Shown in pieces: positions 1 through 64,000 of a DNA stretch of 64,000 nt; the first letter of the stretch is position 1, and every line of letters starts with the position of its first letter. The stretch is from Rhodosporidiobolus odoratus (Eukaryota; Basidiomycota; Microbotryomycetes; Sporidiobolales; Sporidiobolaceae), in NCBI GenBank assembly GCA_034387635.1, contig JAOANU010000031.1, positions 62,001 to 126,000 on the forward strand, read 5' to 3'. The position numbers and the translations under genes are program-made. The notes beneath the pieces were generated by a model. The model was not told where the DNA came from, did not search any database, and saw nothing but the letters and a program-made list of their open reading frames with translations.

Positions 1-344
1 ATCGGGAAAAACAGAGAGCGCGACGTCCTCCCGCTTCGTCACAGATCGCCTTCGTACTAGAGCTATCAGTGCTTCGCCCGCTTCAAGAGGTCTCGCGAGC
101 TGCCTCTGGCTGACGGTGGTGCAGAGAGGGAGGAGGAAATTTGACAATCTTTCTTTTCGACCAGGCGGCAAGACTGGGCTGCCCTCTCGTCTTGCTGTCA
201 GGGCAGGACAAGCAGTCTTCTCGAGTGCGTCAGTAGAAGGGTATGCCAGCTCTACAGGTCGGCTGGAGTGAGAATGGGGAAAAGGTGTGGTGGAGGGTCC
301 GACCGCGAGAGCCTTCGCCGTTTCCCGGTTCTCTCTTTCCCTCT

Positions 345-380
<36 letters not shown>

Positions 381-537
381 CTCCTTGGTAGTCTCACTGA
401 CAGAGTAACGTATCCTCCTCATCCTAGTCACCCACTAACCACCACCAATCCCCACCCTCACTCTAGCCACTCAACTACTTCTCCCACTCTCACTACTCTC
501 CGCTTCTTTGTTCTCACCCTACATTCTCCAATTCGTT
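1..537. other. upstream region and probable 5' UTR of the RING/RRM gene
   Basis: No convincing coding sequence. It holds a pyrimidine-rich stretch with a CT/CTTT microsatellite at about 340-385 and an AC/CT-rich leader running to the ATG at 538. Open frames crossing it are low-complexity and look like shadows. Confidence 0.5.
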
Positions 538-3500
538 ATGATCCCTCTCTCCCTTCAACACGCACCTCAGACGCCTCCCCGTCAAGTCAACCAACCCACC
601 CTCGCCAAACCCTCACTCGTTCCTCTCTCGCTCGGATCCTCTTCTCCGATTCCAACTCAACCTCGTCAAGCTAGCTCGGAAGGAGCCCCCGTCAAGCACG
701 CTCACTTTGGACAAGTCGGTGTCGCCGAGCCGGAGAGTCCTAGCAGTGAGTGGAGGAAGATGACCAGGAAGGAGAGGGACCGCGTCTCGAGGAGTGAAGG
801 CAACGGTGAGGAAGGACCCCGGGCTCAGGCAGTCACCGCTGCCGATCAAGGTACGTTGCTAATCTTCTTCCCAGACTGTCGCGCAGTGTCTGACGCCTCT
901 GCTGTCTTCGTCAGGGCCGGCTCCCTCGACTCGCAGTGGCAGGAGCGCCACCTTCAGCAAGGTTGTCTCTTCCGACAGGGCATCTCTGGCTGGGCTCGGA
1001 CAGCCGCAAGCTACGAGCACGGTAGGACCCCTGACCTCCGATAATTTCGCTCTGTATCGCTAAAACTGACCATTTCTTCCCTGGCCCGGCCTTCTCAACT
1101 TGGATTCCTGCAGCCCAACGCCTCCCGCAATAGCTCGTACGTCCCTCCTCACCAGCGCACCCGCAGTCGCTCGGGGTCGTGGGGTCCTCGCAATAAGCCT
1201 GTCAACCCGCTCTCGGCCTTCGACCGTTCCGCCTGTCCCGAAGAGGAAGACTCGTTTTACACGAACTGCTCGTCCCTCTCGATTGGCGCATCCCCGTCTT
1301 CGAGCGCGTACACCACGCCCAACACGAGTCGTTGTTTTGCTTCCCCCGCTCTGGCAAAGCCGTCTCCCGTTGCCTCGCCGCCGACCTCGCCAGTCGCGCT
1401 CATCTCGCGCGGCCCTTACCTCGACCCGACTCGCTTCAAGCACCCCACCGCGATCGAGGAAGAGGACGAACTCGACGCCCTCTCGGCGACGGAAGAAGCA
1501 GCTCTCGCTGGCGACAAGGATGAAACGTCCAACGTCAAGGCCAGCAAAAAGAGCATTGGCTTCGTCCCCCCTCCCGGCATGAAGGAGGAGAACGAGGACG
1601 TCTGCTCCGGTTGCGGCGCCGAGAAGAACCTGGCGTTCATCATTCTCGTAAGTCTGACCATTCCTCCTCGTCTTCGGTGGGATGGTACCCTGACCCCTTT
1701 CCGTTTCCGCAGGTCCCCTGCCGCCACACTCTCTGCCATGTCTGCGTCAACGCCTTGATCAACGGAGCGGCACACAAACCGCCTCGCCCCTCTGATTGCT
1801 TCGCCTGCTCCACGCACGCCGAGTCTTTCATCCCCACCCACGCTGGAGTCGCCGAAAAGAACGGCGGTATCGGCCTCGTGCTGGCGCTCAAGCAAGTCCT
1901 CGAGCTGGAGCAAACGACCATGCCGTCGAACTCGAGACGCGTCTCTCTACCTGCAGAGCCCGTGTCTGCTGAAGAAGCCGAGGGCATTCGCCTCTCTCGC
2001 TCCCGTAGGCGTAGGAGCTCAGTCGTTGCAGCTGCCATCGCCGCCACGATCCTCGTTTCCGCCGAGTCAGGCCCAAGCCGCTTCCGTTCCTCTACGTTCG
2101 GTACGGCTGGCAGCAGCGCTGCCTCGCGTCCTTCCTCTCCCGAGACGGCGGCCAACTTCGGAGTGGCGTCCAACCCCCTCGACTCTGGCACCGCATCTCC
2201 GACCAACCGCAAGTCGGCGGTAGTCCCCGACCTCTTCGGCTACTCACAGCGTGGCTTGGGCTCCGGCTCCGAGGCGGAAGATCACCCCGCGCCGTCCAAG
2301 AACCGCAAGCAGTCTCTCGCCTCTGTCGCCGCGGCGGAACCGTCCATCCCGCCGGCCATTGACTGGCCTGTCGTTCGTCTCGACAATCTCCCTTGGGAGG
2401 TCACCGCTGACGAGGTCGAGCAGTGGGTTGGAGAAGCCAACCTCGCCAGTGATCTCGACGAGGACATGCTCAAGTCGAGGAAAGAGGATGAAGGTGGGCT
2501 GGCCAAGGCGAAGCGGGTCACACTGGCTGTCCACATCCTTTGCAACCGGTGCGTTCGGCTGCTCGTTTCTCCGGTACGTTGCAGCCGCTGACAGTCCCCG
2601 AGCCTTGTCGCCTACAGCGCCGATGGGCGCACCCTCAACCAAGCCTACCTCGAATGCTCGTCGCGCTCCGCCGCCCGCATTATCGTCCGTCTCAAGGACG
2701 GCTCGAAGCTTCGTAACCGCCCGGTGCACGTCTCGCTCTCGAGTCAAGGAGAGTTCCTCACCACTGTGCGTCTTTTCCTTTGACATTGACTTGACCTTCT
2801 CAATTTCGAGCTGACCTTCCTCGTTGTACATTCGCAACCTTGCAGCTCTTCCCTACTTACTCACCCGGCTTCACGACCCTAGAGCCCAACCCGAATCCGA
2901 GGAGCAAGTGGGCCGTCCCCATCCCGCTTCTCCTGCAGACTGAGCTCACAGGTCTGCTCAACCTCTGTCGCCTTGAGGTTCGTTCTCTTACTTCTCCGCC
3001 CATGCCGCCCTCCTCCTGACGACCTACTTTCGTTGCAGTCCGCTCACGCGAAAAAGGTCTGCGAGAGGCCTTACTTCAACATCGTCACGCTGCTTGAAAA
3101 GGTGCGCCTTCGCTTAGTTTCCGTCCTATCTTGGGCCACGCTCACTACACAAGTGCTACCAGATGCCCTGGTCGTACCCGTCGAGCTACAACAGCCAGGC
3201 TATCGTCCGCCTCTTCAACACCGCCTGTGCCGCTATCGAGATCCTTGGCAGCATCAAGCATCAGGTTCGCGAATGGAGGGACATCCTCACCGTTATGGTA
3301 CGCTGCACTATCTTCGTCGTGCCGTCTCGGGTCGCCGCTGATTACAGTGTCTTCTCCCTCGCAGGTCGACGCTATCTTGCATTGTTCCGTTTTCCGCCCC
3401 CAGCAGAAGCAGAAGGCCGTCCGCATCGCTGCCAGTATCGGCTTTCAGCAGCCTACGATGCCTCGCAAGGCACGCCGCTTTTCCTTCTGCTGAGATAGGT

Positions 3501-3915
3501 CTGCTAAGCTGACACTTGCTCTTTGCACCAGTCGTTCAACTCGTCACCCGTCAAATCCAACTCGTTCGAGCTTAACTCCTTCACTCCGTCCTCCCTGAAG
3601 GAAAGCTTCGTCGGCACGGCTCCCGACAAGGCCTTCCTCGCCGCCAAGCAAGCTGAAGGTGGTCTCGTCGACGACGCCCAGCTCGTTGAACTTGGATTGC
3701 CGTCTCCTCGATTCGGTCTTCAAGATGCACCTCAGTCGACCGCTGAAGAGCGCGGCAAACCCGCGACTGTCCCTGGAGGCAACACCGTCGTTCCTCGCCA
3801 CCACCGTCGACGTTCGTCGGTTGCGGCGCAGCTCAACATCGACAAGGCGCTCGTCGAGTCTGTCGCTGCGGCACTTGGCATCTCTCTCGAAGCCTCGGCG
3901 TCGTCGTCGCAGTGA
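538..3915 (+). CDS. RING-finger and RRM-domain protein (putative RNA-binding E3 ligase-like)
   Basis: Ten exons that I could phase end to end (538-850, 915-1021, 1114-1647, 1713-2548, 2618-2765, 2846-2977, 3039-3101, 3163-3297, 3365-3469, 3532-3915), giving 918 residues. A C3HC4 RING is split by the third intron: CSGC, then PCRHTLCHVCV, then CFAC. A Ser-rich linker follows, then an RRM-like fold starting VVRLDNLPWEV and ending with ADGRTLNQAYLECSS and a basic strand RIIVRLKDGS. The C-terminal part is helical and then Ser-rich. RING plus RRM suggests a ubiquitin ligase or scaffold acting on RNA or RNPs; that is inference from domains and no substrate is visible. The start at 538 is the first ATG with sensible downstream coding, though an in-frame ATG lies at 508. 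The ninth intron has a GC donor (3470). Confidence 0.8.
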
Positions 3916-4504
3916 GAAAGGAGGTAGAGTCACACCGCGCTCAGCTGGAAGAAGTGGGTGAGGAACGGAGGGGTTGTACGCTTGCTCGGTTTCGCGCTCT
4001 CTCTCTCCTTTTCTTTCTCCCCCTTCCCCTCGTCGTTTGTCTTTCACCGCTTGTCCCTTTCTTCCCGTCGTTCTTTGCTCTGTCTACGAGCGCGCAGTCA
4101 GTCGTGTGTTAGCCGACTCTGTGCCATCCCCTTCCATCGCTATTTGCATCCCCCTCTCTCCCCCTCTCGTCCGCATCATCGCTTGCAGTACCTTCCTCTC
4201 TCACTCATCATCGCTTGCAGTACCTTCCTCTCTCACTCTCGTCGTGCCTTCTGTGGGTTCTGCATACCCGCTTGTCTATATCGCAGTAGAGCTTTTGCAA
4301 CTATCACTCGCAGTCCATTCAGTGTGTACAAGCGGTCTCGAAACCGAAGGGGGAATCCGGTCGACAGCAAGCGACACGATCATTCTTGCACAATTGACGT
4401 CTTCTACACTGCTTGTACGGATTTGTAACTTTGACATATGCATGAGACGGGAACCGAGGGAGAGGAGCAGTACAACTTGCGAGGGAGAACCACCGAGAGA
4501 ATGC
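3916..4504. other. 3' UTRs between convergent genes
   Basis: Pyrimidine-rich, non-coding. It contains a 32-bp perfect tandem duplication (see repeat entry). No RNA gene recognised. Confidence 0.5.
4175..4238. repeat. 32-bp direct tandem repeat, two copies
   Basis: Two identical adjacent copies (4175-4206 and 4207-4238), each beginning atcatcgcttgcag. It lies in the 3' UTR/intergenic space. Confidence 0.9.
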
Positions 4505-6386
4505 TCAGAACGCCTTGTTCATCAACTGCATGGACAGTTCGACTCCGAGCTGCAGACAAGGGAGCAAATGAGTCAGTTTTGAGTACATGAGAAGTAAATG
4601 GTGAGAAGGACCTACGAAAGTAGCTGCGTTGGCGGGGAAAGCCTGCGTGCGGGGGGGAGGAGGAAAGCGCATAAGTTTTCCAGCCAATCCCTCCGATGAC
4701 GATATTTACAAGCTCCCAGTCCCCCCTCAGCCGCAGTAGAGGGACTGAGGGTCGGCAGCGCTCGGAAGCAGGAGATGAGGAAATAACGACGCACCCTAGC
4801 CATTGCCGGTCCAAAGCCCTTGAAGAGAGCCTTGACCCCGTCGTGCTTGACGGTTTTGACAGCGCAATCGACGAAACCGGAGTAGGTTCCTTCGGGAGCG
4901 CCTTGGAGGCGGGATTTGATGACCTGCGTGGTGGTGGAGGGAAGGGGGGAAACGGGGTTGAGAAGGTCAGCGAGGCGGCGAGGATATCCAGAACACGTCG
5001 CAAACAGACTGGGAGGAGATGAGACAGAGGAGAGGCGACGTACATCAGGAGGAATCGCAAACGTCCACATGGTCACTCCCGCCACTCCACCCGCCACCAT
5101 CACCGCTCCCAAACTCAAACTCGCCGGATCCGTTCCCTCGGGCGTCAGCTTTTTCTTGACATACTCGTACGCGACAAAGTAGGCTGCAGATCCCGGACCG
5201 TCTCGAGCGAGGGTCGCGGTTGTGCCGCGGTAGATGGAGCGGAGACCGCCTTGAGAATAGAGTTTGCGGACGGCGTCGAGGGGGCCGGAGTACAGTTGTT
5301 GACCGCCTTGGCCCTGCATCTGATCGTTGTCGCAAGCGAGAGAGTGAGGACCGTCAGACAGCGAGACTCGGTGTTTAAGCAGAAAAGGTTCAATGCAGGA
5401 AGGGGTGAAGAGGGAGGAACAGCAACGTGCCTGCAAGAGCACCTTGACGCGTTCTACTGGCGCAGCGACCAGAGTGGTTGGGATAGCGGAGAAGAACCCG
5501 GCTGCTGCCAGTTCGCTGTAGGACAAGATAGAGGAAGATCGTGACGGGGTCGCGGCGTAGACGAGTTTCTTCCCCATGGCGTAGCCCTATTAAGTAGAAC
5601 AGCAGGACTCGTCAGTGAACCGCGAGAGCTCGCGAGCGTATAGTGTTAACCAGAGACGTTAGGAGGGCGCGGGAGACAGGAAAAGGGCGGCAAGTGAAGA
5701 GACGACGGTGAAGCGGGACGTACCCAGAAGCTGACTGCGAACATGGGAGTGACTGGCAAGGTATCACAAGCGTCAGTCTCGAGGCGCTTTCCTTACAGCC
5801 ACATGTGCATGTCCTCTAGGTGACGCAACAGCGCAGCGGGGCAGGACAGGAAGAGACCGACCTCCAGCCAGAGGAGCGCCCATTCCGCGGTAGAAGCTGC
5901 TCGTCGAGTGTGTCAGTGGCTACTGAAGAGTCAAGAACCCGGGATCAGGCCAGAGGGAAAGCAGGGCGCACCCCTTTACGCCATCTCTTGCCAAGGTCTG
6001 CCTGACGACATCCAGCGCTCCCGCGTACTGGCCCGGTGCGGCAGTCTGCACGCGTACTTTGACTGTATCGAATGGCTACATTGCGAAGGGACTAAGGTGA
6101 GTGGCAGCTCAGCCCGCGCGACAAACGAAGGAAGTGGGGGGTCGATAGTGAGGGAGAAGGACTGACCTGTCCGACCAGTACGGCCGAGATACCTCCTGCT
6201 CCACCTGACAGGAAGCTCTTTATTCCACCTGTGGAAGACTCTGCTACTTTCTCCTGTTTGGATTTGAGGAGATCGGGACGCTGAGGGGAAGCAGGTGGAG
6301 ATGAGGTGGACGTCGAAGGCTGCGGGAAAGAGTGAGAGTGAGCACGCAGGTTCGAGAGCAGGTACATCCCCAGCTGAACGCACCAT
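4505..6386 (-). CDS. CRC1: mitochondrial carnitine/acylcarnitine carrier
   Basis: Ten exons reconstruct to 324 residues with consistent phases: 6386-6366, 6319-6167, 6075-5972, 5896-5862, 5752-5724, 5586-5431, 5319-5044, 4923-4795, 4642-4616, 4549-4505. It is a three-repeat SLC25 carrier of the inner mitochondrial membrane. The signature helices are PFDTVKVRVQ, PVERVKVLLQ and PPDVIKSRLQ, each followed by loops such as GLRSIYRGTTATLARDGPGS and KALFKGFGPAMAR. The C-terminus, AFPANAATFLGVELSMQLMN, is characteristic of the carnitine carrier branch, which exchanges acylcarnitines for carnitine to feed fatty-acid or acetyl units into mitochondria. The first exon encodes only MVRSAGD, chosen because the intron that follows (gtacct...cccgcag) restores the frame. 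Four exons are under 36 nt. The intron at 5430-5320 has a GC donor. Assignment to the carnitine subtype is by resemblance only. Confidence 0.88.
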
Positions 6387-7149
6387 GCTGAGTTCAAGGT
6401 GTCGTGAGAAAGTGAGAAAATGAGGAAATCAAAGTTGGACGTGTGAAGTTCAATTTCCGGTCACCTCTCGCGCTCTCACATCTCCTCAGATCTACCTAAA
6501 GACCGCGTGGACAGCACTACACTCTTTCAAGTAGAGTGCTGCGACTTGACCGGTGTCGTCGGAAGCCGAAAGGGAGGAGACCGCCAACTTGATCAGTTGA
6601 ACGAGGACGACGGGGAGCAACCACTCATCTAGCACTCTGGGACAAGGTAGACACCACTCCGCACACTCTCTGACTCTGCCTGAACACGCTCACCTATTTC
6701 GTTCGTGGGCAGATGCCGGCTTCGCTGCCTTGTCCGCCTTCTCCCGCTGGTTTCCCATGATCCACCGCTTCTATCGCTCTGCCGAACTGCGCCAGCACCT
6801 CCTGGCTTTCGGACTGCTCCTCATTCCGCTTAGCCACGCACGCCCTCACGGCGGACGTCTCATTGATCGACAGCCCGGACCCCGTCCGACCTTCTCGCGA
6901 TGCCTTGTCGCCTCATCCTCCTATTTCCTCTCACTGAGACTTTTCCCGCAGACTCCTCTGCGCTGCCAACCGTTATGAATCCCCTCAACGCAATCTACGG
7001 CTGCCCGAGGCCGCGACCCGCAAGGACTCGCCGCGGAGGCGCAGCGTTTGTGGGCTGAAGCGCTGAGCGTCGAGTACTCCTGGGCTTTGCTGCTGCCTCT
7101 TTCCCTTCTGTTCGCTCGCTGTTGCTCGCCTCGACGACTCTAGGACAGA
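6387..7149. other. divergent promoter region
   Basis: Lies between the start of the carnitine carrier (-) and the 7-TM gene (+). An open frame at 6730-6978 is rich in S/L/R and has no neighbour it could splice to convincingly; I treat it as leader sequence. No other feature seen. Confidence 0.4.
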
Positions 7150-9147
7150 ATGGACACCATACAGACGATCACAACAGAGGAGCAGCTCGTCGCCTTCCTC
7201 GTGCGTTTTATCTCTGTTCCTGTCCAGCCGGGGTTCACTTCCACTAACTTGCTGCTGGGACAGGCGAACTCGCTCCCGTTGCTCCCGAAGGGTGTCAACC
7301 CGTACGTCTACCTGCGACAGCAGGTTGACTCCGTTGGTGGAGGCGCACAGCCGGCGTCGACTGTGCCGTTACTGATCGCATGCATCGTTGCAGACGGAAT
7401 GTACGTTCACCTGCTCTTGTCCTTCAGCATGAGCGTCGGCTTCGTGATTTCCAGCCGCTCACCAAGTGATTGTACCCCCAGCCTCGTCTTGCTGTTCCTC
7501 ATACTTTTCATTCTGCGCATGCGAAATCGCACGTTCTGGCTCGCCCGAGTGGTCAACGTCGACCGAGGAAGAGGCTACCTACTCTTCCATTACCAGAATG
7601 CCTGGTGCATTCCGGTCGTCCTCATGCTGGCGACCTTGCAAATCTTGATGACGTGCGTCTTCTTCTGCCGTTCACCCAAAAGCTTGTTGACTGACTCTCC
7701 CGACGAAAAGATGCCTCTACTACTCTAATCATGGTCACCTAGTGAAGCCGCTTTTCGCGGCGGCTTGCTTTCCATGGTGAGCTCGGGATTGTTATTTTCT
7801 TCTGCTGCTTGGACTGCACTAACGCGCCCCATTCCTGCAGGCTAGGAGGCGTGACTTCTATGATTCTAGCCACCTGGACTCTTACGACTACCTGTAAGCT
7901 GAGCCTCCAACCTGCTGGTCTTTTCTGTACTGATCCCTTCTGGCCCTGCAGATATACTCCATCGCCGGACCTACGCCACCAAAGGCGCCGTCCCTTTCTA
8001 CTTCTCCTCGCCATTCATCACCATCGCCTTTCTCAGCTTGACCGCAGCCTATATCGCGATCAGCTGCTACTTCGGTTCGCGTGCGGACTGGCTCTGGAGA
8101 AACTTTATCGACTCGTTTTTGACGGCGGAGGCTCGACTAATCCGAGCTGCTCAGGAGTACTCGGGGACTATCGAGACCGACGACCTGCGAGCAGTGGCGC
8201 CCAGCATGCTTGCCATGGTTAGGGACCTCGACCGCCTCATCTTGTACGTCCCTTTGTCTTGCTAAGCTACGCAGGATTGGCTAACTTCGAATCTCGCAAC
8301 CTCATAGCTGGTACCGAGGCGCCTTCCTCGTCAACGGCGCCGTCGCAATCGCCTTCCTCTTCTACTTCGCCATCATCAGCTTGGTCTACATTGCCGCCCT
8401 TCGGCAAAGTCTACGAGAATTCGCTGGCAAGTCAGCCACCGGCGTGGCTATGTTCCAAAAATCTCTGCGGGGTCTTATTGCCGTCACGACGTCTTTCGGG
8501 TTCTTCATCCCGGTTTTAGCCGCCGACGCTTTCTGGGTTCGTTGAACTTTCTCCTCTACATCTGTGCGCCTGTGCTGACCCGATTGTTCAGGTTGCATTT
8601 TCTGCTCGTAAGATAATCGCAAGCCCGTCAAGCGTCTACGCCGAACTCTCCTTCATCATTCCAATGTACGTCTTGTCTACTCCTTGCCCAGCCGAGCTCC
8701 TCTCACCTTTACGTCTTGCGCAGTTTCACCTGTATCTTCGCCTCAACCCTCGCCGTCCTCCTCATGCTCTACCAAACCCTCTCCAAACAGGCCCCAAAGT
8801 CGCCCGAAACAGCTTGCGCCCCCGGTCCCGCCACGTCCCTCCCAACCTCTACTTCCTATGCTCAACTAGCTCACCACTACACTCATTTCGCGCTCGCCGC
8901 TTCAGAGCCTCTACCTTCTCTCGCCTATCTGTCCGCCGCAGCGGGTAGTACGAAACTCGACCTCGCAGCGCCGTTCGAGGACCTCGAACTCGCCGTGGTA
9001 GGGGACGAACAAAGCGAGGGCAAGCACGGGTTCACTGTCAATGTCAGTAGGCAGGAAGTGAAGGTGGTTACGTTGGCGAGGGAACCTTCGAGACCATCTT
9101 TGGAGGCGGAGGCGATGGAGGATCGGGGGTTGAAGTGGTATAATTGA
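7150..9147 (+). CDS. seven-transmembrane fungal protein, family unknown (paralog of 59882-61486)
   Basis: Multi-exon gene starting MDTIQTITTEEQLVAFL, with an intron at 7201-7263. Then come PLLPKGVNPYVYLRQQV and a run of hydrophobic segments: VPLLIACIVADG, SLVLLFLILFILRM, WCIPVVLMLATLQILM, WLGGVTSMILATWTL, PFITIAFLSLTAAYIAI, LVNGAVAIAFLFYFAII, LIAVTTSFGFFIPVLAADAF and FTCIFASTLAVLLMLY. A long hydrophilic cytosolic-type tail follows, ending RGLKWYN. The topology resembles receptor-like 7-TM proteins but I recognise no named family. The splice junction around 7652-7742 is not resolved: the obvious donor (gac|gtgcgt) and acceptor (acctag) leave the frame one base off, so there is an unusual donor, a missed exon or a sequence error. 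Function unknown. Confidence 0.65.
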
Positions 9148-9955
9148 TTGAGCTTGAAAATGGGGGGGGCGCGAGAAGGGGAGGATACACGGTTGGACAG
9201 TCTTTATCATGTTTTGTAACACTCTTCTTTCACGGCTTATATACCGGGACTTGGACATTCGGGCGAGCCGAAGTGAGCGTTAAGTAGATGCGGTATGGTA
9301 GGAACAGTTGGGAAGGTCCGGTGCAAGGTATGGTTTCCAGTGCCTGATGAGTGCAACGCAGAGCTCCAAAAGGGCGCACCGCTGCATTGCCAGATCGCTC
9401 CACGTTTGGGAGAGAGGGAGAATGGAAAAGCTCTTGAGGGACCTCGCAAGCTTGACGACGATGAACCTGCATTGCGGTCCGAGTCGGCTCGCCGGGGGAA
9501 GCGGCGCAGCGGACGATAGAAGGCATGCATGCCAGAGTCCCAGAAGACAAGGGGACACCAAGAGAGGGAGACCAAGTTTTTTTTTTTCTCTCGTCTTCTC
9601 GCTTTCCGGTACATGTACCTGTCTGCCTCTACGCGCACGCAGATGCAATGGTCCAGCGCGGAGCGGTACAGCTCTACAGTCCGTCCGCTGGCAGCTGCAC
9701 GCGGACAGCGCCGCGATGTGACGAGTAGCAAGGTAAACGGGAAGTAGAGGCAGAAACTGAGTCTGAGCACCTCGCAAGCGTGCGCAGCCCACCAACCCTC
9801 TTCCGCGCTCCCCTCTCGACGCGACCTGCAACTCTCGAACGCGCGGGCAGAGGGAGAGAGAGAGAGGAAACGATGGTCCCGTAGAATTCCATCGCAACCG
9901 CCCTGACCGCCCGAGAAGAATGAGAGAAAAAACAACGCAGTGTGAATCCCCGAGT
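9148..9955. other. intergenic, convergent 3' ends
   Basis: About 800 bp between two convergent genes. Several overlapping open frames exist on both strands but none has domain-like sequence. No RNA gene or repeat recognised. Confidence 0.4.
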
Positions 9956-11219
9956 TTACTTCTTCTTGCCCTCGGTAGCCTTCTTGACCTTGGCAGTACC
10001 GCGGAACTTCTTGGCTGCGCACGCAGAGACAACCGTGAGTGGGAAAGAGTAGAAACGGGCAAGGGGAAAAAGGGAGACGGACCGCGGTTCTTGCGCTCCT
10101 TGCGGAGCTTGCGACCGGCACGCTCCTTCTTCTCGGCGAGACCGAACTGTAGAAGGCGACAGGAAGCGTCAGGAGGCGCAGGAAGGGCGAGAAACGGCCA
10201 TAAACCGAAAAAGATGCGCAAGTCGCCACAAAGTGCTGGAAATCGCGGCGGCGAGGATGAAAATACGACTAGCGACAGTACTTACGCGGACAAGTCGGTA
10301 TCTCGGTTCGAAAGCGAGCGCACTACCGGCTCGTGCGCGTCAGCCACAGTACGAAGATCCATGGAAAAGGAAAACGGGAACATACTCCTTGGAGTCGTAG
10401 ATGAGGGCAAAGCCAGTCGACTTGCCACCACCGAACTGAGTCCTGAACCCGAAGACGATGACCTGCTCCTTGGGGGCCTTGTACATGGCCGCGAGCTTGT
10501 CACGGAGCTCGTCCTTGCTGACGTTGGCGCGGGTGGGGTGGAGGACGTCGACGACCATCTGCTTGCGCTGAAGCAGACGGTTCGTGAGGAACTTGCGGGT
10601 GCGGAGGGTCACAGCGCCGGTGGGGTCCTGAGGCGGGTGGAGCGGATAAGGAATATTGGCGGGGTTCGAGAAGTCGAGGAAGTGGGGAGGAGGTCAAGGT
10701 CGAGAGGTGCGAGTCGGGTTGCGGTGGCGGCATGATGCAGAGCGAGTGTTGTAACGAGCAGTTGGTCAGCCTCACCGCTCTGATAGGAAAGGAGAGGTTT
10801 ACTGCTGTAGCCCCATACCGCCCGCTCACGACCCGCCGTTGCCAATTTCACGTCTCGACGCCTTGCTCGCCTGTCCTGCATGCGAACCGTGCTATACAGG
10901 TTCAGCCATGCCCCCTGGGCGAGTCCCGACGCGGCCGAGGGTGTATGGACGAGCCGCAATTCCCCCTCCTCCGCCATGCCATCTCGCCCATGTCTCGTCT
11001 GCCATGTCCTCTGCGGGTTCCGTTCCTGCTCGTGCGTGCTCCAGAGCCATCGTTTGTGCGCATCCGGGGCTGGTTGGAACGCCCAGGGACCTTGGAGGCG
11101 AGATGTCGGGTAGACTCGAGTTTTCGAGCTCGAGGCCAAGTCGGTGATCACGTCCAACGGTGACAGTTGAAGGAGGCGGGGGGGCTAGGGAGGGGTGTAC
11201 AGGGAGTATAGCTGACCAT
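9956..11219 (-). CDS. RPS24: 40S ribosomal protein eS24
   Basis: Five exons (11219-11217, 10627-10386, 10322-10286, 10146-10083, 10014-9956) give 134 residues, the usual eS24 length. Diagnostic segments are [79 protein letters not shown] and the basic tail [15 protein letters not shown]. It is a structural protein of the small ribosomal subunit. All exons from the second on are secure. The start is inferred: no usable in-frame ATG lies next to exon 2, whereas an ATG at 11219 in a caccATG context is followed at once by a gtcagc donor. The first exon would then be the initiator codon alone, followed by a 589-nt intron. Confidence 0.9.
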
Positions 11220-12475
11220 GGTGGGCGGAAAGGGTGGCGCTGAAGCAGGGTAAGCTAGCAGAACGAAGAAACAAGAAACAATTCTCCTCATCTCTCTCTC
11301 TCTCTCATCCCTCTCTCTTCTTGCCCATTTCCTCCCTTCTCTCTCTCGCTCTCTCTCTTTTGTGTCCCTCTTGCCGCCCTTCTCCCGTCGCTGCCTAGCC
11401 TGCATCCGCTCATTCTATTCCCCAAGCCACAACACTCTTCCCGTCTCTATCACCAGTGCCGACTAGCGCTTGCTCTCTCGACCAAGTCGCCTTTTTCAGC
11501 TTACCCTCGACACAGGCCTTTGGTCGCTGCCCTCCCGGACACCAATGACGGCTTGAGCGGTGCAGATTCACCTTTCAGGTGAGCAATCCTCCCTTGCCCT
11601 CGTTCTCTTCCGGGCCCTCCTCCTTCACCCCTCGCCCATCTACATGATGAGTTCTACAACCATCAGTTCTGCTACCGAACCGTCCTAGAAACCCGGTCAT
11701 GGCGATGCATAGACACTATACCAAAAATACCACTTTCTGAACCCTTTCCGACGAGGACGAGGAGCGGCCGCACAATAGCCAGCGCGAGACGTGAATGGCA
11801 GTACTGACTCGCCCCTTGCCTCTTAGCATGCAGATTCCCTCCAGCCTTGACACACCCTTCGCCGCTCCCGACACTTGCACAACAGCCCTTGCCCACGTCT
11901 TGTGCTTTTCGCTCGCCATTGCCGGCCTCGCCCCTCCGGTCCTGACTCGCCTCGTCTCCTGCTTCCTACGGCTGCAGCCGCCTGCGCCAAGAGCGCGGTC
12001 CACCGCTGCCAGTCCACAGGCATTGGGCTGTCCTTCCTGCTCCCGCTCGTTCCCCGCTACTTGCCTTTTCTCGCACGGCACTAGACGCCGTTACCGGTTC
12101 GAGTTCGTCAGCTTGACATACCGTGTATGCTGCCCCGCTCTACGTACAAGCTATGGAGGATGCCGACCACTCGACCATCGCCTTTCCTCCATAGCCTTTC
12201 GCACTCGCGCCTCCCTGTTGCGGCTGAATATGCTGACAACATAAAAATGCGGTTCTATAGATACTAAAGTATGGTAATCAGGGTGTAAGAATGAGCTAAT
12301 GACAACAAGAAAGGACAAAGTGCGGTCGCCGTGCGAATGTGCGTGCGGGATGAAACCCTCGCAAGCTGGCGATGCAGTGTGAGGACGGGAATTGGGCGAG
12401 GGCGGAACATGGGAAAGTGATGCGGAACCGAGGGGATCGTGGAACGGAGGGCTGCCGGTTCTCTGCTCAACCTCC
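11220..12475. other. intergenic region
   Basis: About 1.25 kb upstream of RPS24 and downstream of the 12476-13352 gene. It begins with a CT-rich microsatellite (about 11288-11360) that is probably part of the RPS24 promoter. I see no supported gene. An open frame at 11795-12244 has no recognisable domain. Confidence 0.4.
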
Positions 12476-13352
12476 TCACATCCCCGTCCCATTGTTCATC
12501 AACCCCTGCTGCAACCTCATTAACCCAGCGTACTCCTGCGCTCCGTACCCTGCAGCAGCGGCCGATACCGCGCTCATCCCGCTGCTACCACTGATGCTGT
12601 TGCTGGACAAGCCAAAGAGGTAGAACCGCAGTCGACTGGCGAAGCCCGTCAAGGTGGAGGGGGAGAAGAGGCGAGAGAGGGTGAGGTAGGTGAGCATAAT
12701 CAAGAGCAGGAAGAGGGAGTCTGTAGAGAAGTATACATGGGGCGCGCAACACGGTCGAGGCGGGGAAGAGAGGGGGAAAGCGCCAGTTGTAGGTACGATT
12801 CAAAAGGGCGTAGGATAGCCGAGGGCATCGGTATGATCGGGACCGAGGTTTCACGGGCAGAGGCAAGGTCGAGGCAGGAGGTCGGGGGGAGACGGAGGAG
12901 GAAAGCGAGGAAGCGGAAAGATCGGTCAGCGAACACAGCAGACGTCGAACACCTCGTAACGGCGCAAGGGGCGACTGAGCGCGACGAAGAGACAGTGTAG
13001 CGTACGGACAAGCCATGACTCCCACTGCGCGAGTTGAAGCCGGAGAGTCAGCCTCGTCCTCCTCCAAATTCGGCTTCAGGCAACTTTGAAGTTTGGTCCG
13101 AGGCAGAGGGAGAGTACGCACTGGTTCCAAGGTCACGATAGCCATGCTACCGCTGTAGTAGATCTTCCATTGCTCGACCTTGCTCAAAGGCTTGGGAGGA
13201 TACCGGTGAACATGGTGGTGAAAGACGAGGGCGCCGGGAGGTGGTGTGGTGAACTCGCGTTGTGATGAAACGAGGGTGCTGGCTGGCGGTGACTCGCGTA
13301 TTGTAGTTGCAGCTGGCGCAGGGCGTAGAAGCAGCGTCTGAGTAGCCGACAT
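12476..13352 (-). CDS. small membrane protein resembling the serine palmitoyltransferase small subunit
   Basis: Three exons (13352-13122, 13024-12937, 12720-12476) give 187 residues with consistent phases. After a disordered N-terminus comes LSKVEQWKIYYSGSMAIVTL, then LEPWESWLVRTLHCLFVALS, then a second hydrophobic helix SLFLLLIMLTYLTLSRLF. A lysine/tryptophan/tyrosine patch, a membrane helix and an LEPWE motif at the exon 1/2 junction are the hallmark of the ssSPT family, which activates serine palmitoyltransferase in the ER at the first step of sphingolipid synthesis. The protein is longer than animal ssSPTs (about 70 residues) because of both tails. The family call is by motif resemblance; a generic small membrane protein is the alternative. 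Confidence 0.6.
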
Positions 13353-14689
13353 GGTCGCGAAGAGTTGAACGGAAAGAAAGAAGTCCGATTGGAAGAAAAA
13401 ATGGTGAGGCCGAGCGATCTCCGGGTTATACAGCGAACGCCGTATATGGTATTCGCCGTTACCAACCTGCAACTTATGGAACTGTAGTCGCTACTGCTCA
13501 GGACGAGGACGTCCATATTCTTGTCTGCGCATCCCCTCAAGCGAGGTGCACCGGTCGAGAAGGGAACCGCAAAATCGAGTTTTCCCTCTAAGGTAAGAGA
13601 GGCTGCCAGGTCAGTTGAAACGTTCAGGCCTGCGTACACACGGTTGCAGGCCGAGGCGTCGCATGGGACAGTGTTCAGCGCTTCTAGTGCCTCGAGAAAT
13701 ATGCAGGAAGCTTCACTGTACTGGGCGATGTCACGAACTCCTCTTCACTCTGCACAGGCTGAGTCGATAGCGCGTCGCTCGTGTGTAAGTCCTGGGCCCC
13801 GCCCGTAAAGTGGCGTGTAGCGGTCATGAGCTTTGGATCTTCGGTCGCTCCGACTCGCGCCTTGGCCCAGCAACGTCGAGCACCTCGAGCAATGCGCAGG
13901 GAGCAGAAAAACCATACCTCCGGCAGAAAAGGTACGGAGGACGCGGAGTTCGACGAGTGAGGCAGAAGCAAGCTGAATAAAAGGCAGTGGTCGTAACGGT
14001 TGTCTTGGCTAGCCGCGAGAGAGGTATTGGCAGTACCGAGAGGAAGGAGAAACGAGAAGGAGATTGAGCGTACTGTCGAACGAGGAAAGGCCGCATCAAG
14101 CCTGCCCTGACGTCGAGCACAGGTGTGCTCAGTTCTCGACTGGTGTGTCCAAGCAGGCGAGGTACATTCAGTTGGCAAGCCGTTCACCACGGTTCTGACG
14201 GATTCAGGCGTAACTCCTCCCGCCATCAACCGTCTGATGAGGCGCTCCAGCCTGGATGCTCCCAGCCTAAGCCGTGTTTGCGCGCCATCAGGCGTTGGAG
14301 GTGAAAAAGGACCTTGCAGCTTGTAGTTGGGCGAGCTTGGCGGCGAGAAGAGGAGGCAGCAAGGTGGCGAAGTTAGGCTGGCTTTTGAGGGCCATCCTGA
14401 TCGTCTTATGATCGTTCGGTCGGTTATGCCAGCTCAAGGCGGGAATCCCGCAGTTGCGAGGATGACGAGGCGAAAGAGACGAGGGAGCCAGGCGCAGACA
14501 GATGGGGTGGACAGAGACGGCGCTAGGCAGTGTTACTGTGTAGTGGTGGTGTCTCTCGGGCGCTAAAGCGGTGTCGAAGAGTGTGGCAGTGAAGAAGATC
14601 GTGAGACTGCTATGGGAGCGAGAGCAGGTTGATCACCTCGCACTCGCTCTTCTGCCGCCTTTGTAGCACCCGCAACTCTCTCTACCGTC
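13353..14689. other. intergenic region
   Basis: About 1.3 kb between divergently transcribed genes. Several open frames on both strands lack domains or splice logic. I see no RNA gene, repeat or mobile element. Confidence 0.4.
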
Positions 14690-15856
14690 ATGAGCGACCC
14701 GCATGTCACCCTCCCGAACGAGCTCTGGCACCACATCATCGCCCTTGCCGTTCCTCCTCCCTCCTTCGATCAACTTGGTCAACAACGACAACACACCCTC
14801 GTACGCTGCGCCAGAGTCTGCAAAACTTGGTCAAAGGCTCTCGACATGCTCTACGATCAAGTCACCCTCGCCACCTTCGCTCAAGTCAACGCCTTCTGTA
14901 GCACGTTGGCTCAAACCGCCGATCACCCTCTGCGCGCCAGACGCGCTGAGCGTGTACGCGCTGCACGGGTCGGCAAGATGTGGGACACTATGGACAGGGA
15001 TCAGGAGAGCAGAGAGCTGGACTTGGGCAAGTTGTTCAAGCTCTGCCCTCGCCTCGAAAGCCTTTTCCTTTCTAAACTGGACGGACTGCGCTTCATCGAT
15101 CCGAGCTGGAACAGCCAGAGTAAGCTTGGTTCATCTTTGCGGCTGACTGTGTGTGTGTGTGGTCGAACTGACACACTCCTGCCCTCAGCGTTGCGCAGTA
15201 TGCACATCTGCGACTGTTCTATTTCCGCGTTCACCCCGGAAGACCACGCAACCTTCGTCGAACGCTTTCCGCGACTGATCAACCTCACTCTCGTCGACGC
15301 CGATCTACGCGGCGGCATAACCCTGCCCGCCTTATCCCTGTTCCACCCATACTTCTACCGCCCGTCTTCTCCCCTTCGAGGTGTCAACCTGACCCGCAGT
15401 CACTTCTGCAACGTGCTCAGTCCAACTCTCCGATACCTGAGCGTCGACTCTCTCCCCCTCCCTCGCTGGCAAGCCGCCACAGACTTGACCAACGCCTCCC
15501 TCGACTTTTTCAGCTGCCCGGCCGAACTCCTCCGACCAGAGGGGCAGCTTGCGAATCTGCCTCGCACACTCCGCGTGCTCCGCCTCACTTCCGGGCACTT
15601 TTTCGGCTCCGACTTTCTCACCCCCTTTCTCTCTTCTCCTGCCAACCACCTGTCTCAGCTCGAGGAGTTAATCCTTCCGATGCGGGTTTCAACGGGCGCA
15701 GCGTATGGCGCTTTGAGGGAATGGGCAAGCGAGTCGGGGATCAAGATGACTTGGGAGAGGGACGAGGCGGGACAGGGAACCCTGCATGACGAGCCGTTTT
15801 GGCGGGTGGTGGAGCGGCTGGAAGGGCAGGCGGAAAAGCAGGAGAAGGTGGCTTGA
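14690..15856 (+). CDS. F-box protein with leucine-rich-repeat-like body
   Basis: The protein opens with an F-box: VTLPNELWHHIIALAV, then VRCARVCKTWSKALDMLY. It would bind Skp1 in an SCF ubiquitin ligase. Downstream is a series of LRR-like strands: LFKLCPRLESLFLSKLDGL, SMHICDCSISAF, FPRLINLTLVDADL, LPRTLRVLRLTSGHF and LSQLEELILPMRV. One intron at 15120-15188 (69 nt, gtaagc...ccctcag) joins SQ to TLRSMH. Being a multiple of three, it leaves the frame open even when unspliced. The target of the putative ligase is unknown. Such F-box/LRR proteins are a large, fast-evolving family in basidiomycetes. Confidence 0.82.
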   Translation: MSDPHVTLPNELWHHIIALAVPPPSFDQLGQQRQHTLVRCARVCKTWSKALDMLYDQVTLATFAQVNAFCSTLAQTADHPLRARRAERVRAARVGKMWDTMDRDQESRELDLGKLFKLCPRLESLFLSKLDGLRFIDPSWNSQSKLGSSLRLTVCVCGRTDTLLPSALRSMHICDCSISAFTPEDHATFVERFPRLINLTLVDADLRGGITLPALSLFHPYFYRPSSPLRGVNLTRSHFCNVLSPTLRYLSVDSLPLPRWQAATDLTNASLDFFSCPAELLRPEGQLANLPRTLRVLRLTSGHFFGSDFLTPFLSSPANHLSQLEELILPMRVSTGAAYGALREWASESGIKMTWERDEAGQGTLHDEPFWRVVERLEGQAEKQEKVA

Positions 15857-16388
15857 ATTGGACGGGCGGCGGTGAGAACTCCGGCTGTGCTTGGGTAGAT
15901 TCGGGCTGTGCTTGGGTAGAATAGTCCGGCTGTATCTGCGCAAGCTAAGGAAACGTGCGACCGTACAGAGAGTTCTTCGCGGCGCAATGTGATTACATTC
16001 TTGCTGCGGCTTCACCGGGTTAGACGCCGACACAAGCTCCGCGTTCACCTTGCTTGTGAGGGCAGACAAAGGTCCATTGAGGGGCCGCAATAACGTGAAC
16101 ACTTGGCTCGAGAAGAAGAAAGAGCCCAGGCTGACTTGGTTGAAAGCGCTCGCGGTGAACAAGTCTGCACTTGCCTCATACACAGTGGCCACACAGAGAG
16201 AAAGAGCCGTAAGAGAAAACTGAAACCTTAGATCATTCAAGCAAGTACAAGGGGTATCTACAAAGTGAAGGGGAAAAGACCAATTGACTCGGAGAAAGCA
16301 ACTCCGTTGACCCCGACAAGCCTGTCACCATCAACTCGCTTAGAAGGCGACGCCCTCGACCGACCTCCGCCCCCTTCAACTCCCACCG
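15857..16388. other. convergent 3' region with short degenerate repeats
   Basis: No gene. At about 15880-15933 a unit of roughly 21-24 bp (ggctgtgcttgggtaga) occurs two and a half times just after the F-box stop codon. Confidence 0.5.
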
Positions 16389-18881
16389 TCACTCCTCACC
16401 CTCTTCATCGCTCGACAGCGCAATAACCCGCTTTTTGTAGGCCTTCTTCCCCGGCTCCGCTTCCGACTCGACAGCCCGCTCTTTACCCTTCTTCGACGGA
16501 TTCGGCGGGGCAGGCGTCGAGACCTTGCCGGAAGAGGTAGATCCGGCGGCGGATTCCTTCTCCTTCTTCTTCTTCTCCTTCTCCCTCCTTCTCGAGCGGC
16601 GGCGCCTGAGACGACTTCGAAGTCGAGGTCAAGGTCGAGGGTACTTTGACCGCTGGCATGGGTGGGGCCGACGTGACCGGCTGCTGGTAGAGGCGGTAGG
16701 CTGGATGGCGATGTAGGTGCGATTTTTCTTGGCGGGCGGAGCCGAAGTGGCAGAAGCGAGTGGTCCCTTCTTGGACGGCGGGTAGGCATCCGGAGAGGTA
16801 GTAGTGGGAGAGGTGTCGAAGCGGGATTCAGAGCTGAGACAGTTGGAGGAACGGCTAGTGCGGGAGTCGGAGGAGGTGGACAAGCTCTGTCGACGCTGCA
16901 ATGCCAACGGCCGAAGTAAGCCAACTTGATTCACGGAGTAGAACGGCCTCGAGCGTGCCTTGCGTAGAGCCCTACTCATCTCCACCACCTTGGCCAGCGA
17001 GACCGGCTTGTCCTTCGACTTGACGCCGAGAGCCTCGAGGCGATCTTCGAGTGTAGGCGGCTCGAGACCGTTATGTTGGCGAGCGTTGTGAGAGCTCAAG
17101 CTCGAACGCTGAAGGAGAGATTGCAGGTTAGTAAGCAGGGAAGGGCATAGAGTCGAACTTGCCGAGACTTACGATATCGTACTTGACCTTACATTCAGTG
17201 CACTCCCAGATGATGCCGAGCTGAGTCTGCACATGACCACTCTGGTAATGCTGATGCAGCGAGGTTTGCTGTGAACCGAGAATTGTAAGCGGCATGACAG
17301 GGAAGGAAAGGAACAAGCCCACATGGTGGAAGGTGAGATCACAGCCTCTATAAGGACACGGAAAATTCTTCCGGAGCATGACACTCTTGGTGACGGCGAA
17401 GCTTGTCCTCCTACAAGCCAACAAAGGGGTGGGCGCCCGCAAGATCTCACGAGGCGAGGGGAACAGGAAACGCAAACGTAACATACGTTGACGCATTCTT
17501 GACCGCACTCGCCACATCGGAAATCGACACTGGGCTGCTTGGCAGGTTTCGGATACCAACCCAACGTCGGAGGTAGGCAACGCCGCATGAGCGGCTTGGC
17601 GCGGTGGAGCGCATGATGCAGGCTGGCTGCGAAGGCAAAGTCCGGGTCAAAGGGGAAAGATCTACGCAGGGCTCACACGCACCTGCAGAAGTAGTATCGA
17701 TGCGATACGTCCCGATGATTTCCGAGATGCGGCCGCGGGTCCTGGTCGCTTGCCTCTCGCTACTACCCAAGGAACTGCTCGCTGCCGCAGTTCTGCGAAT
17801 GTTGCGATCCTTCTTGATGAGCTCGAGGTCGTACAGCACAAAGTCGAGACCTTCCAAGTCGGCCAGCTGATCGTTGTCGGACCTGAGAGGCGGGATCGAC
17901 TGACAGAGGGCGAAGGGTGCGGTGGCTGCGGTTTCCGTCGTGGCGGAACCTGCGGGCAGAAAATGGTCAGCAGCGACGAGGGAAATGACAACTGACGCAC
18001 CCCTCCTCTGATACAGGAACACTACCTCTGCATCATCTTTGACCTGCCGACTCGGCGGCAGCTCTTCGGATCCCGCTTCGAGCGCATCATCGCACGGCGC
18101 GCCCCATTGAGCGAGATCCACGCCATGGCCACTGGTGGTAATTGAGATATGACAGTCGACGGTGTGGCGGATCGAGGCATAGATCCAGCCTTGGTGCAGG
18201 ACGGGGAAAACCTCGGGGTCCAGTGCCTGCCACTGCTCGATACCTTTCAGCGCCGTGTCAACCTGAACATAGGTCAGAACAACGACATCTGCAGCCTTCT
18301 TCTGCAGCGACTCGACAGCATAGCTGAATCCGATCTTGGCGAGTTGCGCTAGGAGGTTGTTGACCGTCGCCTTCCTTCGGAGCGCGTTCTCACCTGAATT
18401 TCCTAGACATGCGAGTCGTCACGGTGATGATGTAGGAGTCGGAAGTGAGTTGGCGAGTCCCGCTAGCAAGAGCGGCGTTATCTCCGACGTTGTCGCGTCC
18501 GGGCGGAAGGGGAAGGAGGTGGAACGGGAGGTTTGCCGTCAGGGGGTTGGATGGCGAAGTCGTAAGACGTTCATGCTGGTGTACGGAAGCTTGCTGTTCA
18601 GCGTCGGTTGCGACTGCGCTCAGCCTTGCTGATCAGCATGCGGCAGTACGCGAGGTTCAGATCAGGAAAGTGTAAGTTACAGCAACGTACCTTTGCCGAT
18701 CAACCCAAAGAGACCCTGTACAGACTGCGCAGCTTGGTGCATGCCATCTTCTTCCCCACTACTGGCCGCAGAGTCTGCATCGAGCGCGGGCGTGAGACTT
18801 GACGAACCGAATTTAGTCGGGGCAGGCGGGGCATAAAGAGAGATTCAATCAACGTACAGTACCTTTATCCTCAACGTCCAT
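16389..18881 (-). CDS. C2H2 zinc-finger protein of unknown function
   Basis: Multi-exon gene. The N-terminal part (MDVEDKG, then AASSGEEDGMHQAAQSV) is acidic. It is followed by a folded region with SYIITVTTRMSRKFSAQLA, KAADVVVLTYVQVDTALKG and FPVLHQGWIYASIRHTVDC, and by LEGLDFVLYDLELIKKDRN. Cysteine motifs follow: FRCGECGQECVN; a C-x4-C-x13-H-x4-H finger starting CPYRGC; and a C-x2-C-x12-H-x4-H finger starting CTEC. The tail is Lys/Glu-rich and ends IALSSDEEGEE. An intron from the gtcacg donor in SSR to tctcag is needed to reach that tail. The start at 18881 is the first in-frame ATG, but acidic coding-like sequence continues upstream to a stop near 19010, so an upstream exon is possible. It is likely nuclear; I do not recognise the family. 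Confidence 0.6.
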
Positions 18882-19073
18882 CGCGATAGCCTCCTGCTGC
18901 TCACCAGCCTTGCGCACGGAAAGCTTCTGTGCCTCCGACCCGCCCTCGTCCTGATCCGCTTCATGCTCCCCGCCGCTCGCGCCTCCTTCCTCCCCTCCCC
19001 ATCCCCCATCTTATCTCCTTTCTCGCCATTCCCTAGTTATCCCCCTCCTCGCCGCAACCGCGCCCGTTCCTAG
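18882..19073. promoter_or_regulatory. short divergent intergenic region
   Basis: Separates the zinc-finger gene (-) from the unknown gene (+). Part of it may be an extra 5' exon of the zinc-finger gene. No motif identified. Confidence 0.3.
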
Positions 19074-21602
19074 TTGCAGGCGTTTGCGAGCGCATCTTGT
19101 TCAACTCCGTGGGGCGACGTCAGAAAGCCGTCGACGCTCCGACGCTCGTCGCAATGGGCTGTCGTGCGGCAGTCGCACCCTGAATGCTGGCGGGGGCTTG
19201 GGATTGAAGAGAGCGTCGGAGAAAGTGCGCCCGAAGATGTCGAGACTGATGAGGACAAGAGAAAAGAGGCGGATGATGGCAGAAGGCCTCAGCGTCAATT
19301 TAAGGGCTCAAAGTACGTAAGTCCAACCTTCTTCCTCCACTCTCCGCTCAAAGTCGCTGTCTTCCTCGTCACCGCCTCCTTCGCCATCCCGCCTATAGAT
19401 GACAAACGCTCGACTCGCTCAACGACTGTGAGGTGACATACATACCGGTACATGGGGTACCGCCCGGTATCTCTTTCTACCATGTACGCCCGGTTCTTTC
19501 CTCTGTTCCGCCCTCTCAGGTCCCGACACGAGACGATGCTGATCTTTCCGACTTCTTCAGCCCCGCCTCACCTTCCTCTGGCATCTCAACACTCTAGCGC
19601 TTGGATGGCGTGGTGAATGCCGTACGCTCCTGTACGTGCTACCGTCCAGCGGTCTCAAAGTTCGAGGGCTGACCTTCTCAATCTGGTTTCGCTCCGCCCT
19701 ACTCAGCTATATCATCACGGACTCGCCGCACCAGAGCAAAGCGTTCAAGGTTATCGAGGGACGGCCTTCGCCGTTCGATGCGGGCAAGCGGTTGTTTGCC
19801 TCGGTTCGTTTTACCCTTCTCCGGTGCCCTATCCTCAGTCGAACGCCAATTAATCCCTCCTGTCTACAGCCCGCTGGAGCTGCTCGCGACTGTCTCGTCG
19901 GCCCCGACTCTCTCTCTGTCACGGTCGACCCGTCTTTACGCCTCTCGTACTCCGACTGTCTCCTGCCTCCCGATCCAGCGGCCTTCTCCACTCCGTACGG
20001 CCTCTATGGAGGCGGCAACCCCTCCTTCAGCCCAGCAAACCTCCTCTATGGCGCACAAAGCCCTGCTACAGCTCAGCACACGCAACAGCAGCCCAGCCAG
20101 CGCACATCCTTTCTCCCTGCAGCGGCGGCCGCTTCTCCCGTCAATTCAGGTCTCCCTCAGATACCTGCGCCTCCACCCGCAGGTGCCAGTGCAATGGCAG
20201 AAACCGGGTCAAGCACGACACCCTCTCATGCCGCAGCACCCCCTGCAATGCCTGATCCGCCACCGCCTCCTCCGCCGCAAGTCGAGGTCGAAACTCACGA
20301 TACCGCACTCCCTGCCGCAATCACCGCCCCGCCTCCTCCTCCGCAGACCTTGCTGGAGGAACTCGACGCGGGCACTCAGCTCAAGCAGCCGAGCAAGTCG
20401 GCGAAAGGGGAACGGGAGGTTTCGACCGGTTCGTCGTCCGCCTCGCTTGTTCCGAGTACCGGGCGTGCGTCCGCCGCCGCACCCGGCACCTTTCCTCTAT
20501 CGCCGACGAGGTCCGTCGATGGCGTAGGTGCTTTAGTCGATACTGCCGCAACTTCGGCGGCCCAACCAGGCTCTGCGACTCCTCCCCAGAAGAAGCCTCG
20601 ATACAGTCCCTCTCCTTCGCCACCGAACGCTCAAGATGCACCGATTTCGGCGGCTGACGATGTCACCTCCGACTTCCTCGAGAACCGCAGTCGTGCCCCG
20701 ACCCTACTTTCATCCTCCACCAGCAGCAACTGCGCTCGCCGTGCGTCTTCTGTGACGTCCGAGGATAGCCACAACACCCAGCCTCCTCTCCCAGGACTTT
20801 CGAAGCAGGAAGACACGAGCCACGGAACGAAACGTCGCCGGAAGAGCCGCTGGGACATCAAAGACAGGGAGACGCAGGAGCGGGAGGAGCAAGAGGAGCG
20901 GGAGCAAGGCTGCGCGGGAAGAGCTGCTTACGAGATGGGCGTGGGCACGGCCTGGCGCACAGCATTCGACGGAGCAGTCTCTCCTCACCTCTTTCCCGCC
21001 GCCTGACCGCCTCGTCGACCAGATCTTCGAGGGCGACTCCTCCCTTCCGCCAATGTTCTATCACTCGCAGGCGCTGCGCAAGCGCTTGATGAAAGGTTGT
21101 GTCTACCTGACTCGTGTAAATCTCGGGACAGGGAGTGGCTTTTTGGACGAGCGGAAGACTCAGGAGGTGGTGAGAAGGGTCGACACTTGCGCTCGCAACC
21201 CGTCGCCATTGTGCGTTGCGTTTTCTTTCGCTCGGCACTCACAATTTACTGATCTTCAGCATATCCCTCCTGCCTATCTCGCCGCACAGCACGCATGTCA
21301 TTGTTGCGCCCGCATACTATGCGTCCCGCGATGCCTACGACCTGTTCTTCGTCTTCCGCGACGTGCAAGACTTCGACGACTGGTATGGCGACGACAGGAA
21401 GGAGCACGAGGTGCAGCAGTTCTACCGATCTATTGGAAGGTTTATGCAGAGGGGCAGGAGACTGGGCAGTTCCGATCTGAGCATAGGCCGTCGGGGTCTA
21501 CGAAGAGGCCGAGGAAAAGGTAAGGGGAAGGTCGAGTCCGAAGACCGTTGGTCATATCACCTTCCGCTCCGTTCGCTTTTTTTGCTTCCTTTCGCCTTGT
21601 AA
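19074..21602 (+). CDS. unknown protein with long disordered middle (gene model incomplete)
   Basis: Several blocks read as coding on this strand. A first acidic exon contains GESAPEDVETDEDKRKEADD and ends at a strong gtaagt donor (19317). A block from 19561 reads PRLTFLWHLNTLALGWRGEC and then LTFSIWFRSALLSYIITDSP. A long Pro/Ala/Ser/Gln-rich stretch (19900-20850) ends in a basic KRRRKSRWDIKDRE segment. A C-terminal folded region has PPMFYHSQALRKRLMKG and then HVIVAPAYYASRDAYDLFFV and DWYGDDRKEHEVQQFYRSIG. The junctions near 19317-19561 and 20930-21010 are unresolved, and the start at 19074 is tentative. I recognise no family. The basic/disordered composition suggests a nuclear role, which is weak inference. 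Confidence 0.45.
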
Positions 21603-21770
21603 TATATTGCGCGGTTCGACATCGAGTTGTCGCTCGTGGGTAGCTTTCGGAACACGAAATGCTTATCTGGATCATCGGTTTCATTGTGGCAAAGAATCTG
21701 TACATCAGAGGACAAGCAGGACAAGGTTGGGAATCGGAGACACGATGACAACAGGAAAGAACGGATGAGC

Positions 21771-24700
21771 CTAATAGGCAACCCCAGTCACGTCGCGATC
21801 CCAGTGACGGTGTGCAGCGCAGGCGTCCACGAACGCCTTACCGAAGCCGGCGAGATTGCCGACATCAGTCATCTTCTCCCAAGTCGAGGCCTCGTCGTTC
21901 GAAAGGTTTTGGGCGAGGACAACGCCATTCTTGACGGAGTAGGGAGCGGCGAGATCGGCCTTGATGTCCGTACTACCCGGAAGCGCTTTGTGGGCGATGA
22001 TGGGGACGGCGGTACCGATGGCAGCGATCTGCAAACAAGAGAAATCGACGTTGAGTATAGGGCGCAGTTACAACGAAAGGCGGGGCGACGGAGAAAGAAG
22101 AGCCGACGCACCGTCTTGAAGTGGGCGAAACTGCGGCGAAGGGGAACGTAACGAAAAAGGCATGAGCAACGGAAAGACGAGGAGGAAAAGAAGAAAGGAC
22201 GCACGCTTCGCGAATCCAGTGCAAGCCGCGCCCAGTCGAAAGTTCGGCCTGGAAGCGCTCATCTCCATCGCAAATATACAGGGCGTCGAAGAGAGTGGAG
22301 CGGCCGGACTCGAGGGTAAAGTTCGACTGGATCACACCCTTGGCGGCGCTGTCGCCCTTCGCGGTACCGCGGGGGCTGCAGAAGAGGAGCAGGTCGTCAG
22401 ACTCGCAAACTCGTGCAAAGAACGGACGAGGAGATTGTGAGAATGAACTCGTGAAAGGTAGACGCACTAGCAAGGACCCTTGCGGGAACCGATAACGTTG
22501 GCGATCGAGCCGAGAGCGGTGATGGCGGCGACCATTCCGGAAACCTGGAGCGAGTCAAAGCCGTCGAGGGCAAAGATGGCGACGCGGCGACCGGTAGCGG
22601 TACCCGGGATGTTGTTGGGGTCGAGGAGGGAGAGAGGCTGAGTACCGTTGGTCTTCTTGCCGTGGTTCTTGATTGTGGGCTCGGGCACATCGATGTCGAA
22701 CGCCTCGGCGACAGCGAGAGCGAGCTCGTGGTCGACGTTGTTCCAGCGCATGATGTTGCGCTCTTGGACACCGCGGTCATCACAACGGCCCAACTCGAAG
22801 ATGGCGGCCTCGATGATGTGCTGCTGCTCGACCTTGCTGAGGGAGTTCCAGAATAGCTGGGCGTGCGAGTAGTGCTCGTTAAACCTCTTGGGGCGGAGGC
22901 GGCCACGGGTGCCTTCGACTTTGTAGGGCGCGAACGTAAGATGGCCTTCCTTGACCGCAGTGTGCTCAGCAATGGCCGCGTCGTCCATGGCGTAGTTCTG
23001 GCCTTGACCATGAGGTTGAGCCGTGTTGGGCGTCTGGAACCTACGAGACCGGAGGAAAGGCGGGGATGAGAAAGGACGAGACGAGGAGGAAGTTGCGCAG
23101 CATTAGTTACGACACTCGAAGAGCGGGAACAACGAAACGTACCTGTTAGGATAATAGTGAACTCCAGCACTAATGCGGTGCTGGTGCTGCCCATCCCTGA
23201 TGGTAGAGATGAAGGGGCAGACGGAGCGATTGATGGGAAGCGAAGAGAAGTTGACGCCGCCGAGACGGGAGATCTGGGTGTCGTGGTAGCTCTACAGACG
23301 TTGACAGTGGTCAGGGCTGCCTATCAACCGCAAGGGAAAGAAGAACAGGGACAAACGAAGTTCCTCATCTGAAGCATAGGGTCATTCGAGTAATCCATAC
23401 CCGGAACGATGTTGCTCGTGCAGAAAGCGACTTGCTCGGTCTCGGCAAAGTAGTTGGTCTAGCGTACGGGAGGTCAGCAGGGAGAGTAGCGGGAACGCTA
23501 GGGAAAGAGCTTACGGGGTTGCGGTTCAAAGTCATCTCACCAACCCACTTGATGGGAACAAGCTCCTCGGGCACCCACTGCAGGTACGGATGGCGTCAGC
23601 ACAGTCTCAGATGCTATGACATGAAAAGAAATCGTACCTTGGTGCAGTCAAGGATATCAAAGTCGAAGCCGAGCTGAAGAGAGAATTCCAAAAAGTCAGA
23701 TCGCGCCCGCAGTCGCCGGCACTGGAAGAACGCACCTCCTCCTCCTCCGAAATAAGCTGAACACCGAGGTCGTAGGTAGGGTAAGCGCCGGCCTCAATAG
23801 CGCTGAGAGAAGAAAACCGAGTTAGCCTCCGATGAGAAAACAAAGGTATTCGTCGAAGCGCACTCAGCGAGATCGCGACGAAGGTAGTCGGGGTCTTGTC
23901 CGCCGAGCTTCATGCACTCGTCCCAAACGAGAGCGTGCTGGCCGAGGTGAGGACGCCAGTGGTACTTGACGAAAGTGCGCTTGCCCTCCTGCAAGCCAAA
24001 CCAAGGAAAAGTCAGCAATGCAGCGAGGACGCTGATCAGCAGCCCAAACAAACCCTGTTGACGAGAACGAAGGTGTTGACACCTGGAGACCGAGAAGAGT
24101 GAGCGTGATGTTCGAGGAGGAAGAAACGAAAGAGGAAAACGCACCGAAACCCTTGAGCATACGGTAAGAACGGGGGATGGTGTAGTCAGAGAGAGCGAAG
24201 AGCGACATGAAGACGGAGTCGGGGGTGAGCGACATCCAGTCCCAGAAGCTGTCATGGGCGGTCTGCGCCTGGGGCAGGCCGACTTGAGGTTCGGGCTGCG
24301 AAAGAAGGGTTCAACGTCCGTTACGGCGCACAGCCAAGCAAGTGCAACTCACCTTGCCCGAGTGGACGAGGTCGACGAACTGGACACCTTCTTGCACTAT
24401 AAAGAGAGAGCTGGAGTCAGCGGAGCGCCCGAGCGCATCGAAAGGGCAGGAACGTACTGAAGAAGACGGGGATGTTCTACCGAGCACGAGCCGAGCGAGG
24501 AGAACAGAGTCAGCCCAGATACGAAGTGGCAGATCGCAGGAAGGTATCATGAGCAGGCCGAGGCGTACGTTGCCGACGATGTCTGCAGGTACAACGGTTC
24601 AGTCTCGGGGGAAGTAGTCAAGTAAAAGGTCATCGACGCACCCCAGTTACCCTCCTTAGTGTAGAACTTGGTTGCGAAACCACGAACTTCACGAGCAGTC

Positions 24701-25414
24701 TCGGCCGCACCGCTGGAACCCAACACAGTCGAGAAACGGACGAAGACGGGAGTTTCGACGCCAACTTCAGTGAGAACCTTTGAGCAGGTGTAGTCGGAGA
24801 GCGACTCCTTGAGCTTGAAGTAACCGTGAGCACCTGGAGGGGAGAGAAACGAGACCTGGTGAGTTGGGAAGGTCGTGCCTACCAAGCCAGAATCGACGTA
24901 CCGGCACCACGAGCGTGGACAACACGCTCAGGGATACGCTCGTCTGAAGTGTAGAAGCGGGTCAGAGGCGGATCTGGTGAAAGGGCCGTGACAGGAGCGG
25001 CGTACGGTCAAAGTGCGAGATCCTCTCCCTCGCGATGGGGTCGTCAATGGTGGTAGGCCCCCTCGGGCCCGCCTTCATGGCGGTTAAGAGGTTGTCGACC
25101 GGGGCTTGCGAGAAATTGGAGACATGGATGTCGCCATCAAGAGGGACGCGGACGGTAACGTTTTCGAGCTGTGCGATTTTCGCGTTCGTGCCAAATTTGG
25201 CGCGAGCGTGGGCGAGGGCCTGGGTTTGAGCAACGCCGTCTCCGGTGTAAGACCTGTAAAGGAACGATGGCGAGTCAGCGATCTATCCGTCGATGTAAAT
25301 TCCTGGCGCAAGAGAAGGTAGGAGGATAATGCCGAAAGTGGCGCTGGAGTCGAATCGAATGTCGGATCGCGGGATATACAGTATGGTAATAAGGGCCAAG
25401 AGCGCTACTCACAT
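21771..25414 (-). CDS. large-subunit catalase with C-terminal DJ-1/PfpI-like domain
   Basis: Haem catalase (2 H2O2 to O2 + 2 H2O) split into more than ten exons. The N-terminus reads [20 protein letters not shown]. Catalytic His sits in [15 protein letters not shown]. The substrate-channel Asn region is [17 protein letters not shown], and the proximal haem Tyr is in [15 protein letters not shown]. After the catalase core (to about [19 protein letters not shown]) a flavodoxin-like domain follows, [19 protein letters not shown] to [13 protein letters not shown], as in fungal and bacterial large catalases. The start codon appears to be split by an intron: exon 1 ends AT (25414-25413) before a gtgagt donor, and exon 2 begins GTCTTAC (25253), giving M-S-Y-T-G-D. 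The 19-nt segment CCACTCC...CAT also follows a ctcgcag acceptor, so spliced 5' UTR exons lie upstream. Confidence 0.92.
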
Positions 25415-26223
25415 GATCGAATGAGGAGTGGCTGCGAGAGAGGAAGAAGAAGGAAACGGTCAGCCGAGGTGGTGCGCCTACGAAAAGAGAAAAGCGTACG
25501 TGAGTTGTTCGGTTGCAAAGAAGAGAGAGCCTGGTCGAGTCTGTGGGCGGGTGGCGGATGAATAAGAGGTGAGCAGGGGAGTGGAGGTAGAAGCAAGGAG
25601 ATGTCCGGGAGGAGAAGTCGGGACGCGAAGAGCTTACGATCGAAGAGTTGCTGGGTGTGTGTGTGCGTGAGAGTGTGTGTGTCGGTGGAGACCAGCAGAG
25701 CAGCTGTTCAGCGGTGAGGGAAGAAGGAGAGCAACCACTCGTGTTGAGTAGTCTGCCCCTGCGCCATCCAGCAGTATTCCAGCGGGCTCTCCCCACTTCG
25801 TTCGTCTCGAGATGACGAGGAGAAAAAACTCCGACGTCGGGCAAAGAATCGAACAACTCTGGTTGGCTGTCACGCTTCTTTTGCCTTACAGATACTATCC
25901 ATTCCTGCTTTGTCGGCGGTCCATCGCCGCAGTTGAATCGCACGCTCTCGCGATGCACACCCTCACGATGCAAGAACATTGGATACAGCTCCACCGCGGA
26001 CATATTCTCATCAGCCACTGTAGCTCTTGTGTAGCCCAGATGCACGTGGAGAGCTGCTGTACTACGACTGCAAAGTCAGATTTCGTGGTCTTTGCAAAGT
26101 AGAGAAGGTCATTGACAACATTATGCATCGTCCAACGGGCCGTTGCCAGCTCTCGCTTGATTCTGTTAGCTCTAGGGCGCTGAAAACGAACATTATATAC
26201 TTGCACACCCGTACAGTCCCGCT
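25415..26223. promoter_or_regulatory. divergent promoter region of catalase and Clp1 genes
   Basis: Contains the probable 5' UTR introns of the catalase gene (25433-25640, several gtacg.../...ctcgcag pairs on the minus strand) and a GT/GA-rich stretch at 25650-25685. No independent gene supported. Confidence 0.4.
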
Positions 26224-28530
26224 ATGGCATTTCCGACTCGCCGCTTCGCCATCCCGCCGACTCATGAACTCCGATGGGAACTCGAAGGACAACACGACGC
26301 TCTCACCCTCACTCTCTTGAGCGGGTACGCAGAGATATTCGGGTACGAGCTGGTTCCCGGACAGGCCTACCCATTCAGTCACGAGCAGCGTGGAGCAGTG
26401 TGGGCGCCTGGAGTCAATGGCAATGGAGCCGAGGTCGAGATGAGTCTATTCCTCTATCATCTCCCCTTGTACAAGCCAAGTACCGGGAACCAGCCATGCC
26501 ACTTTGACCGCACATCGGTACGAGACCTCTGTGTCGGTCAGGACAGGTGGACGAGGCAAGGACGATTGGTTTCGGGTGGAATACATCTCTGCTGTTGTTG
26601 CGAGTAGCGAGGACTGCCTGGTCCGACGCTCGAGCGCAGCGAAGGCACACATTCTCCTGTTCAGCTCCTGGCTCTCTCTGCTGCTCGCCCGCAAGCCGCC
26701 TGCCTGTCGTGTTCAGATTGCATCTCGTTGCCCTTTTCTTCGAAAGCTGCCTTCGAATCTTCCAGCAAGGAGATGACCAATGTCCTGAGTTCTGTCCGTC
26801 GCATCGCTACTGACCTTCCATCTTCTGTATACGTAACAGGCAACCTCGACTCTGTATACGTCGCCTCCGAATCCGCCCTTCCCACCTACTTCAATCTGCA
26901 CCTCGCCCTGTCCCGCCTTCGTCTTCTCGCTCGTCCCTCGTCCTTCTCCCTCACCCGCGATCTATCGCAACCGGACGACGAGGTCAATCCACCTCGAGTC
27001 CTCGTCGTCGGCGAACGTGGTGTGGGGAAAACTACCCTTGTCAAGATGCTGCTCAACTGGAGGAACCGAGCAGCGAGGGCTACAGCGCCCGCGCCGGAAA
27101 GCTCAGCGGCGGGGGGAGCGACGGGCGCAGCGCCCGGGATGACTGTTGTCAGCCTCGACCCGAGCGACGGACTATGGACCATTCCTGGCACGATCGGTGT
27201 TGTCTCTACCGCCGCGCTCCTCCCCACAACCACCCCCGCGGCATCTTTCGGGACGAGCTTCTCGTCCGGCCCGCCAGTTCCATTCCCCGCCCCCTCATCA
27301 ACGTCGAGCGAAACCTACAGTCCTCCAGTAAATACCGATGCCTACGCCGCTCTCCTGGATCCTCTCGTCTACTTTGTCGGCCATACGTCACCGACAATCA
27401 ACGAGCCGCACTACGAGCTGCTACTGAAAAGCGTGGCGGAAGCGGCGAGGCGAAAGACGGATGAGAGCGGGACGGAAAGTTGGAAGAGCGGTTGCTTGAT
27501 TGATACTCCGGGTGAGTGGGCCGAAAAGAAAGGTGGAGGGTGGGAGAAGGTGAAGGCAGCAGTGCGCGAATTCGAGAGTGCGCTACATCTTCAGTTCCTC
27601 CTACTCCCTCCTTGCCTCCTCGGCACCTCATTCCTCCATCTTCGGGCTTCTCTCGCATTCGGAGCTCTGTGTTGACTCGTGACACCGATGCTTCGCTCTA
27701 CGATAGTCAACGTCCTGCTCGTCGTTGGGTCTGAGCGATCCTATGTCGAGATGACGAAGCTGATGAACACGAACAAGACGGTTACGGTCGTGCGAGTGCC
27801 AAAGTCGGACGGGGTGCGTCTCGTGCTCTCTCTCCTTCGTGCTTTATGCCCTACTGATGTCTCCCACCGTCCTGCAATGATCTTCTCCCTTACGCCTTCT
27901 GCATGCGTCCCTTTGAAGGCTTCGGATCTCGATCTCCCCGCTACCTCTCGCCTACAAGCCCTCCAAACCCGCTCCTACTTTTACGGCGGCCCGCCCCTCA
28001 CGCAAGGTCTCCTCTCGCCCTTCTCCATCATCGTCCATTTCTCCTCTATCCGCATTGTCCGCGTCGGTGAACAAGCAGGCCAGCACGCGCCTTCGTCCGC
28101 TCTCCCGCTCGGCGCGACCAGGTTGACGAGGGATACGGAGTTGGTCGAAGTCGATCTCGAAGGGCCGGGCGCGGCGAGGGAGGTGGTCAATCGGATTCTG
28201 GCGGTGCCGATGGCGGAAGAGGATGAGGGCGAGGAGAAGGTGGTGAAAGGGCCAGTCATGGGCTTCGTCTGGGTGTACGTGTCTCTCTCCCCGCCCCATT
28301 CCGCCTTCTTGGGTTTCTGCATATCTTGACTGACGTTCCGATGGTTTTCCGCCCGCGTTCTTGCCTTTTCGCCTCCTCGACCTTTCTCGACCTCTTTCCT
28401 ATCCCATCTTGCATGTGACAGTTCTGCCCTCGACCAAGCCAAGAAGAAGATCACCTTGCTCTCCCCTTTACCGGGAAGGCTACCTCGGAAGACTCTCATC
28501 CTGGGCGGCATCGACTGGGTGGATCAGTAG
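26224..28530 (+). CDS. CLP1: mRNA cleavage and polyadenylation factor Clp1
   Basis: N-terminal beta domain: THELRWELEGQHDALTLTLL, then SGYAEIFGYELVPGQAY. Then NLDSVYVASESALPTYFNLH and a Walker A P-loop in PRVLVVGERGVGKTTLVKML. The kinase-like core continues with VVSLDPSDG, WTIPGTIGVVS, LLDPLVYFVGHTSP and SGCLIDTPGEWAEKKGGGW. The C-terminal domain has GGPPLTQGLLSPFSIIVHFS and ends LPGRLPRKTLILGGIDWVDQ. Clp1 is an ATP/GTP-binding subunit of cleavage factor IA in nuclear pre-mRNA 3'-end processing; its metazoan homologs are RNA 5' kinases. The stretch 26440-26840 must contain one or more introns I could not place exactly. Two loops are Pro/Ser/Thr-rich insertions. Introns near 27530-27680 and 27810-27920 are also inferred. 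Confidence 0.88.
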
Positions 28531-28997
28531 CGCAAAAACGTTGGCAGGATGTCGTCGTTGTACGCTACAACTCGAGCGCACTACATCGACACGCTGTCTA
28601 GTTTGAATTTCTGTTTGAGAGTGATGCAGCGCCCGCAGTCGAGAGGAGAGATGCTCCTTTTCCTCCCCGACTAGCGTCCGACCTCTGTCGCGCCGCATCA
28701 GCTGCTTGCGATCAGCGGCGAGTACAACAATATCTGATGGCAGACAAGTCGGAGCGTGACTCGTGGTAGGCGGGCCCGCCGGCCACCGACTACTCTACAC
28801 CTCGCCTTCATTCGTTCGCTCCCTCTTCCGCGCCCTCTTGCACTCTCTTCGAGGTAACCTTGTAGAGCAAAGGAACACATTGCAAAACCGATGAGGCAAG
28901 TCCTAAATAACCGAGATATGAACAAATACGAACGAGATCTAGCCAAAGCGCCAAGAGAACAAACATAGGGAGATCGGTTGAGCTCGTTGCCAGTGCT
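28531..28997. other. convergent 3' region
   Basis: No gene seen between the Clp1 stop and the OPT transporter stop. Confidence 0.5.
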
Positions 28998-31900
28998 TTA
29001 GGTGAGCCGCTTGCAATCTGTGGAAACAGAATGAAAATGAGCAACGACGTGAGGTGGTTGAAGAAGACCTCGGGGAAAGGGAGGTACAATCGGAGAGGAG
29101 GGAGGGACGGATGGGAGGAGAGGAGAGGAGATGAAAACGTACAGTCGAGATTACCGCTTGGGTTAAGAGCCCACTCGGGCATGGTTACAGTCTTACCACT
29201 GGCTCCAAACAGTGCGAAGGTGGCCACGAAAACCTGCAAGACAAGGTCAAGTCAGGTCTTGCGACTTCGAGAACGTGGGTTAGGCACATCACGTACCATG
29301 AACTGCGTGCCACCGTCAAGTGCTGCAGAGAGAAGGTAGTTGTATTTTCGGAACCAGGTGGCGCAGTAACGACGCAGGTAGAATTGCGAGAAGATGGCGA
29401 CGAGCATGGTGGTGAACACGGAGCTGTAGATCACCATCGAGTCAGCAGTGTTGGACAACGGGATGGCGGGCGTTGGAAGACGTACGAGTTGATACCAACC
29501 GACAAATAGCCCAGGCACCAGCAGGTGATAGGGGAGCAGAACTGGTCGAAGCGCATCTTGGGGAAAGCGCGGTGCAGGAAGTAGAAGGGAACGGGAACGG
29601 CGAGACCTACGCGATGGAACAGGGTCAGTGGCGACGCGCTAGAACGATGCAGGGCGGAAAATCTGGAGGCACACTGTAGATGGGAAGGAAAGGAAAGAGG
29701 GTAAAAACGAACCAATCACGATGGCAATGGGGATGATGAAGTAAGTTGAACCCGGGCCGTAGAAGTGCTTGGCGAGTGCACCCCAGGCGATAGCTTGGGA
29801 GTTGAAGGATTGAACTTGTTGACCGGACCTGGATGGAAGGGAGAAAGCGTCAGTTAAGAAGGTCGAAATTTATATGCGCGCCGACAGCTCACCAGATGTT
29901 GGAACCTTGCACGTCGAGCAGGATCTCGCGCTGGGCACTGATCACAGACTTCATGATAACCAACTGAAGGATGGCGCCGACAACGGTGCCGAGACTCTGG
30001 ACGAAGAGAGTGACGCGAGGGGGAAGCTTCGTGTATCTGCAGATGGGACGGAATAGTGTTAGACCGAGAGAATGAGACAGGATGACCAGGTACCCCCGCC
30101 CGTCCAAAGCATGCTGTCAAGCAGCGGAGGGGCAAAAAAGGAAGAGGGACGCACTGAGCCATCTTCAGATCGCGAGACAGAGCAAGGGATTGAGCGGTGG
30201 AGTTGTACCCAAAAAGGGTAAAGTACATGTTGGCTTGCGAGTTGCCCGGAACGAGGGCAGCCCCGAGCATTTGTGCCAACTGCTGTACATCGGTTTTGAA
30301 CCTGCACCGAGTCAAACCGAAGTTGAATTTCTTTCGGGCAGAGATGGGTTTTAGCCGAACGAGAGAGGAACTAACCCTGCCACCGCGTAGATGACGGTCA
30401 CGAAAGGAGCCATAAACATGGACAGGATACTGCCAAGGCGAACGAAACGATGAGTAGGTGGCAAAGGAAAAGAAACGAGAGGCGAACGCACAATGCGACG
30501 ATGAGAGCCCACCAAGGAAGTTGCGATCCTCCGGTGTAGCACACTGCCATGGCCATAGCGAAAGAGCCGAGCATGATACCGCCGTATACCCACATAGGGA
30601 CCTCCTTGTACTTCCGCATGGACTGCAGAAACAACGTTAGCAGGTATGCGATGTCTGGGAAGGTACGACACACGCACCTGGAAGTGAGGGTCATCGATGG
30701 AGCGGTCCCTGAACGCCTTGAAGGCGTTGAGCATAGGGCGCCAGTACCAAAGACCAACGTGGCTGTAACGTTGACAAAGATTAGCTCTTGCCGGGAACAG
30801 AAAGGCAGCTGTGCGAGGCTTACGTGAGAGTAGCACCGATGGAAAGGTTACAACCGAGGTAGTAGATAGCTACAGGGAAAAGAAAGTTCAGCCATGTGCG
30901 CTAGGCCAGAGTCATATGCGGGAGAGAAGACGTACCGTTCGAAGCGGCGTACCACGGGAGACCTTGCTCTGCCAGCGCGGTCTCGTTGAGCGAGTAGTCG
31001 GCGTTGAGGATGGTGAGTTGGTCGTACTCGGTGCCGTTCTCGTAGAAGAGTTGCTGAGAGAGGAAGGGGAAGTTGTCCGCTTTCCAAGCTCCGGTGTGAT
31101 ACATGGTCGTGAAGAGAATGCAGCAAAGACCGACACCGATGTACTGCGAGACTTGCGTAGTGAAAGGCGTGAAGAGAGCGCCCTGTCGCACGACGATGTC
31201 AGCGAAAGAGCCGGCATGGAACTGTGAGGAATATCAGGCGTACGAGGGAACCACCGCCGGATCCGATGTACTGCATACACAGCGCGTCGAGTCAGCGCAC
31301 TGGATTGATATGTGATGAGGGAGATGGCAGGCTTACGTTCCAGTCGAGGCAGAGAGAGAACATGCCGAGACCTTCGTTACCGTTGGACCCTCCAAAGATG
31401 CGAGTGACCCACGCCGAGTCACGACGAGCCAAGCAGAAGATAGAGATACCGGTAAGGGTCGGCGCGAGGAACTCGGGGATCCATTGCCACTGTAAGGGAT
31501 CGAAATGTGAGCTCGGCGGTCAATCGAGGAGGACTGAGTTCCGGAACGTACCACAAAGATGGCGATGAATACGATCCAGAAGAATCGAAGGCGCTTCTTC
31601 TGGTTGAGAACGTTCTTGTCGCGGTGAAGCGCGTCGAAGAGATTGACGGTCGGGATAAGGTTGGGGTAGACGATGTAAGTCGGGAAAACGCAGAAGGAGC
31701 GCATCAATCCGGCAATACCATATCCGAACAATTGGGACGCCATCAGCGTGAAGATGCAGACGCCCCAGTTAGGGGTGATGTTGTAGTACACTGCATGGGG
31801 CCGGAAGGTGATCAGCGGATGGCCATGCTGATTGAGAAGGTCAGGGGGCACGTACGCTCGTCAGCGGCGAAGACGGAGATGGCCTCGGCGGAGGACGACG

Positions 31901-32819
31901 CAGTCGACGACATGATCAGGATGGCAACGTGCTCCTTAATGTTGAAGGTGCCGGGGTTGAGGAAGGCGAAAATCTTGCCGCGTGAGGCGTTCGGGAGGAC
32001 CTGCTCCCACGCCTTACCGAGGATGTAGGCGATAACTTGCAGGAAGAGTTGGGAGACGTAGACGGTTTGGGGTCGGAAGTAGAAGATCTGCAGGTTGGAA
32101 AGCGATCGGAAGGGTGAGGCGGGAAAGCCGGATGTCAGGAGGGGGAAGAGCAAGGGGGTTTGTCAGCTCTTGCCGTATACGAAAGCTAGTGGCATTCAGG
32201 TGACGCACCTGTCCGAGTACAGCGGCGAAGCAAGTGAGGCCGAGACCGAGGAAGCTGTAAGTAAAAAGGCAAAGACATCAGTGAGCAACCCGAATTCAGA
32301 GGAAAGCGACGACACGGCGCCGTGACCGAACGAGAAGACGAGACGTACTACATCCTGAAGGTGTGAATGGGCAGAGTCGGGTCATCCTCCAGAGAGATAC
32401 AACGCGTAGCGATATCGTCGGCGGTCTGCAGGAAGAGGGAAGAGCGCCGTATTGTCAGCGCAATGTCCAGGCATCTCGTCTGGGTCAGTCCGTGAGCCCA
32501 GACGGATAGAACGTGCTAGGACGACTCCGCAAGTTTCGGACTCGCTCAAGGGGGGGGAAGGGGAGAGGGGAGATGAGAGAAAACGCACCTCAATCGGTCG
32601 CTCTTTACCGTTGGCGAGAAGGTTGGAGTCGTCCACCTTGTCCATGAACCCGACATCGGGGTCGTCAGATGCGGCTTTGGTCTCAGCGCCATAGAGATCC
32701 TTCTCGTCGGAAGGGGTAGAAGGTACGGAGTCCTTGGAAGCGGAGGGTGCGAGAGTTGCTGGGTCGACGACGCCGGCAAGGCTGTCTTGCCGACGGAAAG
32801 GGTTGCGGACCGTCACCAT
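28998..32819 (-). CDS. oligopeptide transporter, OPT family
   Basis: Intron-rich gene with a cytosolic Ser/Asp-rich N-terminus (MVTVRNPFRRQDSLAG) and more than a dozen membrane segments. Family-typical stretches include TFRMWFLGLGLTCFAAVLGQ, FAFLNPGTFNIKEHVAILIM, LFGYGIAGLMRSFCVFPTY, SAWVTRIFGGSNGNEGLGMF, LCLDWNYIG, MRKYKEVPMWVYGGIMLGSF, SRDLKMAQYTKLPPRVTLFV, LLDVQGSNIWSGQQVQSFNS and FHRAFPKMRFDQFCSP-like segments. OPT proteins are proton-coupled importers of tetra- and pentapeptides or related small peptides at the plasma membrane; the substrate here cannot be read from sequence. The last exon encodes only part of YCKRLT and the stop, reached through a gtacgt...ccacag intron. The start at 32819 lies in a caccATG context. 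Confidence 0.9.
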
Positions 32820-34247
32820 GGCGGTCGGTGCGTGTGAGTGAGCGAGGAAAGAAGAAGCGAGAGAGCTGCAAAGGAGGAAGAAAGCGGTGCGCGAGCGAGA
32901 TGAAGACGTCGTCCAGCGTCTGAGCAGGCGGTCCGCCCGGCGCCACCCGTGATAGGACCCGTAGCATGCGGTTCCCTCAACGGCTACACGCCGCTTGAGT
33001 CAATCTTGCTGGAGGATTAATAGCAAGCCGCGCGGTGGAAGGTGAAAAGGGAACTTCCCCAGAATGACAAGGAATTGTTAGTTCAGGGCGTTTCCGCCGA
33101 ATTAGCTTCGGCCACTTCCCGCTGGAAGGCAAGTCGCGATATGGCGCCAGCCCACCGGCGTGCTCGCCCACAGCCCGCTCAAGCTACCAGAAGAGCGCAT
33201 GGTCAGCGTCTCTGTTTACTTCGCAGGCGCTGTTGTACAGGTCCGGGAAGGCCGTGAGAGCCGCGCGCCCAGTGTTTAGGATAGCCGGTAGCGAGCCTCC
33301 TTATCGCCGGGTTTCGAAGCGGGGAATGGCGGGGTCGAGGAGGATTGAGCAGTGTGGTGAGAACAGGAAGGACCGCGATTATGGGAAGGCTGGCGCCTTG
33401 CTGTCCAGCCGGCGATAACGTGAATGATGCCTGCCGACGGTACCCGTATCGGCTGCGACGGGTTGAGCACGCTGCCATCCCTTTTCTCCGGCGATGCGGC
33501 GTCTTTCGTTCTCCTCGAGCTCGCGGGCCGCGCATGCCACCCGGTAGTGCAGACCGTCCCACTCTTCCGGTACGCATGTAATAGAGACTGACGACGTGCC
33601 CACTGACCTCCCCGTCTTGCCGAGAGGAGGAGGAGCCTGGGCTGCAGGGGAAGACTGTAAACACGCGGTTCCATTTTTCTTGCCTCGAAGCCTGAGCGGG
33701 GGGAGCGGATCAGGCGTACGGACTTCAGCGGAACCTTCAGGGCGAACTCTGGTCGGGTCTGGCTGCCATATTTAGGCTTGTCATCCTGGAGGCCCCCTCC
33801 TGGAAATTCGAAAGTGCGTCGCAGAGAAAAAAACTTCGAGAAGTCGTGCTGGTCTGCCCGACGATATGTCGTAAGGCGGGCCGGCGTTGGGCAGTGCCGA
33901 GTCGTAGGTCGGAGCCCGAAGGTGCTCCCTGGCCATTGACCGGCGGCAACAAGTGCAAGTTGATTCGACGAAGGTGCGGAGCTGAAATGGCGGACGAGAA
34001 AAGGTACGGTATTGCCTTGCTTGCGCAGAGCCCGCTACGAGGGCCGCAGGCCCAGAAAACGCAAGTGAAGCGCATACAGCAGAAGATACAAAGCTGAACA
34101 GCATCTCGACTACCGCAAGAAGCGTCGCAAGCGGACGGACTCGACTTTCTCCACCTTTTTTCATCTCCGCTCGAGTCATACCATTGTCTTGTCCCGGACG
34201 ATTCAGCTCCTTTGCAGTCGACTATAGTAACTTCGAAAGCTAAGCGA
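32820..34247. other. intergenic region
   Basis: About 1.4 kb: promoter of the OPT gene on the left and 3' flank of the TPR gene on the right. Overlapping open frames at 33200-33670 and 33740-34345 look random. No RNA or repeat recognised. Confidence 0.4.
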
Positions 34248-37200
34248 CTAAGCCTTTGTTGCCTTCGTACTCCGTTTGTAAGCTGCATAGCGCTCTTTGG
34301 CCCAAGAAAGGGCCTCCTTCGCTGGTTGACAATCCGGCCATTCACTCTCGAGGTAGCGCAGGTCTGCGGGACGCGAAGCCGGCCTCAGCAAGGACAGCAG
34401 GGCAGAGAGCAGAATGACGGAGCACGTACCGGCAAAGGCAGCCTTCCAGTGATTCGTCAGCGCAAGTGCCATGCCGCGACGGTAAAGGGCCTTGATGTTC
34501 TTCGGTTCGTAGAAGAGGGCGATGGTGCAGTCGCAGATGGCTTCCGAGTATCTGCAGCGCGTAGAACTGTCAGCAAGAGCGAAAACGCGCCGAAAAAGAA
34601 GGGATTGACGTACTGGACGGTAGTGCCGAGCTTCATACGAGCAGCGGCAGAGTTGCTGCAATAGGTCGGCTCGAGGGGATAGATGATAGACGCGGTAGTG
34701 AACGAGACTATGGCCTTCTCGAACTCGCCGGCCGCAAAGTGCTCGTTCCCCTGTCAAGCGAACGAAAGGTCAGCGAATGCCAAGCTCAAGGGAGAGAAAA
34801 TGGATTCAAAGCTCACCCTCTGCTTCTCCTGCTCAGCCAAGTCCCGACTGAACGCCATCCCACTCGCCCTCGCCTCCGAACTAAGCTCCAATAGCCTCCC
34901 CCAAGCCTGCAACGGACGCCTCTCCTTCGGCCCTTCCTCCGAACCATCCAGCACCCCTTCCGCCACCCCAAACTCGGCGATGATTCCCTCTCGCTCTCGA
35001 GCACCGAGTCGGAGGGCTGATTCAAAGGTCCGGACGCCGCCTTGCCATTCGAGCAGGGTGGCGATGTCTTCGGCGAGAAGGAGCGGGTCGCGGAGGACTA
35101 GACGATCCATGGCGGCGTCGAAGGCGTCGGAGAAGGCGAGGAGGAAGTCTTGCACGACGTATTGACGGGAGAGACCTTCCCATTCATGACCAGAGAGTTT
35201 CTGCGGAACGCGAAAAGTGAGCTCCACTACGAAGCGCAGAGATGCCATTGAGCGGAAGGGAGAGCAACGCACGTGCTCCCTCAATTGTACATGCGCCCAC
35301 TTCATGAACTTCTGATGATCCATCTCGGCGAGGTCGATCGGAATTTGCCGGTCAAGCTGCTCGCAAGCTTCAAGGCGGTGACGCGCTTCGCGGAGGATGT
35401 CGAGGTGTTGACTAATCTTGCAGATACAGAGGTCTCCGAGAGTGGCGCGCTGTGATCACCGAGCTAGGTCAGCGACACCTCGAAGGGTGAGAAAAAGGAA
35501 GGACAGAAAGAAGGCAACGCACGAGAACGTCGACAAGCTTCTGCAAGCTAATTGCGAGAACCCTCTGACCCCAAGCCTGTACAGTCGGGTAGTTGACCGA
35601 ATGCCACAGCCCTCTCTGTTCCGCCACCCCGAGCCAAGTGTCCATCTCTTTCGGTTCGCCAGCATTGGTAGTCATGCGGCCCCCCGCCAGAAGGTAATTC
35701 TTCGCGAGAGTGTCGCGGACAAGGGCAAGGGCGGCCGGGAGGGAGCCGATGAGCTCGTCTGCGCCAGTTGAGTGCAAGTCAGCATGGACCGGGCAGAAGA
35801 GCCGGCGTCCGAGACCAGGGGAAAGAGGGTCCAAACACTCACATTTGAACCCAGCTAAACAAGTCTCATAAAGCAACTGATCCAACTCTGCCCAGATGTC
35901 ATAGTTCGGCCCTACCCCGGTACACCGATCGGGAGGACAACACTTGGGCGGCGGGGACCTCGACAGGGTGATACTCTGCTGTTGCTGTTGTTGAACGTAA
36001 GGACTGGCTGCAGAGAGGGAAGGGTCGGTAGCGGTCGCGTTGGCGGACTTTTTCTTCTTCTTCTTTTTCTTCTTGGTCGTGGTGGTGCCGTTGCCGTTAC
36101 CAGCGCTGGAGGTATTGGTCGTCTCGTTCAGAGGCGTAGTAGATTGTGGAGGTTGGGCATCGGTAGGAGGGAGAGCCACTTCAGGCGGATCGTCGCAATC
36201 GTCGTTGTCATCCTTCGTTGACGATTCGAGAGGCACGAGGTCCGGTAACGAATCGCTGCTCTTCTGTCTCGCAAACGAGGGCGACGAGTCTGCGCCTTCC
36301 TCAGACTGGTACGGTCGCGGTCGGGGCTTTGGCGTAGCCGGCTTTGGGGTCGGAGCTTGCGGAGGCAACTCCTCGAGGTCAGGCGTTGGCTCCGCCGAAA
36401 CGCTCCTCGATCTCCCAACGCTGGCCGCCTCCTGCTTGGCGTCAAGCAGCGGAGGCATTGAATCGCTCGAGCTGATCGAGTCGCCTCGTTCCATCCTTGC
36501 CGAAGACGACGTATGAGGAAGCGGTTCGAGGTCGGGCAACGAGTTCCCGATACTTGTCCTTCGCCGTCCGCTCGGCGCAGCGTCGTTCACAAGAGGCGGC
36601 ATCGAGTCTGTCGATTCTTGACTAGGACTGCGCTGCATCACCGAGCTGGTTTGCGTGGAAGGGGTCGTCCTCGCCGAAGGGAAGTTGAGCGGTTCGAGGT
36701 CGGGTAGAGACGCGGTGGTTTCGATGCTCGCGCTTCTTGACCTTAGCTCGGGCTCGGGCACAGGTTCAGGGTGCGAGGAACGAGTCTTGGTGGGGGTGAA
36801 CGTGGGGAAGTCTTCTAGGGAGGGCATCGAGTCGGTAGACGATGAGCGAGACATCGCGCGTTCGACGGGAGGGGCAGTCGGGGATGCTGACGAAGAGTCG
36901 GCAATGTACGGAATGAGGGGAGGCGGCTCATCGTCATCTCCTTCCTCTCCTCCTTCGTGCATCTGCGGTTGCGCCTCAACCCTAACCTCAACCTCAACCC
37001 TCACCTGCGTCCCCTTTTCCCCATCTTCATCCCCCGACCCACTGCCGCCAAGTCCCCTTCCGACCAACTCCTCTCTCAATCGTTCCTTCCTCTCCGCCCT
37101 CCTCTGATGCGTCAGATCCAACATCTCTCTCGCCCTCGAAAGTTCGCGCTGTTCTGTCTCAGGCCCAGGCGGCGCAGGTGCGGATCCTTCGGCGGGACAA

Positions 37201-39285
37201 GCGCTGCTCCAGGTAGCAGCAGCTTCGGCTGCGCATTGAGGGCAGCACTCGGGGCAGCAGCAGTCAGTTACTGCCGAAGCTGCTTCCGAGCGCGGGCGGA
37301 GCTTGCTACCCTTCGCTCTCGGTGCGCGACGTGTGCGGCTAGGGGAGGCGGCAGAGGAAGACGTCGACGGTGGCGCACGCTTCCGGGGCACTTGCAGCCC
37401 GGAAGACGAGTTGGGAGGAAGTATCGGAGGAACGGGCGAGGAGCTGCGAGAGGAAGCCGGAGAGGGAGCGGGGGAGAAGTCACGGAGGCGGGCGTAGCGG
37501 GACTGAGTCCGCTGTGAGGTGGTAGGAAGGGGAGGGGCGGTGCCGCGGATCTGTGTGTGTGGCAAATTTCAGAACAGCCTGCCTGAAGGCGGTCAGTAAA
37601 CAGACGCACCTTCATATCGCCTGCTGCCACCCCAACGGCTTTCCCTTTACCCTTACTCTTCGCCTTCGCTCCGCCAGACGGTGCCGCCGCAGCGTCTCCG
37701 CCTCTAGGTGCCCTAGGTGCGTTGGCTGCAAACGGGTCGACGGGCGTATCGAGAGTCGGCAGCAACCCCAGCTCCTTGCTCGACCCAATCACGAACCCCT
37801 TCTCCTCCTCTCCCTCCTGCTGCGACGGCGTTTCCGTTCCCACAGGCGGAACTTGGGTCCTAGTCAACTTCCCTCCCTCAACCTTGACCCCAACCTGAGC
37901 CAACGCCCTCTCCTTCTCCTGTCTCTCCCTCTTGCGCCTCGCATCTTCCTCCTCCTCCCTCGCCTGCAACTCCTCCACCTGACCCTTGACCGAGTCCCTC
38001 TCATCCAGCGCCTTCTCGAGCCGAACCTGGAGAGCCTCCGCTGCTTCCTCCTTCCCCCTCGCAGCTTGTACCTCTTCCAACGTCGACGGAGGCGGCAACA
38101 GACTCGGTGCCGTCCCCGCCCCGGTCGAACGGTACTCGAGCAACAACGCCCTAATCTTGGCATCCAACTGCTTGAGCTGCCCCCGCTTCGACTCGAGTTC
38201 CTTGGCCCGCTTCTCCCGAGCTTGTTTCTCCTGCACTCGGAGCCGGACCCTCGCGAGTAACTCGGAGGGTTTCCGCGCCGCGCAAAAGTCCATGATGGAG
38301 ATGAGGTTGTCCCCTCCCGCTTCGCCAACGCCCAACAACCCCCTCGTCGCTCCCGCTCCAAACTCGACCTCGAAATCCTCCGCGACGAGTTGAAGCAGCT
38401 GCAGAGGCTGAGAGATGTTTTCGAGGAAGATGTAGTACTCTTCGGCAAAGTCGCGGGCGGAAACAAGTTCCTCCGCGAGTTCGCGAAGAAGGGTGTGGTA
38501 CGCTGCGAAGGCTTTGCGAATCTGTGCGCGCCAGGTTGATGGGGTTTTCCAGTGAGACCCGGTGAGAGCGCCGCGGGTGATGAGGTTGCTGATGGAGGAG
38601 AGGAGAGGGGAGCAAGATGGAGGTGGGCGGGAGGGGCAGGAAGGAAAGGCTGATTTGAGAGGCGCAGATTGCAGGAGGGAGAGACCGGTCGGGGTGAGAA
38701 GGGTGTGGAGACAGGGTAGAGGAGCGTTCTTCGAGGTCTTGAGCTGTGGATAACCTCGACGTGAGCTGGACCCCGCACTTGAATGAAGACAGAGACATAC
38801 CTGACCGACAATACCTTCGTAGACCATGCTCACCGAGCTTGAGAAGCCCGTCTCTCGTAGACTGGTAGCCCAGGCCTCATCCTCCGCCTCAAGCGCATTC
38901 TTGACCACGCTACGAATCGCTTCCCTCCCAAAGTCGAGGTTCCTCTTGTTATTGACTTCGTGCGGAAGACGACCTTGTTCGAGGCCGGTGAGAATCCAGG
39001 CATCGACTGCAGGATGATTGACAGGGTAGAAGGATAAACGGCTTGATATGGGAGGAACAACGCACTCGTTCCACTGCTTTCGACCCAATCAAGCACCTCG
39101 CTCACACCCAGATACCTCAGACTGGTACCAAAGAAGGTCTGAAAGAGGGCGCTGAGAGCTTGAGCGACCTGGTCGTGCAAGGGATTGCCTGAAGCGGGGA
39201 GAGGAGTGTTGGGAGAGCGGCATCGTTCTGGGTTGCAGATGGGGTCCCGCCCGAGACCAAAGGGAAGGGGCGGGCGGGTGGCCAT
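34248..39285 (-). CDS. very large TPR-repeat protein with repeated short acidic motifs
   Basis: I read one gene from ATG 39285 (MATRPPLPFGLGRDPICNPE) to the stop at 34248, roughly 1,400-1,500 residues. In order: an N-terminal helical region (VAQALSALFQTFFGTSLRYL); a region with LREDF-type helices (RKAFAAYHTLLRELAEELVS); a coiled coil at about 38260-37900 (QEKQAREKRAKELESKRGQL onward); a disordered Ser/Pro/Glu-rich middle with CCCPECCPQC, lysine and glutamine runs and seven DSMPPL/SLPDLEPL-type motifs; KCCPPDRCTGVGPNYDIWAE; a helical region; and C-terminal TPR repeats (GNEHFAAGEFEKAIVSFTTA, then YSEAICDCTIALFYEPKNIK). TPR plus coiled coil suggests a scaffold or co-chaperone-like binder. Function is unknown and the family not recognised. 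Introns such as 37611-37552 (gtgcgt...cacacag) link the halves in frame. Confidence 0.7.
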
Positions 39286-40131
39286 ATTCGATGGAACAGC
39301 GGTCAGGGTCTGTGGTAGATGGAAGAGGCGATGGGTGGAGGGAAGGTAAACAAAGTAGTCAGCGTTGCTGTGGGTTGATGTTGTCCGCGGCTTGAACATG
39401 CACCCGTGTTTCTCTCTGGCGAGGGCGTGTCTGCTGGGCCCGAGGGTTGTATGGTACCCTCTTTGGCTTTAATGGCAGTTCGCTCCACTCGCTGGACCGG
39501 CGTCGTTCGCCTGCCTCGTGCGCAAGGGACGGCAACACATGGACCAGACGAAAAGGGAGCTTACCTAAGAGCCTGTGTTGCTGCCCTGGTCCTCAAGGAG
39601 TGTTATGATGAAGCGGAAGTGGTGATCGACTTGAAGCGGTTCAACCACACCTCGTCCAAAGTTACTTGCAAGATCAGCGAGGGTTATTCGGCGAGCCGGA
39701 TGGATCCAGTTGACTTGATTGGGCTAGCAAGCCAAGAGAAGTTGAAATCGAGTCCGGGATGAGCTCGAGGGGGGAGGGGGGAGAGAGACCCGGGGGCTAC
39801 TCGCTCTTCCAACATCTGCCTCTGCAATGCCCAAGGTGTGTACATGCCCTCTACACGCTCAGCTACACTGCCTTACCTCCGCCCCGCCCGCTCGAACGCC
39901 TCGCATTCACTTTGATCCAATCGTTCCTCATCTCGACTCGACTCGACCGTCATATCTCGCCACTCACACCAGATAAGGTTACAAGCAGTAACACAGCATA
40001 CTGACTACCCTTCTCTCCGCCATCCCTCATTTTCGCCTTGCCTCCCTGGGTCACATAGAACAAAGGAAAGGTCCGCCCACCCTCTTCCCTCTCTCTCCCA
40101 TCTTGACCTCCGCTGACGCCTTCCTGCTGCC
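39286..40131. promoter_or_regulatory. divergent promoter region of the TPR and eIF1A genes
   Basis: About 850 bp between two start codons. The right half is CT-rich, as expected for the leader of a highly expressed translation gene. An open frame at 39406-39762 has no recognisable domain and is not called. Confidence 0.4.
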
Positions 40132-40974
40132 ATGCCCACTCGTGCATCCCCATCGGTCGAGCAGGGAGGCAAGAACCGGAGACGTGGAAAGAACGAGAAC
40201 GAGAACGACAAGCGTGAACTCGTCTTCAAGGAGGAGGGCCAGGGTGCGCTTCACCCTCCCTCTCTTCCTTCCACCTACCCCGTTCCCCTTCCCCCCTTCA
40301 GCTGGTGACTCGAGCTGAGAACTATTGCACGTGACCGCAGAGTATGCCCAGGTCCTCAAGATGCTTGGAAACGGTCGTGTCGAGGCCATGTGCTTCGACG
40401 GTGAAAAGCGTCTGGGTCACATCCGCGGCAAGATGAGGAAGAAGGTGCGCACACTCGTTCCTCCTTTACCCCGGTCGGTCTCTGGAGGCGGGCAGGGACG
40501 AGTTGGCGAGGAGTAGGAAAGGCCAAAAAAGGAGGGAAAGCTGATCAATCCTCTTCTACGTTTGCCCCGATAGGTCTGGATCAACCAGGGTGACATCGTC
40601 CTTATCTCCTTGCGTGAGTTCCAAGATGATAAGGCCGATGTCATCCAGAAGTACTCCGCCGACGAAGCTCGTAAACTCAAGCAATACGGCGAACTTCCCG
40701 AAACGGCCAAGATCAACGAGACCGATACGTTTGGCGGAGAAGACGGTGACGACGGAGTTGACTTCGGAGAGGTCAGCGGGGAGGACGAGGATGAAGACGA
40801 AGGAATGCAGCAACCCAACTACGATGACTTGGATATCGTGAGTTCCTTGTTCTTTTGACTTCCCTGGAGGGTCTGGAGGTGCTCCTAGCGTCAATATGGC
40901 TATTTGCGGCGAGTCTGTGACTTCTTAACTGACCTTGAGTCTTGTTTTTCTTTTTCTTCCAGGACGACATCTGA
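40132..40974 (+). CDS. TIF11: translation initiation factor eIF1A
   Basis: Four exons (40132-40243, 40341-40444, 40574-40837, 40963-40974) give 163 residues. The basic N-terminus contains [20 protein letters not shown]. The OB-fold reads [20 protein letters not shown], then [20 protein letters not shown] and [20 protein letters not shown]. The acidic C-terminal tail ends DLDIDDI; in the eIF1A family this end contacts eIF5B. eIF1A promotes scanning and start-codon selection on the 40S subunit. From position 40655 (inside exon 3, at SADEARKLK) the gene is identical in layout to the 1,227-bp repeat unit that follows, so its last 69 codons, last intron and 3' UTR are the first unit of the array. 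The last exon is only 12 nt (D-D-I-stop). Confidence 0.95.
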
Positions 40975-43900
40975 GGTGTTGACTCTTGGCTCCTTCGGTT
41001 CCCTCCTCCTCCTCTGCAATCTCGCCGTGTATACCTCTCCTTCCTGCCTCCTACGACTTGGACCTGTCCTCCTGCAATCCCGTTTGCAATCTTGCTTCAC
41101 CGGTGACTCGTGAGATGCTCAGAGTTGGTTTGCATTCCGGATTCGGGCTTTCATCCCGCTCAGGCTACTGCGTCTGCAGCCTTGGAGATTTTTGCCCTTG
41201 TTGGCTCAAGGTGTGGGAGTCTGCCTTGCCTGGTAGAGCAAACCCTCTCTGTTGCTTGGTGCGCCAGCACTCGGCGCAAATAACGCTCCCTCAGGTGAAA
41301 GTGTCATCGCAGCGGCAACTACTCGTAGCTGGCGCGCTGTTCTGGTGGGCTACCTCGTCTTCTCCCTCATAGACTAGCAGGATGACAGTAGGTGCGTCGT
41401 TGGAGCAAATCGTGGCTTTCAGCATCCGCCAACAACCTTCTCAGCTTTGTTTCCGCTCGACTCTGGTACTTGTGAGCTCAAACCGCCATTGCCATTCGTG
41501 TCGCAACAAACCGTTTTCATTGATGTATCAAAGACCAGCAAACAGGCTCAAGAGCACGAGCGAGTACACATGCATTTCGTCCGTCAATGACCTTCTCATC
41601 TGTGGCTTTTTCCGGTGAAGGGGCCGGCGGCTCAACCTGTTCTGATCGTCCCAGACCCTACAGAATTCGGTCTTGAGTCTCGGGCACGACTCTGACCGCT
41701 TGAGCGAGTCACAGCGCCAATCAAGCATGAAAGCTACCCTTTTTTCCTGCTCTGTTCTCCCACCGCCGGCTGCTCGCTGCTCGGCCAGTTCGTAGCAGTG
41801 ACATGTCACAGTTCGGTCGCAGCTAAACCTTTATATTTGGCCGCCTGGTATCCACGACTTTTTGTGGGCGGTCGCAGGCATTCCGCCGACGAAGCTCGCA
41901 AACTCAAGCAAAACGGCGAACTTCCCGAAACGGCCAAGATCAACGAGACTGACACGTTTGGTGGAGAAGACGGTGACGACGGGGTTGACTTCGGAGAGGT
42001 CAGCGGGGAGGACGAGGATGAAGACGAAGGAATGCAGCAACCCAACTACGATGACTTGGATACCGTGAGTTCCTTGTTCTTTTGACTTCCCTGGAGGGTC
42101 TGGAGGTGCTCCTAGCGTCAATATGGCTATTTGCGGCGAGTCTGTGACTTCTTAACTGACCTTGAGTCTTGTTTTTCTTTTTCTTCCAGGACGACATCTG
42201 AGGTGTTGACTCTTGGCTCCTTCGGTTCCCTCCTCCTCCTCTGCAATCTCGCCGTGTATACCTCTCCTTCCTGCCTCCTACGACTTGGACCTGTCCTCCT
42301 GCAATCCCGTTTGCAATCTTGCTTCACCGGTGACTCGTGAGATGCTCAGAGTTGGTTTGCATTCCGGATTCGGGCTTTCATCCCGCTCAGGCTACTGCGT
42401 CTGCAGCCTTGGAGATTTTTGCCCTTGTTGGCTCAAGGTGTGGGAGTCTGCCTTGCCTGGTAGAGCAAACCCTCTCTGTTGCTTGGTGCGCCAGCACTCG
42501 GCGCAAATAACGCTCCCTCAGGTGAAAGTGTCATCGCAGCGGCAACTACTCGTAGCTGGCGCGCTGTTCTGGTGGGCTACCTCGTCTTCTCCCTCATAGA
42601 CTAGCAGGATGACAGTAGGTGCGTCGTTGGAGCAAATCGTGGCTTTCAGCATCCGCCAACAACCTTCTCAGCTTTGTTTCCGCTCGACTCTGGTACTTGT
42701 GAGCTCAAACCGCCATTGCCATTCGTGTCGCAACAAACCGTTTTCATTGATGTATCAAAGACCAGCAAACAGGCTCAAGAGCACGAGCGAGTACACATGC
42801 ATTTCGTCCGTCAATGACCTTCTCATCTGTGGCTTTTTCCGGTGAAGGGGCCGGCGGCTCAACCTGTTCTGATCGTCCCAGACCCTACAGAATTCGGTCT
42901 TGAGTCTCGGGCACGACTCTGACCGCTTGAGCGAGTCACAGCGCCAATCAAGCATGAAAGCTACCCTTTTTTCCTGCTCTGTTCTCCCACCGCCGGCTGC
43001 TCGCTGCTCGGCCAGTTCGTAGCAGTGACATGTCACAGTTCGGTCGCAGCTAAACCTTTATATTTGGCCGCCTGGTATCCACGACTTTTTGTGGGCGGTC
43101 GCAGGCATTCCGCCGACAAAGCTCGCAAACTCAAGCAAAACGGCGAACTTCCCGAAACGGCCAAGATCAACGAGACCGACACGTTTGGTGGAGAAGACGG
43201 TGACGACGGGGTTGACTTCGGAGAGGTCAGCGGGGAGGACGAGGATGAAGACGAAGGAATGCAGCAACCCAACTACGATGACTTGGATATCGTGAGTTCC
43301 TTGTTCTTTTGACTTCCCTGGAGGGTCTGGAGGTGCTCCTAGCGTCAATATGGCTATTCGCGGCGAGTCTGTGACTTCTTAACTGACCTTGAGTCTTGTT
43401 TTTCTTTTTCTTCCAGGACGACATCTGAGGTGTTGACTCTTGGCTCCTTCGGTTCCCTCCTCCTCCTCTGCAATCTCGCCGTGTATACCTCTCCTTCCTG
43501 CCTCCTACGACTTGGACCTGTCCTCCTGCAATCCCGTTTGCAATCTTGCTTCACCGGTGACTCGTGAGATGCTCAGAGTTGGTTTGCATTCCGGATTCGG
43601 GCTTTCATCCCGCTCAGGCTACTGCGTCTGCAGCCTTGGAGATTTTTGCCCTTGTTGGCTCAAGGTGTGGGAGTCTGCCTTGCCTGGTAGAGCAAACCCT
43701 CTCTGTTGCTTGGTGCGCCAGCACTCGGCGCAAATAACGCTCCCTCAGGTGAAAGTGTCATCGCAGCGGCAACTACTCGTAGCTGGCGCGCTGTTCTGGT
43801 GGGCTACCTCGTCTTCTCCCTCATAGACTAGCAGGATGACAGTAGGTGCGTCGTTGGAGCAAATCGTGGCTTTCAGCATCCGCCAACAACCTTCTCAGCT

Positions 43901-46792
43901 TTGTTTCCGCTCGACTCTGGTACTTGTGAGCTCAAACCGCCATTGCCATTCGTGTCGCAACAAACCGTTTTCATTGATGTATCAAAGACCAGCAAACAGG
44001 CTCAAGAGCACGAGCGAGTACACATGCATTTCGTCCGTCAATGACCTTCTCATCTGTGGCTTTTTCCGGTGAAGGGGCCGGCGGCTCAACCTGTTCTGAT
44101 CGTCCCAGACCCTACAGAATTCGGTCTTGAGTCTCGGGCACGACTCTGACCGCTTGAGCGAGTCACAGCGCCAATCAAGCATGAAAGCTACCCTTTTTTC
44201 CTGCTCTGTTCTCCCACCGCCGGCTGCTCGCTGCTCGGCCAGTTCGTAGCAGTGACATGTCACAGTTCGGTCGCAGCTAAACCTTTATATTTGGCCGCCT
44301 GGTATCCACGACTTTTTGTGGGCGGTCGCAGGCATTCCGCCGACAAAGCTCGCAAACTCAAGCAAAACGGCGAACTTCCCGAAACGGCCAAGATCAACGA
44401 GACCGACACGTTTGGTGGAGAAGACGGTGACGACGGGGTTGACTTCGGAGAGGTCAGCGGGGGGACGAGGATGAAGACGAAGGAATGCAGCAACCCAACT
44501 ACGATGACTTGGATATCGTGAGTTCCTTGTTCTTTTGACTTCCCTGGAGGGTCTGGAGGTGCTCCTAGCGTCAATATGGCTATTCGCGGCGAGTCTGTGA
44601 CTTCTTAACTGACCTTGAGTCTTGTTTTTCTTTTTCTTCCAGGACGACATCTGAGGTGTTGACTCTTGGCTCCTTCGGTTCCCTCCTCCTCCTCTGCAAT
44701 CTCGCCGTGTATACCTCTCCTTCCTGCCTCCTACGACTTGGACCTGTCCTCCTGCAATCCCGTTTGCAATCTTGCTTCACCGGTGACTCGTGAGATGCTC
44801 AGAGTTGGTTTGCATTCCGGATTCGGGCTTTCATCCCGCTCAGGCTACTGCGTCTGCAGCCTTGGAGATTTTTGCCCTTGTTGGCTCAAGGTGTGGGAGT
44901 CTGCCTTGCCTGGTAGAGCAAACCCTCTCTGTTGCTTGGTGCGCCAGCACTCGGCGCAATATAACGCTCCCTCAGGTGAAAGTGTCATCGCAGCGGCAAC
45001 TACTCGTAGCTGGCGCGCTGTTCTGGTGGGCTACCTCGTCTTCTCCCTCATAGACTAGCAGGATGACAGTAGGTGCGTCGTTGGAGCAAATCGTGGCTTT
45101 CAGCATCCGCCAACAACCTTCTCAGCTTTGTTTCCGCTCGACTCTGGTACTTGTGAGCTCAAACCGCCATTGCCATTCGTGTCGCAACAAACCGTTTTCA
45201 TTGATGTATCAAAGACCAGCAAACAGGCTCAAGAGCACGAGCGAGTACACATGCATTTCGTCCGTCAATGACCTTCTCATCTGTGGCTTTTTCCGGTGAA
45301 GGGGCCGGCGGCTCAACCTGTTCTGATCGTCCCAGACCCTACAGAATTCGGTCTTGAGTCTCGGGCACGACTCTGACCGCTTGAGCGAGTCACAGCGCCA
45401 ATCAAGCATGAAAGCTACCCTTTTTTCCTGCTCTGTTCTCCCACCGCCGGCTGCTCGCTGCTCGGCCAGTTCGTAGCAGTGACATGTCACAGTTCGGTCG
45501 CAGCTAAACCTTTATATTTGGCCGCCTGGTATCCACGACTTTTTGTGGGCGGTCGCAGGCATTCCGCCGACAAAGCTCGCAAACTCAAGCAAAACGGCGA
45601 ACTTCCCGAAACGGCCAAGATCAACGAGACCGACACGTTTGGTGGAGAAGACGGTGACGACGGGGTTGACTTCGGAGAGGTCAGCGGGGAGGACGAGGAT
45701 GAAGACGAAGGAATGCAGCAACCCAACTACGATGACTTGGATATCGTGAGTTCCTTGTTCTTTTGACTTCCCTGGAGGGTCTGGAGGTGCTCCTAGCGTC
45801 AATATGGCTATTCGCGGCGAGTCTGTGACTTCTTAACTGACCTTGAGTCTTGTTTTTCTTTTTCTTCCAGGACGACATCTGAGGTGTTGACTCTTGGCTC
45901 CTTCGGTTCCCTCCTCCTCCTCTGCAATCTCGCCGTGTATACCTCTCCTTCCTGCCTCCTACGACTTGGACCTGTCCTCCTGCAATCCCGTTTGCAATCT
46001 TGCTTCACCGGTGACTCGTGAGATGCTCAGAGTTGGTTTGCATTCCGGATTCGGGCTTTCATCCCGCTCAGGCTACTGCGTCTGCAGCCTTGGAGATTTT
46101 TGCCCTTGTTGGCTCAAGGTGTGGGAGTCTGCCTTGCCTGGTAGAGCAAACCCTCTCTGTTGCTTGGTGCGCCAGCACTCGGCGCAAATAACGCTCCCTC
46201 AGGTGAAAGTGTCATCGCAGCGGCAACTACTCGTAGCTGGCGCGCTGTTCTGGTGGGCTACCTCGTCTTCTCCCTCATAGACTAGCAGGATGACAGTAGG
46301 TGCGTCGTTGGAGCAAATCGTGGCTTTCAGCATCCGCCAACAACCTTCTCAGCTTTGTTTCCGCTCGACTCTGGTACTTGTGAGCTCAAACCGCCATTGC
46401 CATTCGTGTCGCAACAAACCGTTTTCATTGATGTATCAAAGACCAGCAAACAGGCTCAAGAGCAGCACGAGCGAGTACACATGCATTTCGTCCGTCAATG
46501 ACCTTCTCATCTGTGGCTTTTTCCGGTGAAGGGGCCGGCGGCTCAACCTGTTCTGATCGTCCCAGACCCTACAGAATTCGGTCTTGAGTCTCGGGCACGA
46601 CTCTGACCGCTTGAGCGAGTCACAGCGCCAATCAAGCATGAAAGCTACCCTTTTTTCCTGCTCTGTTCTCCCACTGCCGGCTGCTCGCTGCTCGGCCAGT
46701 TCGTAGCAGTGACATGTCACAGTTCGGTCGCAGCTAAACCTTTATATTTGGCCGCCTGGTATCCACGACTTTTTGTGGGCGGTCGCAGGCAT
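40655..46792 (+). repeat. tandem array: five copies of a 1,227-bp unit carrying the eIF1A 3' end
   Basis: Units start at 40655, 41882, 43109, 44336 and 45563 (periods 1227, 1227, 1227, 1227, 1230) and are nearly identical. Each holds the second part of eIF1A exon 3, the last intron, the 12-nt last exon with TGA, a homologous 3' UTR and then about 700 bp found nowhere else in the window. The first unit is fused in frame to the eIF1A gene. The others are headless and follow the unit end ggcggtcgcaggcat. Units 2-5 share changes absent from unit 1, such as Gln-Asn in place of Gln-Tyr before GELPE. Units 3-5 carry Lys for Glu in SADEARK. Unit 4 has a 1-nt deletion at about 44461. High identity implies recent amplification. 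Confidence 0.97.
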
Positions 46793-47110
46793 TCCGCCGA
46801 CGAAGCTCGCAAACTCAAGCAAAACGGCGAACTTCCCGAAACGGCCAAGATCAACGAGACCGACACGTTTGGTGGAGAAGACGGTGACGACGGGGTTGAC
46901 TTCGGGAGGTCAGCGGGGAGGACGAGGATGAAGACGAAGGAATGCAGCAACCCAACTACGATGACTTGGATACCGTGAGTTCCTTGTTCTTTTGACTCCC
47001 CTGGAGGGTCTGGAGGTGCTCCCAAGGTTGACCTGTCTGTCGGCGGCGAGTTTGTGGCATTCTTGACTGACCTTGAGTCTTGTTTTTCTTCTTCTTCCAG
47101 GACGACATTT
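46793..47110 (+). pseudogene. terminal diverged eIF1A 3' end (displaced native tail)
   Basis: A sixth partial copy of eIF1A exon 3, intron and last exon. It matches the array through the first part of the intron (to about 47020), then follows a clearly homologous but diverged sequence. The intron end is ctt-rich and similar, and the last exon reads GACGACATTTAA instead of GACGACATCTGA. The 3' UTR is only patchily alignable (CCGTGTATACC and CTCCTGCAATC are shared). A 1-nt loss at about 46907 (cttcgggagg instead of cttcggagagg) breaks the frame, so it cannot make the tail. Confidence 0.85.
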
Positions 47111-47745
47111 AAAGCGTTGGACCTTGGCTTCTTTCGATCGTGCCGCCCCGAGGTCGACCTCCCCAGCCGTGTATACCACCACGTCTAGTCAGCGCCAACC
47201 TGGAACTTTTCTCCTGCAATCTCGCGCAATCCTTTCGCAAGTTCACTTTCGGGAGAGTTGGGGAGAGTGGCGTTCCAGATGGTGCTTACATCCGGCTCAA
47301 GCCACCGTGTCCCGCAGCGAGCGTGTAAGCGCCACTGCCCTCTAACCCTTGAGCAGCCTTACAACTACCGTATGCTCGAAGCGTCTGACTGCAGCATCAT
47401 TCAAACACGAGAGTCACAGGCTCTTTCTGTTGCTCCGGTCTACCTCATCAAGGCTACTGCACACGAGCCAGGCCACGTGACTGGCCGATTTCGTGGCAGG
47501 GAGCAAGTCAAGTGGCGACAGAGCTTGATTACAAAATAAGCGATGCATCGGCGGTTCCAGCCGCCGCCGTTTCCCTACGCTAGACGAATGTAATCCATGG
47601 CAATACAAAGGGAATGTGAAAGGTTTCAGAGCAAAATGAGAAAGGTTTCGGAGCAGGACGTCAGAATTGACCTTCTCAGATCACGGACCTGTAGCAGCGA
47701 CAGAACGGTCAGTCTTCGTGGGGCTAGAGAGCGGCCTTTATGTCG
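47111..47745. other. 3' flank of the displaced eIF1A tail
   Basis: Non-coding. It includes the diverged 3' UTR counterpart up to about 47310 and then unique sequence to the stop of the thaumatin-like gene. Nothing else recognised. Confidence 0.45.
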
Positions 47746-49110
47746 TCACGCACAGAAAGTGACGGTGTAGTCGGCGGCCTTGGAATGATCGCAAGTCCAG
47801 AGGGCGGAACCGGAAGACTCGTCGTCTGCGAAGACAGGTAGAAAAAGAAGTCAGTGTGCGCCTTCCTACCTTGGGTTACACGTGAACGGAATCGGAGGAG
47901 CACGTACAGGCGTAGGCATAAGCATCCGGACAAGCTGTCTTGAACGTATCATAGTATTCAACCTTGTCCTTCGGGCAAGTCGCGGGCGTGTCATGCGAGC
48001 CACTGCAGCAATTTCCGCTGTCGGCCTGGTTGCCATCGAGGTTGGCGGCGCAAGAGGTCAGGCAGCCGACGACCTCGCCGTAGGAGTTATCGACCGAGAC
48101 TGCGCGGATTTGGGAGGGATCAGGCAGGAATACATTCAAGGGGAAGAAGAGAGACGAACGAGCGGCGGGGCAGTCTTTGTTGATGTTGGTTGGGCAGGAT
48201 GGCTCGTTACAGCCTACATTGTTGGTGACTGTAAGGCAAGAAAGACGACGAGTGGCGTCAGTTTCTAGCCTGACAGCGAAGCGGGAAAAACGGAAAAAAA
48301 GGGGAAAGGTCCTCACTGGCCATCGGCAGGTTGAACCCGTCGACGAGGGAGACATCGTACCAATCGTGACTATCATTGAGATTCCACTCTCCCAGCGTAG
48401 CGGGCGGGACACCTGTACCCCCGACACTAGTGAACGCATGGGTCAGATACGGTGCTCAACGAGTGAAGGCAAGTGAGCAAACCTACGTCGCACATTCGAG
48501 ACCACCGTTGCAGGAGCCAGTTGAGCAGGTGTTAGGGAGGCCCGAACCGTCGAAGTAACAGTCGGTGCGACCCCCTGAATTCGAAAGGCTAAGGTTAGCG
48601 TCGCGAGGAAAAAGATGAAGGACAAAAAAGTATCAGTACTTACACAAGCGGCCGTTCCAGTTCTCAGCTACAGCGGACGACGGACTGTCAGCTAGACATC
48701 ATGAGAAGCCAAGGGAGAAGGCACGTACCGACCTCGAAAGAAACCGAAGAGCCCGCTGCCGCTTCCCAACCTGTCGGATGAGCAGGAGCAGTTCCAGCGG
48801 AAGTGAAGATCGCCTGCGGTACCAGCGGTCATTAGCATGCGCCGAGATGTGTCGAGCCGTGGGGAAGAGAGCGCAAGGGCGCGGAAGAGGAAAAGAGGAA
48901 AAGGCAGGCAGAAGAGAATGAGGCGTACCGGCCAGATAGGGAAAGCACACTGCAGAGACAAGATGCCCAGCGAGTTAGTATACCTTCGCGAGCACCACGT
49001 CCGAGGAAACGACGCACATTGTTCTTGACGGTAAAAGTCCGCTCAGCGCTGACGAGCTCGCTCGTTACGACGGCAAGAACCGCAAGGGAAGGGATGAACG
49101 AGGTACGCAT
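47746..49110 (-). CDS. secreted thaumatin-like protein
   Basis: The signal peptide MRTSFIPSLAVLAVVTSELV is followed by the thaumatin fold: RTFTVKNNCAFPIWPAIFTS, GTAPAHPTGWEAAAGSSVSF, ENWNGRLWGRTDCYFDG, GSCNGGLECATSVGG, ATLGEWNLNDSHDWYDVSLV, DGFNLPMAV, then the cysteine-rich lobe (VGCNEPSCPTNINKDCPAAR, CLTSCAANL, NCCSGSHDTPATCPK) and the end DYTVTFCA. The many paired cysteines and the W-N-G-R-x-W-G-R-T-x-C and acidic residues are typical of the family (PR-5-like, some with beta-1,3-glucan binding or cleavage). At least eight exons. It is expected to be extracellular or in the cell wall. The enzymatic activity of this copy cannot be told from sequence. Confidence 0.9.
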
Positions 49111-49614
49111 GATGATATTGCGAGTGAGTATGAAGCCTAGGATGTGAGTACGAGCAAGAAGAAGAAGGCTAAGCAGGCTCGAGGACCCCGAGTCTTTCTC
49201 GAAGATGCCCGCCGTCGCACCTCCTTTCTCTGCCCGCGTTGCGAGACCGCAACACGCGCCTCGTGCTCCCCCATCTTGCGCAGGTGCGAGCGGCCCCAAG
49301 ACCGGTTCCAAGCCTCCCAGCAGCAGAAAGATCGGAGGAAGGAGGGCGGTAAAGTCAAGATGCCGAGGGACATGAGGAGCGCACTGTTCGCTTCGCAACG
49401 GTCGCAGAAGTGTCCGTGTTTCATCGAGGTCTCGAGGGCGCCGACGGTGGCGCACGCCGCGAGGTTGAGGAGCGGAGATCCGTGCGTGGGGACGGAAGAT
49501 GGGAAAGGAGCCTCGAGGCAGCGTGTGCAAGCGTCAACGGGTGGGGAAACACGGTTCGTGGTAGACGGGCAGCCCTCGCGGTCCGTCCACGTACGAGCAC
49601 CTGACAGGACCTGC
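49111..49614. promoter_or_regulatory. upstream region of the thaumatin-like gene
   Basis: Open frames on both strands span this stretch (for example 49144-49698 plus and 49137-49628 minus), but neither has a domain and both run into the inverted-repeat element, so they are not called. Confidence 0.35.
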
Positions 49615-50147
49615 AGGACCCCTGACACTCCTCAGGAACCCGCGCCGGTTTTAGTACAAAAGACAGGCCACAAAGTCGAAAACGTCGCGCCGCTCTAGGT
49701 ACAAAACCGAGCTCAGATTCGGGGAAAACTCGACATGTCCCGCCGGTCTGGGTACGAAAAAGGGCAATGAAGGAAGCTGAGCGGAAAGAAGGGGAGCAGA
49801 GGAAGAAGGAGAAGAAGAAGTAGGTGTGCAAGTTGTTGGCATGTTCTTCCGCTCTAAGTGTATTGGCAATGAGTTCGTGCAGCAGAAAAGATAGCCATGA
49901 TCAATTATGCACCACGGATGCGAAGGAAGAAGGGAAGGGAAAGAAGGAAAGAGGAGAAACGGAAGAGAAGATAAAGCCTGCGGTGTCAAGCGGCGGTGGC
50001 GGCGGCGGGCGGCCGGAGCGAGCGCCCCGCCAATGTCCCGCCGCTTCGGTACAGATTTCATGGTCAGACAGCGCAGCGGAGGTACAAAATAAGTTGCTCA
50101 AACGCCATTTTCCGGGGCGCGGGTTCCTGAGGAGTGTCAGGGGTCCT
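49615..50147. mobile_element. 533-bp element with 32-bp terminal inverted repeats (MITE-like)
   Basis: The left end 49615-49646 begins aggacccctgacactcctca. The right end 50116-50147 is its exact reverse complement over 32 bp. Inside both ends are short subterminal GTACAAAA-type motifs (about 49654, 49699, 49751, 50078). The interior is purine-rich (49765-49990) and has no recognisable transposase. The size and structure fit a non-autonomous DNA transposon. No clear target-site duplication is visible at the borders, which weakens the call. The right end lies 71 bp beyond the NDUFA2 stop codon. Confidence 0.6.
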
Positions 50148-50217
50148 CACCCGACTCTCGTCCTCGAGCGTCGCCAGGTGAAATGCGAGATGTCCCTTTT
50201 CCAGTGTCGAGCCGTCT

Positions 50218-51176
50218 CTACGCCAACAGTCCGGCAATCTTCTTCTCGACCTCTTCTGCCGTCGACAGACCCTCGAGCGAGACCTGCTTCTCGACGCCGC
50301 GCTCTGTGTCGACAAGAGAGTGTGGGAAAGTCGTAACAGATGGTAGCGAAGAGAAAGCGGAAAGGTGTCGAGGCGACGGGAAAAGGAGGACGACCGGATA
50401 GGCGGGAACGAGCGAAGAAAACGTATGTAGCGGTAAATGGGGAAAGCGCGAGTGGCGGCAAGTGATGTAGTCGTGAGAATGTGTAAGCAACGCAGCAGAA
50501 GGGCGAGGGCCGGGTCATGGCGCAGTAGGCGGGAAGAAGACGAAAGAAAGTCAGTATCGCTTTGACTGCGTATGGTACTTTGTACCACTTGGGCACCCAG
50601 GTCGCTCATATGCTCTCCGACCTGTTCTTGCGTCGAACCCATGAAGAAGGAGAAGGAAAGGATCAAGAGGGCGAGTAAGGGCAAAGAAAAGCAGACTGAC
50701 CAAACCGAATGATTCCCCTAGCCGGAGTTCCCCGAGCTTCCCGGATCAAGACAGGGAGGTCGGGGTTGGACGACTTGAGCGACGGGTAGGAGGAGCGGAT
50801 GAAGGCGCTGTTTGAGGGAAAGTCGAGGGCGGGGTCGGGTAGAAGGGGAATTGAGGAGCAGGGGGGTCGAGAAAGGAGTACGTGGCCGGCGCGGTGGAGA
50901 GATACGGGTAGGCGCAGAGCAGTGTGTGTCCGACATATCCGAATAGCGGAGACGTGACGAGATAACCCAAGTCGGGGAGCAAGCGAGGAGGACAATATCA
51001 TCAGTGCCCGTAACAAAGACAGGCTGGCCGATGCCAGTCATACACAGGGGCTCCCCACAGCGAGGTCAAGCAAGCAGAACATACCGTAGACCCTCACTTC
51101 CCTTTCCCTGTTGGCAACCCATCAACCTCAACTCGCGAACAGCTTGCGGCAATGCTTGACGGAGGGCAGACGACAT
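50218..51176 (-). CDS. NADH dehydrogenase (complex I) subunit NDUFA2/B8
   Basis: Three exons (51176-51085, 50807-50701, 50303-50218) give 94 residues with exact phases. Sequence blocks are SSALRQALPQAVRELRLMGC, FIRSSYPSLKSSNPDLPVLI, REARGTPARGIIRFERGVEK and EGLSTAEEVEKKIAGLL. This is the thioredoxin-like L51/S25/CI-B8 fold of the accessory complex I subunit in the mitochondrial matrix arm. The length matches the family. The second intron is unusually long for this window (about 400 nt). Confidence 0.88.
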
Positions 51177-51490
51177 GTTCAGGGTATTATTGTGGTGCTG
51201 GTATGTTCGGCGGGGTACTTGGAAGCGCTTGTGCAAGACGAGGGAAGTTGCGGAGCGAGAGCGAACCAGCGGCGATGAAACACTCCAAGTCGGCATGGCA
51301 GCGCAACCGCTGGTCCAGCTAGATCGGACAACTTACAGCATCTGGAGACTCTATCCTGGAACAGCGGCTGCTGCGCGATATCTGGCAAATGTGGTGGTAC
51401 AAGTTTTTCTTGCGCACACAACGTATGTCTCCCTCGTCCCAGACCCCTACACTAGGTATATCGAGCATGCTTCCCGCGTCACATACCCTC

Positions 51491-52406
51491 TCAAGCCTTC
51501 GCACCTGTTCCTGCCGGCGAGATGGCTGTGATGTTTTCGCCCTTGAGCAGTAGCCGACCTGCAGCACGGGAAGAGGACCAGACGCCAGCAAAGTTCAGTC
51601 TACCGTTCCCGGAAAAGGCACAGCAGAATCGCATGTAGCTGCGACCCCGCTGAGCTGCAGACAAGAAGATGTAAGACGCACCGAGAGGTTGCCTGTCTCC
51701 TGCCTTCTTCGTTTTAGTGTCTTTAACCCAAACCTCCTCAGAGTCATCCAGCACGATGTTCATGAACTCGTCAAAGCCCTGTCGAAGTGTTGCCGATTGC
51801 GCAAGAGGAAGTATGACGCATCGCAGCGGGAAGATGGAGCCGTGTGGGTGTTCGACCGGGAGTTAGAGTGTGGTGCGGGCATACAAGGCAAGAAGTCAGC
51901 AAAAGCTCTTCAGTGTAACGACCAACGCCATCATTTCGGGATAGACAGAGGAAGCTCGAGAGCCGCGGTTATTCCGCCATTCCGTCCCAGTCGAGGGGAA
52001 ATGAGGAAAAAAAGACGCACCAAAATCCGACCTTCCAATCGTTGTTCAACGTTGTCAAACAACCAGACCTGCACCTTGTTTCCTGATTGCAGGTGCTTGA
52101 AGATGACGTTCTATCTCATGCGATGTTTCAGGGAAGTGGGATAGGTAGATTGACAGGGCGAAAGGTCGGAAGCACATGTGATTACGACGGAGGGGGAGTG
52201 GCACCAGAAACGCATGTTTTCAGCGTCGTACAGAGAGTCGATAGGGCCGAAACGAATACGGGCGAGCAGGTGCCGGTATAGTTGCAGATGAGGGGAGCAG
52301 AGTGGGAGGATACTGATGAGCCAACTCAACAGGACAGGGCATCCGAAGTGCGACAGGACCTAGGAGATGGACGTACGATAGGCTGTACCATTACTCGCTT
52401 GCTCAT
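51491..52406 (-). CDS. SNRPE: small nuclear ribonucleoprotein SmE
   Basis: Four exons (52406-52377, 52110-52021, 51778-51682, 51558-51491) give 94 residues. The protein reads MSKRVMVQPI, then NVIFKHLQSGNKVQVWLFDN (Sm1: VWLFDNVEQRLEGRILGFDE), then FMNIVLDDSEEVWVKD, and the Sm2 motif GRLLLKGENITAISPA. SmE is one of the seven Sm proteins forming the ring on spliceosomal snRNAs. The length and both Sm motifs are complete. The first exon encodes just ten residues and is followed by an intron of 266 nt. Confidence 0.93.
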
Positions 52407-53551
52407 CTTGGCTTATTCTCGCTATGGCAGGGGTTAATGGGTGGGAAGGCGAGGATGAGTTGGGGTGAGAGAGGGCGACGCGCGTGCTTGGCTGACAGTC
52501 AGGTGTGGTGATGCTGGTTAGGCTAGCTCTGTACTTGAAGCAGATGCAGCTGTGGTGATGGATGAATGGGAGATCTCCTAGCGAGCGAAACGAGGTTGTC
52601 TTAATTCGCCTCACCTTACCTGTAACCTTGCTTGGTAGACCTTATGCGCTGCCGCTGGGTCTCCCCGCCTCTGCCAGTCTCGCCGATAACCCGCTGGCGA
52701 CTACCGCGTTTTCTGCGACTCGGATGCGATCAAGTCTCTTGCTCGTACCCTGCTGTACCTCGAGTGGCGGATCCATGGGTAGGGCGGCTCCTGTACGGGC
52801 GGGCTGGAACGCTGCGAGGCCGCTTGAACAGCCACGTTGGCCGATATCTCGCCGTACCGTCCTTTTCGTACTTGAGTTCGGCTTGTCCTCCTCTCATCGC
52901 TGGCTGAGAAGCTCCGCATTCCTGCTGAGTGTTCATCCAATGTAGCTTAAGTCGTGCTGCTTGGTCCCTCGCTATCGTGCCGTCTCTACATCTGCACAGC
53001 GATGTCTATAGCCTTTTCTCCCTTACTTCGCTTGTGCCCATCTAGCACCTTTCCTAACACTACGTAGCAAGGCCATGTTACCACGGCCGCTCACATAGCA
53101 TGCTGCACAATTGCGAGACTGATGCTGGTGCCATTCAAAGCGGTCAGAGTAGACCTTTCCTGGTGCAGAGCTGCTTGCTCAATTGGGTCCAATACACTAT
53201 AGACACATCCCCTGGAGATCAGGCTTCTCCAAGCTTCTCTCAGGCTCTCAAGATCGGGCGAGATCTACATAGGTGCAGTAGAGTACGACTTTCAATCAAC
53301 GCAAGCATGCGAGCGTGGTAAGCACTTTCTTCTGCACAGACAAAGGTGGTGATCCTCTGCTACAAAGACGCAGGGCAATGACTCTGACATGGCAGTAGCA
53401 TGATATGTCAGATAGTCACAGGGAATGATAGAAGGATGCGTGAACAGCCTGCTCACAACGTGAAAATTGGCCTTCCCAAATCCGCTTTTCTTCCCTCTTC
53501 CCCTCACCAGTCCCCTCTTCCCCTCTCCAGTCCCTTCTCCACCCCTTCCTT
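52407..53551. other. intergenic region
   Basis: About 1.1 kb upstream of the SmE gene. Open frames here are random-looking and no repeat or RNA gene was recognised. Confidence 0.4.
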
Positions 53552-54952
53552 CTACCATCCGCTGCCATCCACCCACCTCTCAGGTGTGGTCCCATACCGT
53601 GCCGCCGTACGACGACTGATCCGAGCCAGAGACCGCATCGAGCCCTCTGGACGCTCCTTATTGCCTCCGTGCTGAGGTCCCAGGGTGTCACTAAGCGGGG
53701 CTGGGTCGACTGTGTCCCCGAAGTAGTGACCGGAGGTATCGAAGAGAGGTGCGGAGCTGTTGACGTGGCTGAACGGGTGCTGCTGAAACATCACACCCTG
53801 CTGTTGGGATGGATGATAGTGGAAGGGGTAGGGAGGGCTGAGAACAACCGGGCTGGGGTAAACGGTGCTGTCGTTGTGTGCGGTCAGGCCCACATGCGGA
53901 TCTGCCCAGTGGAACCCGACTTCCATGCCGACTGGAGCTAATCTTCGGCTTCGTTGGGGGTTATGCTGCTGAGTGCCATTGTTCCACATACTTCCGGCAG
54001 TACCGAGAACGCGCAGACCCTGAGAAGAGATGCCCTGCTCGCAAGATATTGTAAGCGGTGGCAGCGAGGGCAAGCAACATGACAAACAAGGGGTTGTATG
54101 AATGCTCCCACCCAGACCTGTGCATAGCCAAGCAGTCAGTAATACGCTTCTGGGGGTACAAGTACGGAGGAGCGATTGACACACCGGCAAGGGTGCCTCG
54201 CTTGACTCCTGTATGTTGTCCGCTAGATCTTCCAACCCGAAGATGATTCGAACCTTGTCGAGTTCTTCGAGCTGCCCCCATATTTCTCGAAGGACTGACT
54301 CGAGCTGTCGTGCTCCGGTCCAGCGTGGAAGCAAAGGCTCAAGGCGCTGGCGCAATCTCTGAAATGACAAAGGCGCCTTGGCGGGCACGACAAGTTCTGC
54401 TACCGGCTGATTACCCACCTATTACGTTTTGAAGTGCGTGAGCAGCAATAGCCTGGTATTCATGATCAAGCGTAAGGGCTTACCAGGTCTAGGTGATGTC
54501 TGAAAAAGGCGGGTGGTGACGGCTTTGCAGGGTATTTGGGAACTAATCAGCGCGCAATCCCTGTGTATAGCAGTGAACAAGCACACCAGCTTTGCGATGG
54601 CCTCTTGCTGTGAGTCAGGTCTACCCTTTGCCAGTGCTGCTTCCACTTCTTGCCGCACCCCCTTGCAAAGCGTATTGAATTCGGTCCTTTGTTTTGTTGT
54701 CCAATTCGCAGTGTAGGGCGCAGCGATTTTTCGAATCTGTGCGACCCAACGATGAAGGCGGCGGAAAGCGATGGCGCCCAGCTCGGTGGGTGAGGAAGGA
54801 TGCAACACTCTTGAGAGTGCCCGAAACATATTCTTCGGCTCCACGAGCTTCTTCTCAGGTCGGAAGTCGCGGTAACCGGTCAAGTCGGGGTCGCTAGGCG
54901 CATCTCGACTACCTGTGGACGACTCGCCGTGGGTTCGAGTTGTGCTGCTCAT
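53552..54952 (-). CDS. unknown protein
   Basis: Gene model from ATG 54952 (MSSTTRTHGESSTGSRDAPS) through a helical region (NMFRALSRVLHPSSPTELGA, RLHRWVAQIRKIAAPYTANW, KGVRQEVEAALAKGRPDSQQ) to a gtaagc...taatag intron at about 54489-54422. Then comes NQPVAELVVPAKAPLSFQRL and RIIFGLEDLADNIQESSEAP. After a second intron the tail is low-complexity and His/Pro/Ser-rich (YPFHYHPSQQQGVMFQQHPF), ending WVDGSGW. The helical N-terminal half could be a protein-interaction fold. I recognise no family and it may be lineage-specific. An alternative upstream start exists at 55081. Confidence 0.5.
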
Positions 54953-55685
54953 CTGGTGACGGGTAGGGTGGCAAAGGGCGACGAGGAAGGGAAGGTCGTT
55001 CGTGTGCGTGGCACACAAGATCAGCCCGAGGCAGCGTAGGAAAGAGAAGAGATTAGTAGGTGAAGAGCAAGTCACGGCCACCGCTCAGCGGGATAGGAGC
55101 ACTCGGCGCCTCCGCGGATTGGAACGCCCGGCAGAGAAGGACGGGGGCAACATGGGGACAACAAAGCTACGCCTTTCAATCCGTACGCGACGACGTGCTG
55201 CATCGTAGACAGCTGTAAATCCTCCGTCTGCAGTAAGCCGGCCAACCGGACCTAGGGGAGCGAGGGGCCTAATTTACATCGTTGTCGGGGACTTGGAGGA
55301 GCTTCAGTTGCGGGATGCCAGCGGCGCAAGTCGAAGTCGCTGCAGCTTGCGACGTTGACGATGTGAGGCGAGTTTCTTCACGCTCTCGCGACTGCCGGTC
55401 AGCAATGGAGTTGACAGAGGGCGCTACGACATTTAGCCGGAATCTGCTTCAACTTGATGAAGTCCGCCGTTGACGTCGCAGAGACCGAACGCTTGCGACG
55501 AGTCACCTACCACATTCCATCCTACTGACTTAAGTCTATCGCGGTCAGACCTTGTTGTCAACAAGCTCGGCTATTGTCGCAAAGTGTAAGGGTTTCAAAC
55601 CAAGAGAAAGAGCAGGACTCTGCTTCGGTCGCTAGCCATCGCGCAGCGTTGGAGTATCAGTGACGCTTACAAGTCAAGCGAGAGC
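54953..55685. promoter_or_regulatory. divergent promoter region of the unknown gene and DPM2
   Basis: About 730 bp without supported coding sequence. No motif called. Confidence 0.4.
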
Positions 55686-56172
55686 ATGGAGGACCGGACA
55701 CTTGGCGGTACGCCCTTTTTCCTCCTTCTCTCCTCCCACTCTCCACCCTGACTTCGTTTTCTCGCAGGTATCCTCCTGAGCCTCAATATCTGCTTCTTCG
55801 CCTACTACACCCTGTGGACCCTGGCCACCGTACGCTAGTCTCCTCGACCCTCAATACCCCGGTCGATCAACCGCCATTGCCTTTTTCTTCCGCGCTCTCG
55901 CTGATCCATCCTCGTTCACCACTTCCTTCTATCCTTCCTATTGACGTTTATCACCCGTATCCATCCTTTGTCGTCCCTCGGACTGACCTGTGACCTCCGC
56001 CTCACAGCCTCTCCTCCCCACCACCTCCCCCCTTCTCATCCTCTTCCCCCTCTCCCGAGAATGGGCAGTCCGACTCCCCTGTCTCATCCTCCTCCTCGGC
56101 CTTTGCTTCGTCGGCCTAATTACTGGATGTGTCATGGCCGGAACAGCTAGGACGAAAGGCCGAAGTAGGTAG
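55686..56172 (+). CDS. DPM2: dolichol-phosphate mannose synthase regulatory subunit DPM2
   Basis: Three exons (55686-55707, 55768-55829, 56008-56172) give 82 residues, the family length. There are two membrane helices: LLSLNICFFAYYTLWTLATP and LPCLILLLGLCFVGLITGCV. Between them is a short lumenal/cytosolic loop with LFPLSREWAV, and the end is basic (ARTKGRSR). The F-x-Y-Y-T-x-W motif in helix 1 is typical of DPM2, which anchors and stabilises the DPM synthase complex in the ER for GPI anchor, N-glycan and O-mannose synthesis. Confidence 0.85.
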
Positions 56173-56691
56173 TGAGGTGGAAAATGCGAGAGAAGGTGGA
56201 AAGAGAAGGATCGGTGAATCTGTATCGTAGCTAGCACAGCGAAAGACCATCACTTAGCGCGCGAGGTTCGAGTGTACGGCAAAGCTGCACCGTTTGTTTC
56301 CGTAGCATCCTGTTGTTCCGACTCTCCCCGACCCTTTCACCTGGCGATGGAAAGGAAAAGGAGCCGCCAACGTTGCATCGTCGTCAAACACAACAAATGA
56401 AATACAGAACGTTCATCCAATCCGGAGAAAGGGAAAAAAGAGGGCCATGCGGCGCGAAGGGTGAGGAGAAAGGTCGAATGACGTCGCATCCCATACGGAG
56501 CAGAAGAGTCGAAAAACATCGCAAAGGATGAGGAAGGGAGAAAGGGTCCATGTTGCCCATGTGCCTGGGGCTGAAAGTCGAAGATTTAAGTCGAGCGAGA
56601 GAGAGTGTGAAACGATTAGTGAAACAGAAGGGAGACGAGATCCGAAAACAATGGTCGAGTAGAGGCGGGGGGACAAAGGCGAGGGTGAGCA
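56173..56691. other. convergent 3' region
   Basis: GA-rich non-coding sequence between the DPM2 stop and the stop of the next minus-strand gene. Nothing else seen. Confidence 0.45.
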
Positions 56692-58368
56692 TCACTGTCG
56701 CCCTGCCAACCCCATCTGTTGCTGCTGCTGGTACTGATGTTCATGCCTCCTCATCTCCATCTGCTGCTGCACCATCCTAGCCGCCGCCCCGCCTTCTCCT
56801 CCATGGCTTACCGCCGCGCCCATCCCTTGAGGTTCACCGGGGTAAGGCATCTCGTGCGGAGCATGTGACATGGTCGGTCTTGGACCAGGTCCCGGACCAG
56901 GGCGGTACCCCGAAGGTTGGCGGGAAGAAGATCGAGCAGGGAGGGCTTGTTGGTATTGCTGCTGTTGGGTGGGAGCAGGAGGACGACTAGGCTGAGGAGA
57001 CGGGGAGTGTTGCTGAGCTTGCGGTCGGGACTGCTGTCGAGGGGGGTAAGCTTGCTGTTGCTGCTGGTGGTGGTGATGGGGAGGTTGGCCGTGAGGGTAT
57101 TGTTGGGGTGGCTGATGAGGATGAGGTTGTGAGAAGCCCTGAGGCGGCGGCGCGGTGGCTGATCGAGGTGGATGCATGGGCATCGGCGAGCCCCGCGGCT
57201 GAGGCGCAGGGATGGTGCGTTGTCTGGAAGGACTTGGCGGTGCCATTTGCGCGGCTGGCATCCGAGGAGTACGAAGCTTCGCACCCATCCCGCTCTTCTC
57301 GGCGGCCGAGATGATCTCGTCGTCCAATACAGTGAGAGCGGCGCAGATGACGATCCATTCGACCACTGCAGAACGGAGAAAAGTAAGAGGAGAAACAGTG
57401 GAGGGAAGCGAGAAAGAGTGGCAACGCACTGTCTTCGTTACCCTCCCCTAGGGTTTTCCACACAGCTTTCTCTTCATCGCTCTTTCCTGTAATGGCGACC
57501 CTCGTGCCGCCGCCCGTTTCTGGCGGGTTCTTCTGGATGCGGCCAAACTCGATACGCTTGGGCGGGATGAGGTGACCGGCGTAACTGCGTGCAGGAGAGT
57601 TTGAGTTCGTGTTTGGCGGGAAGAAGGGCGGATGTACGCACGCAAAGTAGAAGACAGACCACCAAGCGGCGGTAGGGTTCGGCTTTGACACCTGGAACAG
57701 TGGCTGATCGTCCTGGGCAGAGTCCGGGTTGGGCAGGGTGAGCTTGTAGATCGGGTTCTGCAGCGGTACATGTCAGCAATCTTATTCAGACAGTGTAGCC
57801 TAGAGGAGGCGGAGAGAAGCGTACCTGCAGGAACAAATCAGTCAGTGGATTTCGCTCATCCCCGGCGGGCGAGAAAAATCAGAAGACAGCGGATACTCAC
57901 CTGGATCCCAGTCTGCGAGATGTTCCACCTCAGGTTGCGACTCGCTTCGCATCTGATGTGATTACCCCCTCCGTTCGCACTGCTCCCGTGCGAGGCGCTG
58001 GAAGTTGTACTGCGCAACCCTCCAGACCGATCGGGTGGGAACAGCTTGGCCACGCAGAGGTCGCCCGCTTCCGAAGGCGTCAAGAGGTAGTTCTCCGTGT
58101 TGACGTTCGTGTGGAGGTAGGTGTCTGCACGGGAAGAGGGTGGGACAACTGCATCAATGAACGGATTGATTTCTTTTCTCGTTGCTGGAAAGGGGTCGTA
58201 CAGAGTATTTGGTTTGGGCGACCATTCGGGGTAACGATAAGGGTGGGAAGGTGGTCAGGTACAGGTGGATGGTGTGGGCTGGTAAAGATGGAGTAGACGG
58301 CTGCGAGGGAACGGGGGCGTGAGCGTCTGTTGAGGCGCGGGTATTGCAACGGAATACGCACCGCTCAT
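56692..58368 (-). CDS. conserved fungal protein with Gln/Pro/His-rich tail, function unknown
   Basis: The first exon (58368-) encodes MS plus one base, then a gtgcgt...ctcgcag intron leads into VYSIFTSPHHPPVPDHLPTL. Later exons read TYLHTNVNTENYLLTPSEAG, CEASRNLRWNISQTGIQ, NPIYKLTLPNPDS, PLFQVSKPNPTAAWWSVFYF, AGHLIPPKRIEFGRIQKNP, RVAITGKSDEEKAVWKTLGE and WIVICAALTVLDDEIISAAE. This folded block is followed by a disordered tail (about 57290-56692) with long Gln, His and Pro runs. The folded part looks well conserved and beta-rich, with an AWW motif. I recall no assigned function. The tail could mediate phase separation or transcription-factor contacts; that is speculation. Confidence 0.7.
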
Positions 58369-58684
58369 GCTGTCGAGTGCTAGGTATCGTGTGTGACTAG
58401 TGTATACTGTGTGCGGTTCCTAGTAAGGGTATTTGCAAGCTGAAGTCGAGTTGAAGTCGAGGCTTGATCGGAGAAAGGAGACGAGACAGACGGGCCTGAT
58501 GGGAGTTGTTTGAGCGAGTGAGGAGTGCGGTATAGGTTGCTGTAGATGATCTGATAGGCCTTTCAACCGTGAACGAGCGGTGGTAGACGCAAGTAAAGTT
58601 GAAGCAGTTTAGATCCAGACCTGGTCGACGTCTCGACCCTCAACTCAACCTTGCCCTCCTCCTTCTATTGGAGAGTGTGTGAAT
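58369..58684. promoter_or_regulatory. divergent promoter region
   Basis: 316 bp between the start of the conserved fungal gene and the TFIIA gene. No motif called. Confidence 0.4.
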
Positions 58685-59248
58685 ATGGCTACTGCTGCTG
58701 CTCCTGCTGGTCCACCCGCTGCCACTCCCCTTTACGCTATCTACCGTAGATCAGCGCGAGTCGTGTCCCCTCCTCTTCCTCCTCATCACTCTCGCTCATC
58801 TCCCTCTACAAGCGTACAGACTCGGTTCGAGCCTCGTAGAAGCACTCGACGAACTCATCAATAGCGGTCACATCAACCCTCAACTCGCCTTGCAGACTCT
58901 CAACCAGGTCAGTCTTGCTCTTTCCTCTGTCTCTCCTTCGCTGACTTGGCCTTTCACCAATAGTTTGACAAGAGTGCTGCCGAAGCACTCCAGAAAGAGG
59001 TAAAAGCAAAGGCGACCGTCAAGGCTCACCTCAGCACATACCGTCTATGCGATGAGGAAAGGCTACCTTTTCTTTCTCCGTCAACTGAGTTCGCCTTGTC
59101 CTGATCCGACTTCATCTCCAACATTCAGGTCTGGACCTTCATCCTCGAAAAGCCGACGTTCAAGCTCGAGAACAACGGCGAAACGGTAAACGCCCCGGGC
59201 AAGGTCCGCGTCGTGGCGTGCAAGGCCGCCGATGCGCCCCCGAAGTGA
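58685..59248 (+). CDS. TOA2: transcription factor IIA small (gamma) subunit
   Basis: Four exons (58685-58755, 58820-58907, 58964-59056, 59129-59248) give 123 residues. After a poly-Ala/Pro start the family sequence runs [40 protein letters not shown], then [12 protein letters not shown] and [13 protein letters not shown], ending [19 protein letters not shown]-gamma forms the helical bundle and beta-barrel that stabilise TBP on the TATA region. Two introns are non-canonical: intron 1 must begin with GC (58756, gcgagt) and intron 3 must begin with GA (59057, gaaagg, where gtaagg would be normal). If intron 3 is not spliced the protein is truncated shortly after CDE. The annotation as TFIIA-gamma is secure; the splicing is not. 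Confidence 0.88.
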
Positions 59249-59881
59249 GCTCGTCTCCTTCTTGGCTCCGAGCCTTGACCAGGTTTCATCGAGCGTCCCT
59301 GTGCGCACTTTCTGCCGGTCATGCGACCGCTGACACCGGGTCTCCAGGTGAAGCCGTCTCGACCACGTCGTTGTCCGCCAGTCCCTAGCGTCCAGTATTT
59401 CTACCTGCACCGCACTGTTCGCGCTCGTCGGGTGCGCCGCTTCTTCTGCAAGCGCTCCCCTTGTGTACTACTCCACCACCTCCCTGTGGGTCTCGCATCT
59501 TTTCCCATCGCATCAGCCGTATCAAAAAAGTCTAGTACTGTACCTTCCCCTTTGCAATTCTACCTTTTTTTGCCCTGTAATCTGATCGACCTTATTCGAA
59601 CGTGGCGTGAAGCGGAGCTTCACGCCAAGCCCAGCGATCTTGCCTCCGATGGATCTCCCTCAATCGCGATGCTGCCAGGTCACTGTCCTTGAGGGCCAAG
59701 CGCTTCCAACTAGGCCGGGCGTTGAGGCGGTTGTTTGCAGCGCCTCGGACTTGAGGAATCCGGTCTACGACAGACTCACTGGTTCCTCTTCGGTTACCTA
59801 CCGGGCTGCCTTCCTTGGTCCCGTCTGTTTTCGTCCTCTGTTTTATCGCTTTGGCGCGCTAACTAGACTATATACCGAAAC
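59249..59881. other. intergenic region
   Basis: About 630 bp after the TFIIA gene and before the second 7-TM gene. It includes a perfect 9-bp inverted repeat (gcgtgaagc/gcttcacgc, 59603-59625) that could act as a terminator-like hairpin or be chance. No gene called. Confidence 0.4.
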
Positions 59882-61486
59882 ATGCTAGTGTTCCATTCGG
59901 GCCAGAGTGTGGCAGGACTGCTGGTGAGCCTCGTATTTTCATCATTCATCGGCTTCTCCGACCTGACCATTTTTTCCTTGCAGGCAAGTGGCCTGGCGGA
60001 CCTTCAACCGGGTCAAAACCCCTGCAGTCGGATGCGTCAAGCGCTGTTCAACACACTACGCCCGTCACCGCCCGCTTGCAGAGAAGCCTCGCTGTACGGC
60101 ACTTGTGGCCTCGCCGCCGTGTAAGCCCATCTTTTCTTGCTGCAATCATCAGTGACCGACTTACCCCTGCGTTTTGTCGCAGTTCCCCGATCATAAACGC
60201 CTTCAACCTGGTCGTGAGGTGGAGAAAGGGGTCTTTCTGGTTGTTCCGCCTTCCCAGACGAGCCCCGGGGAGAGGTACGATCTACCTCACCTCATTTTGC
60301 CGTGGACTTTCTTCTTGATGCTCCTAGGTCTAAGTCCGTCCCTCTCGCCTTGTCTCATCCCACTGCTGTCCTCCTGCTTCCTCCTCTGCGGGTCTCGCCT
60401 TTGTTTTCCTTCCTTTCTTCGTGGCTCTACCTTCCAAGTTGTCCGTGTAGTGACCCCTCCTCTGAGCGCAGGTCGTCAAGGTCCGATCTGTGCGCAACCT
60501 CCGCGGTGCAGGTCGCCCGAAAGTAGAGCTGTGGCAGCTGCTAGCTTTGTGAGTCTTGTTTGGAAAACATCGATACTTTTCCTTGCTGACCGAAATATCG
60601 ACGTTGCTGCAGGCTACCAGGGTATACTGCGCTTTCTTTCGCGACCTGGATGCTTGCGAGCACGTGTAGGTCCATACTCACCTTCCACCCCGCGAGCTCT
60701 ATTTTTCCTTCGTACCGCCAAAGTCTTCCTACTCGTAGAACCCGGACTTTTTTCCCTTCGCAGATCTGATTCACATCAAGTCCTTTCAGCAAAGAACCTC
60801 CTGCCCCTGGTACTACAGCGCAACTCGCCTTAACCTACTCGGCATTACCTACCCGATAATGCACACAGCCCTCGTCGTTTTCTTCTCAATCAAGGCGTCG
60901 CAACATTTCGACCTAGCCATCCGCCTGTTCACGTACATCAGTACCACGCTGAAACAAGCCGAGGACAATTGGAACGGGCAGCTGGGGGGACTTCTCGAGT
61001 CTCGAGAGCGCGAATCCGATTGGCGTAGCCTTTCTGACAGAGTGGGGTGCGTCTATCCGGTGCGTCTTACTTCCTTCCTCTATGCACTTCGCTGAGCTAC
61101 GGTCAGACGACCGCACACGCTTCAGCTGGTCCACCCTTACCTGCTGGTTCTGCGGATCGACGGGCCTAGTCATGGGCGTCGTCCTCGCCGTTTTCGCCAC
61201 ACTTTACATTTACGCGCTCCGTGCGCAAACCGTTCGAGCGGGTACGAGCATGTCCCCGACAGGTCGCGCGATTCGAACTACTCGGCGCTGGCTCGTCGTC
61301 ACTACCGTGGCTTTCTCCGTCGTCTTTACCGTTCTCGCCTCGACGTTCCTGCGGATCGCCGCTCTCGGTGACACGGTCTTTACCTCGAGTATTGTCAACA
61401 TGCTCGGAACTGTCCTGTACTCAAACGGGCTTTTCAGCGCTCTCTGCTGGATCCAGCCAAGTAACACCCCTACCTCCTCGGCCTGA
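59882..61486 (+). CDS. seven-transmembrane fungal protein, family unknown (paralog of 7150-9147)
   Basis: Starts MLVFHSGQSVAGLL, with a phase-0 intron immediately after, exactly as in the 7150 gene. Next comes DLQPGQNPCSRMRQALFNTL (compare PKGVNPYVYLRQQV), then NAFNLVVRWRKGSFWLFRL (compare FILRMRNRTFWLARV). Hydrophobic segments follow: LLALLPGYTALSFATWML, LLGITYPIMHTALVVFFSI, GLVMGVVLAVFATLYIYAL, WLVVTTVAFSVVFTVLAST and a final SSIVNMLGTVLYSNGLFSAL. It ends SNTPTSSA, without the long hydrophilic tail of its paralog. A middle loop is acidic and polar (KQAEDNWNGQLGGLLESRER). The membrane topology is receptor-like. Function unknown. Exon borders in 60240-60780 are inferred from matching acceptors and donors. 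Confidence 0.68.
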
Positions 61487-62616
61487 TTCCTGCATCCCCG
61501 TCTCCATCATCCTCCTCATTCGGGCCTTTCACGACCCGCCTATCCAAACCATATCCTGCACTTCCTACCCCGCTTCACGCTCACACTTCCGCCCTCGCAC
61601 AACGAGCAGCAAGAAAGCTTCCCCATCATCCTCGGTTATCGACCTTTTTCCTCTCTCCGTCTCGCCTTCACCTCCTCCTCCTCCTCCTCCTCTCGTAACG
61701 TCTTCTATCCCAGCTCACCAAACGTCACCACCTCCCGCCGCCCTCTCCAAATGTGTGGACCTCCATGACCCACACCGCAACCTCTCCTTCATAAATTTCC
61801 GCTATCCATCCTGGTCTCCTTTCCATAATCATGCTGTCCGAGGTATGTCCGAAGTCCGTCTGGCGTTGGTGGACTCGGAGGGAGGAGGTCGAGATGCAGC
61901 TCGCGTTCCTGTTCGCGTCGAAGGAAAGGCGCCGGAATCGCGGGTTTGAGGGTCAGAACGCATGGGATGGGTAGCGGGGCGACTTGGGTCGGCTCGCCTG
62001 TTCAGAAGGAGGGTTGCGACCCTACTGTCAGACTCAGCGTGAATCAAGAGCCGAGGCTTGAAGTCAAGACGAACAGTGCCGCCGTCGTATGGATTAGTCG
62101 CTACCGGCAATGCTGTAGGGAAGGCCGAGATGGTCCCGGGTACGCTCTGAGGCCAAGAAGAACGGCGTTGGTGTTACGAGGTTGTTGAACGATCGGAATC
62201 AGCGGATGGACGGGGCTGGAGGCGTTCCATGGAGATGATGGGTTATATGATGAGTGTTCAGGGTCAAGTGTGTCCTTGGTGTACAGCAGGCGAGACTAGA
62301 TACGAGAGAGATGGAGAGGAAGAGAAGGACCAATCTTGAAGATGCCCGGACTAGAAGTAAACCCTCGAGTTCTGGTACAATGATTGCCTCGCTATACTTG
62401 GAGTCCTTATCGACAGAGCCGGACCACTGAGTCGGCATGGAACAGCATAGGAACGACTGAACGGGCGCAGGAAACTCGAAATGACCATCTCAAGTGGGCT
62501 ATCTGGCTCGCCCTCTGCTCGAACACACCTGCGCGGGCGAAAGCGATACTGCAGTGTACGTACGTGCCTGCTCCTCCAACAGCATGGTTAGCCGAAACTC
62601 GACCTGCGAGATCAAG
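61487..62616. other. convergent 3' region with CCT microsatellite
   Basis: Contains a (CTC)n run at about 61670-61695. A short coding-like start at about 61830 could not be extended into a gene. No other feature. Confidence 0.4.
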
Positions 62617-64000
62617 CTAAACCCTCCCTTCCCTCATCTCCCTTCCAGCTCCAAGCCTAGTTCCAGCTGCACCATACCCTGCACTCCTTCCACCCCCCTC
62701 GCCAGGTGTAACACCACGCGTTGTGTCTGGGGTCGCGCTGACGCCCATCCCGGCGAGAACTTGCTGCTGTTGCTGCTCGTGACGGCGACGCTGGAATTGC
62801 GCTCGATACTTGCGGCGTTCGTAGGTGACGAGGGCGACGACCTGCGAGAGCGACATATCGTCAGTGTAGACGACACAGGGATTGCCCAGCGATCAGTGAG
62901 AGGAGGGGCGGGAACCGCAGAAAACGCACGATCAACGCCACTGCTGCGACTCCGCCAAACACGCCAAGGCCAATCGGAAGGACCGATAGTGATCTGCCAG
63001 GCAGGACGAACGCCGAAGGCGAGGCAGACGCCGGGATAGCTGAGCCTGAGGCGTCGCTGGCTGCCGTCGGATCAGGGGGAGACGTGGTGCCAGAGGTCGT
63101 GTCAAGGCTGGTCAAAGAGAAGGAAGGCGACGCAGCCTGAGGGGAGGACAAGGCAGGAGGTAGAATGGAAGAAGGGAGCGTCGAGGTACTTGACGAAGGA
63201 ATTGTCCCGTCAGAAGGTTCTGAGTCCAGGCGTCGGGCGATTGACCGACAGAAAGAGAAGGACGCACGACGCCAAAGCAGAAGTGGGCACAAGCGAGAGC
63301 GTCGGAGGCGACGCAGAAGAACGCGAAGCAACTGACGCCGCCGGCGACGGGAGAGGTGATGTCGAAGACACAGCTGCCCGGGAGGTCGAGGTGCTGAGGG
63401 TCCCCATAGCTGCGATTGTCCGTCCTGGCGTGCTGCTCGTCGCCGGAGTTGTCACCTTTGACTGTACCATCTTCTCGCGATGGCGAGAGGTGCTGCTCGC
63501 CTTGGCCTGAGACGTAGATCTCACCGTCGCCCGCGCTGTAGTCGGGGTGGTGGAAGAAAAGAAGTCCCAGCCTGCGCCACCTTGCCGGTCGCCTCCTGCG
63601 TTCTCAACAAGCACTACACCGCGCCCTGTATGGTCCCAGACCGATCCCAGAAACTTCCCTCGATCCTTCGCTCCTGCCTGCGGCTCGTGTTGCTGGCGGT
63701 TGGTGAGGTGCTGCAAGTGGACGTTGGGGTCGACGGTGCGGACGGAGCAGCAAGATCGGTGGTTGGCAGGGAGGCGGAGACGGTGAGAATTTGAGCTGCA
63801 GTCGCGATGTGCGATGGAGTGGCAAGGGAGGAGGAGAAGAAGGAAGAATAGTAGATGTAGCGATATGATGCCTCGCTAGAGGCGAGAGAGAACGAAGTGT
63901 GAACGGTGAATGGTATAGCAGCTAACTAAGAAAGGACTACTTACCTAGAGGCGAGAGAGAACGAAGTGTGAACGGTGAAGAAGAGAAAGGAAAGAAAGGA
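62617..64000 (-). CDS. Ser/Thr-rich single-pass membrane protein, 5' end outside the window (partial)
   Basis: The readable part begins near 63875 (LATPSHIATAAQILTVSASL) and is very rich in Ser, Thr, Pro and Ala, as in a heavily O-mannosylated ectodomain (for example SSTTPTTARATVRSTSQAKA). It crosses an intron near 63300-63230 into EPSDGTIPSSSTSTLPSS, then a membrane helix SVLPIGLGVFGGVAAVALIV and a basic cytosolic tail (YERRKYRAQFQRRRHEQQQQ). The stop is at 62617. This layout matches fungal cell-wall stress sensors of the Mid2/WSC kind, but no WSC cysteine domain is visible, so that is only a possibility. No ATG occurs in 63820-63875, and an intron with acceptor at 63876 and gtaagt donor at 63944 points to upstream exons beyond the right edge. 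Confidence 0.55.
63876..63979. repeat. 35-bp direct repeat at splice boundaries
   Basis: Identical copies at 63876-63910 and 63945-63979 (both start ctagaggcgagagagaacga), 69 bp apart. On the minus strand each copy ends ...cgcctctag; the first reads straight into a gtaagt donor and the second is the acceptor of the same putative 69-nt intron. Confidence 0.75.

Follow-up and report, generated by a model that had tools for sequence, protein, structure and literature searches.

The eIF1A gene of Rhodosporidiobolus odoratus appears to have had its 3′ end swapped in the manner of the WHO homing elements, with the nuclease missing and the new end then multiplied by ordinary amplification, a reading to which we assign a probability of roughly 45%. 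In particular, a diverged eIF1A tail with its own 0.7-kb flank would have replaced the 3′ end of the gene and pushed the old tail downstream, probably when a DNA break near the codons for KYS/ADEAR was repaired, as with the WHO elements, and the swapped-in 1,227-bp piece likely gave rise to five copies through unequal crossing-over in the common exon. The repeated tail would then be the newcomer, a nuclease cut would have begun the swap, and the nuclease gene would either have been lost from the unit or act from elsewhere. The same process may also lie behind the partial eIF1A proteins found in Rhodotorula kratochvilovae and Leucosporidium creatinivorum. (The window is the whole 64,000-nucleotide stretch analysed, bases 62001-126000 of contig C31, which is 128,349 bp long and belongs to an assembly of 24.8 Mb in 45 contigs. 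Coordinates are those of the window unless a contig is named.)

The eIF1A gene continues into a tandem array

The gene has five exons (Table 1), the first of 9 nt and the last of 12 nt; every intron is GT..AG and the spliced translation is complete, ending in DDI and a stop codon. Its identity is backed by protein matches and by a six-frame search of the assembly. The best match of a frame from the headless copies (those without the front exons) is the eIF1A of Rhodosporidiobolus nylandii, whose identity to the window protein is 96% over the front part but drops to 86% over the back part.

Table 1 Features of the eIF1A locus and its surroundings in window coordinates, with copy starts set by the opening TCC
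Feature	Position	Strand	Description
eIF1A gene	39827..40974	+	five exons: 39827-39835, 40165-40243, 40341-40444, 40574-40837, 40963-40974
Unit 1	40655..41881	+	serves as eIF1A tail; native-type bases to 40756, unit-type beyond
Unit 1 body, 700 bp	41181..41881	+	no similarity elsewhere; no recognised protein or RNA family
Unit 2	41882..43108	+	headless chimera
Unit 3	43109..44335	+	headless
Unit 4	44336..45562	+	headless; exon with 1-bp deletion, body with 1-bp insertion
Unit 5	45563..46792	+	headless; body with 3-bp insertion and one substitution
Copy 6, unit-like part	46793..47022	+	headless exon with 1-bp deletion, and intron start
Different eIF1A tail, likely the displaced one	47023..47320	+	intron remainder, last exon 47101-47112, 3′UTR homologous to that of the unit
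Thaumatin-like gene	47879..48442	-	next gene downstream, in part
OPT transporter match	31336..31860

The gene enters an array of direct repeats, with spacings of 1227, 1227, 1226, 1228 and 1229, that comprises five head-to-tail units and a sixth, partial copy. The original prediction had described five near-identical units of 1,227 bp entered from within exon 3. Five units are indeed present, four of them of that length and the fifth of 1230 bp, and the array is entered inside an exon; that exon is, however, exon 4 of the five-exon model, because the latter includes the 9-nt first exon. Each unit opens with the TCC of Y-S-A-D-E-A-R; after the remainder of the exon come an intron of 125 nt, the last exon of 12 nt and, beyond the stop codon, a further 907 nt, in agreement with the predicted content (the rest of the exon, the last intron, a 12-nt last exon and about 0.9 kb). 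The five headless copies all start at the same position, between the Y and the S of this motif. Self-BLAST gave identities of 95.6-98.4% over the long offsets and of 84.3% between copies 1 and 6.

The front exons are joined to unit 1 alone, and no further eIF1A front was listed when the 24.8-Mb assembly was searched in six frames, which bears out the claim that only the first unit is attached to the 5′ part of the gene. Copy 6 is of the unit type to about 47022, within the last intron, and there switches to another tail, so that the sixth, different tail said to close the array is present as well. The 1-bp deletions in the exons of unit 4 and copy 6 are frameshifting.

Beyond the stop codon, about 200 nt of the unit are homologous to the 3′UTR of copy 6 (score 46; shuffle maximum 28), and the last 700 bp of the unit have no similarity to the native flank, to the region upstream of eIF1A with the front exons or to the decayed tail described below (60 shuffles each). 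That the 3′UTRs of the two tails have homologous starts and that the unit body has no match in the native flank or elsewhere argue for a swap. The unit body (41100-41880) is found at five places in the assembly, 99-100% identical and all within the array; an element family in the same genome was ruled out because the body is confined to the array and has no dispersed relatives. No Pfam family matched the open or stop-masked frames of the body, which rules out a known protein in the unit, and no recombinase gene was found there, since no protein family matched. An RNA gene in the array was likewise ruled out, with no Rfam match up to an E of 1 across 39000-49000.

The other eight open stretches scanned around the array matched no family, and nothing mobile-looking was found around it in the sequence scanned. 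A second array of this kind was not seen in C31 (128 kb) or in 30 kb of three other contigs, the latter being without repeats. (C31 does carry an inverted pair of 0.87-kb repeats, 89% identical, at C31:21869-22737 and 34134-35002, and the window holds short exact repeats at 63876-63979 and 49615-50147, 35 bp direct and 32 bp inverted.)

Searches for a nuclease

In genome searches run exon by exon, which genes with introns or divergent genes may escape, no LAGLIDADG-type gene was found and neither Hom_end_hint nor LAGLIDADG_3 was matched. One GIY-YIG match on C9 scored 23.3 bits (cut-off 22.6), and five TnpB/Cas12f-type matches and one HNH match, all on other contigs than that of the array, fell below the cut-off; the PF05203 control gave a weak signal in one of 14 genomes. 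(The five TnpB/Cas12f-type matches, at C9:895116, C3:935183, C5:610688, C16:583931 and C6:619905 with open frames of up to 537 aa, are possibly Fanzor-type genes.) An endonuclease gene of the intein-zinc finger type that defines WHO elements was found neither in the unit nor by the genome searches.

These results support in part the proposal that incoming DNA brought a ready-made 3′ end. The architecture is as proposed: there are two diverged tails, the gene is joined to the repeated one, the other lies headless downstream, and the body of the unit occurs in the array only. As to the agent, neither a nuclease nor any other protein family is recognised in the unit and no convincing nuclease was found genome-wide, which argues against a swap; an unoccupied site was likewise not seen.

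Diverged tails and headless starts

Besides the tails of the unit and of copy 6, C31 carries a third, a decayed headless eIF1A tail (hereafter the relic) on the strand of the gene and 48 kb upstream of it, about 8.2-8.4 kb to the left of the start of the window. A protein match at C31:53586-53699 marks the relic, which DNA comparison widens to 53591-53821 (74-76% identity). It is interrupted by two in-frame stops, and its splice acceptor has changed. (A young repeat has one end nearby, at C31:53200-53374, matched at 99-100% in seven other places on C5, C15, C10 and C8 and less closely on C1; minus-strand sequence beside it was judged by eye to encode a putative hAT-like transposase. As a carrier of the relic this repeat was rejected, for it stops about 215 bp short.)

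The three tails differ by 39-55% in mid-intron and 3′UTR and are 81-92% identical in the branch region, acceptor and last exon. For the latter (40922-40974) the counts are 49/53 between unit and copy 6, 43/53 between unit and relic and 45/53 between copy 6 and relic, with a 15-nt insertion in the relic, and for mid-intron plus the first 206 nt of the 3′UTR they are 145/236, 99/216 and 100/220, respectively. The corresponding Fisher p values of 4e-6, 3e-6 and 1e-7 are generous, given that neighbouring sites are not independent, that pyrimidine tracts align easily and that the 3′UTR of the relic is unlike that of the unit (no similarity beyond shuffles). Judged from these alignments, the tails of the unit and copy 6 probably diverged mostly while they were working tails. 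Such a pattern is expected if both tails worked during their divergence and favours a swap; it argues against the mere decay of a headless duplicate and for either displacement or a formerly complete second gene. (Linkage to the mating type as a source of diverged alleles was discarded, with STE3 on C17 and the array on C31, although these contigs could still be linked.)

As a further headless tail on the same contig, the relic favours a swap. Two of its features point the other way: it starts 74 nt further in than the units do, within the codons of the fast-changing motif described below, and it has the 1-bp exon deletion of copy 6, a hint that its source was a copy that had lost its head before, and an argument against an independent history. 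At 40735 and 40756 the relic has the bases of the gene, unlike the headless copies.

Partial eIF1A proteins also occur in other genera. Among 112 proteins found, from which 24 named Microbotryomycete species were counted, a second, partial eIF1A was present in two species, R. kratochvilovae (P0017, 92 aa, besides P0029) and L. creatinivorum (P0079, 58 aa, besides P0073); none came from a further named Microbotryomycete among the best 120 of 152 and the best 120 of 400 matches, the sequences of which were inspected in part. Both proteins of the former lie on a contig of 993,725 bp and both of the latter on one of 127,795 bp, and because the contigs are equal in size, partial and full eIF1A likely share a single contig in each species. 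P0017 differs from the gene of its own species at 3 of 61 residues, one of them within the terminal DDI, and P0079 is identical to its own there. At the level of protein gene models, homology begins at ADEAR in P0017 and at TDEAR in P0079, one residue past the window junction. That the headless copies start at one position and the partial proteins of two other genera at the next residue argues for a swap. Note, however, that the ORFs P0107, P0109 and P0141 read as if, in some relatives, an intron ended exactly before (A/S/T)DEAR, the place of the headless starts here, and that P0014 and P0094, ORFs resembling those of R. graminis and R. toruloides, have no intron there and read through the site. 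A common intron position or acceptor could therefore set the starts in both genera, which speaks against a shared cut site.

The same observations can be read, tentatively but as a real possibility and the strongest rival, as the outcome of an old tandem duplication of the whole gene, with both copies working while their tails diverged, the second then losing its promoter and front exons, gene conversion keeping the exon alike and unequal crossing-over multiplying the first tail. A history of this kind requires no nuclease, and none was found; it accounts for the conserved splice signals in both tails and for the chimeric unit 2, and the same-contig partial copies of the two genera could be further decayed duplicates. 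It does not sit well with the unit body, in which there is no trace of an eIF1A promoter or of front exons; moreover, the relic would require a third complete copy, and several species would have to share the same point of loss, unless its place was fixed by an old intron.

The divergence of the tails weighs against a simple old duplication of the 3′ end alone, with neutral decay of the headless copy, later amplification and nothing replaced. That copy 6 is headless and frameshifted would follow, and the deletion that it shares with the relic looks as if headlessness were old. In copy 6, however, the stretch from branch region through acceptor to last exon is nearly intact (49/53) beside noncoding sequence of 61% identity, and the body is not repeated after copy 6, so that we consider this explanation unlikely.

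Amplification of the unit

Tandem arrays that arise by unequal crossing-over consist of head-to-tail copies with a chimeric member and homogeneous bodies, and the same is found at eIF1A. Outside the exon, units 1-5 vary at intron site 40905 and by the insertions and the substitution in the bodies of units 4 and 5 (Table 1); the exon holds more variants. At 40672, 40685, 40726, 40735 and 40756, and at few sites beyond, unit 1 departs from every headless copy, which indicates that the native front passes into unit-type sequence near there. The change at 40685 (Y to N) is in all headless copies, and that at 40664 (E to K) in units 3-5. In unit 1 coordinates, the 40836-C of unit 2 recurs in copy 6 and in no other copy, and its 40905-T in unit 1 and in no other. 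The chimeric unit 2 and the pattern of variants fit unequal crossing-over that started from a pair, a unit-tailed gene followed by a headless exon with the other tail; the five-fold amplification thus looks like ordinary unequal crossing-over, and the chimera agrees with the earlier suggestion that homologous exon copies drove it. What plain arrays of this type lack is found here in the differently diverged, apparently once-working tails: those of the unit and copy 6 differ, and a single source tail is not seen.

The exact order of native front, whole units and native tail, with breakpoints within the common exon and intron, would also be produced by a DNA circle that carried the 1,227-bp piece and integrated Campbell style by homologous recombination in the exon, with no selfish element involved. 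We regard this as very unlikely, in that it leaves unexplained both the source of the diverged tail and the agreement of headless starts across genera. An assembly artefact is highly improbable: the array rests on the assembly and its copy number is as assembled, but the copies have private variants (because of which assembly stutter is an unlikely source of them), unique sequence flanks the array on both sides and the assembly has 45 contigs for 24.8 Mb.

A fast-changing patch after ADEAR

Just downstream of the junction lies a motif whose rapid change is a further argument for a swap. In hand-picked rows of 17 named Sporidiobolales and 30 named fungi from outside that order, collected by similarity and so biased to conserved sequences, NETD(T/N)(F/Y)G is kept in 30/30 of the outside fungi, in 7/7 Sporobolomyces and in 1/10 named Rhodotorula and Rhodosporidiobolus; the rows exclude a second strain in two cases, an unnamed Rhodotorula and P0017 and, outside the order, P0079. 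(Stated for the near-invariant NETDTFG itself, at residues about 21-30 after ADEAR, 9/10 Rhodotorula/Rhodosporidiobolus, 0/30 other fungi and 0/7 Sporobolomyces are changed.) The eIF1A of the window also retains NETD(T/N)(F/Y)G.

Over residues 21-30 after the start of ADEAR, the mean pairwise difference is 0.58 in Rhodotorula (n = 7) and 0.63 in Rhodosporidiobolus (n = 4, including the window), compared with 0.03 in Sporobolomyces (n = 7) and 0 in Microbotryum (n = 3) and Sordariales (n = 12); over the first 21 residues from ADEAR it is at most 0.032. These differences are ungapped and thus inflated by indels, as is probably so for one Microbotryum front stretch at 0.62. The fast patch is a lead that could reflect either repeated tail change or relaxed constraint. 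It is conceivable, but in our view doubtful, that Microbotryomycete yeasts harbour at eIF1A an unrecognised, WHO-independent family of selfish elements that replace 3′ ends by means of another kind of nuclease; each round would swap the tail and leave the old one headless, and the family would have driven the deeply conserved motif into rapid change in Rhodotorula and Rhodosporidiobolus.

Discussion

The described system closest in architecture is that of the WHO elements of Torulaspora and Lachancea, which the original prediction had not named when it likened the locus to a homing element with a carried rescue. These elements are described as homing into FBA1, where they replace the 3′ end, push the former end downstream and form clusters (Coughlan et al. 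2020, PMC7282813). There, many FBA1 fragments are reported to start at base 670-680, just past an inferred cut near 668, and where WHO10 has inserted at other loci it has brought a piece of FBA1 along (PMC7282813). The eIF1A locus is similar in having a complete gene with an apparently replaced 3′ end and a differing, likely displaced 3′ fragment downstream, and in having headless 3′ fragments of an essential, conserved gene that occur in clusters and also elsewhere and show a strongly divergent 3′ part. The fragment starts fall at one position in the five headless copies and 74 nt further in for the relic, and the other genera agree at the protein level. As to the discordance between 5′ and 3′ parts that would mark a WHO host gene, a protein-level contrast among species was observed.

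The locus differs from WHO in its host gene, which is eIF1A in a basidiomycete and not FBA1, in its 0.7-kb unit body without a nuclease gene, and in units that are near-identical copies rather than different elements; cutting is here a candidate step. The likeness to a homing element thus holds for the architecture and fails for the nuclease, which was not found. We therefore do not file the eIF1A locus as a WHO element, because the defining nuclease is missing despite the matching architecture, although the locus may work, or may once have worked, like one.

Foreign 3′ ends are also acquired in mitochondria, where mobile ORFs are described as creating hybrid atp6, atp9, cox2 and nad3 genes in Glomus (PMC3630166), an atp6 hybrid being known from Allomyces (Paquin 1994, as cited in PMC3630166). 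The resemblance is that the gene comes to use a foreign 3′ end, with the native one left behind downstream; the eIF1A gene is, by contrast, nuclear-type and spliced with no ORF recognised, and theirs are mitochondrial with an endonuclease ORF.

When phages and other integrative elements that rebuild the 3′ end of their target gene insert, the gene keeps working and its former end is displaced, much as seems to be the case at eIF1A. Here, however, the unit has no recombinase gene and the repeats are part of a coding exon.

Literature searches returned nothing on tandem eIF1A in Rhodotorula and nothing related on arrays of partial duplications, and eIF1A was absent among the matches listed for a recombinase or transposon at eIF1A. 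Among the matches listed on homing and gene fragments in basidiomycetes, nearly all concerned mitochondria or organelles, by title, and follow-up literature on WHO, beyond the WHO paper and a commentary, was unrelated by title. The portion of a Sporidiobolales genome paper that was available (PMC12093110) mentions neither 'transposable' nor 'tandem'.

In the parts of the two sources used here, the known targets of elements that swap 3′ ends are mitochondrial genes and, in the nucleus of budding yeasts, FBA1 together with a few further WHO sites (PMC7282813, PMC3630166). If the WHO-like swap is the correct reading, eIF1A would be a second nuclear case, in a translation factor and in another phylum, which would suggest that the strategy has arisen repeatedly. 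It would also explain the fast change in an otherwise near-invariant stretch of the protein, and a nuclease not yet known would be implied. If the old tandem duplication is instead correct, the locus still clearly records, in nature, how tails were exchanged and amplified in an essential gene.
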